From the IMG/VR virus record IMGVR_UViG_3300043772_005203, positions 1-36,410 of that record: a stretch of 36,410 bases of DNA, one strand, 5' to 3'. The first letter of the stretch is position 1. Each line of letters opens with the position of its first letter. The DNA comes from a virus. The translations under genes and the position numbers were made by a program. The notes beneath the pieces were generated by a model that was not told the DNA's origin, did not search any database, and worked only from the letters and a program-made list of their open reading frames with translations. This document shows, piece after piece, positions 1-36,410 of this stretch.

Positions 1-1585
1 TGGTGCTCGCCGTAGGTTTATTCTCGATGGCGCGCTTCACATCGCGGAGCAGGCCGGTCTGCGTCGTCAGTTCGCGCGTCTGCCGCTGCTGCTCGCGGAG
101 CATGGGGTCGCCGTTGCTGTAAGCCGCCCCACCGCCGCCGATGCGCTGGATCGCCGACACCGCGTTCTTCACGGTCTTCTGCGGCTTCTCCTCCTCGGTG
201 TCGTCGAGGTTGATCTGTGGGCCGGCGGGCTTCTTTGGCTCCACGTCCTCGCGGGCTTTCTCGGAGACTTTTTGCACGCGCTCCATCACGCCGCCGATGG
301 TGTCGTCGAGATGCGATTCCCAATCGCTCGTGTCGATGAGGCTGCTGCCTTTGGTGAAGCCCTCCGAGAGCGCGTTGCCGATGTTATCGAACGTCTCGCG
401 CATCCGGTTGCCGGCCTTGTCGAACGCGGGCGTGAGCAGGTCGGCGCTCGCGCGCTTGTTCTCGTCGCTGGCCTGTCGCACGCCGTCCGCCCACGACTTC
501 ACTTCCTTCGCGCCCTCGCCAATTGAGTCGCCGATGAGCGGGATGTCGGAGAGCCAGTCGAGCAGCTTGGCGATACCATCGAGCAGGAACGCAATGAAGC
601 TCTGCGCGATGCCTAGAATCGCTTTGCCCATGCCGATCCAGAAGTCCGCCGTCGTCACGATTTGGAAAAGCGTGATGGCGTTCTTCACCGCCTCGACGAG
701 CGCCTGCCAGAGAGCCTGCGCCACGGCCATGAGTGCACCCGCCAGAAAGTTCACAGCGTTGGCGAAGGCGATCTTTGCGGAGGTGAAAAGGATATCGCCG
801 ACCTTCCCATCTGCGAACGCCTGCACGATGAACGCCACTGCTTCACCCGCTTTCTGTCCCCAACTCGCGAGGTCTAGCGACGCGAACTTATCGAGCAGTG
901 GCTTGAGCACTGGAGCGACTTTCTCCGCCACGCCGACCCAGAACCCGCGCACCTTCATGCCTGTCAACGCGAGCTTGTCGCCCACGTCATCGAAAAGCGC
1001 GGCGTCCTTTGCGAGGATCTGAGCCTGCGAGCCCACCTGCGCTGCCGCTTCGCCAAAGCCGTCCGACGAGAAAAGCGAGAGCAGGTCCGCGCCACTGCGC
1101 CCGAAAATCTCCATCGACGCAGCCGCCTTCTGGGACGGGTCTTGGACCGCGTTGATGGCGGCTCCAAGCGCCCGAAACTGCTCTGCGGGCGTCTTCTTCT
1201 TCAGCTCTTCGAGATTGATGCCGAGCTTCTTGATCGTCTCGTCCGCCGAGCCGCCCTGCAGCGTCTTTGCCATCTTGCCGAACACCGGCCCGATGTCCTC
1301 CGCAGACTTGCCCGCATTGGCGAATTCCTGCTGCAACACGACGAGATCGCCCACGGCCACGCCCGTATTCGCCGAAAGGTCATTGAGCGCCCCACCCACA
1401 TCAAGAGCCTGCTTGAATCGGTCGAACCCCGCTGTCACCACACCCGCCGCCGCGCGGACAGCGATAAATGCCGCGGCGAACTTCGCAATGCGCGATTGCA
1501 GCGCGAGCATCTTGCCGTTGATGCGCGCCAGCGCGCTGGTCAGGCGGCTGTCGTCAGCATCGAATACGGCGGTGGCTTTCGGCAT
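1..1585 (-). CDS. Tail tape measure protein, N-terminal part (runs off left edge)
   Basis: The reading frame starts at ATG 1585-1583 and stays open for 528 codons to the window edge, so only the N-terminal part is present. It opens with MPKATAVFDADDSRLTSALA, then an Ala-rich helical region, a stretch of phage tail-length type (FGRSGADLLSLFSSDGFGEA), and a long hydrophobic section (GMGKAILGIAQSFIAFLLDG) that could form membrane-spanning helices during DNA ejection. This is the usual architecture of tape measure proteins, which set tail length and help DNA cross the envelope. Its position after the tail-tube and G/T chaperone genes supports the call. No good Shine-Dalgarno precedes the ATG. The 3' end of a tRNA lies only 7 nt upstream, so translation may depend on processing of that tRNA or on readthrough mRNA. 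Confidence 0.88.
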   Translation of the reverse strand, partial: MPKATAVFDADDSRLTSALARINGKMLALQSRIAKFAAAFIAVRAAAGVVTAGFDRFKQALDVGGALNDLSANTGVAVGDLVVLQQEFANAGKSAEDIGPVFGKMAKTLQGGSADETIKKLGINLEELKKKTPAEQFRALGAAINAVQDPSQKAAASMEIFGRSGADLLSLFSSDGFGEAAAQVGSQAQILAKDAALFDDVGDKLALTGMKVRGFWVGVAEKVAPVLKPLLDKFASLDLASWGQKAGEAVAFIVQAFADGKVGDILFTSAKIAFANAVNFLAGALMAVAQALWQALVEAVKNAITLFQIVTTADFWIGMGKAILGIAQSFIAFLLDGIAKLLDWLSDIPLIGDSIGEGAKEVKSWADGVRQASDENKRASADLLTPAFDKAGNRMRETFDNIGNALSEGFTKGSSLIDTSDWESHLDDTIGGVMERVQKVSEKAREDVEPKKPAGPQINLDDTEEEKPQKTVKNAVSAIQRIGGGGAAYSNGDPMLREQQRQTRELTTQTGLLRDVKRAIENKPTAST

Positions 1586-1592
1586 TGGAGAG

Positions 1593-1667
1593 TGGTTGCG
1601 GGAGCCGGACTCGAACCGACGACCTCCAGCGCATGAGGCTGGCGAGCTGCCGCTGCTCTATCCCGCA
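1593..1667 (-). tRNA. tRNA with CAT anticodon (Met or lysidine-modified Ile), CCA encoded
   Basis: A complete cloverleaf folds on the minus strand. The acceptor is TGCGGGA/TCCCGCA (7 bp), the D arm GAGC/GCTC with a GG-containing loop, and the anticodon arm CCAGC/GCTGG with loop CTCATGC giving anticodon CAT. The variable loop is 5 nt, and the T arm is GTCGG/CCGGC with loop TTCGAGT. A discriminator A and an encoded CCA follow. The first pair is T-A rather than the initiator-type mismatch, so an elongator Met or an Ile(CAU) identity is more likely. The tRNA sits inside the late tail operon, 15 nt after one tail gene stops and 7 nt before the tape measure starts. Confidence 0.93.
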
Positions 1668-1682
1668 GTGTGGTGGGCTGAG

Positions 1683-2348
1683 TTACTTCCAGCCCGCTTG
1701 CCGGAGAGCGCGTGTCAAAAGGAACTCTGCGCGCCGCAGCATCTTCTTTCCCTGGATGTTGATGGCCGACTGGATGCGCCGGTCGTAGCTATCGACGTTG
1801 GTCACGTATTTCACCGCGTTGGTTAGGATGATGCGGAAGACACGGAAGGTGTTGAGCACCGCCGCAGAACTGCGCTTTGAACCGTGGCGCGTGACCCACG
1901 CGGGCAGTTTCACGCCGAGCTTTTGAGCGCCCGCATTCCAGCCCGCGGCAAGTTCACCGACTCGCTTGAGCAGTTCGCGCTTGAGGGCGCGCAGTGCGGA
2001 GGCGTCCACCGGATACGGTTGCTTCAGATTGCGGGGATTGATGCGGCCGGTGTGCGGGTCGCGCAGGCGTTTGTGGATCTCCGCCGGGTCGGCCAGCTTC
2101 ACACCTTTCTTGCGGGCCGCTGCGACCATGACGCGCGCAAGGTCGGCGATGATGGCTCCTTCGCCGGCTTTCTTCGCCGCGCTGCCCCGCTTGCCCTTCG
2201 AGGCTGGCGGCGTGATGGCGACAACTTCCTTCACGAAACCGCGAGCAGCTTCCTCGGCGAGTTCGCGCCGAGACTTCTTCACCTGTGGTGCCAGCGCCTT
2301 GATACCGCGCTGGATGGGCTTCAGATCAAAACGCAGGCGTCCGTTCAT
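1683..2348 (-). CDS. Tail-associated protein of unknown function upstream of tape measure
   Basis: A 221-residue, strongly basic, mostly helical protein. It begins MNGRLRFDLKPIQRGIKALA and is rich in Lys, Arg and Ala throughout. The ATG at 2348 has a good Shine-Dalgarno (TGGAGG, 5 nt spacing). A CTGAC lies 14 nt before the start, one base off the TTGAC-N14 signal seen at other late genes. The gene overlaps the end of the T-like chaperone frame by 23 nt. Its size and place between the chaperones and tape measure are reminiscent of HK97 gp10-like or other minor tail proteins, but I see no motif that fixes the family, so function is inferred from context only. Confidence 0.7.
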   Translation of the reverse strand: MNGRLRFDLKPIQRGIKALAPQVKKSRRELAEEAARGFVKEVVAITPPASKGKRGSAAKKAGEGAIIADLARVMVAAARKKGVKLADPAEIHKRLRDPHTGRINPRNLKQPYPVDASALRALKRELLKRVGELAAGWNAGAQKLGVKLPAWVTRHGSKRSSAAVLNTFRVFRIILTNAVKYVTNVDSYDRRIQSAINIQGKKMLRRAEFLLTRALRQAGWK

Positions 2349-2544
2349 CGGGCCTCCAGTTCGTCAGCAGGGTTTCGAGTTGGTGCGTTGCGGGAGGCGC
2401 GACCGGCACCGTCCACACGTCATGCGCCCGCAGTGCGCAGTGCTGGTATTGAAGGAGCCGCGCGAGTGGCAGTTCCCAGAAGATGAAGTACTCCGACCAG
2501 CCGGTTTCTCGCGCCAGTGTGAAGACGAAGCTCGCCGTCCACAC
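2326..2544 (-). CDS. gpT-like part of tail assembly chaperone, probably reached by -1 frameshift
   Basis: A 72-residue open frame whose only early start is GTG at 2544. It contains LARETGWSEYFIFWELPLAR followed by a Leu/Tyr-rich helix, which resembles the T part of lambda-type G-T tail chaperones. It lies in the -1 frame relative to the preceding G-like gene. Reading upstream in this frame there is no stop back to the lysine-rich sequence at 2577-2583. Ribosomes that slip there would make a G-T fusion of about 223 residues continuing through GTDSAPKLIEPVW into this frame. Known G-T fusions assist tail-tube assembly around the tape measure and are absent from the virion. Independent initiation at GTG 2544 is possible but has no clear ribosome site. 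Confidence 0.7.
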   Translation of the reverse strand: MWTASFVFTLARETGWSEYFIFWELPLARLLQYQHCALRAHDVWTVPVAPPATHQLETLLTNWRPDERTPAF

Positions 2545-2552
2545 CGGCTCGA

Positions 2553-2996
2553 TCAGTTTGGGGGCGGAGTCGGTTCCTTTTTGCTGCCGCTGGGCCGCGT
2601 AACGACCTCGATCTGCGCGGCCTCGATGGCGGTCAGGTTGTTCTCGAGTTGCTGCATCGCCGTGAACATCGCGGTCACCGGCAGTTCCAGCTCGAAAGGC
2701 AGCAGATATTCGTCCTCGAATGCCTGACGGTTTTCTCGTGCGAGCTTCACCGCCTTCTTCACCACGTCGAGCTGCTGCGATTGGATGAACAGGAACGTCG
2801 TGAGCTGCCGCTGCTTGTCGTCGGCGGAGAGTGTTTCGACCTGCTCCTTGTCGCCGCCCACGACCATCGTGAGGCCGAGTGCGCGGCAGATCGTGAGTGT
2901 GCCCGCCGAAAACGGCCGCAGCGTGATGCCGCCGGCTTCGGTCGCTGGCGTGATGAACGTGTCGATGTTGGTCTGCGTGCGTTCGTCCGTGTTCAT
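2553..2996 (-). CDS. gpG-like tail assembly chaperone
   Basis: A 147-residue acidic, helical protein starting MNTDERTQTNIDTFITPATE. The ATG at 2996 overlaps the stop of the preceding gene as ATGA, which fixes the start and shows translational coupling. Lambda-type G chaperones are made in excess and, together with a smaller amount of a frameshifted G-T form, coat the tape measure protein before tail-tube assembly. This gene fits by size, by acidic middle section, by place between the tail tube and tape measure genes, and by the -1 open frame that begins just beyond its C-terminus. Sequence identity to a named family was not recognised directly. Confidence 0.7.
   Translation of the reverse strand: MNTDERTQTNIDTFITPATEAGGITLRPFSAGTLTICRALGLTMVVGGDKEQVETLSADDKQRQLTTFLFIQSQQLDVVKKAVKLARENRQAFEDEYLLPFELELPVTAMFTAMQQLENNLTAIEAAQIEVVTRPSGSKKEPTPPPN
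2577..2583 (-). promoter_or_regulatory. Predicted -1 ribosomal slippery site of tail chaperone
   Basis: Minus strand reads C AAA AAG near the 3' end of the G-like gene, in frame as AGC AAA AAG GAA. A -1 slip moves reading into the open T-like frame without meeting a stop. The heptamer is a weak variant of the X XXY YYZ pattern: the A-site tRNA re-pairs perfectly and the P-site has one mismatch. Conserved position and frame relation support it. No stimulating structure was computed. Confidence 0.6.
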
Positions 2997-3436
2997 TTTT
3001 CGAGAGCGGTGAGGAGTTCCTGGCGGCGTTCCGGCGTGGCGTCGAAGGGCACGAGCGCGAATCGTTTGCCTTTGCGGATCAGTGCGACGGGAGCCAGTCG
3101 CCCGATTTCCGCCGCGAGCAGGCCCGCGTTGCGGAAGGCGGTCGTGATGTAGGCAAACGGGTGCTCGGCGTTCTGTGTCGTCCACACCGGATCGTGCCAC
3201 GCTTCGATGAGCTTCCGGGCGTCGTATTGGCCGCAGATGCTCTTGGCTTTGAGGGTCCACGTCACGAGCCGCCGCTCCGCGCCTTCGATCAATTCGCGCG
3301 TTTCGAGATACGGGCAGTCGTCATCGAGCGGGATGCCGATGGCCGTGAGTGCGGCCACGAGCCGCAGGAGGTTGAGCGCGTCCGTGTCGGTTTTCACCTC
3401 GGCGCGCAGGATGCAGAGTTGGTCGCCTTTTCGCAT
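2993..3436 (-). CDS. Phage protein of unknown function in tail operon
   Basis: A 147-residue protein beginning MRKGDQLCILRAEVKTDTDA. It is largely helical, with a conserved-looking middle (YDARKLIEAWHDPVW, then HPFAYITTAFRNAG) and no membrane segment. It lies 3 nt downstream of the tail tube candidate and overlaps the G-like chaperone start by 4 nt, so all are probably one transcript. A gene in this position is not standard in lambda, so it may be lineage-specific. No family was recognised and no catalytic motif seen. Confidence 0.65.
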   Translation of the reverse strand: MRKGDQLCILRAEVKTDTDALNLLRLVAALTAIGIPLDDDCPYLETRELIEGAERRLVTWTLKAKSICGQYDARKLIEAWHDPVWTTQNAEHPFAYITTAFRNAGLLAAEIGRLAPVALIRKGKRFALVPFDATPERRQELLTALEK

Positions 3437-3439
3437 AAA

Positions 3440-3772
3440 TCAGTTCACGGCCTCCGCCGTTGGGTAGTGTTTGAAGCTGTATTCCCAGCCATCGAAGTCC
3501 TCGTTGTTCTCGCTCTGCTTCACGTTGGTGATGACTGTCACGCCGCCGTTGGGCAGCCCGCTCACGCCCGGGTCGCCGACGCCAGGCACGACAGCCAGCG
3601 CACCGTGGCCTTTCACGGAGCCTTCGGTCATTTTGCGATACGGCTTCACGCGGGCGATTTCGCCGTTGCTTCCGGGCAGTTCTTTGACCTGCACGCTGTC
3701 GTCGGTTTCCACTGAATCAATGAGCGTGCCGGCGTGGCGGCTGATGCCGAATTTTACGTCGTTGGCGGGCAT
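3440..3772 (-). CDS. Probable major tail tube protein (short)
   Basis: A 110-residue protein, MPANDVKFGISRHAGTLIDS at the N-terminus, with beta-rich composition and Gly/Pro turns, ending FDGWEYSFKHYPTAEAVN. Position supports tail tube: after the tail terminator-like gene and before the G/T chaperones, as V is in lambda. It is shorter than many tube proteins, so a tail-tube-like or minor tail role remains possible. The start is marked by TTGAC at 3791-3787, exactly 14 nt before ATG 3772. That motif recurs at other late genes here and stands in for a Shine-Dalgarno. Function is inferred mainly from synteny. Confidence 0.6.
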   Translation of the reverse strand: MPANDVKFGISRHAGTLIDSVETDDSVQVKELPGSNGEIARVKPYRKMTEGSVKGHGALAVVPGVGDPGVSGLPNGGVTVITNVKQSENNEDFDGWEYSFKHYPTAEAVN

Positions 3773-3792
3773 ACCGGCGCAGTGGTGTCAAT

Positions 3793-4197
3793 TCACGCCG
3801 GGCCGAAACCGAAGCGATACTTGAGGTTCGTGTTGAAACGAGCCTCGCCCGATGTGGGCTCGGAGCCGAGCGGCGCGTAGCCGTAAATGTGAAGCCGTCC
3901 GCTGGCGTTGAGTGCAGCGATCATTGCCGCCCGGTTCGCCAGCGTCGCGCGCACCGCCTCCACGCGCTCGCCATGCGCCGCTGCGGTCGTGTCGTGGGCT
4001 TCGCTTTCGATGATGACCCCGACCTCGCCGCGGAAGGCCGTGTCGGAGCCCGCGAGAGGTTCCGATGTGGTGCTGACGGTCAGCGCCGGGAGCTTGTGAT
4101 CCGCGCCGTCCTGGCCTGTGTAGCCGTTGATAGCCGCGAGCGCCGGAATGCTTTTGAGATGCGCGAGAAGAACTTCGTCGAGGATGTGGTCGAGCAT
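3793..4197 (-). CDS. Tail terminator / tail completion protein candidate
   Basis: A 134-residue alpha/beta protein. It begins MLDHILDEVLLAHLKSIPAL and carries a strand-rich centre and a C-terminal FNTNLKYRFGFGPA strand. This resembles gpU- or gp10/Z-type tail completion proteins that cap the tail tube and join it to the head. It sits 4 nt downstream of the head-tail joiner gene and 20 nt upstream of the tail tube candidate, matching the lambda FII-Z-U-V order. The ATG at 4197 follows a GGAGG about 9 nt upstream. Family membership was not directly recognised, so the function rests on shape, size and position. Confidence 0.6.
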   Translation of the reverse strand: MLDHILDEVLLAHLKSIPALAAINGYTGQDGADHKLPALTVSTTSEPLAGSDTAFRGEVGVIIESEAHDTTAAAHGERVEAVRATLANRAAMIAALNASGRLHIYGYAPLGSEPTSGEARFNTNLKYRFGFGPA

Positions 4198-4201
4198 GGC
4201 T

Positions 4202-4510
4202 TTAATCCTCCGGCTCGACGACGAGCACGATCATCGGAAACTGCGGGTGGTCGGTGACGCGGGTGATGCGGTAGGTCGCGTCCTGAAACTCCAGCGTTTC
4301 ACCGAGCCTCGGCCGCTCCGCGCCAAGCTCTGAGCGGAGCACTTTCATTGTGCAATCTCCCTTCGCCTCGAAGCCGCCGAGCCCCAAGTCTTGGCTCAGC
4401 GGGTTATCGGATACGAGCGCGTGAAGCGTTCTCCCTTTCCAGACAATCTCCTCGCCCGTGGCTGCGAGAACCTCGGCGAGCGCGGCGGCTTTTTCATTGT
4501 GCAGCGACAT
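4202..4510 (-). CDS. Head-tail joining protein (gpFII-like)
   Basis: A 102-residue protein whose C-terminal half (RPRLGETLEFQDATYRI, then a hydrophobic strand VLVVEP) looks like the small beta-barrel of lambda gpFII-type head-tail joiners, which plug the portal exit and receive the tail. It is the first structural gene beyond the capsid gene on the minus strand, but the two are separated by a plus-strand DUF3800 insertion. The start ATG 4510 is preceded by TTGAC at 4529-4525, exactly 14 nt away, with no Shine-Dalgarno. Its upstream region is shared with the divergent DUF3800 gene, only 37 nt apart. Confidence 0.65.
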   Translation of the reverse strand: MSLHNEKAAALAEVLAATGEEIVWKGRTLHALVSDNPLSQDLGLGGFEAKGDCTMKVLRSELGAERPRLGETLEFQDATYRITRVTDHPQFPMIVLVVEPED

Positions 4511-4547
4511 GTTGCCGCGCGCATGTCAAAGTGCCGACCATCCGATT

Positions 4548-5642
4548 ATGAAGACGATCGCATTTGATGAAACTGGGAATTCCGGCGGGGATCTGACCAA
4601 TTCGGAACAACCCGTTTTTTGTCTTGGCTCGGTCAACCTAGATTCTGAACAGCTAAGCGAGGTGACTGAGGCGCTCCGTTTGGTAAAGGCGCCGGAATGG
4701 AAGTTTGCAAAGATTAAGAAGACACCGGCCCAACTCCGCGCCTTAACCGAGTTACTCGAACGTTCGTGGGTCACCAGCGACGTGGTGAAGGTCTATCCAA
4801 TTCACAAACGATTCATGGTCGTAACGAAGTTTGTCGATCTACTCCATGAGCCGCTTGCCAGAGAGAACGGCCTTGATCTCTACCAAAGAGGGGGAGCCTT
4901 GGCGTTGGCAAACCTCTTGGTGACGACGCTGCCAGTGTTCCTCGGGGAAACTAGATTTGCTCGGTTCCTTCAGTGCTTCGTCGATTGCGTCCGGACAGGT
5001 GGCGATCGAGAAGTGCGTCTTTTCGAATCAGAGCTGGAAAAGATTCGCGATTTTCTAATGAAGAAGCATCCCGGCCCAGTAGCGGATTCGTTTGCTCCCG
5101 CTATCCTTGGCTGTCGGCGGAAAGACCTCTGGATAGACCATCGCGATCCCGACGAACTCGATCCTTTGGTCCCGGCCTATTTTGTTCTCGTCCTTAAATG
5201 GAGCGATTCCTTCAGCGGAAGCTTCACTGTTCTTGCAGATGAGTCGAAGGCAGTCGCGAGACAGCGTGAACATTTGATGAGACTGGCGGACCCTTCCATC
5301 AAACCGCAGTTAATCCCGATTACCGGCGGTGAATATGCCTCATATCCTCTCAAGGTAACCGAGATTGTGACGACTTGCTCGCAGAGGTCTAAACAGGTGC
5401 AATTTGCTGACTTGGTCTGTGGAGCTGCGAACCACGTCCTAATCGCAATCGCCTCGCGCAAGCCGCTCGACGACATTCAGCAGCGGCTACGAAATGTTTT
5501 CTTCGGGAAGCCACTCTTTGTCGGCGCGATGTGGCCTTCAAGTGAGGTAACTCCTGAAGGCGTTGAGGCCGACCACGTAGTCGGTGAAACAGCCGTCGGT
5601 TTCGCAGTTCGCGTTCTCGGTGCGCACCGTCCTTCGCCATGA
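4548..5642 (+). CDS. DUF3800-family protein (RNase H-like fold), moron inside late operon
   Basis: A 364-residue protein from ATG 4548. It begins MKTIAFDETGNSGG, the N-terminal DE(S/T)GN signature of DUF3800, and near the C-terminus has KQVQFADLVCGAANH, matching the family's second acidic motif. DUF3800 proteins are predicted to have an RNase H/integrase-like fold with paired acidic residues. Their activity is not established, and they are common in mobile and defence loci. The gene is opposite in strand to the head genes around it, with visibly lower GC than its neighbours, and ends facing the capsid gene with a strong hairpin between. This is the pattern of an acquired moron. No convincing promoter was seen in the 37 nt upstream. 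The upstream extension of the open frame covers antisense of the joiner gene and is unlikely to be coding. Confidence 0.85.
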   Translation: MKTIAFDETGNSGGDLTNSEQPVFCLGSVNLDSEQLSEVTEALRLVKAPEWKFAKIKKTPAQLRALTELLERSWVTSDVVKVYPIHKRFMVVTKFVDLLHEPLARENGLDLYQRGGALALANLLVTTLPVFLGETRFARFLQCFVDCVRTGGDREVRLFESELEKIRDFLMKKHPGPVADSFAPAILGCRRKDLWIDHRDPDELDPLVPAYFVLVLKWSDSFSGSFTVLADESKAVARQREHLMRLADPSIKPQLIPITGGEYASYPLKVTEIVTTCSQRSKQVQFADLVCGAANHVLIAIASRKPLDDIQQRLRNVFFGKPLFVGAMWPSSEVTPEGVEADHVVGETAVGFAVRVLGAHRPSP

Positions 5643-5700
5643 CCACCCCCGAAACGACCTGAAGGAGAACCACGGTGCGGGATGGGAGCTAAGCACGGAA

Positions 5701-5730
5701 AGCCCCATTGCCGTTTCCAGCAATGGGGCT
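5701..5730. terminator. Bidirectional hairpin terminator between DUF3800 and capsid genes
   Basis: A perfect 11-bp inverted repeat, AGCCCCATTGC / GCAATGGGGCT, with an 8-nt loop. It lies between the convergent DUF3800 and major capsid genes. The T tract is short on either strand (GGGGCTTTCC on the minus side), so termination may be partial. On the minus strand it could reduce readthrough from the capsid gene into the joiner and tail genes. Confidence 0.75.
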
Positions 5731-5758
5731 CGCAACCACCGAATGATGTCTGTCGCGC

Positions 5759-6652
5759 TTACGGCTTCACGATGCGCTTGATACCGCCGGCGATGGCCTG
5801 CTTCCAGCCGTAGAGGCACTCCACGGTGACGAAGATGCGATTGCTCTGCGTCTCGGTGTAGCGCAGGTAGCCGAAGGTCAGGCCCGTCTCGGGGTCGGTG
5901 ACGGCACCGGCCTCGTCGTATTCGGCGACGGGTTCGAGGTAGCGCATGGCGACTGCGAGGCCGCTCGGGTGCGCCGCGAAGCCGACGAGCTTCTCGCCGT
6001 TCTCCGGCAGGATGACCGTCTCGAAGATGTCGAATCCACCCAGTCGGCGAATCTGCGCTTCGACCACGCCGGGCTGCGCGATGGGCACCATGAAGCTCTT
6101 GGCCACGATGTCGTCGCCAAGAAGCTGCGTGAAATACGCACCGTCGAGCACAAGCGAGCGGTCGGTCACCGGCATCTTCGCCGTGCTGCACGCTTCGCGC
6201 ACCGCGAGCACCTTCTTGTAGTTGAAGTTCGCGGCGAGGATCGGGTCGATGGCCGGTGCGCCGTAGGGATCGGCGGTGATGGCCGAGAAGATGTCCTGGA
6301 GCACGTCGGTCGCGAGCTGCTTGACCGCGCTGGCCACGAGCGTTTCGAGCACGTTGAGCGCCGTCTCGCTCGCCTCACGGGCGGTGACGTGGACGGTCTT
6401 GAACTTGTGCTTGTTGAGCTGCACCGGGATGACCGAGACGGTCGAATCCGCGTTGTTGGTGTAGCTGCCGGCGAACTCGCTGGACTGCGACGGAGCGCCG
6501 ACCACAGGCACGCGCACGGTGTCGAGTTTGTCCGCCGGTTCCGGCGAAAAGTTCGTGGAGAAGGCGCGCAGCGGGAGCAGTCCGGCCATCCACGGCTGGA
6601 GCGCGTTCTGTGCGACTTTGATGTCTTTGACGTTGGTGAGAGTATTGGACAT
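5759..6652 (-). CDS. Major capsid protein
   Basis: A 297-residue protein starting MSNTLTNVKDIKVAQNALQP. It is followed upstream in transcription by a coiled-coil scaffold-like protein and an S49 protease, the classic protease-scaffold-capsid order. The central LAVREACSTAKMPVTDRSLV and the C-terminal FGYLRYTETQSNRIFVTVEC are consistent with an HK97-fold coat protein of the phage T7/P22-like size class, and such proteins often carry this helix-loop-strand signature. It ends with IAGGIKRIVKP. The untranslated gap to the next gene is 12 nt. The start at 6652 has neither Shine-Dalgarno nor TTGAC signal. Confidence 0.85.
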   Translation of the reverse strand: MSNTLTNVKDIKVAQNALQPWMAGLLPLRAFSTNFSPEPADKLDTVRVPVVGAPSQSSEFAGSYTNNADSTVSVIPVQLNKHKFKTVHVTAREASETALNVLETLVASAVKQLATDVLQDIFSAITADPYGAPAIDPILAANFNYKKVLAVREACSTAKMPVTDRSLVLDGAYFTQLLGDDIVAKSFMVPIAQPGVVEAQIRRLGGFDIFETVILPENGEKLVGFAAHPSGLAVAMRYLEPVAEYDEAGAVTDPETGLTFGYLRYTETQSNRIFVTVECLYGWKQAIAGGIKRIVKP

Positions 6653-6664
6653 GGCAGTAGGTGG

Positions 6665-7186
6665 TTATTGGGCGTTGAGGATGAGAGTGCGCTGTTCGGG
6701 AGAGAGGGAGCGCCAGAACTTGGTCTGCTCCTTCGGGTCGGTGATGGCTTTGAACTTCGTGACGAGTTCGGTGGCCTTGGTGTCGCCACGAGAGGTGACG
6801 GGAAGCGGCTGGGGGCTGGCGGCGCCGTAGCGTTCGGCGGCGATGCGTTCCGCCGTCTTGGCTTCGGCTTTGAGCTTCTCGACCTCGGCGGTGAGAGCGG
6901 AGAGCTGCTCCTTCGCCTTGGTGAGTTCGTCGGCGGCGGTGGCGGCGGAAGTGAGCGATTGCTTCGCCGTGGCGAGATTGTGCGCAAGCTGGTCGCGCTG
7001 CTCGGTCAGCTCGCCGCTGGCGAGGGTGAGCGTTTCCTTCTCCTTGGTGAGTGCGACGATCTGCGCCTTGAGGTCGTCGGATTGTTTGGCCGCTTCGCTC
7101 AGGAGTGTGGAGCCGGCATTGGCGTCCGCTTCCAGGTGCTTCACCCGAGCGAGGGCGTCTTCGAGTTGTTCGTCGATGGTTTTCAT
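6665..7186 (-). CDS. Coiled-coil scaffold-like protein
   Basis: A 173-residue protein that is almost entirely a coiled coil. From MKTIDEQLEDALARVKHLEA onward it repeats Leu/Ala heptads with many Glu, Lys and Gln, up to about residue 120, then has a short C-terminal tail with FWRSLSPEQRTLILNAQ. Scaffolding proteins of lambda-like and HK97-like phages fill the procapsid and are removed by the head protease. The location between protease and capsid genes fits. The start codon is 18 nt downstream of a TTGAC (7209-7205), which here overlaps the protease stop codon, so this match may be incidental. Confidence 0.75.
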   Translation of the reverse strand: MKTIDEQLEDALARVKHLEADANAGSTLLSEAAKQSDDLKAQIVALTKEKETLTLASGELTEQRDQLAHNLATAKQSLTSAATAADELTKAKEQLSALTAEVEKLKAEAKTAERIAAERYGAASPQPLPVTSRGDTKATELVTKFKAITDPKEQTKFWRSLSPEQRTLILNAQ

Positions 7187-7205
7187 CTGTGCCCGGATTT
7201 GGGTG

Positions 7206-8027
7206 TCAACTGGCCGGCTGCTTTACGTGCCGCTCGCGGAGCTTCATCAGCGCGGTGGCCCGATCCTGCACCACGCCCGAGGTGAGCGAATTGTAGGACG
7301 CCTTCCGGCCCGAGAAGCACTGGCCTTCCATCACGTCCGGCGTGATGCGCCGGCCCCGCGCGAGCACGGCCGCTTTGAAGTCTGCGTAGATTTCGTCGAT
7401 GTCGGCTTGCAGCCAGGCCCGCTGCTCGTCGGTGAGCGAGACGCCGGGCACGCCGACGCTCTTGTATTTGCCGGCGGCGAACAACTCGACCTTCACGCCG
7501 GCCTGCTCGAACGCCTTCGATTCATCGAGCATCGGCAGCAGCACGCCGATCGAGCCGACCCGTGCGCTGGGCGTGGCGAAGACGGCGTCCGACTGCGATG
7601 CGATCCAGTAGGCCGCGCTGCACATCTGGCCGTCGGTGAAGGCGTAGGTGTATTTCGCCTTCGAGACATCGGCCACGAGCGCGGCCAGTTCCGGCGTGCC
7701 ATTCACGGTGCCGCCGGGCGAATCCACGTCGAGGAAGACGGCCTGCACATCCTTGCGGTCGCGCGCTGCGACAAACGCGGCTCCGACATCCTCCATGTCG
7801 GTCGCGCCGAGCAACAGGCGGGAGAAGAAGTCCGGGCGCTTCATCAGCGCGCCGTGAATGGTCACGATACCCACGCCGCGCTCGACGGTGAGCAGCGCGG
7901 GTGGCGCGGTCGGTTGAGGCGGATCAGTGAACAGGCCGAGATTGCCAGCGGCCCGGCACATGGCGGCGTGCGCCTCCGGCGTGATGAGCCAGGGCTGGTA
8001 ATGGATGGCGTGAAGAAGCGGCGTCAC
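7206..8027 (-). CDS. Head maturation protease, S49 (SppA/ClpP-like) family
   Basis: A 273-residue protein with the S49 fold. A VFLDVDSPGGTVNG strand-turn lies near residues 98-110. The nucleophile Ser is at about 137 in GQMCSAAYW, and the paired Lys at about 187-189 in AAGKYKS. A GSIGV turn near 158-162 also matches. Lambda gpC and related enzymes cleave scaffold and capsid proteins during head maturation. The start is GTG 8027, marked by TTGAC (8046-8042) exactly 14 nt upstream and a GC-rich potential hairpin between. It lies between portal and scaffold genes. Confidence 0.9.
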   Translation of the reverse strand: MTPLLHAIHYQPWLITPEAHAAMCRAAGNLGLFTDPPQPTAPPALLTVERGVGIVTIHGALMKRPDFFSRLLLGATDMEDVGAAFVAARDRKDVQAVFLDVDSPGGTVNGTPELAALVADVSKAKYTYAFTDGQMCSAAYWIASQSDAVFATPSARVGSIGVLLPMLDESKAFEQAGVKVELFAAGKYKSVGVPGVSLTDEQRAWLQADIDEIYADFKAAVLARGRRITPDVMEGQCFSGRKASYNSLTSGVVQDRATALMKLRERHVKQPAS

Positions 8028-8076
8028 GCCGGGCCGCGGCTGTCAATTCTTCGTGTCGGACTCCGCCAAAAACCAA

Positions 8077-8098
8077 AAGTTCGTGTCGACACGAACTT
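8077..8098. repeat. Dispersed palindrome, copy 1; possible terminator after portal gene
   Basis: A perfect 22-bp palindrome with core GTTCGTGTCGACACGAAC. On the minus strand it is followed by TTTTGG, so it may act as a terminator, and it overlaps the portal stop codon (8099-8097). Near-identical copies occur at 13649-13672 and 34453-34478. Confidence 0.85.
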
Positions 8099-9545
8099 AT
8101 CCCGGCTGCCGCACGCCGCTCACCGCTGGTGGGTCTTCGATCTCGCCGACGACCGGTGTGGCCGCGATGCCGCCGCTCGGCTTCCAGAGCATTTCGATTG
8201 GCACATTGTATTTTTCGGCCAGGTCGAGCAGCGCGCGGGCGTTGCGCGCGCGGATTTCCATTTCCTCGCCGAAATCCATGCCCTGCTCGGCGAAATGCTC
8301 ACTGAGGGTCTTCAGGCCCATCTCCACGTCGGCCCGGTTTTGCTGCGCCTCGCGCCCGGCATCGACGGTGATGCGGCGCGGTGTGGTGAACGCGACTTTG
8401 GTCCAGTCCGGAACTGCATCGAGCCTGTCATTCGCAATCGCGTCGCCGATGACGAAGAACCACACCGGCTTGAGGAAGCGTTCGATCAGGATGAGCTGGC
8501 GGTAGGAGAAGCGGCGGTCCGCCTTTGCCACGACGAGCCGCACACCGGCACCGCCCACCTTGCTCGAGTCGGCGGCGAACTCGAATGGGATATGGCCGAG
8601 TGCGGAGTCGCGGCGCAGATGTTCGAGGAAGCCCGTGAATGTGGGGCTGGGCCGATTCGGCTGAAAGCTGTCGAGGGATTCGCCGGGCTTCAGCGCGACG
8701 AGCTTCCCGCCCATGATCTTCTGCAACGCACCCGGTTCGCTCTTCTCACCGTTGGCAGCCGGCTTGCCGATGGCGAAGTCGCCATCCTCGTCGAGTTCCC
8801 CGCGCTCGGTCTTGAGAATGCGGGACACGTCCGCGTTGTCTTTGACCGCGTGCTTTTCCAAGGCCAGCAGCTCCATCTCGTCGAGGATGTGATTGATTGA
8901 GTGCTGCAAGGCGGGTGCCTGGCGGACAGCACTCGCGTATTCCGGCTCGAAGACGTGGAGCATCAGATGGGCAGGCACGTCTTTGAAGCCGCCATCATCG
9001 AGGAGCACGCGGTAGAAGGCTGGTGCGCCAAAATCATCAAAGCCGATTCCGTCTTCCGTGTCGTTTTGATCCGCATCGCCGATGCGGTGCGACTCGATGA
9101 GTTGAAGTCGCAGCGCGCCGTCGCGGTTCCGCGTCTTGTGGACGAAGTATTCGCCGTCCACATCCATGCCGCGGCAGACGAGCGCCTGGCATTCGGCAAA
9201 GCAGAAGCGTTTGCTGACCTCACATTGAGCCGCCCACTGCGCGAAGTATTCCTCGGCGGCCTTGTTCCACTCGGTATTGCCCGAAAGCGCCTGGGGCTTG
9301 ATGCCGTCGCCGGTGGCGTAGATCGCCATGTTGCCGACCAGCTCGCGCACGAAGCCGGAGTTCTTGTGGAGGTAGCGCGAACGGCGGACCAGTTCCCGGC
9401 GCACGCCGGGCAGCAGGTCGAGCTTTGCATCACGCGGAGCCGCACCTGGCACCCGCCCGCGACGCGGCGATGGGTTCGCAGATTCATAGGGACTGAACCA
9501 CGCGCGCGGCAGGATCGCAGTGATGATAGAACGGAGCAGGTTCAT
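8097..9545 (-). CDS. Portal protein (lambda gpB family)
   Basis: A 482-residue protein from ATG 9545, which overlaps the gpW-like stop as ATGA. The sequence has typical lambda-family portal features: an N-terminal basic region, RRELVRRSRYLHKNSGFVRE near the start, and a mid-protein pattern ending in HVFEPEYASAVRQAPALQHS, where VRQ.PAL is seen in many gpB portals. Helical stem segments and a C-terminal helix-rich barrel (EIRARNARALLDLAEKYNVP) follow. Twelve copies form the ring through which DNA is packaged and ejected. It lies between the head-joiner and head protease genes, as in lambda (W-B-C). It ends at a palindrome that may be a terminator. Confidence 0.9.
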   Translation of the reverse strand: MNLLRSIITAILPRAWFSPYESANPSPRRGRVPGAAPRDAKLDLLPGVRRELVRRSRYLHKNSGFVRELVGNMAIYATGDGIKPQALSGNTEWNKAAEEYFAQWAAQCEVSKRFCFAECQALVCRGMDVDGEYFVHKTRNRDGALRLQLIESHRIGDADQNDTEDGIGFDDFGAPAFYRVLLDDGGFKDVPAHLMLHVFEPEYASAVRQAPALQHSINHILDEMELLALEKHAVKDNADVSRILKTERGELDEDGDFAIGKPAANGEKSEPGALQKIMGGKLVALKPGESLDSFQPNRPSPTFTGFLEHLRRDSALGHIPFEFAADSSKVGGAGVRLVVAKADRRFSYRQLILIERFLKPVWFFVIGDAIANDRLDAVPDWTKVAFTTPRRITVDAGREAQQNRADVEMGLKTLSEHFAEQGMDFGEEMEIRARNARALLDLAEKYNVPIEMLWKPSGGIAATPVVGEIEDPPAVSGVRQPG

Positions 9546-9796
9546 TTTGGCAGATGGCCGACGGCCTCGCTCGTGCCGACACGAATGGGCCGTCCGTAGA
9601 TTTCCGGTGCGAGCTTCCGCAGTGCCGTCTGGCACGCGGCGATGATCGCGTGGATCTCGTCGATGCGCCGTTTCTGCACCGACGACCCAGATTCCGACCA
9701 CGCCGCGAGCGTGCGCTTCAGCTCCGCTTTCTGCGCGGCGAGGATTTCCTCCACCTCCTCACGGGTGAAGCCGATGCTGTAGTCGAGAGCGGCCAT
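9542..9796 (-). CDS. gpW-like head-tail joining / head completion protein
   Basis: An 84-residue protein with a helical hairpin pattern. It begins MAALDYSIGFTREEVEEILA, then has a helix of Gln, Lys and Glu residues and a short C-terminal strand with RPIRVGTSEAVGHLPK. Size, composition and the order gpW then portal match the lambda W-B pair. gpW-type proteins bind the portal after packaging and allow tail attachment. The gene is 5 nt downstream of the endolysin gene and overlaps the portal start by 4 nt. Confidence 0.65.
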   Translation of the reverse strand: MAALDYSIGFTREEVEEILAAQKAELKRTLAAWSESGSSVQKRRIDEIHAIIAACQTALRKLAPEIYGRPIRVGTSEAVGHLPK

Positions 9797-9801
9797 TCGG
9801 G

Positions 9802-10401
9802 TTATGCGAACGCGGACTTCCCGAGCGCACGGCGGGCGCGCAACTCAGCGAGCATGTCGCGCTCGCTCAGGTCACGAGCCCATGCCGGCCGGAGCTGAAA
9901 GTGCGGCTCGTCCTGAATCGTCTTCCAGTTGCCGCCCCATTCGAGGCCGAGCTTCATGCCGATTGCTCCCACTGCTTTGTAGGCTGGCGATTCGTCCAGA
10001 TAGCGGCCGCCTTCAAACACGCCGATGTCGAAGGCGATGCCGAAGTTGTGATTGGAATAGCCGCCGCGGGCGTTCGTGACGACGCGACCGGGCTTCGTCC
10101 GGCCCTGCTCATAGAGGGCGTTCTGCTCCTCATAGGTGCGCGTGCCAGAAATCACCTTGATGGCAATGCCGATGGCTGCGGCGCTCTCGATGAGGGCGCG
10201 TGCGAGTGGCTGAACCTGCGGGAGCAGCGTGGCGATGTTTCGCTCACTGCGTTCATCGGCAAGCGTTCCCGTCCCGGACGAAACCGGCGGCTCGCCCACG
10301 ATGGCGCGATGGATGGCATTCCACGTCTGCGGCCCGGGATTGCCGTCCACGGTGACACCGACTTTCGCCTGCACCGCACGGATGGTGGCATCGAGCGTCA
10401 T
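9802..10401 (-). CDS. M15-family peptidoglycan peptidase (endolysin)
   Basis: A 199-residue protein with an N-terminal peptidoglycan-binding-like stretch (VQAKVGVTVDGNPGPQTWNA) and an M15/VanY-like catalytic domain from about residue 75. Motifs are SGTRTYEEQNALYEQGRT, then SNHNFGIAFDIG with His118 and Asp125 as zinc ligands, and DEPHFQ with His167. Enzymes of this family (CwlK, T5 endolysin-like) cut L-Ala-D-Glu or D-Ala crosslinks in peptidoglycan, here probably for host lysis. The start overlaps the upstream lipoprotein gene by 4 nt, giving a probable lysis pair. Its place between terminase and gpW is unusual, as lysis genes normally lie elsewhere. Confidence 0.88.
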   Translation of the reverse strand: MTLDATIRAVQAKVGVTVDGNPGPQTWNAIHRAIVGEPPVSSGTGTLADERSERNIATLLPQVQPLARALIESAAAIGIAIKVISGTRTYEEQNALYEQGRTKPGRVVTNARGGYSNHNFGIAFDIGVFEGGRYLDESPAYKAVGAIGMKLGLEWGGNWKTIQDEPHFQLRPAWARDLSERDMLAELRARRALGKSAFA

Positions 10402-10577
10402 TTCGCGTAGCCCCCCTTCTTCGGCAGCGCGAACTGCACGGCCGCATTGCCGTATTGAGGGTTGTCGTATTCGACCCGCCAGGTGGTGCCACAGCCGCTG
10501 AAGAGCAGCGCAACCACCACGACGACGAGGAACCCGAGGACGAGCTTGAGCGGATAGAAAAGGGAGTCCTGCTTCAT
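10398..10577 (-). CDS. Small lipoprotein, possible spanin-like lysis protein
   Basis: A 59-residue protein starting MKQDSLFYPLKLVLGFLVVV. A hydrophobic signal runs to the lipobox LFSGC, with Cys29 as the predicted lipidated residue, then a short periplasmic tail ending KKGGYAK. It overlaps the terminase stop (ATGA) and the endolysin start (ATGA), so it is translationally coupled. Lipoproteins beside endolysins are often outer-membrane spanin components (Rz1-like), but no inner-membrane partner gene was found. The TTGAC-N14 signal is present (10596-10592), although it lies inside the terminase coding sequence. Confidence 0.65.
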   Translation of the reverse strand: MKQDSLFYPLKLVLGFLVVVVVALLFSGCGTTWRVEYDNPQYGNAAVQFALPKKGGYAK

Positions 10578-12403
10578 GCCGTCTCCGGCGCGTCAACTGC
10601 GGCATCTTCCGGCGCGGCATCCGGGGACACGACCGCCTCCCTCCCGATCAGCTTGAGCATCGTCGCGGCGGCGGCCTGCATGGCCTCACAATCGAGGTAG
10701 TGGTTGGGTCGCTTACCGACCTGCTTCCAGATCCACTTTCCGCCGTCCTTCACGCGCTGCTCGCTCTCAAGCTGCGCGAGATATTCGTCGTCGATGTCGT
10801 CCGGCACTTCCCACGTCGCGCCGCGCTCCGGGTCCTGATTGCGGCGGAGCCGGGCCAGCGTGTCCTTGATATTGAGGTTGCTCCAATAATGGACGTAGCA
10901 ATGCCGTGCGTGCCCGAGGACAACCTTGCGCCTGGGCGAATAGAAACGCTGGACGCTCTTCCCGCTCTTGGTCCGGTGAACAAACATCGCGCGCCGGTCG
11001 CCCATGAGCGCGACCCAGCCGCGTTCCGCGCACTCGCGATACACGTCGTAGGTTGCGTGGCCGGCATCGAGAAACACGAGGCTCGGGTGGATGCCGAAAC
11101 GCGCCTGCATCGCCTCCACGTCCTCAAAAGTCAGAATGCGTTCGTTCCAGACGAGGCGGGAGGAACCGTTCGCGCTCCACGATCGGACCACGGCGAAAAG
11201 GTGATCCATCTGGCAGTCCACGGTCAGGATGCGCAGCGGTGCGGAGATGTCGCCCGGCTCAAATGGCGCCGCGACGAGTTGGCCTCGGGCGTTCACCCCG
11301 GCTTCATCCTCCCAAAGCTCGCCCTTGTGATAGCCGCTGCGGGTGATCTCGAGCTTGTAGTCCTCGGCATACTCGCGCCAAGGCAGCGCGAGCCGCTTTT
11401 GGTAGAACTGCTTGAGCGCGCTGATGTCGCCACGCCGGGCAACGGCTTTCGCCCGCAGATACAGCTCCGCAAGCGCGCCCCAGCTCATCGTGCAGAGCGC
11501 GTTCCAGTGGAATCCGACGCTTTCCTTCGCGGCGCGCGGGTTCTGCACGATGAAGCGCCCCGTTGCATTCAGCTCGCGCCGCGTGCGGTCGCTGTCGTCG
11601 AAGTAAAAGTTGCATGACGCGCAACGCATCGCCGCCGTGCGACGGACCTCGGCGTAGTCCCACTCGCCAGCTTCATCGCGTGCCGACTTCGACCATTCGA
11701 TCTGTTCCCAAAGCCACGGCTGCCGGGTGCCACAATGAGGGCATTGGAATGTCCACTCCCGCATGTCCGTCGTCTCGAACTTGCGGTGGGTGTCGTCGTT
11801 CTCCTCGCCGCCCTGCGACATGAACAGGCATTTGCCCAGCCAGCCGAACGCGGTGACGCGCGCCTCGGCCTCGGCCATGTGACCCACAGGCCACCGCCAA
11901 GTTTCATCGCCGATGAGCCAACGGATCGAGCGGCGCTGGAGGTTCGTCTTGTTGTGCGCGCCTAGCACCCAGAGTGTCATGCCGTTGCGGAAATGAATCG
12001 TCGTGTTGCGCTTCTTGTGCCGGTCGCTAGGAAAGAGCGACTTCACCGGCGCGCAGTCCTCGAAGAGCTTGTGCAGCCGCGACTCCGCCTGGTCTTTCGC
12101 GTCGTCGTCGGTCTGGTCGAGCCACAGGGTCGGGCCGGGCAGATTCGCGATGATGTGGCAGAGGCCCAACTCACCGACGCTCGTCTTGCCTGCCTGAATC
12201 GCGGCGATGATGAACACCAGGCGGACACGCGGATCGATCAGCGCTTCCAGTGGCTCGCGGATCTGCGGCGAATTGTCGGAGCGAAAGCGGCCGGGAATCG
12301 GCGAATACGGAATCGAGCCAATGTGCTGTTCGGCCCACGCCCACGGCGGGCGTCGGTCCGGTGGTTTCCAAGCATCCCGCCAGATTTGTTGAAGCTGCGT
12401 CAC
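10574..12403 (-). CDS. Terminase large subunit (GpA family)
   Basis: A 609-residue packaging ATPase and nuclease. The Walker A motif is AAIQAGKTS at about residues 67-75, the Walker B region WLIGDETW at about 163-170, and a zinc-binding insertion CPHC...CASC lies around residues 221-264, as in lambda gpA-type terminases. The C-terminal nuclease half begins near ILTVDCQMDHLFAVV. It cuts concatemers and drives DNA into the prohead. The start is GTG 12403, marked by TTGAC at 12422-12418, exactly 14 nt upstream. A lipocalin gene is inserted divergently between it and its small subunit, which usually abut. Confidence 0.95.
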   Translation of the reverse strand: MTQLQQIWRDAWKPPDRRPPWAWAEQHIGSIPYSPIPGRFRSDNSPQIREPLEALIDPRVRLVFIIAAIQAGKTSVGELGLCHIIANLPGPTLWLDQTDDDAKDQAESRLHKLFEDCAPVKSLFPSDRHKKRNTTIHFRNGMTLWVLGAHNKTNLQRRSIRWLIGDETWRWPVGHMAEAEARVTAFGWLGKCLFMSQGGEENDDTHRKFETTDMREWTFQCPHCGTRQPWLWEQIEWSKSARDEAGEWDYAEVRRTAAMRCASCNFYFDDSDRTRRELNATGRFIVQNPRAAKESVGFHWNALCTMSWGALAELYLRAKAVARRGDISALKQFYQKRLALPWREYAEDYKLEITRSGYHKGELWEDEAGVNARGQLVAAPFEPGDISAPLRILTVDCQMDHLFAVVRSWSANGSSRLVWNERILTFEDVEAMQARFGIHPSLVFLDAGHATYDVYRECAERGWVALMGDRRAMFVHRTKSGKSVQRFYSPRRKVVLGHARHCYVHYWSNLNIKDTLARLRRNQDPERGATWEVPDDIDDEYLAQLESEQRVKDGGKWIWKQVGKRPNHYLDCEAMQAAAATMLKLIGREAVVSPDAAPEDAAVDAPETA

Positions 12404-12449
12404 GCCAGGCGGCGAGCGTCAATTAAGGATACAAGGCCGATCGGACGGA

Positions 12450-12455
12450 TATAAT
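12450..12455 (+). promoter_or_regulatory. Candidate -10 box (TATAAT) for leaderless lipocalin mRNA
   Basis: A consensus TATAAT lies so close to the lipocalin GTG at 12462 that a transcript starting 7 nt after the box would begin at the start codon, that is, a leaderless mRNA. No good -35 box is seen at the usual spacing (GGATAC at 17 nt), so the promoter is a prediction only. Confidence 0.5.
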
Positions 12456-12461
12456 GGGGAG

Positions 12462-13013
12462 GTGCGCATCACACTCCATCAAGTCATCTGCCTCGCCGCC
12501 TCGCTGCTTCTGAGCGCGTGCGCTTCCAATCCCATGAAACCTCTTGCCACCGTTCCGAAAGTCGAAGTGCCACGTTACATGGGCAAATGGAACGAGGTCG
12601 CGCGTCTGCCGATGTTCTTCCAACGCGGCTGCATCAAATCCACCGCCGAGTATGAGCTGAAACCTGACGGCACGGTTTCCGTGACGAACCGCTGTTTGAA
12701 GGACGGCAAGCCGAAGCAGGTACGAGGCACCGCGACGGTGGTCGATGCCAAAACGAACGCCGTGCTTGAGGTCCGGTTCAACGAGTGGTTTTCCGTGTTC
12801 ATTCCACGCGCCCGGCAGGGCAATTACTTCATCGTGTGGCTCGCGCCGGATTACTCGACCGCCGCGGTTGGCACGCCCGACAGGAAATGCCTTTGGATAC
12901 TGGCGCGGCAGCCCGCCCTGCCGGCTGCGACCTACCTTCAGATCGTCGAGCACTGCCGCAAGCTGGGGTTTCCCGTGGAAAACCTGATCGTGGAGACGGC
13001 TCAGGCGCACTGA
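12462..13013 (+). CDS. Outer-membrane lipocalin (Blc-like), phage-borne moron
   Basis: A 183-residue protein with signal peptide MRITLHQVICLAASLLLSAC, lipobox LLSAC and predicted lipidated Cys20, followed by the lipocalin start motif YMGKWNEVARLP (Gly-x-Trp, residues 40-50). Middle strands include EYELKPDGTVSVTN and the late motif NYFIVWLAPDYSTAAVGTP. Bacterial lipocalins are anchored in the outer membrane and bind fatty acids or lysophospholipids, often under envelope stress. The GTG start is required because the signal peptide begins there. It lies on the plus strand between terminase large and small subunit genes. A surface lipoprotein expressed by a prophage could change the envelope, but no such role can be shown from sequence. 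Confidence 0.85.
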   Translation: MRITLHQVICLAASLLLSACASNPMKPLATVPKVEVPRYMGKWNEVARLPMFFQRGCIKSTAEYELKPDGTVSVTNRCLKDGKPKQVRGTATVVDAKTNAVLEVRFNEWFSVFIPRARQGNYFIVWLAPDYSTAAVGTPDRKCLWILARQPALPAATYLQIVEHCRKLGFPVENLIVETAQAH

Positions 13014-13017
13014 CGTT

Positions 13018-13623
13018 TCAAGCCGACTCGCCGCCCTGGTGCAGGATGGTCAGCACTTCGTCGATGGCTTTGCGGCACTCCTCCTGAATGCCGGTCGCAT
13101 CGAGGCCCGAGAGGATCGGCGGCAACTCGTTTTCAAATTTGCGGCGGAGCAGCGCCGTGGCCTGGCCGACCAGATTCGTCCAGTCTGCGCGCACTTGCTC
13201 CACCGGAATGAAGTCGCCGCGCTTTACCGCCAGCCGCAGCTCGCGCTCCTCGACCTCGGCGAGGAGCTTTCGCGCCTTGAGCGCCTGCTGCACATCGGGC
13301 GTTTCCTCTCCGCCCTTGAGCCCTCGCTGGCGCATGAACTCACGCCACTGCGCCACCTCATGCAATCCGCTCGATGTTGCTTTCGGTGCGTCCTCGAATT
13401 TCTTCCAGCCGTTGATGGTCTGACGCGTGACCTTCAGAGCCACCGCCAGCTCCACGAAGTTGCGCACAAACGCCGGACCGTCACCACCCGCACCCGCGGC
13501 CATCGACTGCAACATCGCTCGCTCGGCGCGGCTGATCTTGCCACCCGCCTGCACCCGCTTGACGAGATTGGCGAAGTCGCGGTTGAGGAGTTTTTTGGCT
13601 ACGTCCGGCGGAATGGCGTCCAT
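13018..13623 (-). CDS. Terminase small subunit (Nu1-like)
   Basis: A 201-residue protein. A helix-turn-helix (ALKVTRQTINGWKKF) lies near residues 87-101, and the C-terminal helices include ALKARKLLAEVEERELRLAV, typical of Nu1/gp1-type small terminases that bind the packaging site and recruit the large subunit. It ends only 4 nt from the stop of the convergent lipocalin gene. The start ATG 13623 is preceded by TTGAC at 13642-13638, 14 nt away, and by the second dispersed palindrome just upstream. Confidence 0.8.
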   Translation of the reverse strand: MDAIPPDVAKKLLNRDFANLVKRVQAGGKISRAERAMLQSMAAGAGGDGPAFVRNFVELAVALKVTRQTINGWKKFEDAPKATSSGLHEVAQWREFMRQRGLKGGEETPDVQQALKARKLLAEVEERELRLAVKRGDFIPVEQVRADWTNLVGQATALLRRKFENELPPILSGLDATGIQEECRKAIDEVLTILHQGGESA

Positions 13624-13648
13624 GCGCCCCGCCGGGCGTCAAAAGCCG

Positions 13649-13672
13649 AAAGTTCGTGTCGACACGAACTTT
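13649..13672. repeat. Dispersed palindrome, copy 2, between XRE regulator and TerS
   Basis: A perfect 24-bp inverted repeat with core GTTCGTGTCGACACGAAC and A/T flanks on both sides, so it could end transcription from either strand or serve as a protein-binding site. It lies between the stop of the small XRE gene and the TTGAC motif of the terminase small subunit. The sequence is identical to copy 1 through the core. Confidence 0.85.
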
Positions 13673-13691
13673 TGCTTTTTGGCGAAGCGCC

Positions 13692-13886
13692 TCAGCGCTT
13701 CTTTTTTGGAGCCTGGATGATGGCGAGCATGGCGTTGAGTCCGAAGCCCTGCGGCATCGCGCGCTCCTGCTCCCAGTTTTCCAACGACCGTCGCGAGATA
13801 CCCAGCTTATCCGCCGCTTCCTGCTGCGTGTAGTCGTTTTCCTCCCGCCACGCGACGAGCGTCTTGGCGAACTTTTTGTGCTTCAT
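13692..13886 (-). CDS. Small XRE-family DNA-binding regulator
   Basis: A 64-residue protein consisting of one Cro/C1-type helix-turn-helix: DYTQQEAADKLGISRRSLEN near residues 18-37, then WEQERAMP. Such proteins are usually repressors or activators of phage genes. The start overlaps the preceding gene's stop as ATGA, so the two are coupled. It lies next to the terminase small subunit, not beside a cI-type repressor, so a role in late gene control is possible but unproven. Confidence 0.8.
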   Translation of the reverse strand: MKHKKFAKTLVAWREENDYTQQEAADKLGISRRSLENWEQERAMPQGFGLNAMLAIIQAPKKKR

Positions 13887-14206
13887 TCTTGGAGGTCGTA
13901 AAGGTTGCCCCAGAGCTTCGAGTAAGCTGCTGACTTGTCTGCCTGATCGGGCTTCGCGTGGATGCGTGACTTAAAGTTCGAGTAATCAATCGCGGTCGCG
14001 AGTTTCGCCATGACTTCGCTCACATCAGGCTGGCCGCAGACGATCCGGTAGCGGTAATCGCCGCTCTTGGTTTCGATGATGGGCCACTGCGCGCCACAGA
14101 GCTTGAGGAGATTCTCCATATCGTGACGCAGGCGCCCCCGAATGTGAAATTCGCCGGGTTTCTTTTGAACGATGGAGAAAAAGCCGTGTTGTGTGCAAAG
14201 CCACAT
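13883..14206 (-). CDS. Conserved small protein of unknown function
   Basis: A 107-residue protein from ATG 14206, starting MWLCTQHGFFSIVQKKPGEF. The pattern of an N-terminal MWLxTxxGFFSIV strand and a C-terminal IDYSNFK...YSKLWGNLYDLQ helix is one I have seen in small bacterial and phage proteins, whose function I cannot name. The open frame extends further upstream (to 14314), but that part is Arg/Cys-rich and not protein-like, so I take the internal ATG. It overlaps the XRE gene start by 4 nt. The ParB-like gene runs divergently about 60 nt away. Confidence 0.65.
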   Translation of the reverse strand: MWLCTQHGFFSIVQKKPGEFHIRGRLRHDMENLLKLCGAQWPIIETKSGDYRYRIVCGQPDVSEVMAKLATAIDYSNFKSRIHAKPDQADKSAAYSKLWGNLYDLQE

Positions 14207-14264
14207 GGCCTGGAGACTACGCACCATGCGGAGTGGGCCGCAAGTTTGACACGCGCTTCGCGGC

Positions 14265-15086
14265 GTGAAGATCCACTGCGCCCACAATGCCCTCGTCGAT
14301 CCGGCGACACTCAAGCCGAACCCGGTGAATCCGAACCGGCACAGCGCGCATCAGATTCAGCTTCTGGCATCCATCATTCAGGAACAGGGCTGGCGCGGGC
14401 CGATCACGGTGAGCAAACGTAGCGGACTGATTGTTCGCGGGCACGGACGCCTCGAGGCCGCGTTGCTGATGGGCGCGGAGAAGGTTCCCGTCGATTATCA
14501 GGACTACGCGAGCGAAGCGGAGGAACTCGCAGACCTGCTCGCTGACAATCGTCTCTCGGAACTCGCTGAGCTGGACGAGGACGACCTCAAGCGGGTGATC
14601 GAATCCATCCGCGAAAGCGACCCTTCGTTCGACGTGGAACTCACGGGCTTCATGGAAGACGAGATTGCGCGCCTCTACGATGAGAAGCCAGAGGACGACG
14701 TGGAGACGGTGCCGCGCATGGAGATCCAGGCATTCGAGCACCACGACTACTTGGTCTTCATGTTTCACGATCTTCGCGACTGGATGCTCGCGCTTCAGCT
14801 CCTCGGCGTCCGCGAAGTCGATTTCTCAATCACCCGCAAAACCAAAAAAATCGGCCTCGGCCGTGTGCTCCATGGAAAACGAATCCTCGACCTCGCCCGC
14901 CGCTGTGGCAGCGCCACTGGCGAAACCGCCGGCGGAAATCAACCGTCTCTCCCCGAAGGACTGGCCGGAACTGGCTCCGTTGAGCCTGCGCCTGGTGATC
15001 ATGTCGCGCAGCCGCCCGCGGTCGATCACCAGCCACCGCCTGTTCCCGACGGCGACGCTCGTCGTTCCCGAAAGCGAGCTGGTTGA
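14265..15086 (+). CDS. ParB/sulfiredoxin-type domain protein
   Basis: A 273-residue protein. The N-terminal ParB-like nuclease domain includes NPNRHSAHQIQLLASIIQEQ, GWRGPITVSKRSGLIVRGHG and RLEAALLMGAEKVPVDYQDY, covering motifs LKPNPxNPxxH and GHGR. It ends with a helical extension containing KKIGLGRVLHGKRI. Phage copies are often DNA-binding or nicking proteins next to DNA-modification genes. The start is GTG 14265, preceded by TTGAC (14246-14250), exactly 14 nt away. The last part (from about residue 205) is Pro/Gly-rich and overlaps the glycosyltransferase gene by 215 nt in another frame. The ParB frame may have lost an earlier stop or been frameshifted there. Confidence 0.85.
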   Translation: MKIHCAHNALVDPATLKPNPVNPNRHSAHQIQLLASIIQEQGWRGPITVSKRSGLIVRGHGRLEAALLMGAEKVPVDYQDYASEAEELADLLADNRLSELAELDEDDLKRVIESIRESDPSFDVELTGFMEDEIARLYDEKPEDDVETVPRMEIQAFEHHDYLVFMFHDLRDWMLALQLLGVREVDFSITRKTKKIGLGRVLHGKRILDLARRCGSATGETAGGNQPSLPEGLAGTGSVEPAPGDHVAQPPAVDHQPPPVPDGDARRSRKRAG

Positions 15087-15720
15087 TTACGCTTCCATCC
15101 CGCTGGAGAAGGTCACGATTCCCGATGAAGTGACCGGCGTGAGCGCCGTGCGCAACTGGATCGTCGCGCACTTCAAGGAGGACGCCCTCGTGATGCTCGA
15201 CGACGACATCACGGCCTGCGTCTGCATGGTGTCGCTGCGCTGCCGCAAGCTCTCGACCGATGAGACGCTGGCTATGCTGGAAAACTCCGCCTACGGCGCG
15301 CGCGGCGCCGGGGCACGGTTGTTCGGCTGGCACCAGCGCAGCGATCCGAGGCTGCTTCAACGCAATGATCCGTTCGGCGTTCACCATTGGGTCGGAGGCG
15401 CTGTGGGCGTCGTGCGCGATGCCAATGGTGGAGTGCCGAAATGGGATGAACTGCTCAAGTGCAAGTGCGACATCGACGCCACGCTGGAGGAATTGATGGT
15501 GAATCGCCTGGTCTGGAACGAGGCGCGCTTTTGCTTCGTGCAGGAGCGCGACAAGAACCTCGGCGGAAATTCGCTGTTCCGCTCCGCCGAGCGCATCGCG
15601 GCGGAGAAGCGCTACCTCAAGCGGAAGTGGAAAGCCCACATCCGGTTCGAGAGTTACCAGAGTCAGGACAAGACCGCGATTGATGTCCCGCGCCGCCAGT
15701 CCTTCAGCCTCGATGCTTAG
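14872..15720 (+). CDS. GT-A fold glycosyltransferase-like protein, possible DNA modification
   Basis: A 282-residue protein from ATG 14872. The N-terminal strand LRLVIMSRSRP and the later VMLDDDITACV (Asp110-112) are the nucleotide-binding strand and DxD-type metal motif of GT-A glycosyltransferases. FGVHHWVGGAVGVVRDANGG and VNRLVWNEARFCFVQERD fit the rest of the domain. GT-A proteins beside ParB-like and other modification genes in phages have been proposed to add sugars to hypermodified bases, but no base-hydroxylating enzyme or thymidylate synthase homologue is visible in this window. The gene overlaps the ParB-like frame by 215 nt, so the first ~25 residues are uncertain; a downstream start at MSRSRPRSI is possible. 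Confidence 0.75.
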   Translation: MENESSTSPAAVAAPLAKPPAEINRLSPKDWPELAPLSLRLVIMSRSRPRSITSHRLFPTATLVVPESELVDYASIPLEKVTIPDEVTGVSAVRNWIVAHFKEDALVMLDDDITACVCMVSLRCRKLSTDETLAMLENSAYGARGAGARLFGWHQRSDPRLLQRNDPFGVHHWVGGAVGVVRDANGGVPKWDELLKCKCDIDATLEELMVNRLVWNEARFCFVQERDKNLGGNSLFRSAERIAAEKRYLKRKWKAHIRFESYQSQDKTAIDVPRRQSFSLDA

Positions 15721-15874
15721 CGATGCAAATGGAGCCAATCAGCGTTGGACATCACGCGGCTCGGACGACGAGCAGGAAGGCATGTCCAATTCTCCATCGT
15801 CCGACCGCTCGCGGCACCCCTCAACACCCCCCTTTCTTTTTGGCCTCACGTTTTTGGCGAACGAAAATCAAGAC

Positions 15875-16423
15875 ATGCGATTTCTAACTAAACGAGGCTA
15901 TGAGTTTGGTGAGGTTTCCTCGGCGATGCAGAAGGCTATTCGTCGCGGAGACACTCGCCTTGCGGGATATTGGGCGCTGGAACTCTGGGCCAGCGGCTAC
16001 GGCAACTATGTGTGGAAGCGTCTCCTGACTGTCAGTGCGGAGGATTGCTGGGGGATTCTGACTCAGGAGGTAAAGGCTCTGCATGATGGCTACGCGCTTG
16101 TGAACGCCAACGTGCCCGCGAAGCAGGCGAAGGGCCGCATCTTCATCAGCAAGGCCGTGATCCTCCTGTGCGCGGCGAAGAAGAATCGCGACGCCGACCA
16201 TTTGCAGAACTTTGTTTATGACCAGTGCGCGGGTCTTGATGCGGACAAGCTCGCCGCCGATCTGGTGAAAGCGGGCCGCGAGAAGGTGCCGGACTACGCC
16301 TTCGACTGCCACACGCAGAAAGGACGGCGCATGGGGAAGACGAAGGCGGAATTCTTCCGCGATGAACAGGCGGCTCTGGAGCCGTTCCAGCCGGGTCTCT
16401 TCGACGATCTCATCGACGGCTAA
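15875..16423 (+). CDS. RarA/MgsA C-terminal-like protein (clamp-loader-type domain)
   Basis: A 182-residue protein starting MRFLTKRGYEFGEVSSAMQK. The early part RRGDTRLAGYWALELWASGY, followed by WKRLLTVSAEDCWGI, matches the C-terminal collar region of RarA/MgsA-type AAA+ proteins, which handle stalled replication forks. The ATPase domain itself is absent, so this is either a stand-alone domain or a partner of the separate AAA+ protein at 20966. The frame extends to 15680, but the upstream part is Ser-rich and not protein-like, so I use ATG 15875, which has the A-rich leader AACGAAAATCAAGAC. The interval 15721-15874 has no feature I can name. Confidence 0.65.
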   Translation: MRFLTKRGYEFGEVSSAMQKAIRRGDTRLAGYWALELWASGYGNYVWKRLLTVSAEDCWGILTQEVKALHDGYALVNANVPAKQAKGRIFISKAVILLCAAKKNRDADHLQNFVYDQCAGLDADKLAADLVKAGREKVPDYAFDCHTQKGRRMGKTKAEFFRDEQAALEPFQPGLFDDLIDG

Positions 16424-16445
16424 GTGGCGGGCATTCGTCTGCCTT

Positions 16446-16469
16446 GGGCGGTATATCACCATACCACCC
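16446..16469. repeat. Imperfect hairpin after the RarA-like gene
   Basis: GGGCGGTAT and ATACCACCC pair with one mismatch around a 6-nt loop, 22 nt downstream of the RarA-like stop. There is no T tract, so it is a weak terminator or an operator. Confidence 0.45.
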
Positions 16470-16560
16470 GCGGCTGCCGACTCCTTTGCGGCTGATTAAA
16501 TCGAAGGCCAATTTAGGGCGATAAACGAGCGGGCAGCGGGCGAGCATCTTTTCCGCAAAT

Positions 16561-16692
16561 GGTGCGGGCCGATAGCAGGCAAATGGCTCGCCTTCATCTT
16601 TCGCGCCAACCGAACGGCGCTCGAAAACATGGTGAAAAATATGGAGAGGCAAACGGATGGACTCCGCGAGGGGCGGCGGACGAGGCAAGGCC
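16561..16692 (+). promoter_or_regulatory. Conserved 132-nt leader, copy 1 (probable early gene control region)
   Basis: Shares GGTGCGG, GATAGCAGGC, a TTTCKCGCCAACCGAA block and a GAAAAATATGG-type AT-rich core with the leader at 18361-18492. Both are exactly 132 nt from GGTGCGG to the start codon. A third, partial copy is at 21754-21849. All end in a GAGG(C)AAGG ribosome-binding-like sequence. The A/T core could be a -10 region and the GCGCC/GGCGC arms could form an RNA hairpin. The role is inferred from repetition only. The rest of the gap (16470-16560) contains one 33-nt repeat (16498-16530) also found inside the gene at 24418. Confidence 0.65.
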
Positions 16693-16935
16693 ATGAATAC
16701 GCAATCCACCAACGCCCCAGCCGGCAGGCGCACTGAATTCGTCGGCACCTTCATCAAAGCCTCGGGCGCAGCGCGCACGATGCGCTTCACCACTTCACCG
16801 GACAAGCTCCGTGGCGGCGGTCTCATCACCGTCTTCGACGTGGAGCGCGGCGGTCTGCGGAAGTTCAACCTCACCACGCTCGTTGGACGGCTGAGCGCGG
16901 TCACACCGGACGGGCAGCTCTCTTTTTGCGCCTGA
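16693..16935 (+). CDS. Small protein of unknown function behind conserved leader
   Basis: An 80-residue protein starting MNTQSTNAPAGRRTEFVGTF. It has alternating strands and helices, with GLITVFDVERGGLRKFNLTT as the most structured part. I do not recognise a family. The start is fixed by the leader element shared with two other genes, and the first codons resemble theirs (MNTQSTNA against MSATSTTSHA and MNANQSTDHA). An imperfect hairpin repeat (around 16937-16950) follows its stop, before the DUF6011 gene start. Confidence 0.6.
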   Translation: MNTQSTNAPAGRRTEFVGTFIKASGAARTMRFTTSPDKLRGGGLITVFDVERGGLRKFNLTTLVGRLSAVTPDGQLSFCA

Positions 16936-16951
16936 ACTCCGCACACTGCGT

Positions 16952-17368
16952 ATGAACGACCCCATCCGATTCATCCTCGCCGGGAACGCGGTCTTCACGG
17001 TCGAGAACACGGCCACTGGCAACCGCTTCACTTTCAAGGTGCGCAAGCCCGATGACACGAAGCCCCACTTCGTGAGCGTCCTGACCGGCCCCAACAACGA
17101 GAACGACTACTCGTTCCTCGGCACGGTCTTCACGCCCGAGCGTTACCACCACGGGCGACGCTCGCGCATTGCCCAGGATGCGCCGAGCGCGAAGGCATTT
17201 GAGTGGCTGTTTCGACAGTTGAGCGCCGGTCATCCGCTGCCGCCACAGGTGCGGCTGTGCCATTGCGGAAAGTGTGGCCGTTGCGGGAGGACGCTGACCG
17301 TGCCCGAGTCCGTGGAGTCGGGCTTCGGCCCTGAGTGCATCAAGGCCATCGAGGGAGGCGGGCGATGA
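16952..17368 (+). CDS. DUF6011-family zinc-ribbon protein
   Basis: A 138-residue protein, MNDPIRFILAGNAVFTVENT at the start, with a C-terminal zinc-binding region CHCGKCGRCGRTLTVPESVE followed by SGFGPEC. This CGxCGRxLTxPESxxxGxGPxC motif is characteristic of DUF6011 proteins found in phages and plasmids. Function is unknown; the zinc ribbon suggests nucleic-acid binding. The stop overlaps the start of the next small gene by 4 nt. Confidence 0.8.
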   Translation: MNDPIRFILAGNAVFTVENTATGNRFTFKVRKPDDTKPHFVSVLTGPNNENDYSFLGTVFTPERYHHGRRSRIAQDAPSAKAFEWLFRQLSAGHPLPPQVRLCHCGKCGRCGRTLTVPESVESGFGPECIKAIEGGGR

Positions 17369-17469
17369 GGACGCTCCGCCGGTTGATGCACGCCTTTTTC
17401 GCGGAGGCGCTCGCCGATCTCGGCGCGCTGCTCCGCAGCCTAGACCAGAAACCAAAAACCAAACGATGA
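17365..17469 (+). CDS. 34-residue small protein between DUF6011 and ligase genes
   Basis: MRTLRRLMHAFFAEALADLG, then ALLRSLDQKPKTKR. Both ends overlap neighbouring genes in ATGA fashion (start with DUF6011 stop, stop with ligase start), which is strong support for translation. It is an amphipathic helix with a basic N-terminus and no recognised family. Confidence 0.6.
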   Translation: MRTLRRLMHAFFAEALADLGALLRSLDQKPKTKR

Positions 17470-18347
17470 ACCACATCACCAAGCCGATGCTCGCCGGCAA
17501 GTGCGAGCGCCCCGATGCCCTCAGCTTCCCCGTGCTTGCCACGCCGAAGCTCGACGGCATCCGTTGCCTGAAGATCAACGGGCGCGCCCTGACGCGCTCG
17601 TTCAAACCTGTGTCCAACCGCTTCACTCGCGGGTGGATTGAAACGAACCTGCCCGACGGCCTCGACGGCGAGCTGATCGTCCGCGGCACCACGTTCAGCG
17701 AAACCGCCGGCCACATTGGGCGCGAGTCCGGTGAGCCGGACTTCACGTTCGCCGTGTTCGACTACGTGAGTGACGGCGTGGATGTGCCCTATGCTTGCCG
17801 GATGCAGGAACTCAAGCGCCTGCCGGAGTTCGCCCACGTCGAGAAAATCCTGCCCGTGGAGATCCGCGATGCCGCGCATCTCGCCGCGTATGAAGAGCAG
17901 TGCCTTGGCGAAGGCTACGAGGGTGTGATGATCCGCACGCCGGACTCGCCATACAAATGCGGGCGTTCAACCGAGCGCGAGGGCTGGCTGCTCAAGATCA
18001 AGCGGTTCGAGGACGCTGAGGCCGTGGTGCTCGACACCTACGAAGGGATGAGCAACCTGAATGAGGCGCAGCGGGATGCGTTCGGGCGGACCAAGCGCAG
18101 TTCGGCGCAGGCGGGCAAGGTGGGCCGTGGCGAACTCGGCGGATTCGTGGTCAGCGCCGTGGATTCCAACGTGGTGTTCCGGTTGGGCTACAACCATGTG
18201 CTCGGCGGGATCGACCGCGTCACACTCTGGGAGCAGCGCGCTTCGTTAGTCGGGCGCATGGTCAAGTTTAAGCACCAGCCGAGCGGCGCGAAGGAAGCGC
18301 CGCGCTTTCCGAAGTTTGTCGGATTCAGGGAGGCGTGGGACCTGTGA
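17466..18347 (+). CDS. ATP-dependent DNA ligase (T7-like)
   Basis: A 293-residue ligase. Motif I is TPKLDGIR, with the adenylated Lys at about residue 28 and Arg33. Motif III lies in the FTFAVFDYVSDG strand, motif IV in GYEGVMIR and motif V in WLLKIKRFEDAE. A C-terminal OB-fold domain follows (AGKVGRGELGGFVVSAVDSN to FPKFVGFREAWD). It would seal nicks during replication and recombination. The start has the A/C-rich leader CCAGAAACCAAAAACCAAAC. A second nucleotidyltransferase of ligase type lies at 24636 on the same strand. Confidence 0.92.
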   Translation: MNHITKPMLAGKCERPDALSFPVLATPKLDGIRCLKINGRALTRSFKPVSNRFTRGWIETNLPDGLDGELIVRGTTFSETAGHIGRESGEPDFTFAVFDYVSDGVDVPYACRMQELKRLPEFAHVEKILPVEIRDAAHLAAYEEQCLGEGYEGVMIRTPDSPYKCGRSTEREGWLLKIKRFEDAEAVVLDTYEGMSNLNEAQRDAFGRTKRSSAQAGKVGRGELGGFVVSAVDSNVVFRLGYNHVLGGIDRVTLWEQRASLVGRMVKFKHQPSGAKEAPRFPKFVGFREAWDL

Positions 18348-18360
18348 GCCACCCACCAAT

Positions 18361-18492
18361 GGTGCGGAGCGATAGCAGGCTTCCGGCTTACACCCACCTT
18401 TCTCGCCAACCGAAGGCTGCTCCGAAAAATGGTGCAAAATATGGCGATCACTTCGGCTTCCCGTTCGCGGGTCGTCTGAACGAGGCAAGGGC
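18361..18492 (+). promoter_or_regulatory. Conserved 132-nt leader, copy 2, upstream of amidoligase
   Basis: Same elements and same spacing as the leader at 16561-16692: GGTGCGGAGCGATAGCAGGC, the TTTCTCGCCAACCGAA block, CAAAATATGGCG, and GAGGCAAGGGC just before the ATG. The length is conserved to the base (132 nt from GGTGCGG to the start codon). This argues for a functional control region rather than random drift. It controls the gene for the amidoligase, the first gene of a modification pair. Confidence 0.65.
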
Positions 18493-19509
18493 ATGTCTGC
18501 AACATCCACCACAAGCCATGCGCGAAAGCTACGCACTCTGCGTAGTCTGCGGAAACCCGAGGACGTTGAAGCGATGAACATTCGCTTTGGCGTTGAACTT
18601 GAAACCAAAGTGCCGCGCACGTGCGGCCTCGCCGTCGGCGGCTACCACGCCGGTTATCCGGTGAGGACGGGCCGTGCGACCAACGGGCAGGAACTCGCCG
18701 CGCCCACCTTCAACGGTGCGACGTGGCGGGCCGACCGCGACGGTTCCATTACCTGCGAAGCGAACGAGATGCCCTGCGAATTCGTGTCGCCCATTCTCCA
18801 CGGGATTGAGGGCGTCGAGTCGCTCTGCCGGTTCATGGAATGGATGAATGCGATCGGCGCCACCGTCGATAATTCGTGCGGTGTCCATATCACCGTGGGC
18901 ATCGAGTCGGTGATTGGCAGCCGCGAGGCGGGCAAGGTGAGCGAGTTTGTCCGCAAGCTCGCGCACATTGCCCAGTGGCACGCGATGTCGCTCTACGGCC
19001 AGACGGGCACTGGACGCCACCTGAGCCGCTACAGCCACACGCTCGCCGCCGACGTGGAGCGCCACATGCGCAAGATCGTCAACACGAGCAGCGTCGCGGA
19101 CAAGGAAGCCGCCGCCGCGGCCTGCGGGCGCGGGATGCTCAACTTCCAAAAGTCCTTTCGGATGCGGGGCGATGAGTATGTGGGCGCGGTGGAGTTCCGC
19201 GTGTTCGCCGGAACCACGAGCCTCGTGAAAGTGCTGCATCACTTGGGCAGCGTGCTCGGGCTCTGCCGCCGGGCTGCGCAAGTGCAGTGCCTTGGCGCCT
19301 TCCGGAAGAACAAGCTGCAAGCCAAGCGCACGCAAACCGCCGAGAGCGCGGTGCAATTCCTGTGGGATTACCTCGGGTGGACCGGCGGCGCGCGGCCCTG
19401 CGCGTTGGGGCTGTTCGGCCGGCTGCACCGTGAGTTTCCCAGTTACGGCCACGAGGCGCTGCGCCTCTGCCGCAAGTTCGATGAGCGCTACCCGGAGGCC
19501 CGGCTGTGA
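18493..19509 (+). CDS. Putative amidoligase (glutamine synthetase-like fold, Amidoligase_2)
   Basis: A 338-residue protein. From NIRFGVELETK the pattern matches the Amidoligase_2 family, a GS-like COOH-NH2 ligase: FGxELE near the start, WRADRDGSI, a CEFVSPIL strand, and DNSCGVHITVGIE with conserved Cys-Gly-Val-His. A C-terminal GAVEFRVFAGTTSLVKVLHH region carries Glu and Arg residues expected at the active site. Phage copies are proposed to make amide bonds on peptides or metabolites and are often paired with a glutamine amidotransferase, as here. I use ATG 18493 because it follows the shared leader. The conserved domain begins at ATG 18574, so the first 27 residues, which include the 17-nt hairpin repeat, may be non-native. 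Confidence 0.82.
   Translation: MSATSTTSHARKLRTLRSLRKPEDVEAMNIRFGVELETKVPRTCGLAVGGYHAGYPVRTGRATNGQELAAPTFNGATWRADRDGSITCEANEMPCEFVSPILHGIEGVESLCRFMEWMNAIGATVDNSCGVHITVGIESVIGSREAGKVSEFVRKLAHIAQWHAMSLYGQTGTGRHLSRYSHTLAADVERHMRKIVNTSSVADKEAAAAACGRGMLNFQKSFRMRGDEYVGAVEFRVFAGTTSLVKVLHHLGSVLGLCRRAAQVQCLGAFRKNKLQAKRTQTAESAVQFLWDYLGWTGGARPCALGLFGRLHREFPSYGHEALRLCRKFDERYPEARL
18529..18545. repeat. 17-nt hairpin repeat copy A
   Basis: CTACGCACTCTGCGTAG, a 7-bp palindrome with a 3-nt loop, lies inside the 5' end of the amidoligase open frame. Related copies are at 20118-20134 and 23043-23059, with a degenerate one near 16937-16950. Confidence 0.7.
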
Positions 19510-19546
19510 GCGCGTCCCTTTCCTCAACCTCAATCCATTTCCAGCC

Positions 19547-20206
19547 ATGTGTGTCGTCCTAATCTGTCCGCCCAAGCAACGCCCTGACCTGACCATCCTG
19601 CGCGCGTGTCACGCCGCCAACCCGCACGGCGCGGGCGTGGCATGGCGCGACAAGCGCCGCATCCACTGGCGCAAGGCTCTCACGCCCGGTGAAGTGAACC
19701 ACCTGATTCAGCAGGTGCCCGGCGAAGTGATCATCCATTTCCGTTGGGCCAGCGTCGGCGGAGTGGAGCCGCTGCTCTGCCATCCGTTCCCCGTCACAGC
19801 GGAGGCGGCGCTCGGCTACGAAGGGCTCTGCAAGTCCGTGCTCTTCCACAACGGGACGTGGGGCAACTGGGAGGCTGCGCAGGAAATCATCGGCGACCTC
19901 GACGGGCCGATGAGCGACAGCCGCGCCGTGGCCGCGCTCGTGCATCACAAGGGCAGCAAGCCGCTCAAGAAGCTGCCGGGCCGGTGGGCAATCATGCACG
20001 CCAAGGAGATTGAGTTGTTCGGAGACTGGCAGCCGTGGCGCGGCTTCCTTGTCAGCAACACGAGCTTTCTGCCCTACCTCACCGCGAGCGCCGGGCGCGC
20101 ATCATTTTCGACGCGAACTCCGCACTCTGCGGAGCCGCGTCGCAAACCGAGTCCAACGGGAAACATGGGTCAGCTCCCGCTGGCGCTCGGCAATCACCAA
20201 AGCTGA
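19547..20206 (+). CDS. Class II glutamine amidotransferase domain protein
   Basis: A 219-residue protein with nucleophile Cys2 (MCVVLICPP). NPHGAGVAWRDKR and the HFRWASVGG strand-turn follow, then LCHPFPV and SVLFHNGTWGNW. These are the glutaminase motifs of class II amidotransferases, with Cys2 needed at the N-terminus after Met removal. It releases ammonia from glutamine and probably feeds the adjacent amidoligase. The C-terminus from about residue 183 onward (ASFSTRTPHSAEPRR) looks unrelated to the domain and overlaps the hairpin repeat at 20118, so it is probably an extension created by that repeat. Confidence 0.8.
   Translation: MCVVLICPPKQRPDLTILRACHAANPHGAGVAWRDKRRIHWRKALTPGEVNHLIQQVPGEVIIHFRWASVGGVEPLLCHPFPVTAEAALGYEGLCKSVLFHNGTWGNWEAAQEIIGDLDGPMSDSRAVAALVHHKGSKPLKKLPGRWAIMHAKEIELFGDWQPWRGFLVSNTSFLPYLTASAGRASFSTRTPHSAEPRRKPSPTGNMGQLPLALGNHQS
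20118..20134. repeat. 17-nt hairpin repeat copy B
   Basis: CTCCGCACTCTGCGGAG, perfect 7-bp palindrome with a 3-nt loop, lies within the C-terminal extension of the amidotransferase gene. Confidence 0.7.
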
Positions 20207-20225
20207 CCCGCAACACAGAAACCAA

Positions 20226-20819
20226 ATGAAGTTGTTCAAATTGATCGCCAGCAAGGCTGGCAAAGTCGTCTTCGATGATCGCATCGAGGCCGAGAATCCG
20301 CGCACGGCGCGCGAGCAGATGAAGTCGCTGCTCGGGCTCCAGTCGCTCACCGGCGTGGTCTATTCGATCACGGAAATCCCCGTCGAACTCATCCGCGAGA
20401 TCGTGACCGCCAAAGTCCTCGAGATCGTGGGCAGCCGCCGCGGCGGCGGCTCGACCATCGACGTGAGTCGCATCGTCAACGACGCCGCGAATGTCGCCGT
20501 CAGCGATAAGTTCCGTCCGATCGAGCAGCGCCTCGCCGCGCTCGAAGGCCGGCAGGGCGCGGTCTCAACGAACGGGGCTCACTCCACATCCAGCCGTCGC
20601 TTCGATGCCTTCCAACGCGATTCCACGCGCTCCCGTGAAACCGATACATCGGCCACCAACGGGCGCAGTGCGGAGCCGGAAGCGCCGTTGCCAGCGACGA
20701 CGGACTGGCGGGCTGTGAAGCGCTTCTACAAGCACTGCCGCAGCCCGAAGCAGACGGCGGCGCACTTCGACCTGTCGATCAACACCGTGAAGGCGCGCGT
20801 GCGCCGGGAGGGCTGGTAG
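20226..20819 (+). CDS. Protein with C-terminal helix-turn-helix
   Basis: A 197-residue protein. The N-terminal half is structured (MKLFKLIASKAGKVVFDDRI, then strands and a helix of IREIVTAKVLEIVG). The middle is a Ser/Thr-rich linker, and the last ~35 residues contain an HTH-like SPKQTAAHFDLSINTVKARV. The overall build suggests a DNA-binding regulator with a long disordered linker. It starts 20 nt after the amidotransferase gene and has the A/C-rich leader ACACAGAAACCAA. Family not recognised. Confidence 0.6.
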   Translation: MKLFKLIASKAGKVVFDDRIEAENPRTAREQMKSLLGLQSLTGVVYSITEIPVELIREIVTAKVLEIVGSRRGGGSTIDVSRIVNDAANVAVSDKFRPIEQRLAALEGRQGAVSTNGAHSTSSRRFDAFQRDSTRSRETDTSATNGRSAEPEAPLPATTDWRAVKRFYKHCRSPKQTAAHFDLSINTVKARVRREGW

Positions 20820-20823
20820 CGTG

Positions 20824-20982
20824 ATGGTCACAGTCACTCGCTACGGAACGCGGCATTGGGCCGTTTGGCTCGACGGCGAGCTGGTGGTGGTCGCGCTCTA
20901 CAAAAAGGGCGCGGCCACCGTGGCCGGCAAGCTGCGCGAGTTGGTCAGTCTGAAAGGAGGCGCGTATGCGACTGCGGCTTAA
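20824..20982 (+). CDS. Small protein of unknown function
   Basis: A 52-residue protein reading MVTVTRYGTRHWAVWLDGEL then VVVALYKKGAATVAGKL, with a possible GTG start 3 nt earlier at 20821. It is a compact beta-strand protein followed by one helix. It overlaps the start of the AAA+ gene downstream by 17 nt, and the AAA+ Shine-Dalgarno (AAAGGAGG) lies inside it. No family recognised. Confidence 0.5.
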   Translation: MVTVTRYGTRHWAVWLDGELVVVALYKKGAATVAGKLRELVSLKGGAYATAA

Positions 20983-21655
20983 CTCACGAAACGGCCACAA
21001 GCCGCTGCGGCTGAAGCCCGAGCCGAAACCGTCGCCGATGAACTGGCGGCCGCAGACGGCGGAAGACCTGATTGGTCAGGCCCGCTCGGTGTGCGCCGCC
21101 CAGGTCGCGAAGGCGCGGCGTGTGCGCGATACGCGCAATGCGGCGTGCAAGCTCCTGCTCTACGGCCCGCCGGGCGTGGGCAAGACGACCGTGGCCGAGC
21201 TGGTCGCTGGCGAACTGACCGGCACGGCGCTCGGCATCGAGAGCTTCAACGGCAAGGAAGTGACGGTTGATGCCGTGCGCGACTGGATGAGCACGCTGCC
21301 CTACGGGTCGCTGTTCTCCAACTGGTCGGTGAAAATCATCAACGAGCTAGACCGCTGCTCGAAGGACGCGCAGGACATCCTGCTCACGTATCTCGACAAG
21401 CTGCCGCCCGGGAAGGCGCTGATCGGAACGAGCAACCTGCAACTCGATCTGCTCACGGAGCGGTTCCAGACCCGGTTCCAGTCGATCAAACTGACGGCGC
21501 CGGGCACCGAGGAAATCGCCGAGTTTCTGCGGGCGCACTGGAAAGTGCCGCGTGATGTGGCTCTGCGGATTGCCGTCGGGAGCGGCGGCTGTGTGCGCGC
21601 GGCGATGGCCGATCTGGAGACCTGGCTCGATGTGGAAGGAGGCGGATTGCTGTGA
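20966..21655 (+). CDS. AAA+ ATPase, clamp-loader-like
   Basis: A 229-residue AAA+ protein. Walker A is GPPGVGKT at about residues 67-74, a degenerate Walker B is IINELDR at about 124-130 (Glu-Leu-Asp rather than Asp-Glu), sensor 1 is IGTSN at 153-157, and RFQTRF may supply an arginine finger. The pattern resembles clamp loader or RuvB-type ATPases. The weakened Walker B suggests a regulatory or non-canonical subunit. The good ribosome site AAAGGAGG lies 6 nt before ATG 20966. Its stop overlaps the next gene's GTG start. Confidence 0.8.
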   Translation: MRLRLNSRNGHKPLRLKPEPKPSPMNWRPQTAEDLIGQARSVCAAQVAKARRVRDTRNAACKLLLYGPPGVGKTTVAELVAGELTGTALGIESFNGKEVTVDAVRDWMSTLPYGSLFSNWSVKIINELDRCSKDAQDILLTYLDKLPPGKALIGTSNLQLDLLTERFQTRFQSIKLTAPGTEEIAEFLRAHWKVPRDVALRIAVGSGGCVRAAMADLETWLDVEGGGLL

Positions 21656-22122
21656 GTGAGATCCGCTGCCGCTACTGCGGAAGGCCCAGCGAGGACCGTT
21701 CGGGCGTTTGCTCCCGCTGCGAACGCACCTACGAAAAACACCCGCGACTCAACTTTCGCGCCAAGCGCCAGGGCGCTGCGCAAATGGAGAAAAATATGGA
21801 GACGCTCAGCGATGGACTTCCGCGAGCGGCGCGAACGAGGAGGAAGGCCATGAACGCAAACCAATCCACCGACCACGCGCGCGGGGCTGCGGCCCAGCGC
21901 GATGCCACCGTCCAAAAACTCGAAGCGGCGCTGCTCGCCCAGCACGAGCAAGCCCGCGCCAAGCTGATGCTGGCGCTCAACTGCGGCGTCAATGACGCCC
22001 AGCACGCGACGGCCTTCGCGCAGGCCGCTGCCGCCTGCTTCGAGCGCGCCGCCGCCCTCGCGGAAGCGCGCATCATCGCCCTGACGACGACCACTGAAAC
22101 CCAGAAACACTCAACTCACTAA
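21652..22122 (+). CDS. Zinc-finger N-terminus followed by helical protein; two alternative starts
   Basis: The open frame begins at GTG 21652 (GTGA overlap with the AAA+ stop) with a CRYCGRPSEDRSGVCSRCER zinc-ribbon of two CxxC pairs. From ATG 21850 it continues as a helical, Ala-rich protein starting MNANQSTDHARG, 90 residues, likely a coiled coil. The leader element seen before the genes at 16693 and 18493 occurs in this frame immediately upstream of ATG 21850, so the second half is probably translated on its own. Either the zinc ribbon is a separate short gene whose stop was lost, or the protein is one 156-residue polypeptide. I report the whole frame. Confidence 0.6.
   Translation: MSEIRCRYCGRPSEDRSGVCSRCERTYEKHPRLNFRAKRQGAAQMEKNMETLSDGLPRAARTRRKAMNANQSTDHARGAAAQRDATVQKLEAALLAQHEQARAKLMLALNCGVNDAQHATAFAQAAAACFERAAALAEARIIALTTTTETQKHSTH
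21754..21849 (+). promoter_or_regulatory. Conserved leader, copy 3, inside a longer open frame
   Basis: Partial copy of the leader family: TTTCGCGCCAAGCGCC, GAAAAATATGGAGA and GAGGAAGGCC before ATG 21850, 96 nt from the TTTC block to the start codon, against 94 in copies 1 and 2. Here the region stays open and in frame with a zinc-ribbon ORF, so it is also coding if the upstream GTG start is used. Confidence 0.6.
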
Positions 22123-22126
22123 TCCT

Positions 22127-23059
22127 ATGCCTGAACACGAACACGAAATCCCACCGGATGCCGCCACGGCGGCAGACCATCGCAATCCGCGCCGTCGCAA
22201 CAACGGCGCAAACAACGGCGACGCGCCCGACCTCGGCGTGCTCGTCACCCCGCAGCCGCACCACGCGCTCGACGACCTCGTGCTCCACGCGGACGTGCGT
22301 GACGACATCGCCGCGGGCCTGCGCGCCATCCAGCGTCGCGGCGACCTCGAAGCCATCTGGAACATCAGCAAGCTCCAGCCGCAGGACGGCCGGTGCATCC
22401 TCAATTTCCACGGGCCGCCGGGGACGGGCAAGACGCGCGCCGCTCTGGGCGTGGCGCTGCGGCTCGGCCAGCCACTCTACCAAGTGGACTACAGCGCGGT
22501 GATCTCGAAATACCTCGGCGACACGGCCAAGCACATCGCGGCGTGCTTCAAGCGCGCGAGCGAACTCGGAGCGGTGCTCTTCTTCGACGAAGCGGACTCG
22601 CTGCTCTCGCGCCGTGTGAACATCGGGGAAAGCTGCGCGACCAGCATCAATCAGAACCGCAACGTGCTGATGCAGGAACTCGACCGGTTCAACGGCGTGG
22701 TGATCGTGACGACGAACCTGTTCGGCAATTACGACCCGGCGCTGCTGCGGCGCATCTCGCGGCACATCAAGTTCCGGCTCCCCGACAAGGCGATGCGGCG
22801 TCGGCTCTTCGAGCTGCACCTGCCAAACCGCGAGCGCGTGTTCGCCGACCTGAACATCCTCGCCACGGAATCGAAGGGCCTGTCCGGCGGGGACATCCTG
22901 AACGTCTGCCTGAACGCGATCTACGCCGGCTCCACCGCAGACGACGCGGGCGAGTGGAAGGTCACCGGAACGGACCTGCTCGCCGAAGTCACCAAGGTGA
23001 AGTCCGCCCACACCGACCACCGCGCCACTTTTTGCCGTGAGGCTACGCAGTCCGCGTAG
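22127..23059 (+). CDS. AAA+ ATPase, classical unfoldase/remodeller type
   Basis: A 310-residue AAA+ protein. Walker A GPPGTGKT is at about residues 96-103, Walker B LFFDEAD near 151-157, sensor 1 VTTNLFGNYD, and paired arginines (LLRRISRH) serve as an arginine finger; SGGDILNVCL forms the sensor 2 helix. The first ~45 residues are low complexity and probably disordered. It resembles FtsH/Cdc48-type AAA modules found in phages, where it may act in replication or particle assembly. The stop codon is formed by the 17-nt hairpin repeat at 23043. The start has the leader GAAACCCAGAAACACTCAAC. Confidence 0.85.
   Translation: MPEHEHEIPPDAATAADHRNPRRRNNGANNGDAPDLGVLVTPQPHHALDDLVLHADVRDDIAAGLRAIQRRGDLEAIWNISKLQPQDGRCILNFHGPPGTGKTRAALGVALRLGQPLYQVDYSAVISKYLGDTAKHIAACFKRASELGAVLFFDEADSLLSRRVNIGESCATSINQNRNVLMQELDRFNGVVIVTTNLFGNYDPALLRRISRHIKFRLPDKAMRRRLFELHLPNRERVFADLNILATESKGLSGGDILNVCLNAIYAGSTADDAGEWKVTGTDLLAEVTKVKSAHTDHRATFCREATQSA
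23043..23059. repeat. 17-nt hairpin repeat copy C at end of AAA+ gene
   Basis: CTACGCAGTCCGCGTAG, with six paired positions and one mismatch, provides the TAG stop of the AAA+ gene at 23057-23059. Confidence 0.65.
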
Positions 23060-23098
23060 TCCGCGACGAGAACCAGAAACAACCAAACCGAAAAACCA

Positions 23099-23809
23099 AT
23101 GAAGAAAACGAAAGCAACCACCAGTGCGGCCACCGTTGCCGCAGAACCGAAAGCACCCACGCCCGCGCCTGCGCCGGCCTTGAAGAAGGTCAGCCTCGCC
23201 GGTTTCGCCACGCAGACGCCGGCCAGCAAGTCGGCGAAAGCCTACCCGCTGCTGCCCGACCCCGATGGCCAAGTCGGGGAGTTGGTCACCAGCATCATCG
23301 GAAAGAGCGCCCAGGTCGAAGCCCTTGAAGGCGCGCTTGAACTGGAGAAGGCCGAACTGATCGCCATCGCGAAGCCGTTCTACTTCCAACATCACCACGG
23401 GCAGCACGCCGTGGCCTCGTCGGTTGAAGCGCGCTCGGCAGACGGCAAGGTCGTGCGCGTAGGGTTCAGCAACTCCTACCGGGGCACGAGCGATGAGCCG
23501 TCCATCACGCGCATCGCGGGCGAGCACGCCGCGCGCTACTTCAAGCAATCGTTTGAACTGAAGATCAAAGGCGACCTGATTCCGGATGCCGCGGTGGAGC
23601 CGCTGCTCGCCGAACTGCAGGAGTTGTTCGCCCGCCACGGGGCCAGCTCGGCGCTGTCAGCGAAAGCAACCATCAAGCCGACGAAGGAGTTTCACACGGC
23701 GCGGCACACGCTGTTCTCGGTGGCCGAGAACCACGAGTTGGACAAGGTCGTGCCCATCAGCGCGAGCGTGAAAACGAAACTCGGGCGCGGAGGGAGCGAC
23801 GATGAATAA
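23099..23809 (+). CDS. Phage protein of unknown function
   Basis: A 236-residue protein. The first ~45 residues are low complexity (Lys, Ala, Pro, Thr) and probably disordered. A structured domain follows with KSAQVEALEGALELEKAELI, QHHHGQHAVASSVEARSADG and HTARHTLFSVAENHELDKVV, strand-rich towards the end. No family recognised. The ATG at 23099 has the A/C-rich leader CCAGAAACAACCAAACCG and AAAAACCA. Its stop overlaps the DUF6573 start by 8 nt, so the two probably share an operon with the AAA+ gene upstream. Confidence 0.6.
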   Translation: MKKTKATTSAATVAAEPKAPTPAPAPALKKVSLAGFATQTPASKSAKAYPLLPDPDGQVGELVTSIIGKSAQVEALEGALELEKAELIAIAKPFYFQHHHGQHAVASSVEARSADGKVVRVGFSNSYRGTSDEPSITRIAGEHAARYFKQSFELKIKGDLIPDAAVEPLLAELQELFARHGASSALSAKATIKPTKEFHTARHTLFSVAENHELDKVVPISASVKTKLGRGGSDDE

Positions 23810-24428
23810 GTTCACGCTCCGGCTCGCAGACGGCCGCTGGGTGAGTTCCCCGACGAATACCGTCACCGAGAATCCGAACCTCGCGGGAGTGTTCACCGCC
23901 GCCGATGATGAGTCGGCGGCGGAACTGCGGGGCGCGATGGAGCGGCTCCACGGCCCTCTGGCAATCGTGCCGTGGCAGAGCAAGCGCACGGACGCGCTCA
24001 CGCGGCACGTTGAGAACGTCGCGCTGATGGATGAGGCGCAAGACCCGTTCGCCGGTGCGGAAGTGCTCTACGCTTACACGCGCAAGGATGCGCTGAACGA
24101 CGGCGTGCAGATCGACGTGAGCCAGACGGCGCGCGAGGCTGGATTGAAGTTCCCAGTCTATCTCACCCGTGCTGTGTGGGAGAACTACGTGCGCGTGCCC
24201 GATGGTGTGCGCTGTCAGGATGAGAGCGGAAGATTATGGGATCTGGTGTGGATGCTGAGGATGGCAGCCAGACGGACCAGCGGCCCCGAGATGCTCTTCC
24301 GCCTGCACGTCCGCAACGACAACCGCGACCGCACGCCGCCGCTCGTGACGCTCAAGGCCGTATGCGGCCCTCGCGACATCGACGACCCCGCGCCCGCCAT
24401 AACAATACTCATGCCGGATGAAGACTGA
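23802..24428 (+). CDS. DUF6573-family protein
   Basis: A 208-residue protein. Its C-terminal half (EVLYAYTRKDALNDGVQIDV, then SQTAREAGLKFPVYLTRAVW and the GRLWDLVWMLRMA helix, ending TLKAVCGP) matches DUF6573, common in phages and plasmids. Function unknown. It shares 11 nt with the next small gene. The N-terminal part (MNKFTLRLADGRWVSSPTNT) is a separate strand-rich segment not part of that domain. Confidence 0.75.
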   Translation: MNKFTLRLADGRWVSSPTNTVTENPNLAGVFTAADDESAAELRGAMERLHGPLAIVPWQSKRTDALTRHVENVALMDEAQDPFAGAEVLYAYTRKDALNDGVQIDVSQTAREAGLKFPVYLTRAVWENYVRVPDGVRCQDESGRLWDLVWMLRMAARRTSGPEMLFRLHVRNDNRDRTPPLVTLKAVCGPRDIDDPAPAITILMPDED

Positions 24429-24639
24429 CGCTCCCATCGTCCTGACGATCTTCGGCAACGAGCGATGCGTGGTCATGCTCGACGATCTCGAAGCCGCCGC
24501 GAAGGCCATCCATCAGAAGGCCGTTCGTGAACGGGAAACGAGCGCCCAACCCTCCCCATTCGGCGCGGAAATCGAAGGGCAAATTCGCGTGATAAATGCG
24601 CAATCCGGCCCTTCCGAAACGGAGGCTCCAGGGCCATGA
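24418..24639 (+). CDS. Small protein of unknown function before ligase 2
   Basis: A 73-residue protein (MKTDAPIVLTIFGNERCVVM, then a helix with DDLEAAAKAIHQKAVRERET). It overlaps the DUF6573 gene by 11 nt and the next start by 4 nt (ATGA). A 33-nt block within it (24569-24601) resembles 16498-16530 in the leader region of another gene. No function can be assigned. Confidence 0.55.
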   Translation: MKTDAPIVLTIFGNERCVVMLDDLEAAAKAIHQKAVRERETSAQPSPFGAEIEGQIRVINAQSGPSETEAPGP

Positions 24640-25259
24640 ACGTGCCTCCGCTGATCACGTATCCTGCGCGGCCGATTCAGGGCGGTCGGCTGGAGTTGGC
24701 TCCGCCCAAGCGCGGGCTGTGGTATGCCGAGCCAAAGTTCAACGGCTGGCGAGCGCTCATTCACACGCCGAGCGGGACGATGTGGAATCGGCACGGGGCG
24801 CTGCTCACCATCGCGGATTGCTTCCGGCCCGCGCTCGGTGCGTTAGCCAAGCTCGCAGCCCACGGACTTGTGTGGGCGGATTGCGAGGCGCTGGAGCGCC
24901 GCCATAATCTCGGGCGCGGCACGCTGATCGTGCTCGATGTGGTGCCGGAATCCGGGGCGCCGTGTTACGAGCAGCGGCGGGCGATGCTGGAGGCGATCAT
25001 CCCGATTGATGCGGTGTTCACTGGTGACACGTCGCGTCCGGTGCCGTCCGGGTCTGTGGCGCTGACGCCGACGATTCGTGCTGATTCCCACGCCGATGCG
25101 CTGGCGTTCTACCAGCGGCTGCGTGAAGCGAACCGCGCATTGCGCTGCGATTTCTTCGAGGGCGTGGTGATGAAGCGGGCTGACCCGTCGTATCCGGTGC
25201 AGTTGCGCTCAGCGACGGAGGAATTTCGCGGCTTTGTGAAGCATCGCTTCCTCACCTAA
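24636..25259 (+). CDS. Second ATP-dependent ligase-type nucleotidyltransferase
   Basis: A 207-residue protein. Motif I AEPKFNGWRA has the catalytic Lys at about 34 and Arg39. Motif III is WADCEAL near residues 80-86, motif IV FFEGVVMKR near 173-181, and motif V FVKHRF near the end. It lacks the OB-fold domain of the first ligase, so it is a minimal adenylyltransferase. It may be a DNA or RNA ligase with a partner domain elsewhere, or a repair enzyme. The 3' end is duplicated in degenerate form at 29017-29094. It shares the ATGA overlap with the small upstream gene. Confidence 0.75.
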   Translation: MNVPPLITYPARPIQGGRLELAPPKRGLWYAEPKFNGWRALIHTPSGTMWNRHGALLTIADCFRPALGALAKLAAHGLVWADCEALERRHNLGRGTLIVLDVVPESGAPCYEQRRAMLEAIIPIDAVFTGDTSRPVPSGSVALTPTIRADSHADALAFYQRLREANRALRCDFFEGVVMKRADPSYPVQLRSATEEFRGFVKHRFLT

Positions 25260-25315
25260 CCAACCGCGTCCGCTCGTGCAGGTTTTCAGGCTGATAAACG
25301 GCCCCTTCGCGGGAA

Positions 25316-25630
25316 TCACGAAATCTTCCCCTGCGCCTTGGCGATTTCCGTGATGGCCGCGAAGATCGCCGCCATCGCGTTCTGCACGGTGGGTGTGAGC
25401 GTCGCCGGATCGAACACGTTGGGCACCTCGATGCGGATGTCGTTTTGCGTCGGGGCCAGCGTGCCGTTCGCGGGATCGTAGGGCGCGAGGAACGCCGTGG
25501 CACGGGCATGCGCGGAATCGGGCGAGTCGATGATGAGCCGGCGCAACCAGAGCGCCGGGAAACTCTTGGTTTCCTTGCTCGTGGTGACGACAGGGATTTC
25601 AACGGTGATGGGAGTGGCTGGTGTGATCAT
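25316..25630 (-). CDS. Small protein downstream of tail fibre gene
   Basis: A 104-residue protein, MITPATPITVEIPVVTTSKE, with beta-strand content and a C-terminal helix NAMAAIFAAITEIAKAQGKI. It is the last gene of the tail-fibre cassette, 34 nt after the fibre gene. Small genes in this place are often fibre chaperones or minor tail proteins. No family recognised. The ATG at 25630 is preceded by an A/C-rich leader (CACAAACCAACCCAACTCC). Confidence 0.5.
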   Translation of the reverse strand: MITPATPITVEIPVVTTSKETKSFPALWLRRLIIDSPDSAHARATAFLAPYDPANGTLAPTQNDIRIEVPNVFDPATLTPTVQNAMAAIFAAITEIAKAQGKIS

Positions 25631-25664
25631 GGAGTTGGGTTGGTTTGTGGGTGATGGATGAGAG

Positions 25665-27989
25665 TTAGAGCACGGTGCCGGGCAGGGTTTTGACGCTCCA
25701 GCCGGTGCCGCCGCCGACCCAGACGCAGCGCACCGCAGCGCCATCGGTGGTGACGGTCTTGTTGCCGGCGGTGCCGTTGATGTTCTGGTTGGAGCAATCC
25801 AACGTCAGGGTGTTCGTGCCCCATCCGCTCGAGCCCGGCGTGCCGGCGTCCTCGATCAGAATCTCGTCGCCCGGTTTCAGGTTTTGGTAGTCGGGGCTCG
25901 GCAGGGTCAGGGTCTGGGGCGAGTTGAACGCGCAGGAGTAGCGCCCGTTCGGGTAGAGTGTGAACGAGCTGTCGATGCCCGTTCGCCATTGGCCTTCGTC
26001 CGCGTAGCCTACCGTCCAGCCGGTGTAGTCATCCACGTAAACGCAGCGGATTTGTCCGCCGGGGCGATCCGCGTAAAACGGCACCGCGGCACCGTTGATC
26101 ATGTCTCCGCCGCCGTAGCCGTTCGGCATCTGGATGTAGAACGGGTAGGTGCCCCAGGTCTGCCCTGGGTCTGCGAGCAGGATTTCGTCGCCGGGTTTGC
26201 GCTGCCACCAAGAGCCGTAGGGCAGGTTGACGTATTGGCCGCCGCTGGCCGGCGCGTAGAGATACTTGCAGCCGGAGAACACGCGCTGGGCGCTGTCACT
26301 GACTTTTACCCAGCGCTCGGTGGACCCGACGCCGACGAACCAACCCCATGTCCCGATTGAGGAATCGTAGCCATATACGCAGCGAATGGTCGCGCCGCCG
26401 GCGCTGGAGTAAAAATTCCCATACCACTGGCCGTTGAGGTAAGTGCTGTTGCCGTAAATATAGACCCCGTAGCTGCCCCAGTGATTACCCGCGTCCCGGA
26501 TGAGAATCTCGTCGCCCTCGCTGGCGCTGCTGGGGAGATAAACGTAGGCCGTGGAAGAATAGATGAGGTTCAGGCGATCTCCGGGCGACGGATAGAGCGA
26601 GCCGCCGGCAGCGATTTGCCACGCGGCGCGGGAAACGCTGGAGTCGGTGATGCTCCAGCCGATGCTGCCGCCGAGATAAACGCAGCGCACCAGCGACCAG
26701 CGCGTGGATGTGGTGAACCCGCTCCAGTTGCCGTTGATGGGCGCGCTGGCGGAGATGACCAGCGGGTAGACGGACCAGTTGCGTCCGCCATCGGCGATCC
26801 AGATTTCGTCCCCGACGCCCGGGCTGGACGGGAGATATGCGTAGAGAGTGTCCCACGGAGACGTGTAGGTGAAAACGAACCGCTGCCCGGCCTGCGGGTA
26901 GAAGGAGGTTGTGCCAGACGAATCCTCCGTCCAAACCGGTTCGTCGGTGCTGCCCACCAAGGCGACTTTCCAGCCGAGTTGCCCGATAGAACTGTCGTAT
27001 TCATAGACGCAGCGGATCGTCGCCCCGCTCGTGTTGGTGTAGAAGCTGCCCCACCAGGAACCGTTGAGGTAGGTGCTGTTGCCGTAGAGCCAGATCCCGT
27101 AGCTGCCCCAGTTGCTCCCCCGGTCGCGGATGAGAATCTCGTCGCCTTCGCTGCCGCCGCTCGGGAGATAGATGTAATACGTGAACGGGGCGGTCATGCT
27201 CCAGCGGTCGCCGGCCACGGGATACAGGCTGGAATTTCCGTCCCAAGTGATCTCCGTGAATTTGCCGGGGTCATCGACGATTACTGTCCAGTAGTCGTTC
27301 CCGCGGTAGAGCGCGCGGACGCGCGAGAACGGCGCGGCGCAGACCAGGCTGCCATACCAGTTGCCGTTGAGATACTGACCGCTGGCGTAGAGCGTGAAGG
27401 AGTAGTGGCCCCACTGGCCTTCGATGTCCTCCAGCTCGATGACGTCGCCCGCGGTGGCATCGGTGGGCAGATAGGCGTAGGCGCTGTTGTAGCCGTCCTG
27501 CCGAACGCCATACTTCACGCCGGTGACGAGCGTCGTGCCGTTTAGCGCCTGGTGATTGGTGAGCAGGACGGAGGACGTGCCGAGCCGGCCGGACGCGGGC
27601 AGTTGCAGAAGCGTGTCGCCCGAGGTTTCCAGAGTGACCGCATCGGAGCCGCTGCCAATCGACACGTTGCCGGTAAGCAGCGCGCGGCCCGCAGCGGTGG
27701 CGTCGCTGATCTGCGCGGCGGTGACGGTGGCCAGCGCGACGTAGCCCGCCGCTCCGTTGAGAAGCGTTTGGTCAATGACCTCGTAGAGTGTCGCCGTGTC
27801 TGCCTGATACACGTAGTCGCCGTTCTGCACCTGCGCCTGCGTCAGAGCGTAGCGGGCCGCTTGGTCAGCCACGGTGAGCTTGGTGATGTTCGCCGCGACC
27901 GAGGCGGCAACAGCCGCTTGCACGGCGGCAGTGACCGCAGCGTCAATGGTGCCGGTGGCGAGATCGAGAACGAGGAAGCGTTTGGGCAT
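25665..27989 (-). CDS. Tail fibre / receptor-binding protein with six repeats
   Basis: A 774-residue protein. The N-terminal ~150 residues contain helical attachment sequence (AVTAAVQAAVAASVAANITK, then LQLPASGRLGTSSVLLT). From about residue 160 it has six repeats of roughly 100-110 residues, each with the pattern YPxxGDR, YLPSxxSEGDEILIxDxGxx, WGSYG, YLNGxWxGxF and ATIRCVYxYDSSIG, ending GWxV. Such repeats make long beta-rich fibres that bind the host surface. It is on the minus strand, in the same direction as the structural genes but far from them, between the ligase gene and a ligase remnant. Confidence 0.85.
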   Translation of the reverse strand: MPKRFLVLDLATGTIDAAVTAAVQAAVAASVAANITKLTVADQAARYALTQAQVQNGDYVYQADTATLYEVIDQTLLNGAAGYVALATVTAAQISDATAAGRALLTGNVSIGSGSDAVTLETSGDTLLQLPASGRLGTSSVLLTNHQALNGTTLVTGVKYGVRQDGYNSAYAYLPTDATAGDVIELEDIEGQWGHYSFTLYASGQYLNGNWYGSLVCAAPFSRVRALYRGNDYWTVIVDDPGKFTEITWDGNSSLYPVAGDRWSMTAPFTYYIYLPSGGSEGDEILIRDRGSNWGSYGIWLYGNSTYLNGSWWGSFYTNTSGATIRCVYEYDSSIGQLGWKVALVGSTDEPVWTEDSSGTTSFYPQAGQRFVFTYTSPWDTLYAYLPSSPGVGDEIWIADGGRNWSVYPLVISASAPINGNWSGFTTSTRWSLVRCVYLGGSIGWSITDSSVSRAAWQIAAGGSLYPSPGDRLNLIYSSTAYVYLPSSASEGDEILIRDAGNHWGSYGVYIYGNSTYLNGQWYGNFYSSAGGATIRCVYGYDSSIGTWGWFVGVGSTERWVKVSDSAQRVFSGCKYLYAPASGGQYVNLPYGSWWQRKPGDEILLADPGQTWGTYPFYIQMPNGYGGGDMINGAAVPFYADRPGGQIRCVYVDDYTGWTVGYADEGQWRTGIDSSFTLYPNGRYSCAFNSPQTLTLPSPDYQNLKPGDEILIEDAGTPGSSGWGTNTLTLDCSNQNINGTAGNKTVTTDGAAVRCVWVGGGTGWSVKTLPGTVL

Positions 27990-27995
27990 GGCGGG

Positions 27996-28931
27996 TCAGG
28001 AAATGCGGTGGAGGACGACTTCGTTTGTGCCGGTGGCGTAGTTGGCGGGGCGCACCACGCCGCCCGGGCCGTTCGTGGAGTCGGTGCCGGCTTCCACGCG
28101 CCAGTGGCTTTCCACGCCTTCGTCCGTGGCAACCATGGCGAAGACACGACCAAGGTCGGCGGCGGTGAGGAGCAGCGATTCGAGAGAGGACGCGCCACCC
28201 GTGAAACTGGTCAGGTCCGTGCGAAAGACGATGATCTGGAACGCAGTGGGAAAGATCGGGTCAGCCGTCGTGGCGCCTTCGTTGCCCCGGTTCACGTCGT
28301 TGTTGAGCGTGACGACGAGCTTCGCGGTCGAGGTGATGTCGGTGCCGCTTGTAATCTCGATTTCCAGGTTGGCCTCGATGCTGGGCAGATCCGTCGGCGT
28401 GGTGCCCGCGGTGAGCAGCGCGGCGGCGATGGCCGTAGTGTTCAGGCCCGGCGCAAACCGATAAATTGGCGACCGCGCGGGCGTCATGGTGCCGCCAGTG
28501 CCGGCGATGCTAACGGCTTCCGGGATGGAGAAAGTGTCCGGCGAGAGCACAGTCACCGCCCACTCGCCGTTGATATCCGGGGTGGAGCCGGTGTGCCCGG
28601 AGATCGTAACCGTTTCACCGGTGGCGCGGCCGTGTCCGGCGCAGGTGATGACCGTGGGGCTGGCGACGGACGAGCCGGTGATCGTCCGCGAATGATTCAG
28701 GACGGCGACATCCGGCGTGTAAGCCAGGTAGCCGCTGGAGAACACGCCGAGTTTCTTGAGCCCGCACTTGAACGTGGCCGCGTTGTCCAATTCCACGACC
28801 GTCGCGCCCCGGCAGAACTGCACGTCCAGAACCGGCGTGTCGCCACGGGTGAGCTGCGGCTTGGCCGGGGCGAAACGGGAGCCCGGTGCAAGCACCCAGA
28901 GGCCGGCGTCGAGGTCGTATGTGAGGAGCAT
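27996..28931 (-). CDS. Tail-fibre-associated structural protein
   Basis: A 311-residue protein from ATG 28931. The start has GGAG 6 nt before it and TTGAC at 28951-28947, 15 nt upstream. An earlier GTG at 29000 extends the frame by 23 residues but has no signal. Beta-rich sequence contains TDIGSTPDINGEWAVTV-like segments (HTGSTPDINGEWAVTVLS) with Gly/Thr turns, typical of tail or baseplate proteins, and a C-terminal AMVATDEGVESHWRVEAGTD. Its stop overlaps the fibre gene start region by a few bases (fibre ATG at 27989), so the two are co-transcribed. Probable fibre-attachment or adaptor protein. Confidence 0.7.
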   Translation of the reverse strand: MLLTYDLDAGLWVLAPGSRFAPAKPQLTRGDTPVLDVQFCRGATVVELDNAATFKCGLKKLGVFSSGYLAYTPDVAVLNHSRTITGSSVASPTVITCAGHGRATGETVTISGHTGSTPDINGEWAVTVLSPDTFSIPEAVSIAGTGGTMTPARSPIYRFAPGLNTTAIAAALLTAGTTPTDLPSIEANLEIEITSGTDITSTAKLVVTLNNDVNRGNEGATTADPIFPTAFQIIVFRTDLTSFTGGASSLESLLLTAADLGRVFAMVATDEGVESHWRVEAGTDSTNGPGGVVRPANYATGTNEVVLHRIS

Positions 28932-29016
28932 CGCGCTCCGGGCCGTGTCAACGCTGCCGCGAGCCGCTCCGCTGACTTCTCGCTCGGTGACGAACGGCAC
29001 CGCGCCAGCCCGGCGC

Positions 29017-29094
29017 GCTGATTCACACGCCGACGCGATCGCTTTCTACCAGCAAACACCGCTTCCTCACCCAATCCCTCGCGTCTGCTCGTGC
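29017..29094 (+). pseudogene. Deleted remnant of a ligase 2-type gene 3' end
   Basis: 29017-29053 matches 25080-25116 at 32 of 37 positions. It then joins after about 7 nt to 29061-29094, which matches 25246-25279 at 28 of 34, so about 120 nt of coding sequence is missing. The first block would read ADSHADAIAFYQQ, against RADSHADALAFYQR in ligase 2. There are no other ligase motifs. It lies on the outer side of the tail-fibre cassette, with the intact ligase on the inner side. The flanking non-coding interval 28932-29016 and 29095-29151 holds nothing else I recognise. Confidence 0.75.
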
Positions 29095-29151
29095 GCCCCA
29101 CAGCCTGTTAAATGTTCATTTTACGCTCAATTCACCACGATTCTTCTCGGC

Positions 29152-29700
29152 TTACTCAACGCCCAATTGTGACTGCCACCAGGCATACGCAGGATGCCGA
29201 GCCCCCGGAAAATAGTTTGCCCAGGTTTGGATGCGTTTGAGCACACCACCCATGCGTTTTGCTTCTATATTACGGATTCGCTGCCAGCTTCGCAGAATGT
29301 CGGGTGTGCTCAGAACGGTGAGTTCCTGATACCGCTGCTTTGCTCGCTTCACGGCGCGCTCATCATCAATCGCCAAAGGCAGCGAACGACTTTCCGCCAA
29401 AGCGAAACACATAGCTTCGCCGTCACCCTTGCGCCCCATCAAAGCGGTAAAGTCTGCGAGCAATTCATACTCATCGTCTCCGCTGATTTCCAAAACCGTC
29501 AGCAAGCGGCGCTCGATGAACGGTGCCAACTCCGCAGGACAGCATTCCTGGGTATCGCGGTTTCGCAGCAAGAGCGTCTCGCTCAGCACCGCGCGGCACA
29601 CGCTGAAGCCCCAGCCGGCGTCGCCAAAGATTTCTTCCGCGCAACCCGTCGCGAGGATGTTCAAAAGAACTGACGTATCGGTGATAAGAGCCTGATCCAT
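29152..29700 (-). CDS. PIN-domain nuclease, probable toxin
   Basis: A 182-residue protein. The N-terminal ITDTSVLLNILA (acidic Asp8) and the later GDGEAMCFALAESRSLPLAI followed by DDERAVKRA give the acidic residues of a PIN ribonuclease. Ser-rich central and C-terminal helices follow. PIN toxins of toxin-antitoxin systems cleave tRNA or rRNA and are kept in check by an antitoxin. The HTH plus ImmA/IrrE-type protein lies immediately upstream on the same strand, 16 nt away, and could be the regulator. Whether the PIN is a toxin in this cassette is inferred from genetic context. Confidence 0.78.
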   Translation of the reverse strand: MDQALITDTSVLLNILATGCAEEIFGDAGWGFSVCRAVLSETLLLRNRDTQECCPAELAPFIERRLLTVLEISGDDEYELLADFTALMGRKGDGEAMCFALAESRSLPLAIDDERAVKRAKQRYQELTVLSTPDILRSWQRIRNIEAKRMGGVLKRIQTWANYFPGARHPAYAWWQSQLGVE

Positions 29701-29716
29701 GAACTAACACCCGCCA

Positions 29717-30943
29717 TCATGCGGGAACTAGAATCCTTTCCGGCTGCACGTCCAACGGCTCGAAGCCATCGTCGCTCTGCTGGTCGGCCATCGACCTTAG
29801 CCGTTCGAGTTCATGCCTTGCGGCGACGCGATCCATCCGCAGGTAATCGGCAAGCTGACCCTCGGTTAGAGCCTCTCTGACATCGTAAGCCCACATCGTG
29901 AGCATGCGGTATCGGAAAGGAAGAGTGGGCTCTGGGTTTTCCGCCGCCAGCAGACCGAGGGCGACCCGTGCCTTGTCCGGCTGGAACTTCTGCGCTCGCA
30001 GGTTGTCCCACGTTCCTGATGGCAACCGTTTGAGTTCCTCAAGGCGGCGGAACATGGCCTCAGCCGATACACGGAATTGGTGCGCTAGCGTCATTACATC
30101 CGCGACAGTCACGCCTTTGCCGTGGGCTCGGACGGATTCCGTGAGCAACCGATTCACACCCGCGCGTGGCATCAGAAAATTCTTCGCGAACGAGTCCGCG
30201 AACCGCTCGGCGCTCGATTTGCCCCAAGGCTCGTCGTCCCAGAGGCTGACATCTGCGAGGAATCGGGTCGTGAGGAAATGGCCGTACTCGTGCGCCAGCG
30301 ACCACACTGCGCGGGGAGCTGGATGTCGGCGATTGATTCCGATGCAACCGCCCAAATCTTCGCTGTAGGCGTAAAGGCCACCCATCGTCGCGGGGAGATC
30401 GTAGTAGAAAATTCTGAGGCCCAATGATTCCTCCATCAACGACCGCAGATCGAGAATCGGGCCATCCCCAAGCCCCAGCCTGGTGCGCTCCGTTGCAGCG
30501 ACTTCTTCGCCACAAGATTCAGGTGACACGCCTGGCGCTTCGTGTTGATAAACGGCCGGATAGCGTCGGACGAGGGGCATCTCGTTGATCTGCTCGAGGG
30601 CGAGGTAGTCGCGAGCGAGTGATTCGAGATTACTCACTGCGCTTTGCACGTCCGCTTCGGTCAAACGCATCTGGCTTGAGGGCAGCCGAAACTGTGGCAC
30701 CAGCGGCACTGGCGCTGGTTCCTCGTCGAGCCACTCCGACATCGGGCGTCCGTAAAGAGCCGACATTTCGGCAAGTTCATGTGCCGTGACACGGCGCGAG
30801 CCTTGCTCAATGGCGACGAGTGTAGTGCGGACGATGCCGAGTTTTTTGGCAACGTCCTCCTGGCGGAGCCCACGAGCGGTTCGCGCTTGCTTTAGCTTTT
30901 GGCCGAGAACTTTTGGGTCAAGTTGATCGAGGATGTGAGGCAT
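29717..30943 (-). CDS. HTH plus ImmA/IrrE-type zinc metallopeptidase
   Basis: A 408-residue protein. An XRE-type helix-turn-helix covers residues about 12-65 (LRQEDVAKKLGIVRTTLVAI). A linker precedes the zinc peptidase domain, with active motif HEYGH at about residues 218-222 in a WSLAHEYGHFLTTRF helix, and a further acidic motif ERFADSFAKNFLMP near 241-254. The C-terminal ~140 residues are helical. ImmA/IrrE-type proteins cleave repressors to turn on stress or phage genes and often accompany toxins. A short hairpin (CCCGC...GCGGG) covers the stop codon before the PIN gene. The start at 30943 is 11 nt from the QueC-like stop. Confidence 0.85.
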   Translation of the reverse strand: MPHILDQLDPKVLGQKLKQARTARGLRQEDVAKKLGIVRTTLVAIEQGSRRVTAHELAEMSALYGRPMSEWLDEEPAPVPLVPQFRLPSSQMRLTEADVQSAVSNLESLARDYLALEQINEMPLVRRYPAVYQHEAPGVSPESCGEEVAATERTRLGLGDGPILDLRSLMEESLGLRIFYYDLPATMGGLYAYSEDLGGCIGINRRHPAPRAVWSLAHEYGHFLTTRFLADVSLWDDEPWGKSSAERFADSFAKNFLMPRAGVNRLLTESVRAHGKGVTVADVMTLAHQFRVSAEAMFRRLEELKRLPSGTWDNLRAQKFQPDKARVALGLLAAENPEPTLPFRYRMLTMWAYDVREALTEGQLADYLRMDRVAARHELERLRSMADQQSDDGFEPLDVQPERILVPA

Positions 30944-30954
30944 GAGGACGATAG

Positions 30955-32439
30955 TTACGCGGCTAGGCGGAAATAGGAGCGGCGGAGGCGAGGAATACTG
31001 ACCGCGAAATCGTCCCACTCGTCAGCGAACTGTCGGTGGAGTTGTAGGAAACGAGCGGCTAACTGATTCTCGTTCATGTCAAGCGCGGTGGCGGCTTCGC
31101 CTTGAAATTCGGCAAATTCAGGAAACTCGGTGAGGAACGCATCCCAAGGTGCTGACCCATTGCGGAGGCACCCCAATCGAGCGACGAGACGTTCTAGTTT
31201 AGAGAGACCCATGTTCTTTCTGATCGCCGGATGCATCCCTCGCGAAAGCACATCCCATGAGTAATCGGATCCGTGATCAGGCACGAAGGCACGGTGCAAT
31301 GCCGCGCGGCGCACCAGACATGAAGGACAGATGCCACACTGATGCTGGCGCGAGTGGTAGTTCGGAAAAAATTCGCACGAAAAACTAGCTCCAACGATAC
31401 CCGAATGTCGGCGCACTGCTTCAGTCTCCACCACTTCAGCCTTCGTCTGGAGAGCGAAAGGATGCCGCACCACCAAAGCGGTGCCCAGAATTTCCGAGGC
31501 GACTCGACTGATACGGCCGAGAAAAACAGGATGCATGGCCCGGCTGCTCTGACTCCCAATCTGCGAGGTTTCACACGCCAGATTGAAGGCACCAATGCCG
31601 TTTTCAAACACATGTAACCTGTCCAAACCCGCAATTTGTGCCGCAAGTAGGCCAAGACTAACATGGATCCAACCGCGGCAGCGCTGGCTGGATTCCAAGC
31701 CGTTCGGCTCAACCTTGAACGGCAAACCGTAGTCCACAGGAAGCCACGCGACTCGTCGCGGAAACGCGAGCCGCAACCCGTCGAGGAGTCGCACCTGACC
31801 ATCTCTCAGCCGAGTGTTGGTATTTCCAGAGACGAGCAATCCTGCGACTTGATTCTCCGAAAACCACTGTAACACACCCGCGACCGAGTCGAGGCCCCCG
31901 CTGAACAAAGCGGCCCATGAAACCCGATGGCTGAGCATCGGTTCAAAGTGGTGCTGGGCTTCCTCAGCGGTGAAAAAGGTTCGCGGCTCGAAGCGGAGCG
32001 ACCAGTCATCTTCGGTCAAGAACTCCAAGGCGTTGACCAGGCGCTGCGAGACGGCAACCCATCGCTCCGGCTCAGCCACAGGCACTACCACTTTGATACT
32101 GCGTCGCCAAAACATCGGGCCGTTCGGGCCAGCCGGGCGCCGGGGCGCAAAACGATCTGCCGAATAGAGCGCCAGCGCCACGCGCAGCCAGTCAGCTTCA
32201 ATGGAACGCAGCGGGCGTTGAGCTAGCGCGGTGAACCCGGACGCATCCAGGTTCATCTGTTGGTGGTCAAACTCGGGAATGGGCCAGTTGCCTTCCACTT
32301 TTCGGGAAAATGACGTGCCTGCGGAAAAGTCGAACACATACTCCGGACGCGTCTCGATAAACTGATGCCGCCGGCATCGCCGCGGTTCGGCACCCCACTT
32401 TCCGTCAGGTCTAAGCGGTAAGGAATACTGGGCGTTCAT
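30955..32439 (-). CDS. QueC/QatC-like ATP-pyrophosphatase family enzyme
   Basis: A 494-residue protein. The PP-loop SGGLDS is at about residues 180-185 in a WAALFSGGLDSVAGVLQWFS strand, and a CGICPSCLVRR zinc site lies near 368-378 with Cys355 upstream, as in QueC, which makes 7-cyano-7-deazaguanine. The ~170-residue N-terminal domain before the PP-loop is not part of QueC and resembles the one in QatC of the Qat antiviral systems (ADWLRVALALYSADR, then the W...ALEFLTEDDW region). No deazapurine pathway partner is present here, so a modification or defence role is more likely than queuosine synthesis. The ATG at 32439 overlaps the upstream gene by 4 nt. Confidence 0.82.
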   Translation of the reverse strand: MNAQYSLPLRPDGKWGAEPRRCRRHQFIETRPEYVFDFSAGTSFSRKVEGNWPIPEFDHQQMNLDASGFTALAQRPLRSIEADWLRVALALYSADRFAPRRPAGPNGPMFWRRSIKVVVPVAEPERWVAVSQRLVNALEFLTEDDWSLRFEPRTFFTAEEAQHHFEPMLSHRVSWAALFSGGLDSVAGVLQWFSENQVAGLLVSGNTNTRLRDGQVRLLDGLRLAFPRRVAWLPVDYGLPFKVEPNGLESSQRCRGWIHVSLGLLAAQIAGLDRLHVFENGIGAFNLACETSQIGSQSSRAMHPVFLGRISRVASEILGTALVVRHPFALQTKAEVVETEAVRRHSGIVGASFSCEFFPNYHSRQHQCGICPSCLVRRAALHRAFVPDHGSDYSWDVLSRGMHPAIRKNMGLSKLERLVARLGCLRNGSAPWDAFLTEFPEFAEFQGEAATALDMNENQLAARFLQLHRQFADEWDDFAVSIPRLRRSYFRLAA

Positions 32440-33101
32440 TCGCACACGGGGTTGAGAACGGTGGAGCGGAGTGCCTCTGCGGAGTCGCTTTGCACTGGGG
32501 GTGCCTGCTCTCCGACGTGCCGGAACTTTGATGCAGGCGTTCCCGATGGGCTTTCGTAAATCGAGCGCGTCATTTCCCGGAGTTGAGCGTCGGCTCGGAG
32601 ATGAAGGTTTTGCTCAAATCGCTCCAAGCCTGCGGAGTCGAGTTTGCAGTGCGCCATCGTGTAGGTATCGGCGAAGTCGAGAACCTTCGCCTGAAACAGT
32701 TCATGGCCAACCGCGCCGAACAACGCATCCCGATAAGCTTCTGGGCTCATCACGGCCGCACCCTCTCGCAGCCTCATTGCCGCGTGCAAAACGCAAGCCT
32801 GCACCTCCCTAGTCGCCGCCGCGGCGAGATGTTTTTGAGCCGCTTCATCGAGTCTGGCGCTCACTTCACGCGCATACGTGGATGAGCTCGCACCGAACAA
32901 GGTGGTCCCCGGCTGAACATCAAGCAGTGCATCAATCATCGGCTTGAGCATCGGCATTTTCCTGTCGTGGGCGATTTCACGTGCCAAGCCTGCGACCCCC
33001 ACCTCGGCGAGACGCTCCTCGTTGGCTCCGTTTTTCAGCTCAACGTAGTATCTTCCATGCGGGTGGCGGCGGCGTTGAAAGTCTGCTCCATCGGTTGGCA
33101 T
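32436..33101 (-). CDS. Unknown first protein of the QueC-PIN cassette
   Basis: A 221-residue protein. From about residue 18 it is a helical, Ala- and Glu-rich protein (YYVELKNGANEERLAEVGVA, then a helical core with KHLAAAATREVQACVLHAAM), ending NPVCE. The first ~17 residues (MPTDGADFQRRRHPHG) are Arg-rich and not protein-like. A parallel frame has MEQTFNAAATRMED in the same stretch, so a start or frame error is possible. I do not recognise a family. Qat systems carry a QatB of unknown biochemistry beside QatC, and this gene could be a functional analogue, though I cannot match the sequence to it. Confidence 0.7.
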   Translation of the reverse strand: MPTDGADFQRRRHPHGRYYVELKNGANEERLAEVGVAGLAREIAHDRKMPMLKPMIDALLDVQPGTTLFGASSSTYAREVSARLDEAAQKHLAAAATREVQACVLHAAMRLREGAAVMSPEAYRDALFGAVGHELFQAKVLDFADTYTMAHCKLDSAGLERFEQNLHLRADAQLREMTRSIYESPSGTPASKFRHVGEQAPPVQSDSAEALRSTVLNPVCE

Positions 33102-33491
33102 GGATGAAAACTGACACGAATGGCGGCTTTGTCAATAAAGAACATGACATTGTCAGCATTGTGCTTTGCGCCTCCAGTGCGCGAGGCCATGCTGAGTGTG
33201 TGCTGAGTGCGTGCTGTGTGCGCGAGCGAGCGAGTGTTCGAGAGCGCGTTCGAGAGAGTGAGAAGCAATCTTTTATGAGAGTGAGTTTGTCACTTGGGAT
33301 TTGCGACCTTCCCTTCAATCCTATGCGGACCTGTTTTTCGCACCTTACACCTTTTCTCGTCCCTCACGCGGCCTGATACGCGCCACAAACGCGGCTACAA
33401 CGTGCTTTCGCCGAAGCGCTTATATCGGCTACGGCCTCGCGGACAAACGCCCAAATCCGGGCTCCGAAAGGTGTAAAGTTGCGGCTTCACT
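33102..33491. other. 390-nt intergenic region with repeats, control region of cargo cassette
   Basis: No gene is seen. From 33190 there is a run of GTGCTGAGTG-like direct repeats, then GAGCGAG and GAGAG low-complexity sequence to about 33260. At 33470-33509 lies an inverted and direct repeat of ACTTTACACC. A minus-strand TTGACA at about 33138-33133 is a possible -35 element for the cassette, but the -10 is weak. Confidence 0.5.
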
Positions 33492-33509
33492 TTACACCGA
33501 CTTTACACC
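33470..33509. repeat. ACTTTACACC iteron-like repeats
   Basis: GGTGTAAAGT (33470-33479) is the inverse of ACTTTACACC at 33489-33498, repeated directly at 33500-33509. Together they could be binding sites for a replication or regulatory protein. The last copy overlaps the 3' end of the DUF559-like gene. Confidence 0.6.
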
Positions 33510-33851
33510 TGCCGTGCGGACGAAGGCCACGATTCGCTCGATCATCGGCGCGGTGATTTGCAGCTCCGTGAGGCGGAGGACGCGCCAGTCGGCCAGCGCC
33601 GCCTCCAGATACTTCTCGGCGTCTGCGGCGAACCCCTGCGGGCGATTGTGGCGGCCCTGAATCCACAGCCCGCCCTCGATCTCGATGAGCGTCCGGCTCT
33701 CGATGTGGGCGAAGTCCGCGCGCCACTTGCGCTCTGCGTGAAATCGAAACTCACGCTCCAGTTCCGGTCCCCCGAACGAACGCCAGTAGAGAGCGAACTT
33801 CGATTCGAGGCGCGAAGGCGGCGACTTGTCGCGATAGCGGAGGCGGTGCAT
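33492..33851 (-). CDS. DUF559-family (Vsr-like) endonuclease
   Basis: A 119-residue protein with the PD-(D/E)xK-like pattern of DUF559: EREFRFHAERKWRADFAH, then IEIEGGLWIQGRHNRPQGFA and a helix AALADWRVLRLT. These small nucleases resemble very-short-patch repair enzymes, and phage copies are of unknown role in DNA processing. The start ATG 33851 has TTGAC at 33870-33866, exactly 14 nt away, plus a GGAGG, making it the only one of these genes with both signals. It ends at the iteron-like repeat (stop codon at 33492). Confidence 0.82.
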   Translation of the reverse strand: MHRLRYRDKSPPSRLESKFALYWRSFGGPELEREFRFHAERKWRADFAHIESRTLIEIEGGLWIQGRHNRPQGFAADAEKYLEAALADWRVLRLTELQITAPMIERIVAFVRTAGVKSV

Positions 33852-33873
33852 GGCCTCCGTGTGGCGTCAACGC

Positions 33874-34122
33874 TCAGAGCAATTTCTGCTGCTGCGGGTC
33901 CTCGATCTCGGATTCGATTTCGTCAGTGAACGTCTTGGCGATGCGGCACGTCACCTTCAGCTTCGTCGGTGAGGCTCCGCGGTCGAAGCTCACCTTGAAG
34001 CCGATGCCGAATTTGCCGTCCTCGTCCTGCGCGTCCTGGGCTTCGCGCCAGTGGGCGGTGAGCAGTTCGCGGATGTGGTCGATGGCCTTTGCTTGTTCGA
34101 GGTCTTGGAGGTCAGTGGTCAT
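33874..34122 (-). CDS. Small protein of unknown function
   Basis: An 82-residue protein (MTTDLQDLEQAKAIDHIREL, then FGIGFKVSFDRGASPTKLKV). A helix is followed by a beta-rich domain, ending IEDPQQQKLL. The ATG overlaps the upstream gene's stop as ATGA. No family recognised. Given the neighbours, it may be a replication accessory protein. Confidence 0.6.
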   Translation of the reverse strand: MTTDLQDLEQAKAIDHIRELLTAHWREAQDAQDEDGKFGIGFKVSFDRGASPTKLKVTCRIAKTFTDEIESEIEDPQQQKLL

Positions 34123-34799
34123 AGTTGGTTGTGGATTTCGACGATGGGTTGAAGGTCGCGTTTGAGGGCGGCGCGCTGTTCTTTGGTCGCCGTTTTGAGC
34201 CACCCGGAGGCGCGCATTCGTCCCCACCAGGCCGAGAGCCGGTTCACGAACGGCATGTGGTTGATGATCCCGGCGTCGGCCGGGTCGGGTCGCATGTCTT
34301 CCACCGGGATGACGCGCCCCGCCTCAACGGAGCGGCGCAGTCTCCGGACGCTCATCCTCTGCCCGTCTTCATCCTGGGCAGCCGCGATGGCGAGCCATTC
34401 CTTCTGCTTGGATTCGTCGAGTTTCGCGACGGCGCGATGGTGCTCGAAGGACAAAAGTTCGTGTCGGCACGAACTTTTCACGTAGCGCGCGACGTAGGCG
34501 AAATTCACCAGGGTCCTGAAGTCGAGTTTCGTGGCGGCCAGCGCCTTATCGTATCCGCCGTGCGGGACGCGGCTGGGCATGTCCTCGAAACCGGGCAGCG
34601 GCCGTTGTCCGGCGAACCGGTCGCCGTAGGCCAGCCAGTCGCCGACGACAAAGGCCATCGAGCGGGCGGCGGCGCCCAGGTGCGGGGCGAGTGCGCTCCA
34701 TTCGTCGAATGTCAGCTCCTCGGTGACGACGAGGCCGAGCGGCGTGACGCGGACTTTGGTGGTGATGGATTCAAGCGTGATGGTGGCCAAAGCGTTCAT
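34119..34799 (-). CDS. Phage replication/partition-type protein, contains dispersed palindrome
   Basis: A 226-residue protein. It begins MNALATITLESITTKVRVTP. The region around YVARYVKSSCRHELLSFEHH and AVAKLDESKQKEWLAIAAAQ resembles the helical module of phage proteins with an LSFSHHxEVA-like motif near a ParB- or replication-type domain. Six residues or so of this motif are encoded by the third copy of the dispersed palindrome, which is in frame, so the repeat is tolerated in coding sequence. It overlaps the next gene by 29 nt and the downstream small gene by 4 nt. Confidence 0.65.
   Translation of the reverse strand: MNALATITLESITTKVRVTPLGLVVTEELTFDEWSALAPHLGAAARSMAFVVGDWLAYGDRFAGQRPLPGFEDMPSRVPHGGYDKALAATKLDFRTLVNFAYVARYVKSSCRHELLSFEHHRAVAKLDESKQKEWLAIAAAQDEDGQRMSVRRLRRSVEAGRVIPVEDMRPDPADAGIINHMPFVNRLSAWWGRMRASGWLKTATKEQRAALKRDLQPIVEIHNQL
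34453..34478. repeat. Dispersed palindrome, copy 3, within a coding region
   Basis: 26-bp inverted repeat with the same core, except one T-G mismatch at the centre (GTTCGTGTCGGCACGAAC). It is in frame in the replication-type gene and encodes part of a conserved-looking motif. Confidence 0.85.
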
Positions 34800-35331
34800 G
34801 GTTTTGATGAGTTTTGATCTGGGCGGCCTGATAGGCGCGGCGGGCTGTCAAAGAGCGCATGGCGCGCGAAGGCTGGAGGTTGAGGCGTTCGATCAACTCC
34901 ACGCACCGTTTGCTCACCGCCGCGCGGGTGACGCAGTGCCGGCGGGCGATGTCGGTCATCGTGCCGCCGATGTAGGAAAAGCCGGTGGCCAACGCGAGGC
35001 ACTCGAGGCTGAGGCGGGCGTTGCGCTCGGCGATGAGTTCGCCGATGAGGCGGCGCAGAACGTCGAGCACCTCCTCGTTCTCGATGGCGGCGACCTTCAC
35101 CGGCACGTCGTCGGCTTCGTGCGGCAGGCGGGGCGGCTCGGATGCCTCGTGAAACTCGGACGCATCGGTGCTGCCCCAGCCGTAGCCATCGGCTTCGCGC
35201 AACGGTTCGTGGAGGCCGAGCGCCGTCAGACGCTTCTGCTCCTCGGGCGGCTGCGCAGCGAACCACGCGCGGTATTCCCGCATGTAAGCCTCGTCCCTGA
35301 TCGCCTGCCGTGTTGTGTATTCGTCCGCCAT
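34771..35331 (-). CDS. Helix-turn-helix protein upstream of DNA polymerase
   Basis: A 186-residue protein from ATG 35331, which overlaps the DNA polymerase stop (TAATG). The C-terminal half contains a helix-turn-helix (GTMTDIARRHCVTRAAVSKR) followed by a helix VELIERLNL, as in phage DNA-binding or sigma region 4-like proteins. The N-terminal half is acidic and Pro-rich (YMREYRAWFAAQPPEEQKRL). It may regulate transcription or prime replication. No stronger family match was seen. Confidence 0.7.
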   Translation of the reverse strand: MADEYTTRQAIRDEAYMREYRAWFAAQPPEEQKRLTALGLHEPLREADGYGWGSTDASEFHEASEPPRLPHEADDVPVKVAAIENEEVLDVLRRLIGELIAERNARLSLECLALATGFSYIGGTMTDIARRHCVTRAAVSKRCVELIERLNLQPSRAMRSLTARRAYQAAQIKTHQNHERFGHHHA

Positions 35332-36410
35332 TATTTTTCTCCCCAGCTCGCGCACACGTTGGCTTCAACCTCGACCGCCACCTGCGGAAAGAGCGCCGCC
35401 ATCGCTTCGACCATCACCGCCTCGACCGTGCGGCGGACGTTCTCGGCCTCGTGCTCCGGCGCCTCGACAATGATCTCGTCATGCACCGTGCTCACGATGC
35501 GGGCGGAAGCAGGGAGCGCGCTGGCGAGTTGCACGAGCGCGCGCTTCATCCCGTCCGCGCAGCCACCTTGGACGGGCGTGTTGACCAGCGCGGTGAATCG
35601 TTCCCAGGCCGAAGCGTCGGGCGGGATGAGCCGCCGGCGGCCGAGCACGGTGCGGACTTCGCTCACGCCTTGCTCCGCCCGGCGATGACTCTCGCCATGC
35701 CACTGCCGTAGGCTGCCGTAGGTGCGGAAGAACTTCGTGCGGATCTCCCGCGCGTCGTCTTCGGGCAGCGTCACGCCGTAGCTCGATGCCGCATACTTCA
35801 CGAGTCCCGGCGCGGACTGGCCGTAGAGCAGGCCGAAGTTCACCGCCTTCGCGAGCTGGCGATCTTCCTTCGTCACCGCTTCGACCGGCTTACCGAGCAC
35901 GGCGGCGGCGGTGCCGCGATGGAGATCCTCTCCGCGCTGATACGCCTCGATCATCTTCGATTCGCCCGCGATGGCCGCCGCCGCGCGCAGTTCGATCTGC
36001 GAGTAGTCGGCGACGACGAGCCTGGCACCCTCCGGCGCGATGAAGCATTTCCGCAGCGGCCCACGACCAATGTTTTGCAGGTTCGGCTCCTTGCTGCTGA
36101 ACCGGCCAGTCGCGGTGCCTGTCGGATCGAACCGCCCGTGGATGCGACCATCGGCGGCGATGCACTCCATGAGGGATTGCGCCTGCTGGGCGGTCTTCTC
36201 CGCCGAGCGATGCGCGAGGATGATCGGAACGAACCGTTCGTCGCCGCTCGCCTTGAGCGTTTCCTCGTTCGTGTTCGCCACAGCCAGCCCGGCCTTCGCG
36301 AGCGCGGCCTGCAACTGCACCGGGCTCGCCAGGTTGATCTGGCGGTCGCCGAGCACATCCCGAAGCGCGGCCGTCTGCATCTCGCTCTCGGCCTTCGCCT
36401 GGTCGCGGAT
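35331..36410 (-). CDS. Family A DNA polymerase, C-terminal part (runs off right edge)
   Basis: About 359 residues of the C-terminus are present; the N-terminal part lies beyond the window. Motif A is VVADYSQIELRAAA, motif B RQLAKAVNFGLLYG and motif C STVHDEII, with TATGRFSSKEPNLQNI before motif A. These give a complete polymerase active site of the Pol I type. It would copy the phage genome. It abuts the HTH protein gene (stop and start overlapping as TAATG), consistent with one replication operon. Exonuclease motifs are not visible in this part. Confidence 0.95.
   Translation of the reverse strand: MRDQAKAESEMQTAALRDVLGDRQINLASPVQLQAALAKAGLAVANTNEETLKASGDERFVPIILAHRSAEKTAQQAQSLMECIAADGRIHGRFDPTGTATGRFSSKEPNLQNIGRGPLRKCFIAPEGARLVVADYSQIELRAAAAIAGESKMIEAYQRGEDLHRGTAAAVLGKPVEAVTKEDRQLAKAVNFGLLYGQSAPGLVKYAASSYGVTLPEDDAREIRTKFFRTYGSLRQWHGESHRRAEQGVSEVRTVLGRRRLIPPDASAWERFTALVNTPVQGGCADGMKRALVQLASALPASARIVSTVHDEIIVEAPEHEAENVRRTVEAVMVEAMAALFPQVAVEVEANVCASWGEK

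Follow-up and report, generated by a model that had tools for sequence, protein, structure and literature searches.

What the paired genes for a glutamine synthetase (GS)-fold amidoligase and a class II glutamine amidotransferase (GATase) do in this phage, and what the conserved leader sequence immediately 5' of them is, are the questions raised by this locus. The window, meaning the whole stretch of DNA analysed, is the 36.4-kb IMG/VR phage contig IMGVR_UViG_3300043772_005203. Genes for terminase, portal, head protease, major head protein, endolysin, tail and DNA polymerase are present in it, and its phage context is real.

Amidoligase/GATase pairs are known from LUZ24-like and phiEco32-like podoviruses (PMC3890496, PMC5498523), from OM43 phages (PMC10580990) and from the planctomycete phage ZRK32, which carries a GATase, an amidoligase, a glutathione synthase and a gamma-glutamyl cyclotransferase (GGCT) (PMC10945688). 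Together with an Arthrobacter phage, these bear out the statement in the preliminary description of this DNA that such pairs had already been described in mobile elements. The common proposal is that of Iyer et al. 2009, cell-wall or peptide modification, as relayed in PMC3890496, PMC5498523, PMC10580990 and PMC10945688. Guesses at the substrate of the phage pairs go back to 2009; an experimental answer was not found in the literature surveyed.

The amidoligase and GATase genes

The amidoligase gene occupies 18493-19509 on the + strand and encodes 338 aa from the ATG at 18493; there is an alternative ATG at 18574. ATG 18493 is the likeliest start, since the homologues begin MKPxDxKA, which aligns with the in-frame RKPEDVEA of the window; with this start, the 132-nt leader abuts the start codon exactly. 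The GATase gene, 19547-20206 (+), starts at ATG 19547 with its catalytic cysteine at position 2, and is separated from the amidoligase by a spacer of exactly 37 nt (19510-19546).

Against PF12224 (Amidoligase_2) the 18493-19509 product scores 41.7 bits, above the gathering cut-off of 22, and it has a PHROG amidoligase match besides that in Pfam. In an alignment of 26 amidoligases, 51-93% identical to the protein of the window, E35-x-E37, G130-x-H132 and E234-x-R236 are invariant in all 26; by motif, they presumably correspond to the residues with which glutamine synthetase binds metal and substrate. The AlphaFold2 model, built on the family alignment, has a pLDDT of 91 and matches YbdK 1r8g (VIA-align Z 12.8, 245 residues aligned, rmsd 4.5) and glutamine synthetases (Z about 12), with gamma-glutamylcysteine ligases and Dop among the further fold matches. 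By sequence and model, this is a GS-fold PF12224 protein, predicted to be an ATP-dependent amide ligase.

The GATase scores 25.4 bits against PF13522 (GATase_6), just below the cut-off of 27, and is therefore assigned to the class II superfamily rather than to the GATase_6 model. C2, R66, N102, G103 and D124 are invariant in 24 of 24 aligned GATases, and are taken, by motif, to be C1, R73, N98-G99 and D123 of GlmS. Its AlphaFold2 model (pLDDT 83, likewise built on the family alignment) belongs to the GlmS/PurF/EgtC fold class. The protein has the predicted fold and the catalytic residues expected of a class II GATase, although it could instead remove gamma-glutamyl groups: the model aligns with the GlmS glutaminase 1xff (Z 13.7, 167 residues, rmsd 3.9) and with EgtC (Z 13.6, 156 residues, rmsd 2.9), so that ammonia donation and gamma-glutamyl hydrolysis are not separable by the fold comparison.

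Both genes have pairwise dN/dS values of 0.07-0.18 and are under purifying selection. An Amidoligase_2-type gene with GS-fold motifs, followed 37 nt downstream by a Cys2 glutaminase, had been claimed in the preliminary description, and both identifications hold. Structure prediction and inspection of the active sites, which had been suggested there for both proteins, gave the expected folds with the catalytic residues kept, and no loss of Cys2 or of the GS-fold catalytic residues was found among the 24 GATases and 26 amidoligases aligned.

Coupling and distribution of the pair

Searches with the amidoligase found 53 viral contigs, to which a few more were added via the GATase, and 46 loci in bacterial genomes, all but one labelled Verrucomicrobiota. 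From metagenome bins and one isolate, Verrucomicrobiota are presumed to be the hosts. Where the alignment extends to the end of the amidoligase and is followed by no less than 150 nt of further sequence, the GATase is the next gene on the same strand in 89 of 90 loci, with a gap of 12-107 nt (median 37); some of these loci are near-duplicates, and the effective number is therefore smaller than 90. The sole exception is a planctomycete protein about 29-30% identical. Truncated amidoligases, in decayed prophages and at contig ends, likewise lack the GATase. The two genes are thus intact and strictly coupled in Verrucomicrobiota phages and prophages. No plasmid relatives were found, nor was any close relative of this phage group in the catalogue searched.

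A prophage of Chthoniobacter flavus Ellin428 (IMG/VR 642791618; 100% identity over 12.9 kb) is a relative. Its amidoligase (L008:5920-6936 / L074) is broken up by a garbled stretch and an in-frame stop, unlike the uninterrupted copies present in other phages.

The same pair is present at less than 35% identity in unrelated phages, namely Arthrobacter phage Waltz, phage C75C1 and a Christensenellales phage, the latter two with small ORFs between amidoligase and GATase. In Waltz (genes 94-96) the amidoligase is followed directly by the GATase on the same strand, as here, but a gamma-glutamylamine cyclotransferase (GGCT) precedes the pair, the amidoligase aligns over part of its length at about 31% identity, and the host is actinobacterial. 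The LUZ24-like and phiEco32-like cassettes similarly have a PF12224 amidoligase near a class II GATase in the early region of the phage. They add an ATP-grasp protein and, in several, GGCT and a COOH-NH2 ligase, and their GATases are larger (Iyer 2009; PMC3890496; PMC5498523), whereas the family of the window has two genes only and belongs to phages of Verrucomicrobiota. The pair described here adds to the known phage pairs their simplest, two-gene form, without the usual GGCT and RimK-type partners.

The surrounding module and partner enzymes

The pair lies in a conserved gene order of ParB-N protein, TAGT-type glycosyltransferase, MgsA-C-like protein, DNA ligase, amidoligase, GATase, possible HTH protein, 53-aa protein and AAA protein. 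The first of these, a ParB-N-domain protein at 14265-15086 (+) matching PHROG ParB families, is present in 54 of 57 related contigs. The TAGT-type glycosyltransferase, 14872-15720 (+) with an uncertain exact start, reaches 27.7 bits against PF20691 (cut-off 27.5); of 15 phage records, 13 have a match above this cut-off, and the DDD motif is kept across 57 matches. The two ORFs overlap in different frames by up to about 200 nt (14872-15086, +), and the ParB C-terminus is putative. The gene at 15833-16423 (+), whose product is weakly similar to the MgsA C-terminus (phrog_16866, 3e-66), is found in 56 of the 57 contigs, and the ATP-dependent DNA ligase gene that precedes the leader, 17466-18347 (+; PF01068 32.9 bits, phrog_114 9.7e-53), in 37. 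A second, shorter DNA-ligase-like protein is encoded at 24636-25259 (+) in the same phage (phrog_114, 3e-7). Downstream of the GATase, 20226-20819 (+) is conserved in 40 contigs and has a possible C-terminal HTH, with no significant family match.

Partner enzymes were sought in 15 phage records of this family, some of them possibly incomplete. Thymidylate synthase/hydroxymethylase (PF00303) was found in none of the 15 and N4/N6 methyltransferases were likewise absent, the positive controls having worked for both. A C5-methylase (PF00145) appears in one record, only as a 28-position fragment with a stop codon, and TET_JBP (PF12851) in none of the 15, in a search that had no positive control. 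No enzyme producing a modifiable DNA base was thus found in the phage records of the family. GGCT is also missing from all 15 (control positive in 9 genomes), as is RimK-type ATP-grasp, the sole ATP-grasp family covered, with a positive control; no COOH-NH2 ligase partner was seen in the phage records, in a search whose positive control gave no signal.

The repeated leader element

The leader was first described as a 132-nt sequence shared with one other gene. The sharing stands, but "another gene" is too few, as there are three copies in the window and the element is a repeat across the family. Copy 1 (16558-16689, +; nhmmer E 8.5e-26) runs up to ATG 16690, where a small gene of an 80-aa family containing YVGTFIKA begins. 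Copy 2 (18361-18492, +; E 1.6e-25) is the untranslated 132 nt directly before the amidoligase ATG, and copy 3 (21726-21828, +; E 1.8e-15) ends at ATG 21829. A zinc-ribbon-like ORF starting at 21652 (21652-21828, +) runs in frame through copy 3 into the next gene, and the element may therefore be partly translated there.

A profile built from the leader copies has 128 matches in 67 contigs, all on the + strand, and none in reversed sequence. Strong copies (E < 1e-5) number 100, are spread over 58 contigs and all lie on the gene strand. For 97% of strong copies, an ORF that begins with ATG and is 60 or more codons long is present in a 110-nt interval around the end of the element, compared with 49% of random positions. 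At least 8 recurring gene families are preceded by strong copies: the leader is 5' of the amidoligase in 50 of 58 contigs and of the gene for the small YVGTFIKA protein in 23 contigs, and other genes bearing it include those for DNA ligase, the MgsA-C-like protein and the AAA ATPase. The element is about 140 nt long, with conserved blocks (C/T)GCCAAC, AAATGGTGAAAAATATGGyG, GATGGA and, ahead of the ATG, a purine-rich stretch that contains GAGG. In the sub-group L049, L050 and L095, a GGATGTCGGAACGCGGGCACTC-type sequence follows the leader upstream of the amidoligase and recurs between genes in several contigs.

Several identities for the leader were rejected. In comparison with known RNAs only tRNA reached threshold, and the lone sub-threshold match overlaps no leader; RNAalifold gave five weak pairs with zero compensatory changes, and no inverted repeat of at least 8 nt is present in copies 1 and 2. 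It does not appear to be a sigma-70 promoter, the one promoter-like site in 12 kb being outside the leaders and at chance rate, nor a conserved peptide, every frame being broken by single-base indels between copies. As for a host repeat, the only exact occurrence of the core pattern in the Chthoniobacter flavus genome is within the prophage. Contigs of about 30% G+C have exact 18-mer matches, which do not include the full element and appear to be due to chance.

By analogy, the leader would work like a start-associated control element, one peculiar to this virus family. The nearest comparison is with the SAS/ESAS of Cluster K mycobacteriophages (PMC3203893), which are likewise repeated, mostly in one orientation, just before the starts of several gene families, and rare or absent in the host. 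The 13-bp SAS consensus GGGATAGGAGCCC has no match here with up to 2 mismatches allowed, the 17-bp imperfect inverted repeat of ESAS has no counterpart in copies 1 and 2, and the leader, at about 140 nt, has other conserved blocks. The likeness is one of placement and not of sequence and, since the SAS consensus is missing, the leader is on sequence grounds not a member of the SAS family.

Other genes in the contig

Several further genes of the contig resemble defence genes. The QatC-like (QueC-related) anti-phage gene at 30955-32445 (-) has 172 bits in PADLOC and 178 bits in NCBIfam, below the latter's cut-off of 280; with its partner gene at 32436-33101 (-), it is perhaps atypical Qat-type defence cargo. 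An HTH and zinc-peptidase-type protein, RmrA-like (PADLOC 79 bits), is encoded at 29717-31018 (-) and adjoins the ORF 29152-29700. The AAA ATPase encoded at 22127-23059 (+) is similar to IetA, from the Iet defence system (PADLOC 114 bits), and its gene is preceded by the leader element in some relatives. Elsewhere, a DUF3800 protein at 4458-5642 (+) is a likely insertion amid minus-strand structural genes, and a 265-nt internal repeat of 71% identity (26333-27227, -) lies within the tail-fibre-like gene 25665-27989.

Possible functions of the pair

A function for the pair is suggested by homology and context. It may quite possibly, if not yet probably, be a two-protein amide-forming system directed at a host envelope or peptidoglycan-precursor carboxylate, or at another peptide carboxylate, with the leader controlling several genes together. 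The pair would be expressed with the early and replication genes of the phage; the GS-fold enzyme would use ATP to activate a carboxylate and join it to an amine, and the class II GATase would supply ammonia from glutamine to the ligase in trans. The likeliest target would be altered during infection, in parallel with the proposal for phiEco32/LUZ24-type phages, and the leader, as a repeated cis element, would subject several other genes to the control that governs the amidoligase operon. The operon, the physical coupling of the proteins, ammonia transfer, the target and the co-regulation are all presumed. That unrelated phages carry the same pair counts toward two-protein amidation, and envelope or peptide amidation is the leading idea. 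Against an envelope target, no envelope gene adjoins the pair, the neighbours being DNA-related, and the GGCT and RimK-type ATP-grasp partners that are part of the basis of the published peptidoglycan argument are missing here. MurT/GatD, which amidates peptidoglycan (PMC3267633), is also a two-protein glutamine-dependent system, but the likeness is by analogy only, as its Mur-ligase and class I GATase folds are unrelated to the proteins of the window.

The strongest rival, given that EgtC and GlmS fit the GATase equally well, is a protect-and-release cycle in which the GS-fold enzyme attaches a gamma-glutamyl group to a peptide or amine and the Ntn enzyme takes it off again later, with no ammonia transfer. 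EgtA/EgtC in ergothioneine synthesis, a GS-superfamily ligase and an Ntn class II GAT-fold enzyme in one pathway, is the precedent for adding and then removing a gamma-glutamyl group; EgtC, which acts as a gamma-glutamyl hydrolase, is among the top fold matches of the GATase. No genes for ergothioneine were noticed in the window. The matches of the ligase fold to gamma-glutamylcysteine ligases and YbdK, and the cyclotransferase adjoining the pair in Waltz, also point this way, but the glutamine-binding residues of true GATases are all kept too and GGCT is in none of the 15 phage records; such a cycle is rather unlikely, if a serious candidate. It nevertheless bears on the preliminary proposal of a modification pathway using glutamine nitrogen: an intact and coupled ligase and GATase are established, and the transfer of glutamine nitrogen is a putative step, EgtC being as good a fit.

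Modification of the phage DNA, or of a sugar on it, with the TAGT glycosyltransferase decorating a base and the ligase/GATase amidating it, is improbable. The TAGT gene is in the same module and on the same strand in nearly all contigs, a T6-type TAGT has been assigned the second glucose on hydroxymethylcytosine (PMC13390438), and CmoY provides a precedent for amide ligation to a DNA base (PMC12783734). CmoY is also a phage ATP-dependent amide ligase with a glutaminase domain in some relatives, but it is of the asparagine-synthetase type and acts with CmoA/CmoX, and this family has no substantial C5-methylase relative. The DNA-modifying enzymes sought in the 15 records were absent save for the C5-methylase fragment, including TET_JBP, searched for without a positive control, and among the phages listed no other pairs a TAGT with this amidoligase. 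The earlier suggestion of a DNA-related role thus retains the glycosyltransferase as its one hint, but is opposed by the lack of a hydroxymethylase, of N4/N6 methyltransferases and of any C5-methylase beyond that fragment. It is very doubtful that the ParB-N protein, TAGT, amidoligase and GATase form one undescribed pathway, in which a sugar or uronic acid would be placed on DNA or another polymer and then amidated, under the start-associated element. There is just as slight a chance that the pair channels nitrogen into the host's amino-acid or glutathione-like metabolism, a role suggested for phage ZRK32, where the gene set is accompanied by better growth on nitrate/ammonium coinciding with addition of the phage (PMC10945688); those growth effects are not tied to genes, and the glutathione-synthase-like and GGCT partners were not seen here, in an ATP-grasp search of the RimK family only. 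Very unlikely as well is an anti-phage or counter-defence pair with a protein of the host or of a phage as its target, for although QatC-like, RmrA-like and IetA-like genes are in the same contig, neither protein matches any PADLOC model, and the pair is part of the core module, unlike variable defence cargo.

Implications

The leader offers a lead of its own, being a start-associated repeat that can be compared with the SAS of mycobacteriophages. The amidoligase and GATase are retained together in essentially every member of this phage family, which has relatives in the cultured host C. flavus Ellin428, and this minimal two-gene version would lend itself to clean tests, in vitro and by mass spectrometry, of what such pairs do.
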